Shown piece after piece: positions 1 to 64,000 of a stretch of 64,000 nt of DNA (the first letter of the stretch is position 1; each line of letters starts with the position of its first letter). The position numbers and the translations under genes were made by a program. The stretch comes from Rosa chinensis (lineage: Eukaryota; Streptophyta; Magnoliopsida; Rosales; Rosaceae), in the NCBI RefSeq assembly GCF_002994745.2, contig NC_037090.1, positions 4,833,501 to 4,897,500 on the forward strand, read 5' to 3'. The notes under the pieces were generated by a model. That model did not search any database. It saw only the letters and a program-made list of their open reading frames with translations, and was not told the origin of the DNA.

Positions 1-180
1 TTCAAAATTTATATGCATGATCCAACTTAAAGCTTAATCATATAAGGTATCTGTTGTCATTGTATCTGAAGCTAAGGCTAGTCTTTAATGTTAAAAACAA
101 AGGGAACCAAAAAATGATATTCAAAGCATAAAATTATGAAAATCAGAACAGAGTCAAGTTTGGAGGGAGGAACCAATTAC

Positions 181-2651
181 CTTAAATGACAACTCCGCAT
201 CCCTTCTAACTCAGCATCATTTTTCAGTGCCTTTGCCAAAGAGACAGGGGACACCCTATACATTCCAGTGGGTCCTTCAGACCAACCATTTGAGTCATCA
301 TATTCCTTAGTCTTACTTTTTCTTTTACTTTCAAGGCTCTCGTAATATTTCTCACAAGCAGAGTTGTAGGTGTGGACAATAGCTGCATTCACAGATGACG
401 CATCCAACCAAACTTTAGCCCCTTTTGCTGCCAGACTGAAAATATTAAAAAGTAAAGACAAAAAATAAAAGATTTCAGTCATGCACTAAGTACCCAAAAG
501 TTGACCTTCTCTAAAAAGAAATTGAAGGTCAGGCTAGAAGCATAATTAACACAGAAAATACAACTTAGTTTGCCTGACTATTACAGCCTAGAAGTCATAA
601 TCTGGCATTGGGCTGTGACTGGCATTGAAGCTGTACATGTGATTACATGTACAAGATCACCACTTTTGTGAAAAATGTTTGCTATGCAAAAAGGGTTCAG
701 CTCAAACTCACCTTTCTACTTCAGAAAGAATGGAGTCATATGGCCTCAATTCAATACCCGCATTCTCCAGGTGATCCAACACCTCAGTGCCTACTTTGGA
801 AGTATCTACAAATAACTTTGCTTTGTCGATCTCCACAATCAGATAAGCATACATAACAGGTGAATGTGGAACATCACTTCCTCTCTGCAAAATAAACGAC
901 ACACAATTTGGACCAATACATTAACTCTGAAGCAGGATCGTTTACAAATAACTCTGAAGTCATAATTTTGAGTTTGTTTCAAAGCATCAGTTCCAGAGTG
1001 ATGTTCAGAATTATTACCAAATTCAACAGCCAGGCAACTTCATCAAGCATAGATATAACTATCGTAGATGAACCAGCTGCAACAAGTTCAGACCTCAAAG
1101 ATGATAACTTTGATGCCACATCTGCACCAGCATATTTCAGTTCGTGTACTCTAATTGGTTTTTTTGGAGGCTCTGGTCTTGATTCTTTCCATATTTCATC
1201 CACAAGATTTTTATCATACAGAAAAACCAACTCATGATTCTTGTTAGCGATGCCCTGCTTCAATTCTTCTGCAGCATCGGAAGAAAACAGAAACTGATCC
1301 CTTCACAATACAAAGGAGAAGGTGGCATCACAAACAAGCCGTACAAGGAATGACATAAAAACATTAGGAAACGCAAACTTTAATAAAATGGAATCAAGCT
1401 GAATAAAATGAATCATTAGAATACCCAATAGAGCAAACAGATTAAGAAAAAGAAAATACGAAAATGAGTTCAGTCGAAGTGACTGATGCTTTTCAATATA
1501 CAAAATAATAAGAGAATCAATTCATTTCCAAGGCATAAGTAATCAGTCACCTTGTGCTTCATGTAACTGATTAGAATTGAAGAGCCAGTTAAAATCCATA
1601 TCCAAAAGTAACCGGTTCAAGAAGCCAAAAACAGTACAACTTAATGATACAAACATGTATAAAAGATGAGCAGAAGCACCCATTTCAAGAGAATAAGTAT
1701 TGCTCACAGGGTCAATGCCAACTCTCCCACCAGGGGCCAAAACATCATTCAGCCATTCAATAGTTGTAGGTACTCCAAAATTACCAGCCCGCATGAGAAT
1801 CCAACTCGAACTCAGCTGCTTTTCAGCCTAACAATAAAACACAAAGTTATCAAGAACACACCTCAATCCAAACGATGCAAAAGAAGAAACCGCTTTCTCC
1901 CAACCATGATAAACAGAGTGAAAACTAACTTTCTATCTTCACACACCTGAAGAAAATAGCGGCCATCTGTCCAAAGAGCTGCTTTATCCTTAGTGACAAC
2001 AGCAGTGCCGGCACTCCCTGTGAAACCAGATATATAGGTCCTCCTCATATAACATTCAGCAATGAACTCACTCTGAAACCGAAAACGAATAAGTCCCCAA
2101 TGAGCTATTAATTCACAGTCAAAAATGGCGCAAAACCGTAGAAACTAGCTGAGTTAATCCGCACTAGCACATCATAGCATACATCTCAAAGTCACAATCT
2201 TGGTAACAAAGTAAAAGCAAAGATCGCAGCTTTCGAAACAATGCCTCAAAGACTCAAACTACAGAATCAAATTGTAGAGCTAAAACCTAAAACGGATCAA
2301 AACGACGTAGTTTTTAACCTGGTGAGCATCCTGAGAGGGAATGATGTAAGCGTCGATTCCGACGCCGGGCTTGGAGAAGAGGTCGCGGAGAGCTCGGAGC
2401 TTTGAGTCGGAGTCGGAATTGGGGCGCTTGGGTCGGAGCTCCGACGAGGGCTTGGCGGAGATGCTCCGGATCGTGAAAGTGGGGGCTTTTGGGGAAATAG
2501 TGAAAAGTTTGGGGTGGGATTTGGGAGAGTGGAGAAATGGGAGGGAGAGGGAGATGAAGCGGAAGTAGGAGGTGGAGTGAGAGAAGGAAGAGGAGAGAGG
2601 ACGCGTCGCATGGGATGAGAGGGAGTGCATCGTAGAGTAGCAAAACCCCAA
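181..2651 (-). CDS. APP2: Xaa-Pro aminopeptidase P, chloroplast-type, N-terminal part (gene continues past left edge)
   Basis: This is a minus-strand metallopeptidase of family M24B. Such enzymes release the N-terminal residue of peptides that have proline in second position. Six exons with GT-AG borders can be read: 2651-2319, 2072-1947, 1828-1708, 1293-1018, 884-712 and 435-181, joined in phase. The first exon encodes a Ser/Pro-rich leader like a transit peptide, then the start of the creatinase-like N-terminal domain ([24 protein letters not shown] region). Exon 2 carries [14 protein letters not shown] and WTDGRYFLQ, which are typical of the family. The dinuclear-metal catalytic domain is not in the window, because the last visible donor at 181/180 leads off the left edge. 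A second Met eight codons in ([10 protein letters not shown]) is an alternative start. The chloroplast assignment rests on the leader and on my recollection of Arabidopsis At3g05350; a cytosolic paralogue is less likely. Confidence 0.88.
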
Positions 2652-3708
2652 GCAAGGAGATGTGAGCTTCAGTTTATCAGTTATCCCACAAACAAGGGAA
2701 GGAGAAGGAGCTACCGTTGAAACGAATAGACGACAACGACCAATCGTTTCCTAACTTTTGGGGAGCCATTTTCTTTTTTTTTTCACTCCATAAAAAGATT
2801 TCTTTTTTAAGAAAAAGATGCTTTTAGATCAAATTTGAAAATTTAATCCAATGGATGCAATCACCATATGCATATGTATCTTCTTAGGTACATTAAGGGG
2901 AGAAATTTTGGGTCAATATTGTAGCATATGATTTGCATAATTTAAGGAAGTGAGTTTGAAAATAGTTATTAAATAAAGAAAATACGATACTTTAAAAGTG
3001 GTGACAATCTTCATGTTTTTCATTTAATACAAAATTTATAAGTTCAGCACTTAGCGAATTACAAATGTAATATTAATCCTCTTTTGTTGAGCAAAGTTAC
3101 CCGTCTCCATTTTTTGAATCTATTTATCGATATAATTACCAAGCATATCATTAAAATAAAATTATAATAAGCAAGTTTTCCCCTTTCATATATTGTCAGT
3201 CGGACCTCATTGTAGATACCAAGTAAAATAAGCAACAATGAAGTTTGGATGGTAAAAAAAAAAAAGAAACATAAGAGTGGTTAATTTTTTTGTTAAAGAA
3301 ATTGTGATAAAATGTGCTACCACTTCGAGTCGGGACCTGATTTGAATAAAGCTCTCTCTATAAGATGTTTTTCACAAGCAGATGATCGAACGTTGGACTT
3401 CTTTTAGTATTTACGTCACGTTAGCCCAACTTGCAAGTCTAACGAGATTTCCGCTAGACCAAATCCTTTAGGTTAGAGTGGTTAAATTAAAATAGTGAAA
3501 GTAAAATTGTATGAAACAAAAAGAAATGATGCAAAAAAAAAGTGGATTATTGAAATCTAGCTTCCATAAACGACCTGACGTTAGTGAATATTCCTTAACA
3601 TCCCCACTTCCACTTTACTCGCTTTTCATTTTCACTTTTCGGGCTTTTCCTCTCAAGAGATCGATCTTCCTTCCAATTCAAACCTCCTGAAGCTCCAACC
3701 TTTCAGCA
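2652..3708. other. Intergenic region between divergent aminopeptidase and AXR4 genes
   Basis: AT-rich, no coding sequence seen. It must contain both promoters because the genes diverge. There are several poly-A/poly-T runs but no convincing TATA box, terminal repeats or tandem array. Confidence 0.6.
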
Positions 3709-6684
3709 ATGGTGATCATCACAGAGGAAGAAGACAACCAAAAACGAGACCCCAAACCCTCATCAAGCACCAAACCAACCCACCGTTCAAAACAATCAAA
3801 ACCCACTCCGTCGTCTCCGTCTCCGACTCCGACTCCGCCACCATCAAAACCACCCCAAGAGGTTCAAAGCCCGTTCGCTTTCTGGTTCTACTTCACAATC
3901 ACAGTCTCCATCATAACCTTCTTCTTCATCTCCTTCTCCTCTCTCTCCCCGCAAGACCCAAAGTCTTGGTTTTTAAGCTTACCCACATCGCTGCGTCAAT
4001 TCTACTCCAAGGGTCGCACTATAAAGGTCCAGACCCACCCGGACCAATCCGCCTTTGAAGTTTTCACAGCTGAGAAAGGCGTTACAGAATCGGAGAAGGT
4101 TATAATTGTTCATGGGTTGGGTCTGAGTTCGTATTCTTTTCGCAAAGTAATTGAAGCCCTAGGTTCCAGAGGGGTTCATGTGGTGGCGTTCGATTTGCCC
4201 GGAAATGGGTTTTCGGATAAATCAACGGTGGAGATTGGGGAGAACCCAGGTGGGCTTCTTGGGAGGTTTTCGTTTGTTGTGAGTGAAATTCAAGAAAAGG
4301 GTTTGTTTTGGGCTTTTGATGAGATTGTGGCAACTGGGCAGGTGCCCTTTGAGGAGATAGAGGCTAGGGCATCGAAGCGAAAAGTTGTGAAGCCCATTGA
4401 GTTGGGCCCTGAGGAGGTTGGGAAGGTGTTGGGGCAAGTGATTGAGACAATGGGGTTGGCTCCTGTGCATTTGGTTTTGCATGATTCGGCTTTGGGGATG
4501 GTTTCGAATTGGGTTTTGGAGAATGTGCAGTCTGTGAGGAGTGTGACACTGATTGATACTGGGGCTAAATCGGCAGGGGCTTTGCCTTTGTGGGTTTTGG
4601 AAGTGCCATTGGTTAGGGAGTTAGTGTTGGGGTTTTCGTATGCTCATGCATTGTTGATTAAGATGAGTTGCTCGAGCGGGGTTGGTAGTGTGGATTTGAA
4701 TGCGCATAGAGTTCTTTTGAAGGGGAGGGATGGAACGAAGGCGATTGTTGGAATGGGGAAGAAGTTGAATCGTAGCTTTGATATTGCAGAATGGGGTGGT
4801 TCGGATGGACTGAAAGGAGTGCCAATGCAATTGCTTTGGTCTGAACATTGGTCTAAGGAATGGAGTGAAGAGGGGCGCCGAATTGCGAATGCACTTCCAA
4901 AGGCGAACTTTGTCACCCATTCTGGTGGACGGTGGCCTCAGGTGAAATTCAATACCTTTACACACTACTGCTTGTTTTTCCTGTATATTATATGTTAATA
5001 CCATTTAGAGTAAATTTGGCTGGGTTTCAGTTTCCTTAAATTACGTTTCAAAACAGTAAATGTCTGTTTCAAATCAGTAAATGTTAGAGGGTATAATATT
5101 TATTAACCAAATAAACTTGTTTCTAATGAACACTTGATAATGTTAAATACAGATTTGTAACTTCAAAATTGACACACACAGGGTAGCACCTATAGTATTT
5201 GTACAAGTGTCCCTCCCTGTAGAGTTATAAGCCTATAATTGTTAGGAATAGCAGGCTAACACTTGGGTTGCTGGTCGTGATTTAAAATCAGAATATTATA
5301 GTCCTTGCAACAAAATGTAGAAGTTGCTAAGTGGATTGTAATAGAATTTAGAATTTACTTGCCAATTGTGTGGTCTAAGTAATCTGGTGCTTGGTTTATG
5401 GTCTTTGTGGATAATACTGCTATAATGAAATTGAAGTTTACTACTAAATGGCTACAGTGGAGCTTCGTTTTTTTAGTCTAAGACAGTTGCAGAACAAGAT
5501 TATGATATTGCTTGCCATTAAGGCTTTTGGCAGAGTTTGACGTGCCTTAGTTTCTGTGTTGTTTTAATGTATACTGCAAACTATTGAGACTTGAGGTATC
5601 ATGAAATAATTCTCAGCCCTTTGGGAAAAAAGTACAAACTGTAAAAGTGATGAAGTCTGCATGGTCCAATTCAGCTGAGAGTTGGGTACCATTTTGACAA
5701 GTAGTGCTCATTGTGGTTTATATTTGTCCGAACTCATTTTCCTTAGTCATAGTGGTGAGAATTTCCATGGATTACTAACAGGGACTGTTCCACAATTTTT
5801 GTCCAAAAGATACGGATTGTATATAAAGGTTGCTATAATTACTAAGTGCAAAGTTGTGGCCGATCTTGTATTCTGATGGGTTAAAAATGTTTTCTGGAAA
5901 GGACTGATTTTATGTATCTCTTTTTAGATTGGAGCTTTTGCATGTGTGTTGAGTTCTTTATACAATTTGATACAAGCAAACCTGCTTTTGGTTATGGTGT
6001 AATTTTGTTGGCTTTACAATGTATATTCTCTTCTTGCATGAATGTGGCTATGTCTGCAACATAAGCTATTAATTATGAGGTGCAAAATTACTGCTTCTAT
6101 TGGTGGTCGGGCAGTGACAACACAATATATGTACAGAGGTTGTCCAAAATTGGCTCCTATTACAGTTCAGATGAGACAGAATGCATTATAACATTGTCTG
6201 ATATATGTACTGATCTTTGAAGTGAAAGAATGTTTACGTAAGGTCTAGTTGGATCCATAATGTGTTTGGTTAACAATTTAACATTCATGTGTTATTCTAG
6301 CCATAATGTGTTCTAGTCAGACATTTCAAATGGTTTTTCTAATAGTCGGACACCATGACGAGTACCCCGATAAACTACTCTACTTTTTTACTGTGGATGG
6401 TCTGCTAAGTTGTTTTCCTTTGTTGGTTGATATAGGAGGATGCAGCCGATGAAGTAGCTGGACACATTGCTAATTTTGTAACCTCATTACCTGCTACTGT
6501 CAGAAAGGTCGCCGAAGAGCCGATCCCTGAGCATATTCAGACGTTGCTTGATGAGGCCGAACAGACTGGTCATGGGCATCTTCATGGTCATGCTGGGCAT
6601 GAAGAGCATAGTCATGGACATGTTCATGGGGCTGGAGCTGGTTATCCTGATCCGTACGGCCTTGGTCATGGCCACGGATGGTGA
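3709..6684 (+). CDS. AXR4: AXR4-like alpha/beta-hydrolase-fold protein (auxin carrier trafficking)
   Basis: There are two exons, 3709-4941 and 6436-6684, split by a 1.5-kb intron (CAG/GTGAAA ... TATAG/GAG). Together they encode 493 residues. The Arabidopsis family member is an ER accessory protein needed to place the auxin influx carrier AUX1 at the plasma membrane. The sequence shows an acidic start (MVIITEEED), a Pro/Ser-rich cytosolic stretch, one hydrophobic segment at about residues 56-78, and then an alpha/beta-hydrolase fold with HGLGLSSYSF (135-144) and AFDLPGNGFSDKS. The nucleophile-elbow position reads LHDSALG rather than GxSxG, so it is probably not a standard esterase. Exon 2 encodes a His-rich tail (GHGHLHGHAGHEEHSHGHVHG). 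Identity is supported along the whole length as I know the family (WFLSLP, HDSALG, FVTHSGGRWPQ). The next gene downstream matches Arabidopsis gene order. Confidence 0.93.
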
Positions 6685-7135
6685 ACGTCCAAAACTCTTG
6701 TTCAATTTTTTCCCGAGTTATCAGTGGAGCTAGAAATTAGATTTTGGCCACTGTATAATCTATTTTACTGCCATGGATGCTAGGAAATTCGTATCTATTG
6801 TACAAGATGCCTTGAACAGCGAGTTTGTTGTGCTGAATCTTTGAAGCTTGAGATGTTGTATTTTTATTTCCAAGTAAAGAAAGGAAGCTGATTCATATAG
6901 AAGTTTTTGAGTCTTTCTGGTCACAACTGTAATAACCTAACCAAACGGGGTCCAAAATGGAAATTTCCCTTAAACCATAGCCGCGCAATTTAGTTAGTTG
7001 GCTGTTGACTCCCGCGTAGCCCAACAGTCAACCACGCAAAACGACGTCGTACCTTACCTTCAAAGGCTAACAAAACCAATGGCCCTTAAAAACCGGCTTC
7101 CATTTCCACCGTCCGCTCTCGGCTTTTAAACGACG
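6685..7135. other. 3' flank of AXR4 and 5' flank of the F-box/LysM gene
   Basis: AT-rich up to about 6930, then GC-richer sequence just before the next start codon. There is room for a 3'UTR and a compact promoter. No further gene or repeat seen. Confidence 0.55.
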
Positions 7136-8213
7136 ATGGGTTGTTGGGGCGACGAAGAAAACGACGACGAAATCCTCAACCCTCTCAGCCCCACCTCCAC
7201 CTCCTCCACCACCACCACCACCCAAACCCTAGACGACTCGTCATCCTCCTCCTCCGGCGGCTACACCACCATACCCCCGATGAACTCTCACTTCTCGGCC
7301 CTGGCCTGCCGTGACACCCTCCGCCTCATCTTCGAGAAGCTTCCGATCCCCGACCTCGCTCGCTCCAGCTGCGTCTGCCGCGCCTGGAACTCCGTCGCCT
7401 CCGATCAAGAGATCGTCGCCAACGCCTTCAAATCGCCGTGGAAGCTCAAGGACGTCGTCGGAAAACCCGCCTCCGGAAGCTTCTGGAGAGATAACAGCCT
7501 CGGGAAATTCGCCATCTCACACCGAATTGCCCGCGGCGATAGCGTCGCTAGCCTCGCCGTCAAGTATTCCGTTCAGGTAACGGTCACGGTGTCTTTTGGT
7601 TGCCTGAAATTTTCCGAAGATGCAAAAATTAGAGGTCTAAAATGTCGATTATATCCTCGAAATTTTCAATTTTGCACTGTTGTTATATCCAGTACATTGC
7701 AGTTGGTTTAGCCAAAGATTTCATATAATGTACATTGATATTGAAATTTTGTCGACACATCAGTAGCTGTTTTGGAAATGTTTTGGTCATTGATGATGTG
7801 TATTTGATCAGGTGATGGACATAAAGCGCTTGAACAACATGATGAGCGAGCATGGAATCTACTCGAGGGAGAGGTTGTTGATTCCGATAAGCGATCCTGA
7901 AATGCTTGTGGGAGCTACCTGCTATGTCGAAGTGGATCCCTGTGCCAAGAGAGAAGTTGCGGTGTTGTATTTGGATGATGGTCCTGACCAGAAATCAATG
8001 AGCTCTTGCTCTTTGTCGCAGAAGAGTGCCGACAGCAGTGGCTTGAATTCTGAACTAGGTAAGAAGAGGGTTCTTGAGTCTCTGAGGAGAAGCATGCACG
8101 TTGATGATGCCACTGCTCTGTACTACTTGTCCATTGCTGATGGGGATCCGAGAGCTGCATTGTCTCAGTTCTCGCAGGACCTTAGGTGGGAGACTCATTC
8201 GGCCTTTGCTTAA
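7136..8213 (+). CDS. F-box and LysM domain protein (At1g55000-type)
   Basis: There are two exons, 7136-7576 and 7812-8213, encoding 280 residues; the intron borders are TTCAG/GTAACG and GATCAG/GTG, in phase 0. After an acidic and Ser/Thr-rich N-terminus there is an F-box at about residues 52-95 (FSALACRDTLRLIFEKLP, then SCVCRAWNSVASD). It is followed by a single LysM module at about 125-173 (ISHRIARGDSVASLAVKY ... RLLIPI). F-box proteins connect substrates to SCF ubiquitin ligases; a LysM here, with no signal peptide, suggests an intracellular recognition module, not a surface chitin receptor. The C-terminus ends in a short helical stretch (DDATALYYLSIADGDPRAAL) resembling a UBA-like fold. 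The intron splits the LysM domain. The substrate is unknown. Confidence 0.92.
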
Positions 8214-8950
8214 AGCATTGCAAGCCAGTCTTTCCAATTGTGTCAATGTTTCAAGATTACTACTTTATATCAATGAATCAGTGTCTGTGTTCTATAAAAT
8301 CGTGTAAATCTCTACCTAAGCTGTTACTTGGGATTGTGCATCCCCATTGTTAAATATTAAGTTATCAATTTGTGTTCGGAAAGATAAACTTGATTGATTG
8401 TTTGCTTGGATTCATGGAATTGTGGAAACGACATCAATCTTATTGTCGGAAACAGCACAGTGCATCCAGCAAGTGCTTTCTCATTCCTTATCAAAAGCAC
8501 TTCTGGCAAGTCTGCTGTTCTCCAAGACTAGGAAAAATGAAACAAGAAATGCCAAAAGGGGATTGCAGGATGGTAACAACATTTTCCGAGTAAGATTGCA
8601 TCTAATGTATAAATGAATGTCTAGAATGGATATTATTCCATTGCATATCCCAGGATGGGCAAATGTAAGATACAAGGGCCAAGAATCGATATAATTTAAA
8701 AGTGATAGCATCCCCTAAAAGACATGTAGATACTTCTACAATACCACCTCCTGTTTCATTGCAGGTGCGTTTTATGTACAAAATGAAACAGAGAAGCAGA
8801 TGTTGAGCTTTGGTGGATATAATCATAGCAGAGATAAAAACTTTCTGCCACTACAATCCAAAGCTATGAATATTAGGAAGAAAAGATAATTGGATCTGAA
8901 CGACCTTCAGAATAATTCAATCAGTTGCTTTTCCGAGTTCTGATGCCTGT
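8214..8950. other. Convergent 3' region between the F-box/LysM gene and the KMS-like gene
   Basis: Both flanking genes end here. The sequence is AT-rich and should hold both 3'UTRs. No additional gene, repeat pair or mobile element is seen. Confidence 0.5.
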
Positions 8951-9144
8951 TCATTGTTCGTCAGCCAGTTGCTTTGCAGTCAACTCCTTTTTCTGCTCTT
9001 CCTTGAGAACGTTTTGTGCAGTTGTTGACACAACCTTGCCGAGATCTGATGCCTGTACATTGTTCGTCAATGCAGTCAACTCCTTTTCATGTTCTTCCTT
9101 GAGAACGGTTTGTGCAGTTGCCGACACAATCTTGATGAAAAAGT
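8933..9144. repeat. Two-copy tandem duplication inside the last exon of the KMS-like gene
   Basis: Two direct copies offset by 106 bp (about 8933-9038 and 9039-9144) share long blocks such as TGATGCCTGT and TTCCTTGAGAACG. They encode the duplicated Lys/Glu-rich tail. A small indel between the copies moves the reading frame, so the stop codon lies in the copy nearest 8951. Confidence 0.85.
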
Positions 9145-12100
9145 TGATGAGCATGAGCCACACAACAGTATTCCAAATTGCACCAATAGAGAAGTTCCAC
9201 TTTTTCACCTGAAAGCAGAAAATGGAGAAGAGTATAAGGACAAGCATGGTTACTTGGGAGGTATAACTCAAGGAAGGGCACAAACCAAAAACACTACCTC
9301 GCTGTTTGAGATAACTGAAGGAGAGCCATCCATATACTTCTCTTTCAAAATATGTAGTTTGGCAATCAGTTTGGGCGCAATCAAACCAAATCCAGGGAAA
9401 ATGCTGAGCAACCGAATCAATTTATTTTCTACCAAGTCAAGAAGTTGATTGTTGCAAACTGAGATGAGGAAAATGGTCTGCAAGTACAGGGAAACATAAC
9501 TTCCTTAAGTTATGTAAACTCATGAACCATCAATACAAGGAATCTTTACTATGTAAACTGAAAACCTGTAAGTATGTCCTACCAAGACGAAGTAAATTTA
9601 AGAACTTGCACGACAAGCATTGTTTAAACATCTAATAGTCTGGATCAAGGATCCAATCAGTGACACACTGCTCATTTTAGAAACAGTGCTAGAGTCTGCA
9701 TCATGCATGACACAAAATCCCTCACTAGTCACAGTACCACTGCTGGCATGATGTTATGAAAACATTATATCTAGCACCACATAATTAAACATAGCAACTG
9801 TAGTGCATAAAAGCAACCATGACTATTCAACGAGCAGATAGTAATAAGTTCTCAAATTTAGGAAAATATCTTACAAGTTAACATACCTGTATGTGAGTCT
9901 TGATAAATGCCTTTCCAATCACTGTTGAGATAAAGAATGTCCAAAATGGAATGCCAAATTGTCCACACATTATACCAGCAAGGTCAAATAGAGGGTTGGG
10001 TACCTGAAATGATAACTGATAAGAACTAGAAGGATTGAAAATATTGAAGAAAAAGTAATAAAAATATATACCGCAATGCAAAATGGAGTTAGAAAGAGCA
10101 AATATTAACAGAAATTTGTAAAATCATGAGTATGATTAAGCTAACTTTGAAACAGCTTTTAAAGGGAAAAAAAAAAGTATATAAAATATATCTCCATAAA
10201 CATGTTTTGGGAAATGACATAACACATATTATAAAAGTTTTCCTATAAGAGCAAGAAGAAACCTTACCGAAGCAAGAACTAATATCGTTAAAAAGTTCAG
10301 ATACTGTGAATGTGAAAGAAGCCATAGTTTGATCCGGTTCACGTGATTAGCTACAACTCCACCATCTTCAGTTGAAGAAGAATCCAATTCTTTCATTACT
10401 TCCAATTCACTCCCTGCTATACGAGCTGGAAAACTTCATAGGTTAGGATAATGCAGATCGACAGAAATGTATTGAGGTGTTGAAGAGCCAAAATGATAAA
10501 AGACTCGCTAAAATATATTTACAACAACTGTAATAACTAGTGACTTGTTCAACCAAGATTAATCACTCCTTCCGTAAGTGCAATTTTTTATAATTATATA
10601 TATACTTGAGAAGCGAAGATGAAGATAAGAGTTCAAAAGAAAAAGAAAAAATTGACTGGGTGAAGCTTTTCAACAGGCTGTTCCCGTCTAGAAAGAAACT
10701 GTTTGCTAAATAATACATATCTTAATGGCAATACACTTGGTGACCGTAAGTACTTATTTTGTTTGTTTGTTTGGTAGTTACCAGCTCTTGATATGAAAAA
10801 TGGAGGAAGCTCTCCCAGTGCAGTTCCAATTCCCCACAGAATAGCCTCTAACTGAACCTGAGGCAGTATGCTGCTAAGTGGGAGCCTTGAACCTTGCTGG
10901 GATGAAAATAGTGGGGGACCATATTCAGAGCAGTTTCTATCCATCCATGAAGGACCCGTTTTCAATTGAACGGTATCATATGGGGCAATTTTTAAGTCAA
11001 CTCTGCCACACTGCACGGCTTTCATGGTAAACAGAGCTATATGAGGGCCCAAATACAGTACAAATGTGTGTAAACCAGATCCTGCATAATGATGAAAAAG
11101 ATTCAGTGTTTGTTACAGAATCGAATTTTTCACAAAAAAAAAGTATTTGGGGAAAGAAACTAGTGTGCCTGAATTATTCCTAATGGACTTATACACATAC
11201 AATTTTGCTCAATCACTGTGATAATAAGTTTATGGCATAGAATACAAAAGCAGGTAATGTTGAACATAACTCATACTTACCGAGACCAATTGATGATGCG
11301 ACACCAAGAGCCAGCCACCAGAGTCCAAATTGCAGATAACGGAAAAGCTCCTGCATGTGCTGAACAGAGATTGAATTATTAAATGACTAACATATAGTCC
11401 GGAAATGCATACAAACCATCCACATCCAATAATGGTACAGAGTCCTACAATCCAATAGAACAACATTCTTATCTAATAAGTGATCTATAATAAATACCTA
11501 TCTAACAATCTAAAAGCAAATGTTGAAAAAGAGAAATGTATGCTTCAAAGTTAATACCTTTTCATGTGGTCCGCCAATTGTCATAGTAGCAATTCCTAGA
11601 CCTCCCGCTAGCATAATAAACAGCACAAACGAACCACCAGTTGCCATAAATTGCCGAAAATACCGACCAATTGCTACAGTGAAATACTTTAATGTCTTTA
11701 CCGGCCTCGTCGTAAGTGTTAAATTTTCGAGCTCCCGGTGATGCCTCACACGCAGTCCTGGGCAATCAAAAAAATTAGAATTCAAAACCAATGCACCATA
11801 AAACGGCTCTATATACAACATTATTTGGCTGCATTTAAGGCCTCATATCCAGCAAAGTCCTATTTCAATTACACAAATCCAACCTAATAAATAAAGTTCG
11901 CTTTTTTTAAAGGAAAAAAAAAATCAACGACTTTGACACCTTTTGATTACATTATTACCTCCTCCTTTTCATATTAAGCTCAACTGAGGAAAGTTCCTGA
12001 TGGTTTCATATATGAAAATCAAATAAAAAAGTGATTGAATATTCATTTGACTTGTTTCAGCAAAAATTCAAACACAGGCATAAACAATCGGATTGCATAT

Positions 12101-12213
12101 TAAAATCAAACGAATGAGAAAGCGATCGAATAAGACTGCATGAAATACAATATGAACTCACCGGAGACGGGCGAATCCATGGGATTTGAAGAGGGCGAAT
12201 CAGGGAGATCCAT
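8951..12213 (-). CDS. VMP1/TMEM41-type ER membrane protein, KMS1/KMS2-like (SNARE-associated/VTT domain)
   Basis: Eight exons are joined in phase: 12213-12162, 11757-11558, 11359-11281, 11081-10782, 10425-10268, 10003-9887, 9477-9298 and 9208-8951. They encode about 447 residues. Arabidopsis KMS1/KMS2 ('Killing Me Slowly') are ER-located homologues of metazoan VMP1, needed for early secretory traffic. Matching sequence includes several hydrophobic segments, [28 protein letters not shown], the VTT-domain start ([19 protein letters not shown]) and [20 protein letters not shown] with a following GKAFIK. The last exon encodes a membrane segment, then a Lys/Glu-rich tail present in two diverged copies ([17 protein letters not shown] and [16 protein letters not shown]) from a DNA duplication. 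A (GA)n run lies in the presumed 5'UTR. Several internal ATG-free exons confirm this is a spliced gene and not separate ORFs. Confidence 0.92.
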
Positions 12214-12273
12214 TGCGAAAAACCTAACGCTGTAGTTATATATGAAATAGTCTATGTATGCTTCGGAATTAGG

Positions 12274-12277
<4 letters not shown>

Positions 12278-12307
<30 letters not shown>
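12278..12307. repeat. (GA)n microsatellite
   Basis: About 15 uninterrupted GA units, lying 65 bases outside the start codon of the KMS-like gene. It is probably in the 5'UTR, where it reads as (CT)n on the transcript strand. Confidence 0.95.
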
Positions 12308-12310
<3 letters not shown>

Positions 12311-14866
12311 GACGAAGAAGAAGAACGTAAATGAAGATTGTGCAGGGAATCGGGGCGGTACCGTTAAACTGAAGGAGAAACGCTTTGCGCGCAAAACGTG
12401 AAGAAAAGGTTAAAAGAAAAAGAAAATAGAATAATGGGTGGTTGAAAAGTATAAGACTTTAACTAATGATTCGGTGCAGTGGAGACCACAAGCAATCGCT
12501 TTCATTGAATTGGGTCACCCCAACTCAGGAAAAAAAAAAAAAAGACAAGTCCATTAGCTGAATACGATACTGGGCCGTACTAGTTTCGGTATAGGCCCGA
12601 TATTCACAACGTATGTTTTTACTTGTTGAGATGAGAAAGCGAACAACAAGGGGGCACAGTAAGACCACTTAGGGAAAAAAAAAATTTCAAAAAGGCATAA
12701 TTAACCAATTAAATTAAAGGTTAAGACGCATCGTTGGTGTTCGATTGTGGGTAGGATAGAGATCTGCAAACTAGTTTGACGATGTTTGGCCTTTGAGTTT
12801 TTAGTAGAGTCTAAATGAGCTTTCATCTTCTAAAGTTGGTAACGCAACATCATACTAGGAGCTAACAAAATTAATGTGAGACTGGATATAAACATTTTGT
12901 CCATTAAGTTCTTCATTTTCTAAGTCACTCCAAGCAAACTTAGTTTGAACATTATGTCGTGAAGACCCTGTTGGAGTTGGACTTGTTGCCGGATTCAACA
13001 TGTTGTTCAACAATAATCACATTCGAGCTCTCAATTTATATGCCAGGTTGAGCATCATTCAAAACAAAATTTGTACTAATCTCATCTCTTTAAGAGCTCT
13101 GCTGAAATAACTTGAAAAGAATTGGATAAAAGAACTGGAAAGACACGTTATTCACATTGTTCACAGTATTTAATTATTGAAGAATGGAATGGGAGAGAGG
13201 CTTGAAATTGAAAAAATCAATAATTAAACATATTATCAAACAGTTTAGTAAAAGACTGAAAGAGAAAGATTATTGTCGTCAATGGCCCGGCACCCTTGTG
13301 GCGGCTGGCGCTCCACCACAATTGGCAACTACATCATTGGTGGCACCGTAATTAATCTACTACGTCTTCTGTAAATTCGGTACTTTAAACACAATGTTCA
13401 CATACCCAAAAATGTAATCCTCTCCCATAAAGTCATGCTTTGCAAATATATGCTACAAAGGTGTGTGCCCTAAGCTTCATGGAAAAATTTGGTTTCCATG
13501 GCAACATCAACATGCATGTATTTGCAAAGCATGGCCTTATTGCAGTGGATACCCGAGGATGCAAACATCGTTGCTCTTCCGATTATGTGTATATTGTTCC
13601 TTGCCACCTCCTGAACGTACTACTCATCATCATCCCAGCTTCGACATAACCATGCATGGCAGTTACATGGCCTCTGGGTACCTATCCTCAACTCTTTTTT
13701 TGGAACTTGGAAGTAAAAGAAATTATAAATTGGGGGTGTGAGCTCGATGCCTTTCTCCATGATCTTCTGAAATGAGTCGAGCTTGACAATGTCTACTCTT
13801 TGCTTGCAAATTTATAGTCCCTCATCACTGGACCCTTCATGCACAATAGTGTGAGATATCATCACCTTCTGATAAAGATCAATCGGTTATATATGGCCGG
13901 ATCATCAGTTCCACCTGAGCCTTATTGAACTACCTCATTTAATTAGCACCATTCAATGCCATGTCTTGGTTTGCACAACGTTTCAATCTCTTCACAGACG
14001 TACCTCTATCTAGTCTCCCTAGAGTGCACCACATACATCACGTCTGCTCGATCATCTTGTATATACAATTATATATTAGTTATGTTGAATGTCTACTCCA
14101 ATTCATAACCTTTTTCATATATACATGTATATATAATTGTATATATGCCAGTCACATAATTGTTTTGCTGTTATTAATATTTCTCTTGTTTCAATTTTCT
14201 ACGTATACTCTTGCTATTTCTCGATTAGCTTCAACAAAAAATGTGTATTCTTCATTTTTTAGATTCTAATTAATTAAGGTGGTATGGAAGGATTCCTTTC
14301 ACTAGCCTCCCAATTACACGCCACAGAATTAGTTGCTTCAGTTGATAATGACTACTTTGCACATATGATAGAAAATATTTAAATCATTAACCACACCGAA
14401 AATGATATGGTAGCAAATTAAGGGGAATCCTCTTTTACTAATTTTGCATACCATTGTCATTTTTGTCCATAATTGTAGTAGCTCATGAGCCAATTTTCAG
14501 CACAAATTAAGAGGTAATGATTAAACCTGCTTTAGTTCAACTTGATTCAGTCGTGTAAATATATCAGCTTAGCTTCATCATACAATGGTTGATAAGTACA
14601 CGTGGTGTACCTTTATATAATACTATCTCGGGCTCTCTGCATTAGGGTTTTTGAAGAGAAGCTAAGATAGTGTAGAGATTAACCTTCCCTAAACTACCCC
14701 CTCAACTTTCCGCCCAAACTCATAAAAGTACAGTGCCACTACCGTAATAAGTACCAAATCCAGGTGCTTTGTCAAAGAACCTCTATTACCACCTCGATAT
14801 AAATAATTTTCACCACCATCTCTCTCCCTAAAACTTCATCCAAAGATTCAACGGCGGTCGATCACC
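12308..14866. other. Intergenic region without an assignable gene
   Basis: About 2.5 kb of mostly AT-rich DNA. Short open stretches around 13440-13740 and 13961-14269 are interrupted and match no family I recognise. They may be an eroded coding relic but cannot be supported as a gene. No terminal inverted repeats or LTR pairs were found. The last 150 bases hold the phytocystatin promoter. Confidence 0.5.
14798..14805 (+). promoter_or_regulatory. Likely TATA box of the phytocystatin gene
   Basis: TATAAATA lies 62 bases before the start codon. The short 5'UTR that follows (CACCACCATCTCTC...) is pyrimidine-rich, as is usual for plant leaders. Confidence 0.65.
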
Positions 14867-15211
14867 ATGCGTCTCCTCCTCCTCGCAATCATGGCCGTCC
14901 TCTTCTCTCTCTCTGCCGCCGCCCCAGACAGCCCTGTGCTCGGTGGTTGGAAGCCCATCAAGAACATCAACGACCCCCACGTGAAGGAGATCGCGGAGTT
15001 CGCAGTGTCGGAGTACAACAAGAAATCTAAGAACAAGTTGGTGTTCCAGAGCGTCGTCAAAGGTGAGACTCAGGTGGTCGCCGGCGAAAACTTCAGGCTC
15101 ATCATTGCTGTCAAGGATAAATCATCGGCTGTGAAATATGAGGTTGTTGTGTGGGAGAGGCTTTGGTTGAACAGTAAGATATTGACCTCCTTCAAACAAG
15201 TCAAGGAGTAA
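14867..15211 (+). CDS. Phytocystatin, secreted cysteine-protease inhibitor
   Basis: Single-exon gene of 114 residues, the usual size of a one-domain plant cystatin. These proteins block papain-family (C1A) proteases by wedging three contact regions into the active site. All three are visible: GG at 26-27, the reactive loop QVVAG at 69-73, and Trp in the second hairpin (RLWLNS, W100). The plant-specific N-terminal helix signature appears as IAEFAVSEYN (42-51). Residues 1-19 form a signal peptide (MRLLLLAIMAVLFSLSAAA), so the protein should enter the secretory pathway. The second-hairpin motif is LW and not the common PW. The gene lies 1.1 kb upstream of a papain-like protease in the same orientation. 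Whether this inhibitor acts on that enzyme is inference. Confidence 0.95.
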   Translation: MRLLLLAIMAVLFSLSAAAPDSPVLGGWKPIKNINDPHVKEIAEFAVSEYNKKSKNKLVFQSVVKGETQVVAGENFRLIIAVKDKSSAVKYEVVVWERLWLNSKILTSFKQVKE

Positions 15212-15446
15212 TTTATATGTCGATTTCTGTTGCTTATCTGCCTTCATTAATTTCGCTGTAATAAAGATCGAATGGAGAATTTAGCGCTTGTTATTAATTC
15301 TGATGGTGTTTCTAGATATTTCGTAATGTAACGTGTAAGTTTGATATATGCTCGATCAGGCTCATTTTTCTTCACTGTTTGGAAATTTTGTGAGTCTCCT
15401 CGTAATTAATTTAACATTTTAAATCCTGAAATAAATCCCTCTCACA

Positions 15447-15990
15447 AAAAAAAAAACGAAATAAATTTCAGGTAAGGAAACCACTAAATTAAATTGTAAC
15501 ACATATAACATAAACAAAAAATTACAGGTACAATTAATAGTGGTTGACCATAAAAATTACTGGTACATTTAATAGTGCTACTTTTTTTTTTTTTTTTTTT
15601 TTTGAGAAAATTTAATAGTGGTACGTTGACATTAAATTACTTGTAAAGCCCTCAATTTTGCAATGGCTTTTCAAAAGAACCTGTAATGGCTTTACCACAA
15701 AATTGAGGGCATTATCATTGAAAAAAAAAAAGAAATAAATTACAGGTAAGGAAACCACTAAATTAAATTGTAACACATACAACATAAACAAAAAATTACA
15801 GGTACAATTAATAGTGGTTGACCACAAAAATTACTGGTACATTTAATAGTGGTACGTTTTTTTTTTTTTTTGAGAAAATTTAATAGTGGTACGTTGACAT
15901 TAAATTACCTGTAAACCCTCAATTTTGCAATGGCTTTTCAAAAGAACCTGTAACAGTGTAATGGCTTTCCCACTATGTAATCGTTTTTTT
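15447..15990. repeat. Two-copy tandem duplication (about 270-bp unit) upstream of the cysteine protease
   Basis: Copy A covers about 15447-15720 and copy B about 15721-15990. Both contain AGGTAAGGAAACCACTAAAT, a poly-T run followed by TTTGAGAAAATTTAATAGTG, and GCAATGGCTTTTCAAAAGAA. The copies are offset by 274 bp at the left and 267 bp at the right because the poly-T runs differ. In copy A a 12-bp inverted repeat (CCCTCAATTTTG at 15649-15660, CAAAATTGAGGG at 15698-15709) encloses the shared element. Confidence 0.85.
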
Positions 15991-16237
15991 TTCAATGGTA
16001 CGTTGACCACAAAAATTAGAGGTACATTTAATAGTATTACATGTACATTTCTGAAAAGCCCTGTGATTCTTCACTATATATAACATAAAAGAAAATTACC
16101 AAATATTAATTAGAATTAAACCCACCAAATGAATCACTATTTTTCATAATTGTGATACTTTAAGAATGTCAAATCTTAAACCTGCCAAAATTAAATTCCG
16201 GTACATCTATCATAGTATGTGAGACATGTTCACATTT

Positions 16238-16245
16238 TATATAAA
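16238..16245 (+). promoter_or_regulatory. Likely TATA box of the cysteine protease gene
   Basis: TATATAAA is 96 bases before the ATG at 16341. A start site about 30 bases downstream would place the in-frame ATG at 16257 at or before the transcript start, which supports 16341 as the real start codon. Confidence 0.6.
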
Positions 16246-16340
16246 CTGATGATATCATGCTCTCTCCTTCACAGCTTGCTAAATCAAAGTCATTTAGTAT
16301 CAGAGAGCCCTCATTGTTATATACTGGGTGTATTACTGCA

Positions 16341-17497
16341 ATGGCTTTTCAAAATAACCTTGTTATAGTTGCCATTTTATCTATCATCTTGGGGGCAATG
16401 GCACAACCCCCAGCCACGTCCAACGATGAATTTGATCCCTCTACATTTTTTAAAACATTTGAGCAATGGATGGCACAGTTCGGACGCACTTACATTGACA
16501 ATGGAGAGAAAGAAAGGCGTCTCACCATGTTCGCGAAGAACATGCTATTTGTAAATAACTTCAACAGCCAACGGAATAAGACTTACAAGTTAAGAGTCAA
16601 CTTGTTTTCTGATATGTCCAATGAAGAATTTCTCGGACTTTACACTGGATTTCAAGCTCCCAATGTCACCTTAAACTCAAGCTCATTCCGAGGACAACGT
16701 AATATGAAATCTTTTAGGTACCAAGACCTGTCTGAAACTGATGTTCCAACTAGAATTGACTGGAGGGAACAAGGTGCCGTTACCCCCGTCAAGGAACAAG
16801 GACAATGCAGTAAGAACCACCATATCTCAAACCTTGATCAATTCCTTGTATATTAATGACTTTCTTCCACGTAAATTTATCAAATTCTCTGTACACATAT
16901 GCAGGTTCTTGTTGGGCATTTTCAGCAGTGGCAGCAATTGAGGGCATTACCAAAATCAAAAGTAACCAATTGATTTCACTGTCCGAGCAACAACTTGTGG
17001 ACTGTAACAGAGATCAAATTAACAAGGGCTGCGGTGGTGGTAATATGGAAGATGCCTTTAAATACATAAATGACAACGGAGGAATCACTAGTGAAGAAAA
17101 CTACCAATACAAGGGTGCAGAAGAGACATGTGACACTACTAAGACGACTGAATATGCTGCCAAGATAAACGGTTATGAAATGGTTCCTCCCAACAGCGAA
17201 AATGATCTACTAAAGGCCGTGGCCAAGCAACCAGTCTCAGTCGCCCTTGATGCCGATGGAGCTGAATTTAGGGCATACGCAAGTGGGGTATTTTCTGGTA
17301 ATTGCGGGACAAAACTAACCCATGCTGTTACAATCGTTGGGTACGGAACGACTGAAGAAGGCACCAACTATTGGTTAGTGAAGAATTCATGGGGCGAAAC
17401 CTGGGGTGAAAAGGGCTACATGAGAATTCTTCGAAATGCTGGTCCTCCAGGAGGTTTGTGTGGCATTGCTATGTACCCTTCTTATCCAACTGCATAA
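16341..17497 (+). CDS. Papain-like cysteine protease (C1A, SAG39/ervatamin-type preproprotein)
   Basis: Two exons, 16341-16809 and 16905-17497, encode 353 residues; the intron splits a Ser codon just before the catalytic Cys. The order is a signal peptide (about 1-21), an I29-type inhibitor prodomain with an ERFNIN-like helix ([18 protein letters not shown]) and a mature enzyme from about [13 protein letters not shown]. The catalytic set is complete: Gln153 (oxyanion hole), Cys159 in SSCWAFSA, His296 in [10 protein letters not shown] and Asn317 in KNSWG. GCGGG at about 198-202 matches the usual GCxGG. The residue before the Ser-Cys pair is Ser, giving GQCSSCWAF in place of the common GQCGSCWAF. 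There is no C-terminal granulin domain or ER-retention signal. Relatives act in vacuoles or secreted compartments, often in senescence; that role is inferred here. Confidence 0.95.
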
Positions 17498-17937
17498 GCT
17501 ATGGCACCCGCTCCCTCATCGCTGTAGTTAGTAAACATAACCTTGCAGATCGAATACGTAAGTTCAGATGCTAGGAACTAGTCACTAGTGATGATCAGGC
17601 TATGAAATTTTTTCCTTTTCTTTTTTTGTTTTGTTTGTTTTGTTTTTTATTGCATCTTTCCTATCAAATTTAGAAAATAATTATTGTTTCAAAAGAAGTG
17701 TGTAACAGTGAAACAAGAGGCCTGAGAACATTACTGAAACAAGTATTCCAATACTAACCATTTGGTCTAGTACTTATTGATCGACAATGTATAATTAGTA
17801 TTCTTTTAATCACTTAAAAATGAAATTGAAATCCTCTGATCAAAGACATAATTGTATAGTCTATCTATGTGTAGAGATATATACTACTTGACAATGAACA
17901 AGAATAATACTCATTTTGACAATGAACAAGAATAATA
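17498..17937. other. 3' flank of the cysteine protease gene
   Basis: AT-rich, with a T-rich run at about 17606-17650. A 26-bp direct repeat (core GACAATGAACAAGAATAATA) occurs twice at about 17888-17942, next to the left end of a MITE. No gene seen. Confidence 0.5.
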
Positions 17938-18893
17938 CTCAATGAGGCCTAAGATTTATGGCCTCAATATTAGGTGTCATGCCATGTCACCTACACACAT
18001 CACCTATTTGTCAAATCATGCAATGTAATTCTTGAGAAAAATACAATTTTAGCCTTCCAAAATCTAATGACTCCAAGTTATTTTGATTTTTTTTTCTAAA
18101 AGAAAAAATTATTTTATCTTTTTTTTTTCTTGTCATTACACTCATGCTTAGATTTAAATAACAATGTCAAGAATAGAAAAAATTTCATGTAATTCAATCA
18201 ATAGATTTGCACATACATTTGATCAATAGATTTGCATAATACATGTATATGAGTTCAACCTTTGTTGCGTTTATGTAAATTTTGAAAATATAATGTGAAA
18301 AATACATAGTTATATCATTATATATGTTCTTATGTTCATTCTTTTCTCTTTATGTAGTTAGGGTTTAAACGTTATATTTTAGTTTATTATTTTCTGTTTG
18401 TTTATTTTCCTTATATTTAGATTGTAGATGATAATTAATGAATGCTACTAACATGAATTTTTTTTCTTACCTCTTAATTTAGACATATGTATTTTCCAAA
18501 TTCAATTTATTAATGCTATTTTTTTGGATGAAATTAATCAATAAAGTTATTACCTATTTCTTGACACCTAATTCAATATATTTATGCTATTTGGAAAGAA
18601 AAATTATAGGAATGAATTTAAATAAATGAAGAAAAATATTGGTTAAAGAATTTGTAGACATACCTCTTAAATTAATGCATAATTAATAGCTGATTTTTTT
18701 TCCTCACCTAATTAAATTCATTAATGTAATTGATTCACCCCTAACATCTAAAAGGAAATATAAAAGGGTAAAGTTGGTGTTGCAATAGTATGATGTGGCA
18801 AGATATATTATGTGAAATTGAAAATAAAATTAGTATTTGCTTACATGGCATGACACCTAGGATTTGAGGCCATAAATCTTAGGCCTCATTGAG
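17938..18893. mobile_element. AT-rich MITE-like element with about 50-bp terminal inverted repeats
   Basis: The left end (17938-17988: CTCAATGAGGCCTAAGATTT ...) is an almost perfect reverse complement of the right end (18843-18893: ACATGGCATGACACCTAGGA ...). The inverted arms share CAATGAGGCC, TTATGGCCTCAA and GGTGTCATGCCATGT. The 950-bp interior is AT-rich and non-coding. No clear target duplication could be fixed, so the superfamily is undecided. Confidence 0.8.
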
Positions 18894-19670
18894 GCCCTAT
18901 ATCATTGCCCTACTATAAAATCTACATAAATAAGCATACCTTCATCTGGCATAATAACACCCACTTGTAATTCACCCACACACACACACACAAACACAGG
19001 AATGTTTAGAGGCAGTGTCCGCAAAGGACTTTACGAAGTGCAAATTATATCTTCCAAATTAATATCAGTCGTTGGATGGGTGTAATCGAACTTCAACGCC
19101 TTACTTGAAAGCCAACGTGTACGTGATTCTAGTTTGTCACTTTATTTCTTTCTTTCTTTGACCAAGTTTGTCAAGAACCACATTGCAGCTCTCTCATGAA
19201 TCATCTTGCTTCAGAGAGATGGTGAGAATCTAAAACTAGAAACCACAGATTTGTTGAGGACTTTTCCACTTTGAGATAAATCTCATTGCACCACCCACAA
19301 AGCTTCTCACCTCTCTCACCCATCAATAATAGTACGGCTAGATCCAGAAACACATACTGAATTTCACGTTAACATATAATTATTAAAGATGGAGAAGAAC
19401 TAAAAAGAAAATGAGAAAACAGAGAGCTATCCCAACTCGAATTCTCACTGACAAAAAGACAAATGTGAAGATTAAAAGCAAAGCCAGAGATTTTGGATCT
19501 AAGAGAGAAGAATTCGTTCAAAGCATATGCAAAATCTAATCTTGATATCTACGATCTCATCTTGAATCCCAAATATGGGCTTCTATTTCTTTTTTAAATT
19601 GTAGAAGTGAATAGTGATGCGTTGAGACTTGAGATTTGAGAACTTGGGAGTTTGAAGCGGTGAGAGCGCA
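18894..19670. other. Intergenic DNA left of the solo LTR
   Basis: No gene seen. It contains a short (CA)n run near 18978-18993. The last five bases, GCGCA (19666-19670), are the left target-site duplication of the adjoining solo LTR. Confidence 0.5.
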
Positions 19671-21716
19671 TGATAGGAGCATTTTAATGTGATATTTTAA
19701 ATGTTAATTCCTCACATTTTGCTTAGTTATTCCTTAACGAATCGATTTTTAACTTAATTTCTAATTTTAGGTACATTGGAGTAGATGAAGAAGAAATGAG
19801 TGTTACGTCCATAATTACCTAGAAATGATGGAGAAGAATGAAAATGCACTAAAAAGTCAACCTTGAATATTTTCTTACTCCGGCTAGGAGAATCAGAGCC
19901 AAGCAAGGAAGAAGGAGCGGCCACCTGACCAAATGAACTCGAAATGAGCTGAAACTCGGCAGATCCATTCTAGACACCCAAATGATCATTTCTTATGAAG
20001 AGTGCCAGAGAAAAATATGAGTGGAAGGCCTTCAAACAATCAGCCCAATTTTCTACAGAAGTAAAACTGGAAAACTGGACCTGTAAGAGGTCCAGCAGCA
20101 TTTCCGGCCCAACCACATGGAATAAAGCTCTGAAAATTTGTCAGGATGATCTACACTCATAGTGGAACATTTTTTATGAAGAAGTCGAAGGCTCATTCTG
20201 AAGTTTTGATGGAGAAATAATTGAAGGAATAAAGGGGAAGAAACTGACCTGAAAACAGCTCAACACCACATATTCATGTTTCCCACCCATATGAAGAAAG
20301 CATTTCTTTTTCCTTGGATACATTTTTTCTACCCTAAAAGATCATCATCACTTCCACATTTCTTCACCTTCATGCTTTGCTTTCATCATTACCTCATCTT
20401 TTACATATTTTACAAACCACTCTCATACTCCACTTTCATTATTTTTCTTCATCTCATCATTTCACTCTTCTTTTTCTTCCCTATTTAAACACCTTCTCCT
20501 CTCACTCTCAATCACCAATTTCTGAATCCATAACACATCTTCCTTCATCCATCTCATCTTCTTTGTCTCTCCATTTCCTTTCCATTTTCTCTCCATCCTC
20601 TAGTGCATTCAACGTTTCAAGCAAGGGAGAAGAAGAAGAAGAAGGAGCCGTGAGCATCATCATCCATCCTCCACCTTGAAGCTTGCTTTCGAGATTCAAG
20701 AATCCATAACGTTTCATCCTTCATCCCCATCTCCATCTCACGGTGTAATTCAACCTCTTTCTTTGTAATCTTGCTTAGTTTCGTGAGAATTATTTTTAGT
20801 TGACATTTATGTTTGAATAAAGTTTATATTCTGAAATTTTATGATTGAATAAGGATTTTCGATTTCTATGTTGTGATTCCATAGTTGCTTATGTGTGATT
20901 GTTCGATTGAATTTGCTTGATAGAAAACTTTTATATGTTTATCTTATTTGGGTCGACACTTATAGGATTTGCATGTAATTGGTGCTAGGTTTAAGAACAT
21001 GAAATCGACTTTTCGTTTTGTGTAAACTTGAATCAAAGTAGTAAAGGTTTTGGACAAAAATCGAATTCAATTGAAGAGGATTGCAATTAGGTGAACTTAT
21101 TCATACTAAGTTGTACACTTGAGTTGATAGCCTTTCTCTATGTGTAATGCATTAAACATGACATGATTGACTAGCTTTCTAGGGCTTGATTGCATGTTTG
21201 ATAGGATTGATCTAGGTGCTTTCGCTTAGGTTAATTAGCATTGAAAAGTAAAATATGGGAAATCATTTGCTTTCGAATGTTTCACATGATCAACTCCTCT
21301 CTCATGACTTGGAAGAACAATTATAGGGTTTGAATCGAATTTGATTACATGGAATTGATTTTGATCTTTGTTCCTTGCGTTCCACCCTTGTATATATGTT
21401 TTTACGTTTTCTTTATTTTATTTATTTTAATTTTAATTTTAAGAATCCTAAACCCCCCCCCTTATTTGTGTTTACTTGTATATATTTATTCTTTATTTTA
21501 TTTTTGTAAATAATACTTTTTTATTTTAATTCTTTATTTGTTTATACAATTGTATATTTTTTTTATTCTTTATTTTATTTTTGTAAATAATAATTTTCTT
21601 TATTTGTTTCACAATTACATGTGTACCCTCAATCCCCGGAATAGAACGATCCCTATTTGCTTATACTACTAACGATATTTCAGGGTTAAATTGCGCGCTT
21701 GCTTCGAGCGACATCA
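19671..21716 (+). mobile_element. Solo LTR, same family as the WOX-carrying retrotransposon
   Basis: It starts TGATAGGAGCATTTTAATG and ends GACATCA, and is flanked by identical 5-bp duplications GCGCA (19666-19670 and 21717-21721). It shares its first 100 bases, a TATA region near 20478 (CCCTATTTAAACACC) and most of its last 900 bases with the LTRs at 22535 and 29399. It is longer (2046 bp) because of extra sequence at about 19800-20270, so it belongs to a divergent subfamily. Intact flanking duplications point to LTR-LTR recombination of a former full element. Confidence 0.88.
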
Positions 21717-21737
21717 GCGCACACGCGTCATCTACCC

Positions 21738-22302
21738 GCATATGGTTTTTTTAGTCAATAGGCCTGCAGACACCCCTATTGAGTAAAATCACAAACTTGC
21801 AGAGTATATATTGATCAAATCCCAAAAGACAAGGCTCGATATCAAAGGCTTGTTGGTAAGATTGATTTAATTGTCTCATACTCGACCTAATATTGCCTAT
21901 ATTGTGAGTGTTATTAGTCAATTCATGCATAATCCGAGTGAAATGCACATAAAAGCAGTGACTCATATATTGAAGTATTTGAAGTCAGCACCTTGGGAAA
22001 TGACTCATGTTCTCCAAGTATAGTCACTTCAACATTAGTGGATATATTGATGCAGATTGGGCTGGATGTGTTCCTAATTGGAGATCCATTTCAGGTATAA
22101 CCTTTACTTGGCGAAGTAAAAGGCATAAAGTAGTAGCTCTATCAAGTGCTGGATGATCAGTATCGTGGCCGGGTATGGCACATGGAGTGTGTGAACTTTT
22201 ATGATTGAGAAATTTACTTCATGATTTAGGGTTCAAACCCAAATGAGCCATGGACTGTATATGATAATAAGGCGGCCGTGGATATAGCACATAATCTAAT
22301 AC
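21738..22302 (+). pseudogene. Ty1/copia polyprotein relic, RNase H part (first piece)
   Basis: Degraded coding sequence on the plus strand. Readable pieces such as RPADTPIE, DKARYQRLVGKIDLI, PNIAYIVSVISQFMHNPSE and HILKYLKSAPW are typical of the copia reverse transcriptase to RNase H boundary. Frameshifts and stops follow. It ends at the 9-bp duplication of the Mutator-like insertion at 22303, and its reading resumes at 31558. It is the oldest layer of the nested stack. Confidence 0.85.
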
Positions 22303-22534
22303 GGATTCGGCTCCTCTAAAGTGAGTAAGTCATGAAGTTCATAAAACCTCCAACTTCCATTTAATCTAATAGCTCAATCATATCCACGTTAATTAACAAA
22401 TTTTAAAAATTTCTTTTCCATATTGACCTTAATACTATACATTTTTTTTCTTTAATTATTTAGTCTTCATCTTTGTTCTCTGCTTCTAGGAACCTGAGCT
22501 TCCATAGATTTCTCAGAAAAACAAAGTTGCATAG

Positions 22535-24388
22535 TGATAGGAGCATTTTAATGTGATATTTTAATAGTTAATTCCTCACATTTTGCTTAGTTAATTCCTT
22601 AACGAATCGATTTTTAACTCAATTTCTATTTTCTTAGGTACATTGGAGTAAATGATGGTGAAATGAGCATTATGTCCACACTTACCTACAAATGGTGGAG
22701 ATAAAATTGAAGTAAATGAGTAGGAAATCCATCATCATCATCACCCAAAAATATTCCATGTTTTAGGGTGTAATCATCATGTTTTCTCCATCATTTCTCA
22801 CACTAATCCACCATCATCATCACCCAAAAACATTCCATGTTTTAGGGTGTAATCATCATGTTTTCTCCATCATTACTCACACTAATTTACTCCATCTTTT
22901 CCAATTTCACTCTTCTTTCTCTTCCCTATATAAACACCTTCTCCTCTCATTCCAAAACATATTCCTTCATCCATTCCATCTTCTTTGTCTCTCCATTTCC
23001 TTTCCATTTTTCCACAACATTCCTTCATCCATTTCATCTCCTTGTCTCACCATTTCCTTTCCATTTTCCCAAACATTCCTTCATCCATTTCATCTTCTTG
23101 TCTCACCATTTCCTCTCCATTTTCCTTAGTCACCAATTCCTTCATCCATTTCATCTTCTTGTCTCACCATTTCCTCTCCATTTTCCTTAGTCACCAATTC
23201 CTTCATCCATCTCATCTTCTTTGTCTCTCCATTTCCTTTCCATTTTCCTTCTCCATTCTCTAGTTTTAAGTTTATGCATTTTCAAGCAAGGAGAGGAAGA
23301 AGAAGAAGGAGCCGTGAAGATCATATCCTCCATCATCCACCTTGAAGGCTTGCTTCCAAGATTCAAGATCCAACCATCTAGCTCTCCATCTCCATCTCCA
23401 CTCACGGTGTAATTCGTTCCTTTTCCTTGTAACCTTTTTGGTTTTCTTGTTTGAATTCATATGAACTTGTTTCTAGTTAACAATAATGTTTAGGGTAAAG
23501 TTTAAACCCAACTTCTATGTTTAAATAAAGTTTTCGAATTCCATAATTGTGATTCTAAGTTGCTTATGTGAGTTTGTTCAATTGAATTTGCTTGATAGAA
23601 AACTTTTATATGTTTATCTTATTTGGGTCGACACTTATAGGATTTGCATGTAATTGGTGCTAGGTTTAAGAACATGAAATCGACTTTTCGTTTTGTGTAA
23701 CTTGAATCAAAAGTAGTAAAGGTTCTGGACAAGAATCGAATTTAATTGAAGAGGATTGCAATTAGGTGGACTTTTCCATAACTAAGTTGTACACTTGAGT
23801 TGATAGCCTTTCTCTATGTCTAATGCGTTGAACATGTCATGATTGACTAGCTTTCTAGGGCTTGATTGCATGTTTGATAGGATTAATCTAGGTGCTTTCG
23901 CTTAGGTTAATTAGCATTGAAAAGTAAAATATGGGAAATCATTTGCTTTCGAATGTTTCACATGATCAACTCCTCTCTCATGACTTGGAAGAACAATTAT
24001 AGGGTTTGAATCGAATTTGATTACATGGAATTGGTTTTGATCTTTGTTCCTTGCGATCCACCCTTGTATATATGTTTTTACGTTTTCTTTATTTTATTTA
24101 TTTTAATTTTAATTTTAAGAATCCTAATCCCCCCTTATTTGTGTTTACTTGTATATATTTATTCTTTATTTTATTTTTGTAAATAATACTTTATTATTTT
24201 AATTCTTTATTTGTTTATACAATTGTATATATTTATATTCTTTATTTTATTTTTGTAAATAATACTTTTCTTTATTTGTTACACAATTACAGGTGTACCC
24301 TCAATCCCCGGAATAGAACGATCCCTATTTGCTTATACTACTAACGATATTTCAGGGTTAAATTATGCGCTTCCCAAAAGCGGCATCA
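22535..24388 (+). repeat. 5' LTR of the WOX-carrying retrotransposon
   Basis: 1854 bp, TG...CA ends (TGATAGGAGC ... GCGGCATCA). A TATA box (CCCTATATAAACACC) lies near 22925. The first 450 bases are nearly identical to the 3' LTR; the middle third is closer to the solo LTR at 19671. Confidence 0.9.
22966..23250. repeat. Variable tandem repeat just downstream of the LTR TATA box
   Basis: About five copies of a roughly 55-bp pyrimidine-rich unit (CCTTCATCCATTTCATCTTC ... CCATTTCCTTTCCATTTTCC). The 3' LTR has about two copies (29826-29940) and the solo LTR about one (20545-20600). Copy number explains much of the LTR length difference. Confidence 0.8.
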
Positions 24389-24393
24389 ATTTT

Positions 24394-24410
24394 TGGCGCC
24401 GTTGCCGGGG
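24394..24410 (+). promoter_or_regulatory. Primer-binding site, tRNA-Asp type
   Basis: TGGCGCCGTTGCCGGGG starts 5 bases after the 5' LTR. It is complementary to the 3' end of plant tRNA-Asp(GUC) including CCA, as I recall that sequence. Confidence 0.85.
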
Positions 24411-25604
24411 ATTGAAAAATCACTTGTTAAATTGTGTCATTTATTGTATATATTTGTTGTTTAAAAATTGTTTGAAACTTAGTTTAAATTAACTAGGATG
24501 TTATTTATATTATTGAACACGAATTTTAATTGTAGGTTGTAAATTGAGAGGAATAGGTGAAGTCTCTTTTGTTAATATTGGCCTAAACCCCTTACTGGTA
24601 CCTAGCTCAGGTCCCTTAAGGTTGAGGGCGGCCTTTATTAACACTTGTTGAACTGTCTTCACACTTATGAACTTTTTCATCTTAGTAAGCATAGCCTATG
24701 TGGAATGGTGTCTAGGAATGGGACAACGTTCATGACGGGTTTTTGAATCCAGAAGTGCTTGCAAATGGGCATAAACCACAATGTGGGAGTAGCTCATGCC
24801 AAAATGGATTTTTCCTCTCGTGTTCGTCCTCCCCCACCTGGCCATTTCAGTAAGGTTGCCCAAACGATTTGAAAGGGAGTTTGTGTCTAGGCGACTATAC
24901 TTGGGCCGCACGTCCACTTGATTTACCGCTTGGAATTTGATTCGATATCAATAATGTTTATAATAAAAGAAATACTTGTGAATACTCTATACGTGTAAAT
25001 TATTTTGTTGTTTCACACTTTAAACTTGTAAAAATACTTTTCACGTTTTATACTCACTTGAGTACTTAACTTGTGTCTTATGTACAATATACTTGTTAAT
25101 TATACTTGTAGTTTGTAATTAATAGTTATACTTGTTTTTATTTTGTATTTCTTTGTTAATTATAGTTACTAACTTTATTTAATGTAGGTACTGTCTGGCT
25201 GCAAGACGTAAAATACAAGCGCTACTTGGGAGGCAACCCAATTCAGAATATAATCAGATTTGCTTTCTCTTTCCCTATTTCTTTTTATTTTTCAATTTTT
25301 CTCTTTAGTTTTTATTTTAGGATTTATTTTCGTAAATTTCATCCCTATATGCTTACTTATTTCATTGCATGCTTTTAATTGATTACATTGAAGATAATGC
25401 AATATTTAAGTGTGGGGGAAGAGATTTATATTTTTGTCTTTCATTTTGAGTCCAATATATATTTATATTTGTCTTTTATTTTTGAGTCCTTTATATAAAA
25501 AAAATAAATAAATAAATAAAAACTGCATTCATTCTGTCTTATTAAATTCAGCTATTTAAAAAAAAACAAAAAAAAAAAACAAAAAAAAAACTTTATACAC
25601 TATA
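24411..25604. other. 5' internal region of the LTR retrotransposon
   Basis: No gag-like coding sequence. It contains GGGAGGCAACCCA (25229-25241), an AGATTTGCTTTCT block, and TTAAGTGTGGGGGAAGAG near 25408-25425. All of these recur in the same order at 27428-27640, on the far side of the WOX gene and the small plus-strand ORF. A-rich and (AAAT)n-like sequence at 25496-25590 borders the WOX stop codon. Confidence 0.7.
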
Positions 25605-26216
25605 CTAAGCTATGTCTGCATTTCCGTAGGAGTTGAGGCTGAGCTCAAGGGAAATGCGAGAGTCACCGCCATAGCCGCTACCTCCCTCGGAAGTAGTCTT
25701 CATGTTGCCAAAGATGTCCTCACCATGCATGGGGAATAGTGGAAGGGTTTCAATCTCCTGGTGATATTCTCCTCGTTGTTCCATGATCGATCCATCAACA
25801 CCATAGCCGACACGTGACCCAAAGTTTAGATCAATGGATCTACCATCATCAGTAGAACTAGTGGATCCAAAATTGAGATCGAGAGATCCACCAACCGGAA
25901 CGTTCCGAAATTCCTTCAACTTCTGCCTCTCACGAGCCTTGAGGTTCTGGAACCAAAAGAAGACGTTTTTGTCCTCGATCTGCCCATACTGTTTCAGATG
26001 GAGGCAGATCTCTTGAATCTGCTCTGGAGTTGGGTACTTAAAACCCTTATCATAGTAAAGGCCCTTGAGGATTCTTAGTTGAGGCGGTGTGGGAGCCCAC
26101 CGGTTACTACTCCCGGCTGCTTGGATGCTTCCTCCCTCCTCGGTTGGTTGCTGGGCTTGTAATTCCATTTGTTGCTGGGTTTGTAACTCCATTAGTTGCA
26201 GAGTTCGTGGTTCCAT
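25605..26216 (-). CDS. WUSCHEL-clade homeobox (WOX) protein, captured inside an LTR retrotransposon
   Basis: Uninterrupted 203-codon gene on the strand opposite to the retrotransposon. WOX proteins are plant transcription factors that keep stem-cell niches and pattern organs. The homeodomain spans about 38-102: [20 protein letters not shown] at its start and [17 protein letters not shown] in helix 3, with the invariant W, F, N and R. After it come two [16 protein letters not shown] repeats, a WUS box TLPLFPMH (157-164) and an EAR-like repressor motif LELSL (190-194), so all functional modules of a WUS-clade factor are present. It is shorter than Arabidopsis WUS (292 residues) and has no intron. 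The start chosen ([10 protein letters not shown]) fits a 5'UTR of about 85 bases from the TATA box; an in-frame ATG at 26417 lies upstream of that box and is unlikely. I cannot say which WOX gene was the source. Confidence 0.93.
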
Positions 26217-26326
26217 GTTGATGAAGAAAGGATTTGAGTTTCGAAAGAAAGGCTGAAGGGTTGAGAGAGAAAGGCTGGAACTCGGAAGAATTTTCTTTTG
26301 GAGTGAACAGTCGCTCAGAATGCACC

Positions 26327-26334
26327 TATTTATA
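26327..26334 (-). promoter_or_regulatory. TATA box of the captured WOX gene
   Basis: On the minus strand CTATAAATAGG (26325-26335) lies about 110 bases before the ATG at 26216. A G-box (CACGTG) occurs upstream at about 26443-26448. The gene therefore appears to have its own core promoter, independent of the LTR. Confidence 0.7.
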
Positions 26335-26450
26335 GAACGAGTGAGCAGATCTCCACCGTTGGATCGACGATCTCTGAGATTAAATCTACGCGTTGGATTA
26401 AAGTCACCCGAAAACACGGAAAAGCTGTTGGCTCGTGAAGGACACGTGGA

Positions 26451-26640
26451 GGAACCAAACTGATCTCGAGGAGCTGTGACAGATAAGCTACAGCCGAAAG
26501 CAGGTATGATTGCCGTAAATTAAGGAAAAGAAAGGACGCGTGGGGGAACCAAACGAATCTCGAGGAGCTGTGACAGACAAGCTACAGCCGAAAGCAGGTC
26601 TAATTGCCATAAATCCAGGAAAAGAAAGGAATATTTACGC
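26451..26640. repeat. Two-copy 94-bp tandem duplication upstream of the WOX gene
   Basis: GGAACCAAACTGATCTCGAG at 26451 recurs at 26545 as GGAACCAAACGAATCTCGAG. Both copies continue with GAGCTGTGACAGA, AAGCTACAGCCGAAAGCAGG and GGAAAAGAAAGGA, and both end near an ACGCGTGGGG motif. Confidence 0.88.
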
Positions 26641-26845
26641 GTGGGGGAGTTTTTCATGTGCATACGTGTTTCTTGGGCCGTGAACTGTCATAACTCTTCT
26701 CCTTCCTGGAGAAGCTTTGTTAAAACCGTGTGTTTGTTGAGATTTCTACCCTATTTTGTGCTTCATATATACATCCTTTTTTGTCTCCTCCAGATTTTAC
26801 TAAGGTTTTTCTAAGCGTGCAGTCTCAAATTCCTTCTACTTCCTC

Positions 26846-27376
26846 ATGGCTAGAACCAAGGTAACCCCTCGCAGGGGCGTCAATCAACGCCATGTTCTCT
26901 CTTTGGAGGAAGAAGGTCGTCAAGCGGCCACTAGAGCTGGGCTTACTCGTCCATGGGACCATCGTCCTATCCGTGAGCGTACCCGCAGTCCCCCTCCTCT
27001 GCCTCGTCGCTCTCCCAGACTGCATCCCGGAGAGTCTTCTTCCTCACCAGCTGCTCATGCTCCTCGGCCTATGGCCACCCTGGAAAGCTTGTCGGATTCG
27101 ATTGATGATTTGCGTTCCTCTCTCCGCGATGGTATTATGGTGACAGATTGGAGAGTCAATTGCATGATCGATTACATCTCTGAGATGAACTGCTCTTTGA
27201 TCCGCTGTCACACTGCAATAAACAAGCTTGCTCAGGAAGTCAATAACTTGCAGAGTTATCCTCCTGGGTTTCCTCGCAAGGACGCTACTGCATCACAACA
27301 TGAGGACCCGCCTCCGAAGGCTGAAACCAGCAAGAGGGCTGCCACTCGCCCGCATACCGCTCCTCCAAAGGAGTAA
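26846..27376 (+). CDS. Uncharacterised 176-residue ORF in the LTR retrotransposon
   Basis: Open ORF reading in the same direction as the LTRs and divergent from the WOX gene. The protein begins MARTKVTPRRGVNQRHVLSL, has a basic, Pro/Ser-rich N-terminal half and a shorter, more helical C-terminal half (SLSDSIDDLRSSLRDGIMVT ... INKLAQEVNNLQSYPPGF). I recognise no enzyme or gag motif, and no zinc knuckle. The N-terminal MARTK resembles the histone H3 tail only by a few residues. A weak TATATA at about 26766 lies 80 bases upstream. It could be an accessory retrotransposon ORF or a second captured sequence. Confidence 0.5.
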   Translation: MARTKVTPRRGVNQRHVLSLEEEGRQAATRAGLTRPWDHRPIRERTRSPPPLPRRSPRLHPGESSSSPAAHAPRPMATLESLSDSIDDLRSSLRDGIMVTDWRVNCMIDYISEMNCSLIRCHTAINKLAQEVNNLQSYPPGFPRKDATASQHEDPPPKAETSKRAATRPHTAPPKE

Positions 27377-29385
27377 ATGGAGGTACAAGTCTAGGCGGAA
27401 AGACTTTAAACATTAAGCGCTGCATGGGAGGCAACCCATTTCAACTGTAGCTGTGGAGGAGCCATCAAACGCAGATTTGCTTTCTTGAACTCTTCCTTCT
27501 ATTTTATTTTCTTGAATTTTAAGTTGTTTTAAGTTTCGTTGTGTTAACTTTCTCTTCTATGCTTGATTTATGCTTTGCATGATTTATATTTGTTTATACA
27601 TTGAGGACAATGCATGAATTAAGTATGGGGGAAGGATTATTGCTTTATTGTGTTTTTAGTAGTTAGTATATAAAAAAAAATTGAAAAATAGTTGATGTTG
27701 GATTGTGTTTTATTGTGTTTTTAGTTGATGTTGTGATACACTAAGGTATATTGGATTAAACATAGTCTTGAAAAAGGGTAGCTGTTTCAGTCCCATTGCA
27801 CATCGAGACTCCCTGTTCCCGTACCTAAGTGTTGAAATTAAATTAATTTAAAAAAAAAAAAAAATTTGTTGGTTTTAGAGTGTTTTTGTTTGTTTGAGTC
27901 TTAGGATGCTCCTACCGTCTAGGATGAACATGTCTCCGAATTCATGGCTGAAGGTTTTTACAATCAAAATAGGACTTAATTGAATTCTGTGGTTAATCGA
28001 CATTGTGATGCTTGTATGAAGATTTGAGATAGGATTGTAACTTGGTTCATTAAGCATGCTAGGATTAAGTCTGATTCATTTGACCCAAGTGAGTTGTTGA
28101 GCTAAAATACTTTCTTTTCGAGTGCTTATTGATAAATTCAGAATTTCATGGCTGTATTTGCAAAACCTCATCTTTCTTTGAAAATCCAATGATCATGTGC
28201 CATAGATTTTAATGGACTAGAGAGTACTAGAACTCGGCTGTTGTGACTGTCAAAACTTGTATGCCATAATATGCCCTGATCTTGGATAGGATAGAAGGCA
28301 TTAGGGTAACCACCATAGCCAAACAAGCATGTGTCCCCAATTGTGCCCGTCGTGGGACTCCTTAGAATGAACCCCTTTGAGCCTACGTTGAAAACCTTTG
28401 TTTCATCACCCTCACTACCCTACCATGAGCTTAGTACAGGATATCTCTACCCTTGTCTTAAGGACTTAGTAGAGCATGACATAGTATGTAGGGGTGACGA
28501 TGAAAGACAAGTGTGGGGTGGGAAAAAATCCAAGAAAAAAAAAAAAAAATTGCCTTGAAAAAAGGAAAGAAAGAAAGAAAGAAAAGCGGCAAAAGAGAAG
28601 AAAAAAAATTGAAAAGAAAACTCTTGGGAAAATGTTGAAGTGTGGTTTTGGACTTGCAAATTTGTAGAAGGCTCAAAGTTGAAAATTATGCCTTTGTCCA
28701 TTCCCATGTTGGTTAGAGTGAAGGTTTGGCCCAAAACAATGATATTTGGTCTACAAAAATGATGACATAAGGTGGTCCTTATATGCTCTGCTAGGTCCTT
28801 AGGATTTTTTGTATCCTTAATCTTCATTTCGAAAACCCTAGCTTAGCCCCATTACAACCTGTTTTAAGTGCTGACTTGATCCTTGAGATGGGCAGTCTTT
28901 GGTTAGTGGAGTCAGTTACGCAGTCGAGCTTATGGTTTAGGTCCATTTGTGCACTTAGTCATTTCATGAGGTCTTTAAAAATTCTTCACAAAATGTGTTT
29001 ATTGATGAAATATGCAAGCTGGTTGTTGCCTTACAATTTGTTCTCTTGCATATACTTGAGTGTGAAGCTTTTAAGCATAGCCATTTCTGAGAGAAAAATC
29101 GAGAGTATGCCCTGTGAGTTTGGATTGGACTTGTTCGAAACATGCTATCATTCACTGTATAACTTAAGTTCTCCATTTCTTGCTTAGTCATATGAATGTC
29201 ACAGGTTTATTAACCATGGAATTATCTTTGTGATTTTGATTAAGTGTTTAACGTGAAAGCCATGAGTTTGGAGTCTCTGAGACAACAGTTAGGAGCAATA
29301 GAGTCATTTACTTGCTTTTTGTCAAGTCTTTGTTCTGTTTTGGATTTTTTTTGTTTTGTTTTGCTAAGGGACTAGCAAAAGCTAA
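27377..29385. other. 3' internal region of the LTR retrotransposon
   Basis: Begins with a second copy of the block seen at 25218-25428 (GGGAGGCAACCCA at 27428, AGATTTGCTTTCT, then TTAAGTATGGGGGAAGG at about 27620). The rest is AT-rich and non-coding, with A-rich and GAAA-rich stretches at 28530-28620. No polyprotein motifs were found. Confidence 0.65.
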
Positions 29386-29398
29386 GTGTGGGGGAATT
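29386..29398 (+). promoter_or_regulatory. Polypurine tract of the LTR retrotransposon
   Basis: GTGTGGGGGAATT directly precedes the 3' LTR start TGATAGG. It is the expected plus-strand priming site. Similar TTAAGT(G/A)TGGGGGAAG strings lie at about 25408 and 27620. Confidence 0.8.
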
Positions 29399-30994
29399 TG
29401 ATAGGAGCATTTTAATGTGATATTTTAATAGTTAATTCCTCACATTTTGCTTAGTTAATTCCTTAACGAATCGATTTTTAACTCAATTTCTATTTTCTTA
29501 GGTACATTGGAGTAAATGATGGTGAAATGAGCATTATGTCCACACTTACCTACAAATGGTGGAGATAAAATTGAAGTAAATGAGTAGGAAATCCATCATC
29601 ATCATCACCCAAAAATATTCCATGTTTTAGGGTGTAATCATCATGTTTTCTCCATCATTTCTCACACTAATCCACCATCATCATCACCCAAAAACATTCC
29701 ATGTTTTAGGGTGTAATCATCATGTTTTCTCCATCATTACTCACACTAATTTACTCCATCTTTTCCAATTTCACTCTTCTTTCTCTTCCCTATATAAACA
29801 CCTTCTCCTCTCATTCCAAAACATATTCCTTCATCCATTCCATCTTCTTTGTCTCTCCATTTCCTTTCCATTTTTCCACAACATTCCTTCATCCATTTCA
29901 TCTTCTTTGTCTCTCCATTTCCTTTCCATTTTCCTTCTCCATTCTCTAGTTGCAAAGTTCTGCGTTTTCAAGCAAGGAGAGGAAGAAGAAGAAGGAGCCG
30001 TGAAGATCATATCCTCCATCATCCACCTTGAAGGCTTGCTTCCAAGATTCAAGATCCAACCATCTAGCTCTCCATCTCCATCTCCCCTCACGGTGTAATT
30101 CATTCTTTTTCCTTGTAATGATCTTTTGTTTTCCTTGTTTGAATTCATATGAACTTGATTCTAGTTAACAAATAATGTTAAGGGCAAAGTTTAAAGCCCG
30201 TTTATATGTTTTGAGATAAAGTTGTGATTTCTATATGTTGATTTTTATGTTGCTTATGTGGGTTTGTTTAATTAAATTTGCATGATAGAAAACTTTTGTA
30301 TTTTAATCTTATGTGGTTGCAAACACTTAGGGTTTTGATATAATTGGTGCTAGGTTTAAGAACATGAAATCGACTTTTCGTTTTGTGTAAACTTGAATCA
30401 AAGTAGTAAAGGTTTTGTGCAAAGACCGAATTTAATTAAAGAGGATTGCAATTAGGTGGACTTTTCCATACTAAGTTGTACACTTGAGTTGATAGCCTTT
30501 CTCTATGTCTAATGCGTTGAACATGTCATGATTGACTAGCTTTCTAGGGCTTGATTGCATGTTTGATAGGATTAATCTAGGTGCTTTCACTTAGGTTAAT
30601 TAGCATTGAAAAGTAAAATATGGGAAATCATTTTCTTTCGAATGTTTCACATGATCAACTCTTCTCTCATGACATTTAAAATCAACTATATGAATTGTAA
30701 TTGGATTTCTTGCATATGGATGTGGTTTTGATCCACCCTTGTATATATGTTTTTACATTTTCTTTATTTTATTTATCTTAATTTTCAATTCTATAATTCT
30801 TAAACCCCCCTCCCTTTTTATTTTGTTACTTGTATATATTTATATTCTTTATTTTATTTTTGTAAATAATACTTTTCTTTATTTGTTTCACAATTACAAG
30901 TGTACCCTCAATCCCCGGATAGAACGATCCCTATTTGCTTATACTACTAACGATATTTTCAGGGTTAAATTGCGCGCTTGCTTTGAGCGCGTCA
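29399..30994 (+). repeat. 3' LTR of the WOX-carrying retrotransposon
   Basis: 1596 bp, TGATAGGAGC ... GAGCGCGTCA. The TATA region is CCCTATATAAACACC near 29789. It matches the 5' LTR closely for about the first 450 bases and again in blocks, but differs strongly at about 30170-30340 and at the extreme 3' end. Confidence 0.9.
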
Positions 30995-31557
30995 CATAGA
31001 TTCATGTGGTACATGAGTGCTTCAGTCCTTCATACCCCACATAGATAAGATTATTGCGGTTAATGAATGACTGAGATTTACTCCAACAAATTTATAAACC
31101 TAAAGCTTGAAAAAATTCGGGGATCAATGCATACACATGGCCATCATCTCCAATAATCAATATATGATGCAAAATACAAAGCGAGCCTATGAATGAATGG
31201 CAGAACTACGAAACCACTTTGGATTTATTAAAGTATTTGAGAGTAAAGAAACAAATTAAAGATTTTACTATTTAAAGCTGAAAACAACCTATGAAATTAG
31301 CATCAAGTTTAAAATTATGAATTCTGATATGAAAAATTGCTTTATCCTAGTTTTACGAAATTTTTTTCTTTCTTTTTATTAATTTTTTTAATTTCTTGTT
31401 GATAGAGAAAATACTCCTATGTATAATAATTCAAACACTTGGTATTTTTTCAATGTGGATATGTTTGAGCCATTAGATTAAATAGAGGTTGGAGATTTTA
31501 TGAACTTCACGAACTTCATGACTTGCTCAATTTAGAGGAGCCGGATCCATCCAATAC

Positions 31558-31667
31558 AACATGATTGAACTAAGGGTGTTGAAACTGACAGACATTTCAT
31601 TAAAGAAAAGGTTGACACTAAGTTTATCTCTTCCCCTTTCGTCAACTAAAAAGAACAGTACGTTGAC
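31558..31667 (+). pseudogene. Ty1/copia relic, second piece
   Basis: Reading continues from 22302: after removal of the Mutator-like insertion the frame gives copia C-terminal sequence of the type HDxTKxVExDRHFIKEKxD. An in-frame stop is present. It ends at the TGA target duplication of the CACTA element. Confidence 0.85.
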
Positions 31668-31689
31668 TGACACTAGTACAAAAAGTTAA

Positions 31690-32220
31690 TCACACAACAC
31701 TAATCACACAACGGAACACAAATCATCTGTTGTGTGTTGAAGTCAGTTTAATCATACAACGGTGCTGGTTGAATTCTGTTGTGTGAATGCCAACAAAGTG
31801 ATAACTTTTTTATCAGAAATACATCACACAACGGAATTAAGTATTATCCGTCGTCTGAGTCATGAAAAATTTAGCGGCAGATTTCCCTCCACTCTTGATT
31901 CTTGGTTGCCTCTTGAAATCTGAAATTTGGGGTACTTGGTACAACTGTGCCTGAGATTTCCGTTGTGTGATTGAAAACTAGAAGCCAAATTTTGAGGAAG
32001 CTTGCTTGAATGTGTTTCACTAGGTAAACAAAGTGCAAGTTGTAGAAATTGGACAACTGAAGTTATACATTTCCATTGTGTGAAGTGGGAACATAGGCGG
32101 CAATATTTTGAGTGAAAATGCTGTAGGCGGTATGTTTCCCTCCATGTTTTGGTATTTTGATTTTATGTAGTACACTCAGACGACTGTTTGTTTCAGTTTC
32201 TGTTGTGGGAGTAACTTTGA
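31690..32220. repeat. Left subterminal repeat array of the CACTA element
   Basis: Repeated, variously oriented ACACAACGG(A/T) and complement (e.g. at about 31694, 31706, 31812). The mirror array at about 36850-37545 has more copies, with TATCCGTTGT and CAGACAAC. These are the type of sites bound by CACTA accessory proteins. Confidence 0.8.
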
Positions 32221-32314
32221 GAACATTTTGCTAGGTTTAATTGCCACATCGTGTTCGGAAGAAAAAAGCAAAACAAAACAAAACCCAGCAGTCCTCTCGA
32301 CCTTGTCGACGCTC

Positions 32315-32458
32315 TCTCCACATTCAGTCCTCTCTCTCATACCCTCTCTCAGTCTGAGCCAAAAGCTCAGAGCTTTCCCTTAATCCTCTCCACATTCAGT
32401 CCTCTCTCTCAAACCCTCTCTCAGTCTGAGCCAAAAGCTCAGAGCTTTCCCTTAATCC
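32315..32458. repeat. Two-copy 72-bp tandem duplication
   Basis: Two adjacent copies containing CCACATTCAGTCCTCTCTCT, CAGTCTGAGCCAAAAGCTCA and GAGCTTTCCCTTAATCC. They look like captured plant 5'UTR sequence inside the CACTA element. Confidence 0.85.
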
Positions 32459-32524
32459 TCTCATCCAAAACCCTCAAATTTCAAATCCCCTAATATTCAT
32501 CTCATCCAATTGCTTCTCCGATTC

Positions 32525-32780
32525 ACTACAAAAAAGAATTGCATTGACTTCACTACTTTGCGTCAGCAAGCAGTTGCCGTCGCCAAGAGTTGCTTATTTG
32601 CATCGGCAAAATTGGGCCGTCGCGAAAATATGGGAGGTCTGCGACTGCGTTAATGTGCCGTGGTAATAGCTCTCGCAAAACAATGATCTATGCTTCGGTA
32701 AAACTTTGCCGACGCAAAGCATTTTGTAAATTGCTGCTGCATGGAGGTGCCGTCGCGTTAATACTTATTTTGAGAAGCCC
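32525..32780. mobile_element. Fragment of a second CACTA family nested in the first
   Basis: CACTACAAAAAAG is followed by several copies of a different subterminal motif (TTGCCGTCGC, GCATCGGCAAA, TTGCCGACGCAAA). No matching right end is seen, so it is probably truncated. Confidence 0.5.
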
Positions 32781-33167
32781 ACTTATTCGATTAGAAAAAC
32801 ACAGTCTTTCTTTCTCTCTCTCTTCCTCCATTTGAAGCCTTCAGCTTTGTTTCTATTCTCTCTGGATCTGACTCGTAGCCGATTAATCTCCAGGCCTCGA
32901 CCAATCGTTAATTGAGGTTAGAAGTTGCTCGGATTTTGGTCAAATTGAAAACCCAAGCTTGAGCCCTTTGATCTCTCTCTTCGTCAAACCCTAAAATTTC
33001 ATTCCCAGATGCCAAGTTTTCTGCCAGTCTAGTCCCTGTCGAATCTATGCCTTATCTCCAGGCCTCCACCAAGGTAGTCTCTATTCCAACTTTTCCTTGT
33101 TCTCATTGATGTTGTTTCTGAATTTGATCTATTTTGATTTGGGTTTTTTGGTGCAAAAGGGACCCAG

Positions 33168-34019
33168 ATGGCTTTGGAATCCCATTCATTTGGATCGTAC
33201 AAAATCGACAGCAGGGAAGTGTTTTACGACACTAATCTATCGGATGCCTTGGTTAATTTGTGCTCTGTTGTTTCTGGTACCGTTCTTACTCTCTTATACT
33301 TATTAGAAATTTAGAATGTAGAAATAAGTATAAAAGTTGCAAACTTGATGACCAATTTCCCTCTTTTCTCTGCATGTCAAATCCTTTTGTTTTTGGTTTG
33401 AATTGAAATGGTGTTTTGGGTTCAGTCAAGACATTGTTTTGCTTATGAAAGTTGGAAAATTTCTTTCTTCTAGTGACTTTTGGTTGCTTGTAAAGAATGG
33501 TATATATGTGTTGAACTACTTGATTGACTGGATTTCATTTTTGAGTATGCATATCCATTATAGAAGAAAAGTGTTCCTCACTATGCTTGAATTTGGGTTT
33601 CTTTTGACACTGGAATGTAAGCAAATAATGGCCTGGTAGTTCCAATACTAATTAAGCACATACTGGGTGGACCCTGTTGAACATTCTACATGTATGTACA
33701 TCAGCGTATTGGAAACATGATTGTGCAGTGTATGTGTTTGTATGCTTGCACTAGCATGCCTATCCATTCCAGAGTACGTATTTGGATGAAGCCTCTTTTG
33801 CATGCAACTATATGAGTAGCAATTTTCTGTGGAATCATATACTTAATTTGGTAAGTTGTTCAATTTGTTTAATTTGACATCATGTACATGTGCTTGTCTG
33901 CCCAAAGCATGAAGTAAAGCGCTTTGTTGATCTCACTGTTGATGATATCAGTGATCTTTGGATAATAGCCAAAAGGTTGGCAGTCGGCTTGAGAGCTACC
34001 ACAAAGCAACATCTCTAAC
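33168..34019 (+). pseudogene. FHIT-like gene fragment captured in the CACTA element
   Basis: The exon from 33168 encodes MALESHSFGSYKIDSREVFY and ends at a GT donor near 33277. A second exon block at about 33885-34019 encodes HVLVCPKHEVKRFVDLTVDD, then after a one-base frameshift KVGSRLESYHKATSLTLMIQ. Both match the N-terminal half of plant FHIT (dinucleoside triphosphate hydrolase, HIT family). The HxHxH catalytic motif is not included, so no enzyme can be made. Confidence 0.85.
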
Positions 34020-35205
34020 ACTCATGATTCAAGTAAGTAGCCAAGGCCTTTTGATTAATAAATTCGATTTTTTTTTCTTCTGTTTGATCTGGTATTTAGT
34101 CAATTATTTTGCTCTGGATATCTGTTATTGAAATCACTTGTTGACTAAGAGAACACTTAGTATATTATATACAAATGCATTTGACACTTAATTAATAGGA
34201 CAAGTTCAAATGCTCAATCGGATTCATTGTGCCATGTATGCAAGCTGCTTAAATAGGATAACTAACTTATCCTTTAGCATATGAAGCTTCGAATTTGGGG
34301 TACAACTAATGTATTTTATTTTTTGTCAAATGCAAATGTATTTTCTAATCAAAATTTTGTCATGCTTATAGTAACCAAGAACTCTCTTTGAGTTTAGAGT
34401 TTCTCTTTTTCTATTATTACTAGGGAGGCAAGGAGTATAGAAACTGTCCACGGACTTTCTGGTCTTACTTTGGTTTGTATTGCAGTCTCCTATTGGTTTT
34501 CTTTCTTCTCTTTTAGTTGTTTATGCTTAGCAGGTAACACAACTGTTTGATTAGCAAAATTTCTTTTAGTCAGGGTGGGATATTGACAGAGCGGCAACTA
34601 CATAAGCAGTAGCTAATGGTTGGGGCATCTGTACCTTGGCCTTCATATAGTACATAACAAAGTGGCTTAAGATTTGAAACATTTCTACCACATACTCAGG
34701 GTTGAATTCTTGAAGCAATGAAATTGTTGCTCTTATGCTTCTGTAGCAGTTAAATATTAGAATGAGTCAACAGAATTAATCTTCTTTCAAGTTTATGGTT
34801 AATCCTTGGAATGTTTGCTGGTCAAATTAGGGTTCAAAGAATATAAGTGTCAAAGATCAACCAACTCCATCCTGTCACTTTTATGCATAGATTCTTGAAA
34901 TACAATACTGATGATGTAGCTAATTTACTTAATAATACCTATATATACAATGAAAGAAAAAAATTGGGAAATATCTTTATGAGATTTCGTATTAGGTAGA
35001 AACCCCGGAGCCTCTCCTCACTCTAGCCCGTCTTCTGATGCTAATTTTGTCTTGCTTGTTTGTGATTTTCTTCTCCTCACGTAGCCAGGAGATAATGATA
35101 CAATGGCCTCTGGCTTTTATGTTTATGACTTTATCAACTGCTCATAACAAGATGGTTATTCATGACTCATGTGATATGATTTATTAACCTTTTGTGCCAC
35201 TATAG

Positions 35206-35618
35206 GTGGATATTGCTGCTGGATGGCATTCTACTGCACTAACAGATGATGGAGAGGTGATGATTACTCTCACTCTGCTAAATATTAGCTATGAGGTTTT
35301 TCATTTGCATGAGTGTAATCTATTGGATGTTGTTATTAGTCTAAAGGTGGTTAGTCTTACTCTATAGCTAGCCAACAGCCAACTGGTTAGTTTTTTTTTT
35401 TTTTTTTTTTTAATTTTCGATAATTTAAATATCCTGTATTGTTAACTTTCTATGTACCTGGGCTAACAGAACCTTATTTCCTTGCCTATATTATTATATT
35501 GCAGGTGTATGTATGGGGCCGAGGGGAACATGGTAGACTTGGTTTCGGCGAGAATGATAAGAGCAGTAAAATGGTCCAGCAAAAGGTTCATCTTTTAGTT
35601 GGGGAGGATATCGTTCAG
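35206..35618 (+). pseudogene. RCC1-repeat gene fragment captured in the CACTA element
   Basis: Exon 35206-35256 encodes VDIAAGWHSTALTDDGE and exon 35505-35618 encodes VYVWGRGEHGRLGFGENDKS plus 18 residues. Both have AG/GT borders and are phase 0. The sequence is a typical RCC1/UVR8-like propeller blade (GWHSTALTDDG, WGRGEHGRLG). Only about one blade is present, against seven in a full protein. The second exon's ATG-less frame is open. Confidence 0.88.
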
Positions 35619-35895
35619 GTACCAATTATATTGTTTTCCTTGCAAATCCTCTGATAGCTTTGCTTAGTTGGAACTTAGAATACATGGAAACCTATTTAAC
35701 CAAAAAGCTAGCACATTTAGTGAAATGTACCAAGACAAAGGTTTTGCTTCTTGTAGGTTTTAATTTATAGCCTGGGCGTTTCACATTGCACCGAGTATTG
35801 TAAAAAGTCTAATCTTTGTGGTGTGTGAATGGACAATTTGTGTTTAACTTGCAGGCTTAATATTTAACAAAGCTTGTGCTTTGATTTTTGTACAG

Positions 35896-35967
35896 AAAGC
35901 TGTTGCCGGCCTCAGACGTATTAATCTTGATGGTCTGAGATGGAGAGTATTCGATGCGAAAGGCCAG
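35896..35967 (+). pseudogene. Organellar ribosomal protein uL13 exon captured in the CACTA element
   Basis: A 72-bp exon between TTTGTACAG and GTTCTT encodes KAVAGLRRINLDGLRWRVFD plus AKGQ. This matches the start of the L13 domain in plant mitochondrial-type uL13 (RWRVFDAKGQ). No other uL13 exon is seen here. Confidence 0.75.
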
Positions 35968-36138
35968 GTTCTTGTTTGTGACTTTCATAATATTTCTGGT
36001 AACATCTAGCTGTTAGGAACTTAGGAATAGAAGACCTTTTTGCATTCTTGATTTTATCAAATCAATATCATGCATACATGTTGATCGGCGAACTCTGTCC
36101 AATGAGTTTTCATATTCTTACTTGTTTTATTTCCTCAG

Positions 36139-36590
36139 CTGTTAAATTCGACAGAGTTCTTGGAGGACATTGTAATTGAGCATGAACATGTTGAGTGCAC
36201 TTCATCTGTAATCCAGGCTTTAGTTCTGTTCAAGAAGCTACACCCTGGGCATAGGAAGAAAGAGATTGAACATTCCATCACCAATGCTGTACGCTACATT
36301 GAAAATATGCAAATGCCGGATGGTTCATGGTATATATGTTTCTATTCTATGCAATCAATCTATGAATCTATGATTAAGAAAATATGTTACTTTGTTACTT
36401 TCACCTAGTACAGGAAAAAAAATGGAGAACTTGACTAATAAGTAAACTCTTATAAACATTTGAACAGGTATGGAGATTGGGGAGTTTGCTTCACATATGG
36501 TACCTGGTTTGCACTAGGAGGATTGGCAGTTGCTGGCAAGACTTTTACCACTTGTGCAGCCATGCGCAATGGGGTTAGCAGGAGATGATG
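36139..36590 (+). pseudogene. Oxidosqualene cyclase (beta-amyrin/cycloartenol synthase-type) fragment in the CACTA element
   Basis: Exon 36139-36329 encodes [40 protein letters not shown] and [10 protein letters not shown]. The next exon, from 36468, encodes [20 protein letters not shown] and ends near MRNG. The QxxDGSW repeat and the [14 protein letters not shown] signature identify an oxidosqualene cyclase. The catalytic DCTAE exon is absent. Splice borders are intact (TCATG/GTATAT ... AACAG/GTATGG). Confidence 0.92.
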
Positions 36591-36849
36591 AGTGAGACAT
36601 TCGAGGTTTTGTAGAAGCGAATGGCAGCTAAAGGTTAAGAGCCATCGAGAATAGGAATGTTTTTTTATTCATGTGTAGCTAGCTAAGAATGCTCTTGTTT
36701 GGTGCATTATCTTGTTACTTGAATGTATTGATGCTTGAATAATGGTACTTGAATGATATATATGGATTAGAGTATTGTTTATATGGTAATATATTGAGCA
36801 TTATTCTGGACAAACATTTATATCGATGTTCTTCTTGTTGTTCAAGGGG

Positions 36850-37545
36850 TAGTCATACAACACAATACAAAACAATGTGTTGTATGAATGTAAAAGAGTT
36901 TAAAATTGAGGCTTCTCCTACAACAGTCACTAGTTGGTACCCAATTGATTATAGTATTCACACAACGGATAACCAAATATAGTTGTTGTGTGAACTAACA
37001 ACCAACAACAAAAGAAAACAAAATTCTGTTGTGTGAGATTCATAACACACAACAGAAATAAAATGATCACTGTTGTCTAAGTAATCAACAGACAAGGGAG
37101 ATCATTTTACTTCAGTTGTGTGTTACTTACCTCAGACAACAAATATTAAGTTATATCCGTTGTCTGTTAGTAGTCTCAGATAACAAATAATGAGTTATAT
37201 CCGTTGTGTGTTATGAATCTCACACAACAAAGAATGAGTTATATCCGTTGTGTGTTATGAATCTCAGACAACAAAGAATAAGTCATACATGTTGTGTGTT
37301 ATGAATTTCAGACAACGGCAAAATTTCATCTTCTGTTGTCTGAATGTGCCGAGGCATCGCCGCGCATGCCATGCCAGGCACATGCTGCGCAGAACTCACA
37401 CAACGGAAATTGGTATTTCTGTTCAGCAAACTATTATCACACAACGGTGAAATCACCGTTGTCTGATTTTCCAATCACACAACACTCACTTAGACCACGG
37501 TCAGCTTGGTCATCAGACAACAGAAATCCACCGTCGTCTGATGAC
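36850..37545. repeat. Right subterminal repeat array of the CACTA element
   Basis: At least a dozen copies, in both orientations, of motifs such as TATCCGTTGTGTGTTATGAA, CTCAGACAACAAA and CACACAACGG. Adjacent 50-60-bp blocks at 37130-37310 form a tandem series. Confidence 0.85.
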
Positions 37546-37563
37546 CTTTTTGTAGTAGTGTGA

Positions 37564-37830
37564 TATTCTTACAAAAGCATTCTCAAGTAAAGTCTTTAAT
37601 AACTCACTTGGCAAGTTGACATTCGTGATCTTTTTGCTTCAACATGAGGAAAAGCGTTGGAGTGAGTCGTACTATTTACCATGTTTATTTATATGTTGCA
37701 ATCTACTTTAATTAGATTTATTATTGTTTATTACTTACTTTATGGTGCAAGGATTGTATTTGTATATAAACATAGTAAACTTAGAAGAAGCTCGCATGCT
37801 TATCTACCCTTTCTAAATTGGCAAACCCAG
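37564..37830 (+). pseudogene. Ty1/copia relic, C-terminal end and probable 3' LTR start
   Basis: Continues the copia frame across the CACTA insertion: DILTKAFSSKVFNNSLGKL, the conserved end of copia RNase H. A purine-rich GAGGAAAAG and then CGTTGGAGTGAGT (near 37650) look like a decayed purine tract and LTR start. The LTR end is not clear. Confidence 0.75.
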
Positions 37831-38689
37831 TCTTCACTCTTCGCTAAGCAAAGCACATGAAACCAAGTCATACATGTCACATCTCTGTTGGCCAACAAAC
37901 TCAAAATTTTACCTAAAAAAAACAGATAGCAACAAAACCTTGCACGCATGAACAATAGCAATTACAAAAAATAAACCCAATCGACGAACTTCTTGACTTT
38001 CTTATTCATCCATGAAGGTTTTGACATGCGTAAATGGGCATTGTTGCTCCCATGTGCAACTGAACAATCCCTCTCTCACACTTTCTTTGAGTTGAAAGCT
38101 TCTGAAGCAATGGAATTGAAGTTGTCGCCATTGGCTGTGGCTCAGAGTCAAGCTATGGCTCTGAGGTGAGCAGCAGAAGTCGTCACTGTTGGCTATACAG
38201 ATAGGGATCACTGTCTTCATGACTAAATTGGACTATCACTTCTCAACTCCCTGTTTTTTGTTGTAGGGAAAAGTTGTAATATTCTGAATGTGTGTGAGTG
38301 GTGGTGATGCAAAGATATAAGACTTACTTGAAATACTTAAAAGTATATTATTTTATGTATCTAGAACAAGATCGATTTTTTGCGGCATACTCAAAATCAT
38401 ATAGTTTGGTTCTAATAATCTATGTATCTAGAGGGAGATCAACTTTTTGTGATACTCCGGAATATATCATATTTTAAAAAAATTTATTGTAAAAATAGTT
38501 CCAATTGGCATGAAGTGTTCCATTGTAAAAGTTATAATAGCCTATAGTATCGATGAATGCATAAGGTCAAGATTTTGTAAATGTATTCTACACTATTAGT
38601 GAATATTCTGACCCTGAAGAATGAGCAATGGATCAGGTGCTCCTCAATATTAGTTTAGGGTTTAATCAATTAATTTGAGACATTCCATA
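37831..38689. other. Region between the copia relic and the Pack-MULE
   Basis: No assignable gene. A 72-codon open stretch on the minus strand at 38002-38220 matches no family I know. The rest is AT-rich. Confidence 0.45.
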
Positions 38690-38698
38690 TAGTTTGAA

Positions 38699-38916
38699 GA
38701 GAAAAATGCACCAACAGTCCCTCAACTCTTGTGCACCGGCCAGTTTGATACCTAGACTCACAAAGCTATCAATGTGGTACCTAAAGTCTTATATTTCTAT
38801 CAACGACGTACTTCCGTTAAATTTTCGTAACAGTTCCGTTAAAGAATTGACGTGGCAAACACTTAGAGAAAACAGAAAGGGCAAACATGTCTTTTACCCA
38901 AATGGCAAACCTAACT

Positions 38917-38951
<35 letters not shown>

Positions 38952-40496
38952 GACAGAAATATTAATAAAAAAAGAAAAAAGAAATAAATAGCTTGAAGGC
39001 CTCGTCAAGGCCCTCCGCCGCATTTCTTCCCTTGCTTTCCGTCTGGCGATGCTCCGATCTAGTGCGCTCCGAACCGCCCTGCTCGGTGGCTCTCGGCCCT
39101 CTGGTCTGCCCAAGCGCTCCTTCTCCTCCTCCATCGGTCACGATGATGCTTACGAGAAGGCTTTAGGCATTGTTTCATGCACTGGGCTAGCCGTATTTGC
39201 ACATTCGCAACAAGGAGTTCACATGGGGTGCTGATGGCCTATTTGAAGCCAATCACGAAGACCACCATTAAGCTGGATTGTGGCAGATTTCAGTGACATA
39301 CCATTTGGAATAATTCTCGTTCTTTTTCATGTCAAAACAGAGTTAGGCTGGCTCTCTTGGAAATTTGTTGGATATCAATGCCTGCACTTATTTTGCATTA
39401 TGAACAAGTACCCGAGCAAGGACTCCGCCACAAAGTCGAGAGTGAAGCTAGATCTTGTTTGATTTAGAATGAATATATGGGTTTAGGAATTAAACTCGAT
39501 TGAGTTTATGGGTGAATAGATGGATGGGCAATTGAATGTGAAGTCGTTCAAGGTTGCAATCGAATTCGAGAGGTGGACTTAGATTTGAACCTTTTTGCTT
39601 TGGATGTGGATTTGGTGGGATCTGCAAGGCAGATTTGGTGGTGACATAATAGGAATATTTCATCTGAGAGACTGTTCTCATTAACAAGTGGTGCTTTGAA
39701 GGTGAACGGAGATACAGCAGCTATGCGAGAATTTAACAATGGGCTTGCCGAAGATCTGGAGGAGGATAAGCGAGAATAGAGTGTAATTAATCTTGCCCCG
39801 TAGAAAAGAGAATACCATAATGAAGCTTCAATGTCATATCCTCTTCGTGCAAAATACCAAAATAACCCAACAATTGTTCATGTCCTTGAATCCAATCTAG
39901 ACAAAAAGGAAAAAAAAAGAATCGAAGCAATAACCCAAATCATCTATCATCATCAGCTCTGCCTTTCTCTCTCCACAGTCCACACCATCATCTATCATCT
40001 TCTTTACAGCTATAACCCATATGATTTTACATGGTTTAATTCATCAAGGGAGAAGAAGATTTGATGAGACATGAAACAAATTTGGGATCTACTCTCTTAA
40101 GTCTTCGTCAATCGGAGCTCTACCAGCTATACCGCGAATCTCACGGATGGATTGAGATCAGTCCTATCACCCAGTCTGAATTTTCTTTCTGGGAAGAATG
40201 AGATCACAGTAACAGAGGAAGAAGAAGAGGAGAGAGAAAATTATAAAATAAAAAAATCATTTAATTAAATAATTAAATTGTTGGTAGATGTTGAGGGTTA
40301 TTTTGGTCATTTTCCAGCTATGTTTTCTCCACGTGCTTGCCATGTCAATTTTTTAACGGAACCGTTACAGAAATTTAACGGAAGTATGTCGTTGATAGCA
40401 ATATAAGACTTTAGGTATCACATTGATAGTTTTGTGAGTCTGGGTATCAAACTGGCCAGTGCACAAGAGTTGAGGCACTGTTGGTATATTTTTCTC
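38699..40496. mobile_element. Pack-MULE (Mutator-like) with about 180-bp inverted repeats and a COX6a fragment
   Basis: The ends are long inverted repeats: GAGAAAAATGCACCAACAGT at left and, at right, the complement of GAGAAAAATATACCAACAGT. Similarity continues through CTCAACTCTTGTGCAC, GGCCAGTTTGATACC and CTTCCGTTAAATTT. Identical 9-bp duplications TAGTTTGAA flank it (38690-38698 and 40497-40505). There is no transposase. The interior holds a captured COX6a coding relic plus its apparent 3'UTR. Confidence 0.93.
39049..39271 (+). pseudogene. Cytochrome c oxidase subunit 6a fragment captured by the Pack-MULE
   Basis: The start gives MLRSSALRTALLGGSRPSGL, then KRSFSSSIGHDDAYE and GIVSCTGLAV, like plant COX6a with its mitochondrial presequence. 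In another frame it ends YLHIRNKEFTWGADGLFEAN and HEDHH stop, the COX6a C-terminus. Two internal deletions (after DAYE and after TGLAV) and a frame change break the gene. No introns remain in the piece, so capture from a spliced transcript or from a single exon is possible. Confidence 0.85.
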
Positions 40497-40505
40497 TAGT
40501 TTGAA

Positions 40506-41690
40506 TGTTTCCCCTATAAATTCGTTGTTAAAATGTATAAGGGTGTAAAAATAGTAGTATGATTGAGCTCTCCTTCGAGACTAATTTCTCAAAATCATAA
40601 AACATTATTCATATATATTATTCATATATAGAGTCATATATATATATATATATGTGCCTTAGAGAACAATCATATGAAGTACATGTTCAAATAAACAAGC
40701 ACTGGGCGCCGGAACAAAATCCATATAGAACCCTAATTATCTTTGTACCTAGATGTATGATCATCTGAATGATGTAATATATTTTCCTATTTCATTTAAA
40801 TTAGTGATGAATATCGTTCGAACAATCTTTCATTTCAATTGTAGGCCGCAAGTCTACCGGTGAACAGTCCTAAGACATTTTCAGAATGTGATTAAACCAA
40901 GTGGACTACTTTAGCTTGTGGAATGCGGATGTAATGTTAAACAAGAAAGTTGATCAATGAATTATTTCCAAATGAAATTAAGGGGGGTGTATTGTATTTA
41001 GATTTCTAAGGTGTTTTAAAGACTTTTTTTGAACTTGAAAAATCTATGGGTATTCAGTTATGATTTAATAAGACTTTTAAAGAGTTGTTGTAAATATTAG
41101 GGTATTCAATTTGGATTTGTAAAGAGAGATTTTAATTCCATAAAAATCTAAAGGTATTCAAAAAATCTACGAATTTTATAGAATTTACAAAATAGTGAAC
41201 TATTGTGGATTGTAGAGCCTCAGGTATAAATACCAAAGCTCCAAACAAATCCAACATCTCCACCAAAGATTTCCACAGTATTCTTTTTTCAAAGCAGCTC
41301 GATGTAGGTACGTGAAACCTCTTCTCTCTTTTCTAGGGTTTCTCTTCTCCCTCGTTTTTTCTTGAAACTTGGATCTCCTTTCTCTCGTTTCAATCCTTTT
41401 CTTTGGTCCTGAACATATTGCTATTGTCTGTATCCATATTTTGATCATCTATGAATTGTGCCATAAGCCCTAGGTTGACTTTAGTAGAATTCTTGCTGGT
41501 GTGAAAATAATCAATTCTTATTACTGTGAAAGGATCAATTCTAGATATTTTTACTATTATGAAATAATCTGTAGATGGTTTGAAATTATGTTGATGTTCT
41601 TGTTGACTTTTGTTGCGAAACCTAAACTTCTCCTAAACCTGTATCAGCATGGTTCTATCACTACACAATATCTAGCAATGCACTCACTAT
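40506..41690. other. AT-rich intergenic DNA
   Basis: No gene assigned. A (TA)n run is at about 40637-40652. Short open stretches at 41200-41450 (minus) and 41501-41731 (plus) have no recognisable domain. Confidence 0.45.
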
Positions 41691-41691
41691 G

Positions 41692-42290
41692 CCAGCTATC
41701 AGACGACAGAGGAGATTTGTCGTCTGATTAAAAAAAATTCTGTTGTCTAGTACGGTGCCGTCTCTTGGGGGTATCAGACGACAGATTTTCTCTGTCGTCT
41801 GATTTTTCAGACGACAGAAAGTTTTCAAGTCATCTGTTGTCTGTTAGAGAATTAAGACAATAGTTATCTGTTATTTATAATGACTTACAATAACAGTTTT
41901 CTGTTGTTTGTTTCGTATTCTAATAACAATTAACTGTTATTTAAACTACCAACACAAAACAATTATTTGTTGTTGTACATTCATTTAAGATACAATTATA
42001 TGTTGTTGTTTTTGTCTTGACTCAACGAAAATTTATATATTTTTGTCGTTGATTTTATTGTAAGGTCACAGTTTTCTGTTGTTTGAGTGGGAAAATAGCT
42101 AACAGTTAACTGTTAGTTAAACTACTAACACAAAACAATTATTTGTTGTTGTACATTCATTTAAAATACAATTATATGTCGTTGTTTTTATTTTGATTCA
42201 ACAGAAGTTCATATATTTTTGTCTTTGTTTTGATTGTGAGACCACAATTTTCTGTTGTTTGAGTGGGAATATAACAATAGATTTTTCCTA
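41692..42290. mobile_element. CACTA-type subterminal repeat fragment
   Basis: Repeated CAGACGACAGA and complements at 41700-41830, followed by two tandem copies (about 41905-42080 and 42085-42260) that share CACAAAACAATTATTTGTTG, TTGTACATTCATTTAA and TTTTCTGTTGTTTGAGTGGG. The motifs resemble those of the complete CACTA element but no paired termini were found. Confidence 0.55.
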
Positions 42291-44742
42291 AATTATGTTG
42301 TTCTTAAGTAGCTCCAACAACATATTTTGGCTTTGATTTAGTGTTGCATGGTATTTCAAATGTCACATTTATATACCTACCAGGGAAAATGCCCGCGCGG
42401 TGCTGCGGGTATACTATTGATATGGTTGAATTTACATCCAAATTACATTATAGATACATTAGATATAGTAAAACTACATTATACATTGTTCTACTTGTCT
42501 CAAAAATCTGGTGCCTTTGCCATACGAATCTGGATTAGCAGCGACATCATAAAATGAATGGATGCTGCCACTATCTTGGTTTCCAGCCCAAAACTGGTTT
42601 TGGAAGTTGTCCTTTGCTCCAGCAGACATATCCTAGCATGAAATTGAAAAACCATTACAAAAAAAAAAAAAAAAAATTCAAAGGCACTCAATGAAACACT
42701 TTTCTTCTCTCAAGAAAATGCATTTCTTTTGGTTACTTTGTCTAAGCTGGTAGAATGAATCTTCTGGAAAAGCTTTTCACTTTTGGTAGCAAAAGTAGCA
42801 AGGGAAATTGTACATTTGATTAAAAAAAATGTTGCTCTTTGGTTTATGAAGTGACAAAATGTTCTGTATGCATATATATATAGACCAGTACAAAATAATT
42901 TACTCTTCACACACTCATTCTCAATTTACAATATTCTAAGTAAACAAAAAGCATTAGTAAAAAAAAGTTCAATGCAATTACATCAGTTCATGGAGATGAG
43001 ATGAATGACTTAAATAGATACTTTTTTTCACAATGAGAACTAAGATTGATGAAAAGACAAAGCAAGCAATACATTAACTAAAAATAACAGGAAAAGAAAC
43101 TATCCATACCTTCAGGCTGGGATTGGATACCTGCTTCTGATATCATATATAGTAGAGTAGTCCTTATGCACCGCAGTCTGCAAACCTATACACTGCAGTG
43201 GAAAAAACTTAAGATGATGTACAATGGGTCTATGGTTCAGAGACTATTGCAGTACATTTGTCTTAATCTTTTTCTTTTTTTTTTTCCTTTTCATCTGATG
43301 CACTTGCAAGAAAATTGAAAGGCTGAGAAATAAAAGAATAAAATGAGTGTTTGACCAGGTTGCAAGACCAAGTAAGGTCATTTTAAATTGCAAGACCGAT
43401 TTAGTTTAATCAATCCGTTTCAGTGACTCATGAAAAGAAATTCAAACAAATGTAACTAATCACAATACAAAAGCAAATGGCTAAGTCCAAGCAAATGTAA
43501 CTACTTATTCATCTGCTGATTTATTTATCAAGAAATACAATTAAAAAAAACACAAAGGAAATACAATTGATAACTGCATATTGAGAGGGTATATATCCAA
43601 AACAGCATTATAAATTTGTAATCCCAACAAAATGAATTTCAGCCAGATTATGACTGCAGTATCACTGACATTTTGTTTTACATTCCTTATATCACTATAT
43701 TATCAGTTTATCATATACTTCAATCAAAATTTATGTTCTCTCTTTCATGCTTAAATGCATCTTCATACACAATTTGGAATGAACAACTAATAAAAAAACA
43801 AAAAGATCAAATTGCAATTTTGATCAGCTATCTAGTCACTTCGTCACAACTGCCATACAACTAAATTTAAATTCAGACACTGTACTGAATTCAAATTCAG
43901 ACTACATAGCTACATAGTAAGTCATGATCATTAGTCTTTGATAACCACACAACTTGGGAAGTTCAAACTAAATTGCTCAAAGACGTAGACTCAAACCCAA
44001 TTAGAACGAAACCTTGTGGTTTTCTAAACTCACCACATCATTAACCAGAGCACTCTGCCGCATTCTTTCCATATAATTTTGAATCGAACTGTTCAAAACG
44101 CAAGCCCTTCTATTCTTCCCATGCACCCAATTCATAACCAAATCAGAACCGAACACATCCAATACCCAAAAGCCAAAACTCAAATCCAAATCTCACCAAA
44201 AACAGAGCAAGTAAACTCAATGTCCACATATTCTTAATTCTTCATTGAATGGTGCCTGACGGGCCTAGAGCCATATGGGGCCGAGCAACTATCAACTTAT
44301 TTAACTCTAAGAAATGCTTAAAGCCACAGAGCTTAGCTCTAGTTCATTTGTACTGGAAAACAACATTTTTCATTAGTTAAGATAGACTTTGGTCCCGTTT
44401 GAAATTTTTTTCGCTTTTAAAAAAATCTATTTCTGTCTAAAACTTTAAAGGGGCTTGATATCATTAGTGAATGAAGAAGTTTTGAAACAAAAGAGACATA
44501 ACTCAATAACTGCCACCCCTATTGATGAATGGAGAGATCAGTTGTACCGAGAGTTTCACAGGTTATAAACAAAGAGTCGTATAAAAAACATTTTAGCCTA
44601 TAAACAAAGTCATAGACCTCAATAAGTTGAAGGAGAGTGACATTCACACAATTCCTGACCCTCATCCAGCTTAATATGCAGATTGACAAAGATATTAAGA
44701 AAATGAAATAAATCAGTTCCTTAACATTGAAAGGGAATAAAC
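42291..44742. other. AT-rich region without an assigned gene
   Basis: Mostly non-coding. On the minus strand, 42629-42509 can be read as an open, AG/GT-bounded stretch (MSAGAKDNFQNQFWAGNQDS ...). Another such stretch around 44189-44030 reads MNWVHGKNRRACVLNSSIQN. I recognise neither; either may be an exon relic. Confidence 0.4.
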
Positions 44743-45080
44743 CTGGATGGCATTGGGATCCTTAACATTATTAGGATCTCTTGAGAGATGAATGCTTGCA
44801 CCAAGATATAAATCTGGCACCTCACTGATCTCGTCCTTATTGACTGGGTTTTCGGATGGACTGTCAACCTGATTTTAAGTTTCGTTAACAGCCCTTATGT
44901 TAGACAACCCCAAAGACGCATCTTGTGCATGACTCTCATCATGAGCTGCACGAAGTAAATCAATTCCAAACTCTTTAGAGTCATAGGAACAAGTTTGGAG
45001 TTTTGAAATTGACCAGAAGTTCAACTCTAGAAGAGTGCGCTGGGTTAGCTTTCGTTTGGTTCCTCTAGATAGACACTCAT
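44743..45080 (-). pseudogene. FAN1-like nuclease exon relic (end of UBZ finger, start of HIRAN domain)
   Basis: A 338-bp block with acceptor TTGCAG and donor GTTTAT reads DECLSRGTKRKLTQRTLLEL at its start and DLYLGASIHLSRDPNNVKDP at its end. The first piece matches the end of a UBZ4 zinc finger in plant FAN1 (DNA crosslink repair), as I recall it. The second looks like the start of a HIRAN domain. An in-frame TAA at 44875-44877 interrupts it, and no neighbouring exons are found, so it is called a pseudogene fragment. Family assignment is moderate. Confidence 0.55.
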
Positions 45081-45159
45081 CTGCAAGATGCGTCCAAATT
45101 TGGTCAATTTGGAAAACTACGCAAGTCCAACAAGGCAGAACATACCAGCAACTAAAACA

Positions 45160-45176
45160 ACAACAACAATAACAAC

Positions 45177-45261
<85 letters not shown>

Positions 45262-45272
45262 TTAAAATAACC

Positions 45273-45313
<41 letters not shown>
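45160..45313. repeat. Compound microsatellite (AAT)n-(CT)n-(CA)n
   Basis: About 30 AAT units (45170-45260), then about 13 CT units and 8 CA units. Confidence 0.95.
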
Positions 45314-45511
45314 TGTCACATTGGTATAAATTACTTCAATTTGTAGTTCTATACAAATGGATCTACTACATGTATAGCACAAAAACACACTTACAACAGA
45401 GAAACCAAAAAAAGGAAAGAAAAGATAAATATAGAAATTATTGGTAAAAGTAACAAACCTCACTATAAACACATACTGCTTTATTGTAGCAAGGAGCTCC
45501 TTGATTCCTCC

Positions 45512-46027
45512 TGTTAATGTCTAAAAGTCTGGCGGTAGCCGGACCTTAGTCAACGCTGATCCGTTGGGCGGATCGATACTTCTGTTAATGTTGTAGTTCC
45601 CGTTACCTGTCAAGTAGAATACAACGGGCGTCAGAGGGAGACCGCGCTGGGCGGTCTTCAACTCTCCGATGCCTAAGTTAGTCAATGTATTTATGTTGAC
45701 AAAGTAACAGTAGGTAAGTATTGAATGCGTAATTAATGAGGAGAGAGGAGAGAACCTTTTATAGGTGAGGAAGAGACTGATCTTGTCTTTGTTTTCGATG
45801 TGGGACTGATATGCTTCAGTTCTCAGTTTCAGAAGCTTCTGACTCTATCTTGGCGTGGAGCGTGGCGGCGCGTCGCCGGCGATCTGGGGATGGTTCAACG
45901 CTGAGGTTGTAGCCCGCCTGGCGGTGCGTCTACATGTCATTCCTTTAGTTGGAATTAGTACCTTTGGCGGTACAATGAGCGTGGCTCATTATAGCTAATT
46001 ATGCTTGCAAATGTACATGTATGTACA
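45512..46027 (-). repeat. 3' LTR of Tat copy 1
   Basis: 516 bp. On the element's own strand it runs TGTACATACATG ... GACATTAACA. Identical in length to the LTRs at 56748 and 58052. Confidence 0.93.
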
Positions 46028-46041
46028 AGTCCCCCAAGTCC
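46028..46041 (-). promoter_or_regulatory. Polypurine tract of Tat copy 1
   Basis: On the minus strand GGACTTGGGGGACT directly precedes the 3' LTR, the expected position for plus-strand priming. Confidence 0.7.
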
Positions 46042-46609
46042 CCAGTCAAGGAGGGCAATCTTGGTTGGGGAGTTGTTCGGCGGTTTGAAGCGTTTTCTTC
46101 CGCTAGACTTGCAAGAGCATAATTAGCGTCAGTGCGTTGTCAACCGTTGGTTTTACTGATCAAACGCTTTATACCCTTTCGGGTGGGCCCCTGCTGGGCC
46201 CCCCAGGGAGTCCCCCACTCCCCGGCGAAGATAGACCTCCGGATGGTCGGTAATTTGTTTGATGAGGGGGAGCTGAACGGAGCAGAGGGTGTTGGGTAGC
46301 GAGCCCAATGTTTAGCACCCAAATGACGGGGGTCAACGTGCCTGATCAGGGCCGTCGTAGACTGTTTGACTAGTCCCCGTGTCCCGTAGGGACGGTCTGA
46401 CGGTAACGCCGCGTGGCGGTCGTTGTCAGAGTGAGGCGTAGCCTCGGGATTTTCCGTTGGCGGATATCCCCCCGCTAGATGCAGCAGGAAGCAGCGTCCG
46501 ATAGACGTGCCTGGCCGTATTTTTGCAAGATGAAAAGAAAGGTTCCGCCAGCGGTGTGTAGCGAAAGACACCCCGCCTGTAGGGTAGCAAGGGGGAAGTC
46601 CTGCTGGCG

Positions 46610-47210
46610 GGGACTTCGTTTCTTGGAAAATGACAAGGGAGAAGTTCCGCTGGCGGGGTTTGCTCAGCGGAGACTTCGTCTCTTGGAAAATGACAAGGGA
46701 GAAGTTCCGCTGGCGGGGTTTGCTCAGCGGAGACTTCGTCTCTTGGAAAATGACAAGGGAGAAGTTCCGCTGGCTGGGTTTGCTCAGCGGATACTTCGTC
46801 TCTTGGAAAATGACAAGGGAGAAGTTCCTCTGGCTGGGTTTGCTCAGCGGATACTTCGTCTCTTGGAAAGTGACAAGGGAGAAGTTCCGCTGGCGGGGTT
46901 TGCTCAGCGGAGACTTCGTCTCTTGGAAAATGACAAGGGAGAAGTTCCGCTGGCGGGGTTTGCTCAGCGGAGACTTCTTCTCTTGGAAAATGACAAGGGA
47001 GAAGTTCCGCTGGCTGGGTTTGCTCAGCGGATACTTCGTCTCTTGGAAAATGACAAGGGAGAAGTTCCTCTGGCTGGGTTTGCTCAGCGGATACTTCGTC
47101 TCTTGGAAAGTGACAAGGGAGAAGTTCCGCTGGCGGGGTTTGCTCAGCGGAGACTTCGTCTCTTGGAAAATGACAAGGGAGAAGTTCCGCTGGCGGGGTT
47201 TCCGAAGTTG
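46610..47210 (+). repeat. 60-bp tandem repeat array with 240-bp higher-order period
   Basis: Ten units of exactly 60 bp, each containing TGACAAGGGAGAAGTTCC and GGTTTGCTCAGCGGA. Sequence variants mark four unit types (GGCGGGG/GAGAC; GGCTGGG/GATAC; TCCTCTGGCTGGG; GAAAGTGAC). The order A-B-C-D from 46681 is repeated as A-B-C-D from 46921. It lies before the TATA box of the antisense gene. The long open frames across it are an effect of the 60-bp period. Confidence 0.93.
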
Positions 47211-47432
47211 CCCCTTCGGTGGTTAATACGTGTCGAGCCTATAGCGGGTTAGCGTGCGTAGGTTTGTCTGCTAAGCCTGTCCGTCTTCTAGCCTTTAATG
47301 ACAGTAACTGTGGGTTTCGTAACCGAGATGACGCCTCGGGCAATCCGGAGAGTGAGTGGAGACGTACGACACGTGTACGGCTAACAAGTGATGTCGGTTT
47401 GGAGTGGATGGTTGAGGACGCATTGGGGCCGA

Positions 47433-47440
47433 TATAAAAG
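47433..47440 (+). promoter_or_regulatory. TATA box of the antisense gene, Tat copy 1
   Basis: TATAAAAG followed by GGGGG, about 465 bases before the ATG at 47898. The space would hold a leader, possibly with an intron (GAG/GTTGGTATTCGG ... TTTTAG near 47600-47890). Confidence 0.55.
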
Positions 47441-47897
47441 GGGGGAAACTCTGGGGGATTCGACACTTTGTGAAAATTTTGAAAGCTTAGCCACCGTTCG
47501 TCCGAAACCGGAGAAGGAGCCTACCGAAGTTTGGGTATACCACTCCCAGAGAGACGCCGGTCGTAACTGTGCACCACCGTGCCGGAGATTGCATCACTGA
47601 GGTTGGTATTCGGATCTCTGTCTTCTGCTATTTGTTTCTGCTAGTTTCTGGGTTTTGTTGTGTTTGCTTTTCTGGGTGTGTTCTGAGGTGTGAGATGGGG
47701 TTTTTTGTGGGGGGTTGAATGATGGTTGGCCAATGCGTTTAGTGGTTTAGGATTTGGATAGCCGAGTCTGGGTTGAGTGCGTTTGTTTATACTTTGGAGT
47801 TTTCTGGGTTTTGTTCTTGATTATTTTGGCTATATCTGATGCGAGAATAGGCTAGATCTATGTTTGTGCTAACTGCTGTGGGTTTTAGGGTTTTGGG

Positions 47898-50607
47898 ATG
47901 GCTAGCGTTATAGAGATTTCGAGCAGTGAGGATTCCGGGTCTGACGTGTCGCTCAGCGCGGCGGATGGGATTTTTATTGATTCGTTGCGTCCGTCTGCCC
48001 CTGCAGGAACCTCACTGCCAGAAGCGCTAGACGTCGAGCCGCTACAGACCATCCCCTGGGAAGTAGTTATGGGTCGGGGTTCGCGTCCGGAGAGTTCTAA
48101 GGCGGGCGAGGCCGCTGCCGCCAAAGCCAGGCGCGACGAGCGTCTGGCGAGTAATAGTGCTGCCAGCGGCTCCGCTGGGGAGGGAGAAACAGCGGAGCAG
48201 AATGTTGAGTCAGCGTGGTTCCTCCCGGATGGGACAGCCGTTGACGAGGCGGGAGGGGGGATGAGCAGTGCTGCTGTCGCTCGACTGAAGCAGGCGTTCC
48301 GGTTGCCGGGGTCGGTGAAGCTGCGCCCACCGACGGCTGATGAGAAGGCGTCGATTCTCCCGACGGGGTGTGCGGCCGTGCACGAGGCCATATTCCGCCA
48401 AGGAGTGACACTTCCGCTGGTGCCCAATCTCCAAATCCTTGTTTGCGAGTTTGGCCTTGCCTTTGGTCAGATCTGTCCCAACATGTGGTGGTTGATGTTG
48501 GCGATGAACTCCTTGTGGCGCTTGTCGGGGTGCGAGGGGCCTACCGTGGCGGAAGTGCTTCATTTCTACGAGTTAGTATATGTGAAGCGCCAAGGTTGCA
48601 AAGGGCAAGTAAACTTGAGTCGCCGGCAGGGAGCGCCCAAGCTGATCGAGAATCTGAGGGACTCCATGTCCTATTGGCGGGGGACCTTTTGCGTCGCTAC
48701 CGACGGTTGGGAGTACCATGCTAGGTCTAATGAAGAAGGGCCGTCATTTAGGATTAAGTCTGAGTTCCAACCTATTCGAGGTTGGTGTTCGGTGTCCGCT
48801 GAAAATGTTTGGTGTGCTTACATGCTTGAACTTGTATTCTTACTAACGACGTGTCTTTTTTGTGCAGCGGGACTTCGGTATACGCTGACGCGTGAAGAAG
48901 AGTGCCGCGTGGCGAGGATCAGAGGTTGCTGGCGGAACCGAAACTTGCTTGATTTCCGCCTGCTGACTGGTTGGGAGTTATTGGTCGACCTGCGACTAAC
49001 ACGCTCCATTGGTGAGGAGTCTACCCTGTCGTTTCGTTTTATACTATTGAATTGTGTCTGACTGGTGGCTGTCTTCTCTCTGTTTTTTTTTAGAAACTCC
49101 GCCGGGCAACAAATCAAGTCGCGACGCGTTTGAGAAGGCGATGGATCGGGCGGAGATAGAAAATTTTTTGGAGGCCATGTACGCCGAGGGGCTGGCGGCC
49201 CAGGAGACTCTGGTGAACCCGGAGACGTTGGCGTTGAGCCAGTCCGAGGTTCCGGTGGTGATGGCGATGCCGCACCAGTCTCACCTTGGTGAAGATGGTC
49301 TGCCTGTGGTGCAGGCGGGGACACAGACGGTCGGCGGGGATCAGAGGGGAAGTGCTGCGGCCGGGCCTCAGAAGGAGCGGATGCCTGCCCAGAGGCGTGG
49401 TCCTCAGACGGTGGTTCAGCCGGCAGGAGAAGTCATTGTGACGAGGGAGGAACCGCCAGTAAGGGCGACTAGGGCCGCCGCTGGGGGCCAGAGGGCGCTG
49501 GAGAAAAAGCGCCGGACGGCTGAGTCTCCTGACGAGGAAGAGGGAGAAGAGGTGGAGGTGGTTGGGGCCCGCCGACAGAAGAAGGCCCGCCAAGCTCCTG
49601 CAACAACTGCGACGGTGGAGGGAGAGGCGCCCGCCGTCAGCGATCTGGACTCCTTCGCCGAGTATGCGGCATTCATGACAGAAGGGGAGCGGGAGTTCCT
49701 CTTCCATCTGTGTGAGCGGCTGGGGTTCGGGGGTCTGGCGGGCATATCGCGCCCGACGGCAATTGACCAATCGCCCTTCAGCTCGGCGTTTGGTCAAATA
49801 TCGGCGGGGTTACACGATATGTTCGTGGCGGCGTCAAAGCAGCCCCGGGTTGAGGAAGAGCTCAAGGGAGAAATCGGAGGTCTCCAGAGGGAGCTGGCGG
49901 AGGCCAAGGAGAGACTGGCGGAGCTCGAGCGGGGACTGGTCAAGGCGGCATGTGATTATGCGGACGCCCGCGGCAAGCTTAATGCGGCCATTCGGCGGGA
50001 TCTGGAGAGGAATGAACACGTCTCCAAGTTAGAGCAGGAGATCGGGCTGCTGCAGGAGCGGATAGCCGCTAAAGACAAGAAGCTCATTATAGTGCAGCGG
50101 GAGTCCGCCGAAAGGATGGCCGAAATGAAGCGGCTGGGGGGTGAGGTTACCCGCTTGAGAGCTGAGGGGAGCACCGCTGCGGCCGCTGCTGTTGAAGCAT
50201 TCAAGCAGTCGGCGGAGTTTAAGAAGACACTGACCGAAGCGGCGAAGTCTGGGGCCCGGGCCAATATAGATATGTTGAAGCGGAAGGGTGCCATTGACTT
50301 TGTAAAGGCGTCACAGCCTGACGTGCCGCCGGTCGATAGTGTCCGCGCGGAGACAGAAGTCGTGCCTGCCCCAGCTGTAGGTACTCATTCGGGCAGCGGG
50401 GAAAGTGGCCCACATCCGACGGAAGGGTCGCAGCAAACTCCCCGGCAGACCCCGTCGGAGGTGTCACGTGCCGGATTTCTGGAGGCACACACCCGGGCCG
50501 ACGGCACCATAGAGACCCCCAGTCCGACCGCCCGAGGGTCTGATCAAGCGAGCCGATCGGTCGCGCCGCCAGTCGCTGAAGCTGCCGAGGCCGAAGCCAA
50601 CCGCTGA
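47898..50607 (+). CDS. Antisense accessory gene of the Tat retrotransposon (Transposase_28-like, three exons)
   Basis: Read on the strand opposite to gag-pol. Three exons, 47898-48780, 48868-49011 and 49094-50607, join in phase to 846 codons; borders are CGAG/GTTGG...GTGCAG, ATTG/GTGAGG...TTTTAG. The first exon has an acidic start (MASVIEISSSEDSGSDVS), a disordered stretch, and then a folded region with FRQGVTLPLVPNLQILVCEF and FYELVYVKRQGC. This is the type annotated in plants as 'putative gypsy type transposon' (Pfam PF04195). Exon 3 encodes a long charged coiled coil (LQRELAEAKERLAELERGLV ...) and a Pro/Ser-rich tail. The role is unknown. An AATAAA lies 80 bases after the stop. The same splice borders occur in copy 2, which supports real splicing. 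Confidence 0.82.
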
Positions 50608-50686
50608 ACCTATCTGAGACCTCCAAAGTTTTTTTTTTTTTTTTGTGTAGCCGCTGGGGCACCTTTGTTTGTAAAGAAGTTTGTGG

Positions 50687-50692
50687 AATAAA
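50687..50692 (+). terminator. Polyadenylation signal of the antisense gene
   Basis: AATAAA, 80 bases after the TGA at 50607 and before the convergent end of gag-pol at 51013. The equivalent place in copy 2 also has AATAAA (about 63131). Confidence 0.5.
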
Positions 50693-51012
50693 GTAAATTT
50701 CTGACTTGGTTTGGTATGATGTGTGTGTAGCATTTTGAGTTATATTTTTCTTTTGTCGATCAATGGAACATTAAAGGAATTAAGATTGGCCCAAGTGCAC
50801 TACGTAGCGGACGGGGTCCGCCGACGATTGCTGGCGTTGCCAGTTGCCCTTAGTGCTAGACTTGGTAACAATGGTTTGAATAATTCCTCGTTTCATTGAT
50901 GGCTGACTGATCAGCGTACAAAAGTGGGGTAGTACCCGTTGGGTAGCTTCCCTTAGCTAAATATTGGAACAAAAATTTAGCTAAGTCAAGATGCGCATGG
51001 GTAGCGGTCTGA

Positions 51013-54000
51013 CTATTTGTAATAATACCGAAGGTGTTCAGTATTCCAAGGGCGGGCCGAAATGACGCCGTCCTTGTCCATTAGGTAGAAGGTGCCTGGG
51101 CTAACGACTTCCACAATTTTGTACGGGCCCTCCCAAGTTGGGCGGAGTTTTGTCGGTGGCGGAATGACTTCCTTCATGACCGAGTCCCCTAGTTGGAGGT
51201 TCCGGGCCCTGACTCTGGCGTTGTAAAAACGTGATACCCGTTGCTTGTTTTGTAGATTGTGTAAATGGGCCTTGAGTCTTTTCTCTTCTAGGAGGTCCCT
51301 GTCCAAGTTGACGCCGGCGCCGTTGGTTTCTGGGCAGTAGCCTTCGACTCTAGCGGTAGGTTGAGTAACCTCAATGGGTAAGACAGCCTCTGTGCCGAAC
51401 ATCATACAAAAAGGAGTTTCTCCGGTGGCGGAGGTTGGAGTTGTTCGGATGGCCCACAGGACCTCTGGGAGTCTTTCCGCCCATAAACCTTTGGCGTCGT
51501 CGAGCTTCTTTTTTAGTAACTTTTTGATTATCTTGTTTGCCGCTTCGACCTGACCGTTGGTCTGGGGGTGGGCGACAGATGCAAATCTCAACTTGGTGCC
51601 TAGGTTGGTGGTGAAGGAGATGAGCTCGTCATTGTTGAACTGTGTGCCGTTGTCTGTGATGATTGTGTGTGGGACATCGTAGCGGCAATAGATATTTTTC
51701 CAAAGGAAGTGAATTACCTTGGCGGTAGTTATTGCCGTCAGCGGCTCCGCCTCTATCCACTTGCTGTTGTAATCAATGGCAACAATGATGTATTTGAATT
51801 GACCTTTGGCAGTCTGGAACTTTCCCATCAGGTCAAGGCCCCACGTGGCATGAATCCATGGGCCCACGATGACTGACAGTGGTTCCGCTGGTGCGTGTGG
51901 GAGATCTGCAAACTGTTGGCATTTGTGGCAAGACCTCGAAATCCGCCGGGCGTCATCGCCAAGTGTGGGCCAGAAGTAGCCTTGTCGCATTGTGCGGTTG
52001 GTCAGGGATCTGGCGCCCGAGTGGTTTCCGCATTCCCCGCCATGGATTTCAGTTAGGACAACCCTTCCCTCCTCTGGGGTTAGACAGCGGAGGTTAGGAT
52101 GGGTGAATCCCTGGCGGTAGAGTTTGCCGTGCTGGATGTTGTAGCGGGTTGCTCTTCGCTGGAGCTGTCTTGCCTGGACCTTATCATCTGGCAACGTTCC
52201 GTTGCGCTTATATGTGATGATCTCGTCCATCCAGCTGGGGTTGACCTGAACGTTGAAGATTTCCGCCAGGGTCTTTGTAATACTTGGCTTGTCCAGGCAC
52301 TCCACCCTTGTGTCCGCTGGACTCTGATGTGGTTGGGCGGTTGCCAGTCTCGCCAGTGAATCAGCCTTAGCGTTCTTTTCCCTGGGGATCTGTGTGATTG
52401 TATGGAATTTGAACTTTTTTAGCAACGTTTTGACGTACCCCAAATATGCTGCTAACTGCTGGTCCTTGGCTTGGAAGCTGTCGTTGACTTGGTTGACTAC
52501 TAGTTGGGAGTCGCTGAATATGTTGACGCTGTCAGCTCCTGAGTCAATGGCGAGGAGTAGGCCGGCGATGAGCGCCTCGTACTCCGCCATATTGTTTGAA
52601 GCTTTGAAGTTGAATTTCAATGCGTACTCTGCGTTCAGTCCCCCGGGTCCGGTTAAGATGACTCCGGCGCCGCTGGCCTTGGCACAGGCGGAGCCGTCCA
52701 CATGTAGGTCCCAATCTGACTGTGGGGGAGTTGCCTCTGTATTGGTTACTATTTCTGTTCCGTGCATTGTTTGAGTATCCGGTTCCGGCTGACGCTCAGT
52801 AAGTTCAGCGATGAAGTCTGCTACTGCCTGGCCCTTCATGGCGGTTCTTGGCTTGTATTCTATGTCAAATTCGCTGAGCTCAATTGCCCACTTACTGAGG
52901 CGTCCTGAGTGTTCAGGGTTCTGCATCACCTGCCTCAGCGGTTGGTTGGTTAACACATGGATCGTGTGAGCTTGGAAATATTGCCTGAGGCGTCTGGCGG
53001 CAACGATAAGTGCGAGGGCCAGCTGTTCCAACGGTGAATATCTTGTTTCTGCTCCGTTCATGCCTCTGCCGGCGTAGAACACTGGGAGTTCATCCTGGCC
53101 TTCCCGCCGAACAATGGCGCAACTTATTGCCGTTGCCGAGACCGCCAAGTATATGAATAATGTCTCTCCTTGCACAGGGACAGAAAGGAGAGGGACCGCC
53201 GCCAGATATTCTTTTAGGCTCTGGAACGCCGCCTGACACTCTGGGTTCCAGTCGATGACCTTCTTGTGAGTTGTTTTGAGGAGTTTGAAGAATGGGGCGC
53301 ACTTGTCAGTAAGTCGAGAGATGAATCGAGAGAGGGCGGTTAACTTGCCTTGGAGACACTGGACGTCTACCTTATACTTCGGGTCCGCTAGGTTAAGGAT
53401 GGCATGTATCTTGTCTGGGTTAGCCTCGATACCTCGCTCGCTGACGATGTAACCCAGAAATTTGCTAGCGGTGACTGCAAAGAAACATTTTTCTGGTTTG
53501 AGGCGCATACCATAGGCCAGGAGGATGGTTACTATGATCCTGAGGTTTGCCACATGTCCACTGGCCTTTATGCTCTTAACTAGCATGTCATCCACATAGA
53601 CCTCGATAATTTTTCCCAGATGCTCAGCGAACATGGCGTTCATCAACCGCTGATAAGTTGCATCGGCGTTCTTCAGACCAAAAGGCATGACATTGTAGCA
53701 GTAGAGGCCTTTGTCGGTGGTGAAGGTGGTGCATTCTTGGTCGCTGGGGTGCATCTTGATCTGATTGTACCCGGAGAAGGCGTCCATCATGCTGAGGAGT
53801 TCGTGTCCGGCGGTTGCATCGACCAGCTGATCGATTCGAGGTAGCGGGAAACTATCCTTTGGGCATGCCTTGTTTAGATTTTTGAAGTCGACGCACATCC
53901 GCCACTTGCCGCTGGGCTTTTTTACCATTACCAGATTTGAGATCCACTGAGGGTAGATGACCTGGCGGATGAATCCAATGTCCCGTAGTTTGGCGACCTC

Positions 54001-56694
54001 CTGTCCGATTGCCTGGTACTTTTCCTCGTCAAAAGCCCTCCGCTTCTGCTTGATGGGATAAAAGGAAGGTTTGATGGTTAGCTTATGAGTGATTATTTCA
54101 GCGGAGATGCCAGGCATGTCCGCATAGGACCATGCAAAGACGGTGGCGTTGTCACGTAGGAACTGAGTGAGTTCTGCCTCCACCTCTGGGCCCAGTTGGG
54201 CGCCTATGCGGACCGTCCTCTCCGGATGTTCGTCTGAGATGCAGACGACCTTCAGCGACGTGTCCGGGTTGACCGGCTCCTTCATTACATATTTCTTCTC
54301 CTCATCTCTAGGATCCTCAAAGATATTCGGTGATGGTGGGTCATTACCCACTGTCAGGATTTCATGGCGGCGCGTCGAACGCGCTACAGTTGTTGAATAG
54401 CATTCTTGTGCCAGCTGCTGGCTTCCCCTTACACAGCCTGTGCCGTTGGGCGTGGGGAACTTCATGAGAAGCATGTATCCGGCAATGATGCACTTGAGCT
54501 TATTAAGCGCCGGTCGACCAATGATGGCGTTGTACGAACTGAAACAGTCGACAATGATGAACTCCGTGTGCACCTCCGCCATACAGGGACTAGTGCCAAT
54601 AACTAGTCGCATGTAATCTGACCCTAGTGGTTGTGTGATGTCACCGGAGAAGCTGAGCAGTGGCTCGTGATCCTGGAGTAGTTTCCTGTTCCGCTTGAGA
54701 TGGTCGTAGCAACCGCTGAAGATGACGTTGACAGCGGACCCGCTATCCACCAAGATTCTTCCCACCGAGAATTTGCCAAGAATGGCATCGACCAAGAATG
54801 GGTCGTCATGGGGTAAATGTACTCCGCGCGACCAAGAATTGGCGGATCTTTCGTAGCGGATGTTGCAAACTTCCTTCGGGTGGTTGGCACGTTCATATCG
54901 CTTTCTTACCCTGTGAGATATATTGGTGATTGGAGCACCGCCATCGATGGTATTGATGCGGCCCAAGGTTTCAACGTTGGCAATCACTGGTGGTGGTTGG
55001 CGCACCTTGAACTGCTCTAACCTGCCGTCACGGTACAAAGTCTCAATGGCCGTTTTGAGAGCATTGCAGCTGTTTGTATTGTGGCCGCTGTCCGCTTGGT
55101 ATTTGCACCACTTGCCAGTGTTCCTGGGTTTGCCTGTTTTTGGGTACTTTGGAGGGGGTGGCGGTGGTATCTGATCCTTGCACTGATTGTAGATATCTTC
55201 GTATGAGGCCGTTAGGACCGTGAAAACTGCGTACCGCTGCGAGGATTCCGCCTGCTTGCTGCAGTTATCCCCATGAGCTGGGCGGTTTCCCTTGTAATAA
55301 TGCTGCCCCTTCTGCCGCTTGGTTTGGTGGTGGCCCTGCTGCCATTCCCTTTTCTTATCAGTTGGCGGTGCTGAGGGGGGCTTGTCAGCGGTTTCCTGAT
55401 GACTGGTAGATGGTTGTGCTGACTTTGCTGCCGTTGCTGGCGGTGGGGTCTCTCCATATGTAATGAATTCCGCCTGGGCGTGAATGACCGCCTCGCTCAT
55501 GACGTGGTCGTACGTTGCATTGGGATGGTTGTAATTGAGGTGATAGAGGAACGGTCCCTTGAGGAGTCCCTTCCTGAAGGCCGCCGATGCCATAGTCTTG
55601 TCTAGGTCGCGGCATTGAGATGCTGCCGCCCGCCACCTGGTGACAAAGGCCTTCAGTGATTCGTCCTCCCCCTGTTTAACGCCGAAAAGTTGACTTGTAT
55701 TGTGATGTCCGGCGGACAGTAAGATGAAGCGGGAGAGGAAAGCATGCGACAGTGCATGGAATGAGCCGACAGACCCTGGCGGACATTCGAAAAACCAGTT
55801 CATTGCTTCGCCGTCCAACGTTTCACTGAATAGATGTCATAAGGTGGCGTCGTCGAACCCCTTGTTGTTGGTGACCTTCTTGAAGGTGTCCATGTGGACA
55901 AAGGGATCGGTCATTCCGCCGTAAGGTGGCATCTTTGGGGTTTTTGCATATGCCGGTCTAACAGCCTGCAGGATCGCGGCGGAAAAGGGGCCGGGTCTGG
56001 AAGTGAATAGCGGGTTCCGAGCTGACGCCAGGACGCCTGTTTCCGCCCTGATCAACCTCTGCTCCAGTTGGTGCATCCTATCCAATAGCTGGGCGGTTGC
56101 ATCACCGGCGGAATCGGCCTGACTGGCCTGCCGAGTTGGCCTTCGCCTAGGTATGGGCGGATCACCCTCAGTCCTTGCCCTGGCATTCGAGCGGTTGTCG
56201 TGCGGAAGTGATTCCGCCACCTGCTCTAACACTAGTTGGGGTATGGGCGGCGGCCCCATTCCTGACAACCCTGGTGGGCTCAGCCGTACATGCATTTGTA
56301 AGACCGGCCCTGGCGTCATCGTGTCGGTGCTGGGTCGACTACGCCTGGTGCTGCGTGACTGCTCGCTTTGTGCCGGGCGGTTGGTGGCAGCCAAAGTGTT
56401 TTTTAGTTCCTCGAAACGTGCCATGAGCGCAGCCATCTGTGCCTGGGCCTCAGCCTTCTCTTTGCGCTCCTCCTCACGCTCCCTATTTGCCTTATGAAGA
56501 TCCGCCAGTGCTATCTCGTACATGGTGAAGAGATCCCTGCCTGACGGGTGGCTGCTGCCTGGATTTGCCTCGCCGCCGGGGTTGGCTGGGGTTGTGAATA
56601 GTGCGCGGTTAACGCCGATCGCGGGGTCGGAGGGTTGTGGAATGGCGGGGAACCCTGCCTGCTCCTCAGCGTTTCCCCCGCTATCGTTAGTCAT
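51013..56694 (-). pseudogene. Tat-lineage gag-pol polyprotein, one in-frame stop
   Basis: One minus-strand frame runs from ATG 56694 to the stop at 51013, broken only by TGA at 55837-55839. The upstream part (285 codons) is the gag N-terminus with a charged helix. Numbered from the Met at 55818, the downstream part has the gag core (1-120), a variant zinc knuckle (C238...C251) and an aspartic protease LVDSGSA (358-360). Reverse transcriptase with YVDD (741-744) and RNase H (about 890-1000) follow. A second RNase H follows at about 1036-1160 (HVDGSACAKASG, FSDSQLV). The integrase has an HHCC finger (about 1259-1300) and the D1329, D1389, E1425 triad. The second RNase H is diagnostic of Tat. 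All pol motifs look intact, so only the gag stop marks it as defective. Confidence 0.95.
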
Positions 56695-56728
56695 GGTGAT
56701 TGTAGCGGGATGACCTTTTGTTCAAAGA

Positions 56729-56746
56729 TTCCCACAGACGGCGCCA
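56729..56746 (-). promoter_or_regulatory. Primer-binding site of Tat copy 1
   Basis: On the minus strand TGGCGCCGTCTGTGGGAA starts one base after the 5' LTR end (GACATTAACA). The first nine bases match a tRNA-Asp 3' end; the rest diverges. Confidence 0.7.
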
Positions 56747-56747
56747 A

Positions 56748-57263
56748 TGTTAATGTCTAAAAGTCTGGCGGTAGCCGGACCTTAGTCAACGCTGATCCGT
56801 TGGGCGGATCGATACTTCTGTTAATGTTGTAGTTCCCGTTACCTGTCAAGTAGAATACAACGGGCGTCAGAGGGAGACCGCGCTGGGCGGTCTTCAACTC
56901 TCCGATGCCTAAGTTAGTCAATGTATTTATGTTGAGAAAGTAACAGTAGGTAAGTATTGAATGCGTAATTAATGAGGAGAGAGGAGAGAACCTTTTATAG
57001 GTGAGGAAGAGACTGATCTTGTCTTTGTTTTCGATGTGGGACTGATATGCTTCAGTTCTCAGTTTCAGAAGCTTCTGACGCTATCTTGGCGTGGCGCGTG
57101 GCGGCGCGTCGCCGGCGATCTGGGGATGGTCCAACGCTGAGGTTGTAGCTCGCCTGGCGGTGCGTCTACATGTCATTCCTTTAGTTGGAATTAGTACCTT
57201 TGGCGGTACAATGAGCGTGGCTCATTATAGCTAATTATGCTTGCAAATGTACATGTATGTACA
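56748..57263 (-). repeat. 5' LTR of Tat copy 1
   Basis: 516 bp. It differs from the 3' LTR at about five positions, for example GTTGAGAAAG here against GTTGACAAAG at left. Confidence 0.93.
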
Positions 57264-58051
57264 CCTCCATTGTAGAAGTACAAAGGGGAAATCGAAAGTC
57301 TTGTAAGACTTCATTTCAGACCATAAATAGAAATAGAAACAAACATAGAAGAGTACATAGGTTCAGATAGAAGCCTAAATAGATCAATTGGCAAAACATA
57401 GGTACCTAGCAGAAGAAATACTAAATTGATGATGAACTTAATAGAGTATGTTTAGTGAAAGTGAAGCTAAAACTAAGTGAAATAAGAAACAACCAATGGT
57501 TCCTATTCACTTAATATCTCTCTTTATTTCATTCTTAGCATAGCTAGTCACTTTCTTATAGGGTATGCCCAGGGTACTGTTTTTACAGTGTTCATTGTAT
57601 CTGAAATGAATCACTAATAACAGACTTAATAAGGCTATGGAATTATTAAAAAATTCTAGATACAGTGTTCATTCTATTTATCGTTTCTTCTACTTAGCAG
57701 ACCTACTCCCAACTTGGTAATATGGTATGAGAACCCCTTATAGTATAAAAAATTCTATCTACACCACCACAACCAAAAACCAAATTCAACTTAATTACAG
57801 TAACAAACAAAAATGAACTCAAACTAAACAATTAACCAAGTCCAAAGCTCCAGAACCTTTCTCAAAAACCCTATCTTTCGAGTTTTGCGCTTTGTACGGA
57901 ATCCACATCTACAATTTACACCAAAACCAAATACATAAACAAAACTCTTCAAAAACAATAACAATTTCATATCCAAATGATCATAATTGAACAATTCATA
58001 CCATGAACAAAGCAGAAAAGGATAAGAGGTAATAAGTTTCACATAACATAC
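57264..58051. other. Host DNA between the two Tat copies
   Basis: 788 bp, AT-rich. It begins with the CCTCC duplication of copy 1 and ends with CATAC next to copy 2. No coding sequence recognised. Confidence 0.6.
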
Positions 58052-58567
58052 TGTTAATGTCTAAAAGTCTGGCGGTAGCCGGACCTTAGTTAACGCTGAT
58101 CCGGTGGGCGGATCGATACTTGTGCTAATATCGTAGTTCCCGTTACCTGTCAAGTAAAATACAACGGGCGTCAGAGGGAGACCGTGCTGGGCGGTCTTCA
58201 ACTCTCCGATGCCTAAGTTAGTCAATGTATTTATGTTGACAAAGTAACAGTAGGTAAGTATTGAATGCGTCATTAATGAGGAGAGAGGAGAGAACCTTTT
58301 ATAGGTGAGGAAGAGGTTGATCTTCTCTTTGTTTTCGATGTGGGACTGATATGCTTCAGTTCCCAGTTTCAGAAGCTTCTGATGCCATCTTGGCGCGGCG
58401 CGTGACGGCGCGTCGGTGGCGATCTGGAGGTGATCTGATGCTGAGGTTGTAGCCCGTCTGGCGGCGTGTCTGCATGTCATTCCTTTGGTTGGAATTAGTA
58501 CCTTTGGCGGTACAATGAGCATGGCCCATTATAGCTAATTATGCTTGCAAATGTACATGTATGTACA
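58052..58567 (-). repeat. 3' LTR of Tat copy 2
   Basis: 516 bp, clearly more diverged from the two copy-1 LTRs than those are from each other (for example GATCCGGTGGGCGG for GATCCGTTGGGCGG). Confidence 0.93.
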
Positions 58568-59092
58568 AGTCCCCTAAGTCCCCAGTCAAGGAGGGCAATC
58601 TTGGTTGGGGAGTTGTTCGGCGGTTTGAAGCGTTTTCTTCCGCTAGACTTGCAAGAGCATAATTAGCGTCAGTGCGTTGTCAACCGTTGGTTTTACTGAG
58701 CAAACGCTTTATACCCTTTTGGGTGGGCCCCTGCTGGGCCCTCCAGGGAGTCGCCCACTCCCCGGCGAAGATAGACCTCCGGATGGTCGGTAAATTGTTT
58801 GACGAGGGGGAGCTGCACGGAGCAGAGGGTGTTGGGTAGCGAGCCCAATGTTTAGCACCCAAATGAAGGGGGTCAATGTGCCTGATCAGGGCCGTCGTAG
58901 ACTGTTTGACTAGTCCCCGTGTCCCGTAGGGACGGTCTGACGGTAACGCCGCGTAGCGGTCGTTGTCAGTGAGGCGTAGCCTTGGGATTTTCCGTTTGGC
59001 GGACATCCCCCCGCTGGATGTAGCAGGAGGCAGCGTCTGGTAGACGTGCCTGGCTGTATAGCGGAAGACACCCCACTTGCGGGGTAGCAACG

Positions 59093-59560
59093 GAGAAGTT
59101 CCGCTGGCAGGGCTTTGCTCGGCGGGGACTTCGTCACTTGGAGGATGACAAGGGGGAAGTTCCGCTGGCGGTGTTTCGCTCAGCGGAGATTTAGTCATTT
59201 GGAAAATGACAAGGGAGAAGTTCCGCTGGCGGGGTTTCGCTCAGCGGAGGCTTCGTCACTTGGAGGATGACAAGGGGGAAGTTCCGCTGGCGGGGTTTCG
59301 CTCAGCGGAGATTTAGTCATTTGGAAAATGACAAGGGAGAAGTTCCGCTGGCGGGGTTTCGCTCAGCGGAGACTTCGTCACTTGGAGGATGACAAGGGGG
59401 AAGTTCCGCTGGCGGGGTTTCGCTCAGCGGAGACTTCGTCACTTGGAAAATGACAAGGGAGAAGTTCCGCTGGCGGGGTTTCGCTCAGCGGAGACTTCGT
59501 CACTTGGAAAATGACAAGGGAGAAGTTCCGCTGGCGGGGTTTCGCTCAGCGGAGACTTCG
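59093..59560 (+). repeat. Tandem repeat array of Tat copy 2 (about 60-bp unit)
   Basis: About eight units built on GAAGTTCCGCTGGCGGGG and TTTCGCTCAGCGGAGA. Two main variants alternate at first (CACTTGGAGGATGACAAGGG and CATTTGGAAAATGACAAGGG). The array is at the same place as in copy 1 but has independent variants and no 240-bp pattern. Confidence 0.88.
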
Positions 59561-60341
59561 GACGGTTGGTGAAGTCATCCCAGTGGTTACTTCCACCAGA
59601 CGCTTCGTCTGGTGGTTGCTGATACGTGTCGAACCCGTAGAGGGTTAGCGTGCGGAGGCTTGCTTCTTAAGCCTGGCCGTCTTCTCGTCATAAATGATAG
59701 CAATTATGGATTTTGTAACCGAGGGACGCCTCGGTTAATCCGGAGGGTAAGTGGAAACGTGGGACACATGTACGGCTGTAGTGTGACGTCGTTTTTCAGT
59801 GGACGGCGGAGAACGTGCTGATGTTGACATAAAAGGGGGGGAAACCCAGCGAGATTTGACACTTTGGTAAAAGCTTCAAACTCACAGTCGTGTTCTTCTC
59901 GCTCTGCTTGTCCGAGACTGAAGAAAGAGGTTGTTGTAGCCTGGAGATACCGTTCCCGGAGAAACGACGACCGCACCCCCTAAGATTACCGTGCACCATC
60001 GTATCGTAGGGTTCACCACCGAGGTTGGTATCTGGATTCCCTTTTCCCTGTTTCATTGGATCTGCTATTTCTGGGTTTTGTTGTTTTTGTTTTTCTTGGA
60101 TGATTCCTGTTTTGCTTTGGCGTGTTCTGAGGTGTAAAATGAGATTTGGGGGGGGGGGGGGTTGGATTATGGTTGGCTAAGCGTTGGTGATTAAGGATTT
60201 AGGTAGCCGAATCTGGGTTGAGTGCGTCTGTTTGTACTTTGGAGTTTTCTGGGTTTTGTTCTTGATACCTTTGGCTATATCTGATGTGAGAGTAGGTTAG
60301 ATCTGTATTTGTGCTAACTGATGTGGGTTTTAGGGTTTGGG

Positions 60342-63043
60342 ATGGCTAACGTCATAGAGATTTCGAGCAGTGAGGATTCCGGGTCTGACGTGTCGTTCAG
60401 CGCGGCGGATAGGATTTTTATTGATTCGTTGCGTCTTTCTGCCCATGCAGGAACCTCACTGCCAGAGCCGCTAGAAGTTGAGCCTCTTCAAACCATCCTC
60501 TGGGACGTAGCTATGGGTCGTGGTTCGCGTCCAGAGAGCTCTAAGGCGGGTGAGGCCGCTGCTGCCAAAAGTAGGCGCGACGAGCGCTTGGCAAGCAATA
60601 GTGCCGCTAGCGGCTCCGCTGGCGAAGAGGAAGTAGCGGGGCGGAATGCTGAATCGGCGTGGTTTCTCTCAGATGGCACCGCCGTCGACGAGGCAGGTGG
60701 GCGGATGACCGCCGCTGCCGTTAACCGGATGAAACAGACGTTCCGGTTGCCGGGGTCGGTGAAGCTACACCCGCCGATAGCGGATGAGAAGGCCTCGATT
60801 CTCCCCGCGGGATTTGCCGCCGTTCACGAGGCGATATTCCGTCAAGGACTGACATTCCCGCTGGTGCCCAACCTCCAAATCCTGGTGTGCGAATTTGGCC
60901 TTGCGTTTGGTCAGATTTGCCCCAATATGTGGCGGTTGATGTTGGCCATGAACTCCCTCTGGCGGTTATCCGGGTGCGAGGGGCCTACTGTGGCGGAAGT
61001 GCTTCACTTCTACGAGTTAGTGTACGTGAAGCGCCAAGGCTGCAGAGGGCAAGTGAATTTGAGTCGCCGGCAGGGAGCGCCCAAGCTGATCGAGAATTTA
61101 AGGGACTCAATGTCCTACTGGCGGGGGACCTTCTGTGTCGCTACGGGCGGTTGGGAGTACCACGCCAGATCGAATGAAGAAGGGCCGACATTTAGGATTA
61201 AGTCTGAGTTCCAACCTATACGAGGTTGGTGTCCGGTGTCCGCTGACAGTGTTTGGCGTGCCCACGTGCTTGCACTTGTATTCCTACTAACGACGTGTTT
61301 TTTTTTTTTTTTTTTTGTGCAGCGGGACTTCGGTACACGCTAACACGCGAGGAAGAGTGCCGCGTGGCGAGGATCAGGGGTTGCTGGCGGAACCGAAACT
61401 TGCTTGATTTCCGCCTGCTGACTGGTTGGGAGTTGCTGGTCGACCTGCGACTAACACGCTCCATTGGTGAGGAGTCTGCCTTATCGTTTCGTATTATACT
61501 TTTGAATTGTGTCTGACTGGTGGCTGTTGTTTTTTTTTTTTTTTAGAAACTCCGCCGGGCAACAAATCGAGTCGCGACGCATTTGAGAAGGCGATGGATC
61601 GGGCGGAGATAGAAAATTTTTTGGAGGCCATGTACGCCGAGGGGCTAGCGGCCCAGCAGACTGTAGTGAACCCCGAGACGTTGGCGCTGAGCCAGTCTGA
61701 GGTTCCGGTGGTGATGCCGATGCCGCACCAGTCTCATCTTGGTGAGGATGGTCTGCCTACAGTGCAGGCGGGGACCCAGACGGCCGGCGGGGATCAGAGG
61801 GGAAGCGCTGCGGCCGGGCCACAGAAGGAGCGGATGCCTGCCCAGAGGCGTGGTCCTCAAAAGGTGGTTCAACTGGCGGAAGAAGTCATTGTGACCAGGG
61901 AGGAACCGCCAGTGAGGACGACGAGGACCGCCGCTGGGAGCCAAAGGGCGTTGGAGAGAAAGCGCCGGATGGCTGAGTCTCCTGACGAGGAAGAGGGAGA
62001 TGAGGTGGAGGTGGTCGGGGCCCGCCGTCAGAAGAAGGCCCGACAGGCTCCCTCGAAGACTGCGGCGGTGGAGGGGTGAGCTAGACTCGTTCGCCGAGTA
62101 TGCGCCATTTATGACAGAAGGGGAGTGGGAGTTCCTCTTTCATCTGTGCGAGCGGCTGGGGTTCGGCCGTCTGGCGGGCATATCGCGCCCGACGGCAATT
62201 GACCAGTCGCCCTTCAGCTCGGCGTTTGGCCAAATATCGGCGGGATTACACGACATGTTCGTGGCGGCGTCGAAGCAGCCCCGGATTGAGGGAGAGCTCA
62301 GGGAAGAAATCGGAGGTCTCCAGAGGGAGTTGGCGGAGGCAAAGAAGAGACTGGCGGAGGTCGAGCGGGGACTGGTCAAGGCGGAGTGTGACTATGCGGA
62401 CGCCCGCGGCAAGCTTAATGCGGCCATCCGGCGGGACCTGGAGAGGAATGAGCGCGTCTCCAAGTTGGAGCAGGAGATTGCGCTGCTGCAGGAGCGGATA
62501 GCCGCTAAAGATAAGAAACTCATTATAGTGCAGCGGGAGTCCGCCGACAGGATGGCCGAAATGAAGCGGCTGGGGGGTGAGGTTACCCGCCTGAGAGCTG
62601 AGGAGAGTACCACTGCAGCTGCTGCTGTTGAAGCGTTCAAGCAGTCGGCGGAGTTTAAGAAGAAACTGACCGAAGCGGCGAAGGCTGGGGCCCAGGCCAA
62701 TATAGACATGTTGAAGCGGAAGGGCGCCATTGACTTTGCAAAGGCGTCACAGCCTGACGTGCCGCCGGCTGAGAGTGTCCCAGCGGAGACAGAAGTCGTG
62801 CCTGCCCCGGCTGCAGGTACCCATTCCGGCAGCGGGGAAAGTGGCCCACATCCGACGGAAGGGTCCCAGCAGACTCCCCAACAGACCCCGTCGGAGGTGT
62901 CACGTGCCGGATTTCTGGAGGCACACACCCGGGCGGATGGTACCATAGAGACCCCCAGTCCGACAGCTCGAGGGTCCGATCAAGCGAGCCGATCGGTCGC
63001 GCCGCCGCCTGTTGAAGCAGCAGAAGTCGAAGCCAACCACTGA
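60342..63043 (+). pseudogene. Antisense accessory gene of Tat copy 2, frameshifted
   Basis: Same gene as at 47898. Exons 60342-61224 (883 bp) and 61323-61466 (144 bp) have exactly the lengths of copy 1, with the same splice borders. Exon 3 starts at 61547, but a net 17-bp deletion near 62070 brings a TGA (ending 62079) into frame; the original frame resumes after it to 63043. A product of about 519 residues would lack the coiled coil. The TATA position reads CATAAAAG (59828-59835). Confidence 0.85.
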
Positions 63044-63454
63044 AGCTATCTGAGACCATAGTTTTTCCTGCCTTCCTTTTTTTGTTTGTAGCCTCTGAGG
63101 CATATTAGTTTGTAAAGAATTTTGGGGAGTAAAATAAATTTCTGACTTGGTTTGCCATGATGCGTGTGTAGTGTTTTTGAGTTATATTTTTCTTTTGTCG
63201 ATCAATGAAACATTAAAGGAATTAAGATTGGTCCAAGTTCACCTCGTAGCGGACGAGGTCCGCCGACGATTGCTGGCGTTGCCAGTTGCCCTCAGTGCTA
63301 GACTTGGTAACAATGGTTTGAATAATTCCTCGTTTCATTGATAGCTGACTGATCAGTGTACAAAAGTGGGGTAGTACCCGTTGGGTAGCTTCCCTTAGCT
63401 AAATATTTGAACAAAAATTTAGCTAAGTCAAGATGCTCTTGGGTAGCGGTCTGA

Positions 63455-64000
63455 CTATTTGTAGTAATACCGAAGGTGTTCAGTATTCCAAGGGCGGGCC
63501 GACGTGACGCCGTCCTTGTCCATTAAGTAGAAGGTGCCTGGGCTAACGACTTCCACAATTTTGTACGGGCCTTCCCAAGTTGGGCGGAGTTTTGTCGGTG
63601 GCGGAATGACTTCCTTCATGACCGAGTCCCCCAGCTGGAGGTTCCGGGCCTTGACTCTGGCGTTGTAGAAGCGTGATACCCGTTGTTTGTTTTGTAAATT
63701 GTGTAAATGGGCCTTGCGTCTTGTCTCTTCTAGGAGGTCCTTGTCCAAGTTGACGCCGGCGCTGTTGGTCTCTGGGCAGTAGCCTTCGACTCTAGCGGTA
63801 GGTTGAGTAACTTCAATGGGTAAGACAGCCTCTATGCCGAACATCATACAAAAAGGAGTTTCTCCGGTGGCGGAGGTTGGAGTTGTTCGGATGGCCCATA
63901 GGACCTCTGGGAGCTTTTCCGCCCATAAACCCTTGGCGTTGTCGAGCTTCTTTTTTAACAGCTTTTTGATTATCTTGTTCGTCGCTTCGACCTGGCCGTT
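63455..64000 (-). CDS. Tat copy 2 gag-pol, integrase C-terminal part (partial)
   Basis: Open from the right edge of the window to the stop at 63455, in the frame of copy 1 pol. It covers the end of the integrase core from NGQVEA, containing the last catalytic Glu, through LWAIRTTPTSATGETPF and the C-terminal LRPTWEGPYKIVEVV to EHLRYYYK. No stop or frameshift in the visible 182 codons. Confidence 0.9.
   Translation of the reverse strand, partial: NGQVEATNKIIKKLLKKKLDNAKGLWAEKLPEVLWAIRTTPTSATGETPFCMMFGIEAVLPIEVTQPTARVEGYCPETNSAGVNLDKDLLEETRRKAHLHNLQNKQRVSRFYNARVKARNLQLGDSVMKEVIPPPTKLRPTWEGPYKIVEVVSPGTFYLMDKDGVTSARPWNTEHLRYYYK

Follow-up and report, generated by a model that had tools for sequence, protein, structure and literature searches.

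Why should a complete stem-cell regulator lie inside a mobile element, in the opposite direction to it, and is it carried there as cargo? The question is raised by a stretch of the Rosa chinensis genome, 64,000 bp long (the window), for which a preliminary description made from the sequence alone had claimed an intact WUSCHEL (WUS)-clade WOX frame, antisense inside an LTR retrotransposon flanked by a perfect 5-bp duplication. We followed up these claims by analyzing the anatomy of the element, its other copies in the same genome, the origin of the WOX gene and the constraint on its protein. The main reading, which we rate at a probability of roughly 0.7, is that a non-autonomous family of rose LTR retrotransposons captured a host WUSCHEL gene and carries it as an antisense accessory gene with a TATA promoter of its own.

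The WOX-bearing element in the window

The element spans 8,460 bp (22535-30994) and has the features of an LTR retrotransposon, namely LTRs with TG..CA ends, a 5-bp target-site duplication (TSD), a primer-binding site (PBS) and a polypurine tract (PPT). The 5' LTR (1,854 bp, 22535-24388, + strand, with TATATAAA at 22927) and the 3' LTR (1,596 bp, 29399-30994, + strand) are bracketed by the duplication CATAG, identical at 22530-22534 and 30995-30999, so that the ORF does lie between LTRs with a perfect 5-bp repeat, as claimed; the inner bounds first given, 24389-29398, are exact. A PBS-like sequence, TGGCGCCGTTGCCGGGGA (24394-24411, + strand), begins 5 nt past the 5' LTR, and the PPT, GTGTGGGGGAATT (29386-29398, + strand), abuts the 3' LTR. 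The exact PBS motif recurs in 18 of 20 other fetched copies. This PBS is probably of the tRNA-Asp type, and its type and the resemblance of the PPT may point toward the Athila or Tat lineage of Ty3/Gypsy elements; the 64-kb window contains no tRNA gene against which to check the PBS. Since PBS and PPT put the sense of the element on the + strand, the WOX ORF (25605-26216, - strand) is antisense, which upholds the original orientation.

The two LTRs of this copy form a mosaic: their first 535 bp are 99.4% alike and most of the remainder 83-87%, with 126 differences over 1,591 sites and none in the first 400. They also differ in sub-type, the 5' LTR being 97% like that of copy L013 and the 3' LTR at most 90% like any other. 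Two LTR sub-types in one element with a perfect TSD suggest that the inserted copy later underwent gene conversion or recombination. Nearby is a solo LTR belonging to this family (19670-21716, + strand), with its own duplication, GCGCA, at 19665-19669 and 21717-21721.

Within 24389-29398, WOX and a sense frame, ORF176, are the only ORFs that reach 150 aa, and neither has a gag or pol domain by Pfam. The element is non-autonomous, with no gag-pol in its interior. ORF176 (176 aa, 26846-27376, + strand) lies beside WOX, is arginine- and serine-rich at its start, and matches no Pfam family at a score above the cut-off; its relatives with a named source come from Rosa only. It is intact in 18 of 21 copies (the window and 17 of the 20 fetched), is divided between two frames in both L009 and L017, and is cut by a rearrangement in L026. 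Among the 18 intact copies, which were chosen without regard to this frame, its pN/pS is 0.39. ORF176 may be cargo as well, or what is left of gag. Two internal modules, at 25217-25420 and 27415-27640, resemble each other (GGGAGGCAACCCA ... GGGGGAAG) and each ends in a polypurine-like run; copies L023 and L024 contain a repeat of about 1.2 kb of their interior, at inner positions 3468-4699.

The WUSCHEL ORF encodes 203 aa, has no stops, and sits in a stop-to-stop opening of 304 codons. Its homeodomain (HD; residues 39-102, 25911-26102, - strand) matches Pfam PF00046 with an E value of 5.8e-11 and keeps R38, Q89, N90 and R94 (AtWUS numbering), the residues that contact DNA bases in AtWUS (PMC7203112). 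The two PDB matches of the ORF are WUSCHEL (6ry3, E 5e-22) and STENOFOLIA (6wig, E 1.6e-19); the first aligns gap-free whereas the second requires a gap at the extra tyrosine specific to WUS, Y54, which is present in the window ORF and in 59 of 63 Rosa proteins. Two DLNFGS units follow (residues 109-118 and 125-134, 25815-25892, - strand), which are absent from Fragaria and Argentina WUS. These units differ from each other by 6 silent and 2 replacement changes (P 0.005), a comparison that is biased in that the units were spotted through their protein likeness. The WUS box, TLPLFPMH (residues 157-164, 25725-25748, - strand), and an EAR-like LELSL (residues 190-194, 25635-25649, - strand) complete the set, and neither has a single replacement among 36 copies. 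An HD closest to WUS and containing Y54, a WUS box together with an EAR motif, and a place within the WUS tree make this a WUS-clade WOX, and the claim of an intact frame stands.

The frame is preceded by a candidate promoter. A TATA box, TATAAATA (26327-26334, - strand), precedes the WOX ATG by 118 bp; when the upstream 200 bp were shuffled 2000 times, TATAAATA never appeared. Across 21 copies the box has this form in 15 and the form TATAATTA in the other 6. Farther upstream is a 94-bp tandem repeat (26438-26625, - strand), with a G-box, CACGTG, at 26443-26448; a G-box occurs within 450 bp upstream of WOX in all 21 copies. Auto-regulation by WUS through sites in the LTR was considered and rejected, as neither TGAA pairs nor TTAATGG are enriched relative to shuffles.

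Elsewhere in the window, a Gypsy-type gag-pol element (47889-56721, - strand) encodes reverse transcriptase, RNase H and integrase. Long + strand ORFs at 47889-50607 run against it and form another antisense pair, and a second copy of these ORFs is found at 60318-63043; Pfam gave no family above its cut-off for those of them that were tested. Next to this Gypsy element, 46140-47250 is made up of minisatellite-like repeats with several open frames on both strands.

Copies, recent movement and origin of the WOX gene

How many such genes does the genome contain? A search for the WOX protein, in which 150 of 688 candidates were scored, gave 201 matches at no fewer than 150 places in the same genome; 142 of these 150 have no stop within the match and 8 have one. 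When a non-coding flank of 206 bp was used as the query, 455 first-look candidates were obtained, of which 40 were scored. In a protein search that found 158 relatives, the nearest named ones among the best 120 all came from R. chinensis or R. rugosa, the largest of their clusters having 91 members; a search of viral contigs gave no relatives. By contig, the copies listed among the at least 150 number 98 on C2, 26 on C3, 13 on C7, 12 on C1 and 1 on C43. It is of note that 149 of the 150 lie within C1:59.8-67.9, C2:34.0-87.4, C3:0.8-15.7 and C7:2.8-19.1 Mb, together about 92 of 515 Mb, and that none is on C4-C6. Clustering in four blocks could reflect targeting of certain regions, or hybrid ancestry of the cultivar, one of whose parents would have had a burst.

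Do other copies share the arrangement seen in the window? Twenty further copies, the top ones by protein rank, were fetched whole, and none of them lacks the WOX frame. In 18 a PBS is visible, and the frame runs opposite to it; in L017 it runs opposite to the LTRs. The rearranged L026 shows inner sequence only, in an unchanged layout. The preliminary description had looked to further copies for the WOX gene, and it is found both in these 20 of 20 and in 35 of 36 copies chosen by non-coding flank. Both ends could be seen in 12 elements (11 copies and the window, of 21), and all 12 have perfect 5-bp TSDs that are all distinct, in agreement with the earlier claim that WOX moves with the element. 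The two LTRs of ten elements differ at 0, 0, 1, 1, 2, 3, 5, 6, 6 and 9 of 1,658-2,113 aligned sites (gaps uncounted). With 0-9 differences per pair, the family has moved very recently, and these data show very recent transposition of a WOX-bearing element.

In a tree of 55 hand-picked proteins the 40 Rosa rows are a single clade (100/99) within Rosoideae WUS (100/99), which also includes Fragaria and Argentina. A 75-row tree, from which one Rosa row shorter than 150 aa was dropped, agrees (supports 98 and 100). A phylogeny with all host WOX proteins had been envisaged at the outset; our trees took in WUS-type proteins only, other WOX types being compared through PDB matches alone, and within that range the ORF falls in Rosoideae WUS at 100/99. 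Three near-canonical Rosa proteins (P0134, P0130, P0132) are basal in the Rosa clade. In a side clade of Rosa WUS (P0055, P0045, P0046, P0049, P0057, P0127, P0131) valine replaces Gln89, while Asn90 and the WUS box core are kept, as mostly is the EAR motif.

The captured gene is collinear with WUS, running from MEP..QPTEDGG through the homeodomain and the WUS box to the EAR motif, with the middle part lost and the DLNFGS units gained. The lost middle covers the point at which the WUS sequences P0133 and P0139 run off after KYSNICQG; this run-off, if read as an intron edge, fits an RNA-mediated capture. As judged from the trees and the collinearity, the captured gene is shown to stem from Rosoideae WUS, and at this level its host donor can be named.

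Tests of constraint on the protein

Has the protein been kept since its capture? A first DNA set of 41 ORFs, ranked by protein, had pN/pS values of 0.113 in the HD, 0.60 outside it and 0.45 for the whole ORF. When protein-ranked sampling was simulated under neutrality, the HD value of 0.113 was reached in 7.5% of 53 coalescent runs and in none of 60 burst runs. The whole-ORF value of 0.45 was dropped as evidence of constraint because such sampling can produce it by itself in the simulation. Since protein ranking biases this set, a second one was chosen by the non-coding flank: 36 of 39 places outside the window were fetched, the other three having been sampled before, and the 35 that bear WOX were analyzed along with the window, making 36 copies.

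Among these 35 flank-chosen frames, 34 have no premature stop and one has a stop at 75; of the 34, 31 reach their own stop (195-228 aa) and three run to the end of the fetched piece. Their proteins diverge by up to 21%, and their silent sites by about 10% on average. The pN/pS for the 36 copies is 0.228 in the HD (bootstrap 0.066-0.359), 0.000 in the WUS box plus EAR (16 codons) and 0.736 in the rest; it is 0.60 for the whole ORF and 1.20 (0.92-1.58) in the C-terminal third, despite the fixed motifs there. Silent changes per codon are equal across the HD, the two motifs and the rest (0.23-0.25); replacements per codon are 0.36 in the HD, 0.00 in the WUS box and EAR, and 0.62 in the rest. Outside the HD, WUS box and EAR the 95 replacement and 38 silent changes look neutral against a spectrum-based ratio of 2.64. 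Minor residues in the HD each occur in at most 3 of the 36 copies. Gap intervals are multiples of three in 6 of 6 coding cases vs 28 of 133 non-coding ones (17 elements). Other tests give less: polymorphic-site counts for the HD in the flank-chosen set are weak (shared, P 0.12; single, P 0.25), and a Fisher test of HD plus motifs vs the rest gives P 0.059. The preliminary description held that a Ka/Ks near 1 among copies would speak against it; the ratio is well under 1 in the HD (0.23) and the WUS box plus EAR (0.00), but this does not extend to the whole ORF (0.60) or to its other parts (0.74).

At the protein level, 63 Rosa proteins were compared; rows that lack part of the HD (P0035, P0052, P0053 and P0056 among them) were set aside, as were some short ones. 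N90 and F88 are kept in all 63, R38 in 61, R94 in 58 and Q89 in 50. All Rosa rows together have 11 invariant HD positions vs 0.8-1.2 expected from neutral simulation. The derived clade has 25 vs 10.5-11.0, a number reached in 0 of 300 simulations each, and the most recent clade shows a slight excess (39 vs 31-33, P 0.03-0.05). At the HD core, changes seen in a single protein are nearer to neutral, with 7 vs 8.0 in the recent clade and 25 vs 29.7 in all Rosa (P 0.11); in the derived set there are 9 vs 16.1 (P 0.004) by one definition of the core and 17 vs 19.3 by the other. HD invariance in the deep clades combined with near-neutral private changes suggests that constraint acts mainly on the lineages that spread, and that individual copies, once inserted, drift. 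In spreading lineages, constraint on the homeodomain, WUS box and EAR is supported, though not by every test.

Competing explanations and known systems

The anatomy of the element, the antisense layout of its WOX gene and the hundreds of candidate copies are matters of observation. What might the element gain? We propose that the antisense WOX gene has a promoter that drives its transcription in dividing cells, if only for a short time, and that its predicted product is a DNA-binding repressor of the WUS type that would help the element lineage persist. The simplest route would be better expression or survival of element-carrying cells of the shoot meristem, the source of the germ line; replication proteins would be supplied by a putative autonomous relative. 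That the element gains from WOX is, we infer, the best single account of the data. A more specific version is offered tentatively, with the odds somewhat against it: a selfish element that targets the meristem, in which the captured stem-cell regulator helps it to enter or favor the founder cells of the next generation, making this an antisense ORF with a known donor.

The main rival is a passenger gene: an element that gains nothing from WUS would have picked it up accidentally and multiplied it along with itself, the frames being open because the bursts are recent. The almost identical LTR pairs, the neutral ratio of most of the ORF and the mostly near-neutral copy-private changes agree with this, as does the near silence, in RNA-seq of rooting cuttings, of the WOX genes in rose-only clades (359 of 364 nearly silent, five not; PMC11405225). 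As to the dosage or dominant-negative effects on the host that were suggested at the outset, these published data speak for low expression. Yet the flank-chosen copies have accumulated their protein and silent divergence while, over the length read, no premature stop is found in 34 of 35 ORFs, none of the six coding gap intervals shifts the frame, the WUS box and EAR have no replacements, and 25 HD positions are fixed in the deeper Rosa tree; we regard chance carriage as unlikely. Could the constraint instead be that of the host, with at least one WUS-like gene under ordinary selection seeding the element time and again? The basal position of the near-canonical P0134, P0130 and P0132 would suit such a source, but the amplified copies are one derived clade with DLNFGS units, and the within-family signal comes from copies that have the element's non-coding flank in common and so lies among elements. 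We regard repeated seeding as rather improbable.

The useful product might also be an antisense RNA, forming dsRNA with the genomic transcript or silencing host WUS. A role of this kind has been proposed in print for other antisense ORFs (PMC7264820), and the antisense layout, with a TATA box in 21 of 21 copies, agrees with it. It calls for no reading frame, HD, WUS box or EAR, yet these are kept, and we give it very little weight. Finally, an LTR pair mis-assembled around a normal WOX gene, or an ordinary WOX gene between unrelated LTRs, might be suspected from the difference between the window's own LTRs in their second part; it is refuted by the fetched copies, which hold the ORF in the same element, and by the differing duplications of the 12 elements judged.

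The preferred reading, capture by the element, bears on the WOX family of roses as a whole. R. chinensis has 381 WOX genes, 364 of them in rose-only clades and 226 on chromosome 2 (Duan et al. 2024, PMC11405225); R. multiflora has 170 and R. rugosa 105. As described there, the motifs of most clade V members match those of the window ORF, and motifs 2 and 4, which the window ORF also has, occur in the vast majority of clades I-V. Genome duplication was supposed in that study, which reports no collinear pairs within rose, calls for further evidence and leaves the cause of the expansion open; the word stem 'transpos' does not occur in its main text. In the literature searched, no link between rose WOX genes and a retrotransposon was found among the matches listed, and the LTR carrier of these genes is new. 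Recent element copies appear to explain the 381-gene family, and most rose WOX 'genes' are probably element cargo. In 2012 R. multiflora was described as having, at the Rdr1 locus, a 23-kb region with a 'WUSCHEL protein' match that R. rugosa lacks (PMC3503547), a difference of the kind that a moving copy could produce.

The closest parallels are the antisense ORFs in the inner region of plant Gypsy elements such as Retand, Grande and RIRE2 (PMC11963269, PMC7264820). That of Retand mostly has a predicted DNA-binding product, that of Grande has its own promoter, and many families have the ORF in all or most copies, as with rose WOX. Those ORFs, however, lie between pol and the 3' LTR, have TRP28 or other domains and are of obscure origin, whereas the rose element lacks pol and its donor is plain. 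No word beginning with 'homeo' or 'WUS' occurs in these two papers, of which the 2025 study describes the origin of plant antisense retrotransposon ORFs as open (PMC11963269). One such ORF is now given a clear host origin. The Transposase 28 domain (TRP28) of Retand does not occur in the WOX ORF, in which Pfam found only the homeodomain.

Genes transduced by LTR elements are often partial. In maize Bs1 and in rice and sorghum elements, host coding sequence lies within LTRs, as here (PMC11963269, PMC13317346). Transduced genes are described as usually sense and in one or few copies (PMC11963269, PMC7264820), whereas the rose WOX gene is complete, antisense, equipped with a candidate promoter and present in hundreds of candidate copies. 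A 2026 review of gene capture contains no word beginning with 'homeo', 'WUS' or 'Rosa'. Orchid Gypsy elements with an ORF for an ALKBH-type m6A demethylase likewise have a recently gained host-like domain that was kept through rounds of replication (PMC9289625). The orchid case concerns an RNA enzyme in a 25-kb element, the rose case a developmental transcription factor in a pol-less one. With the rose family it becomes testable whether a mobile element can benefit from carrying the regulator that defines the stem cells of plants, through which the germ line is reached.
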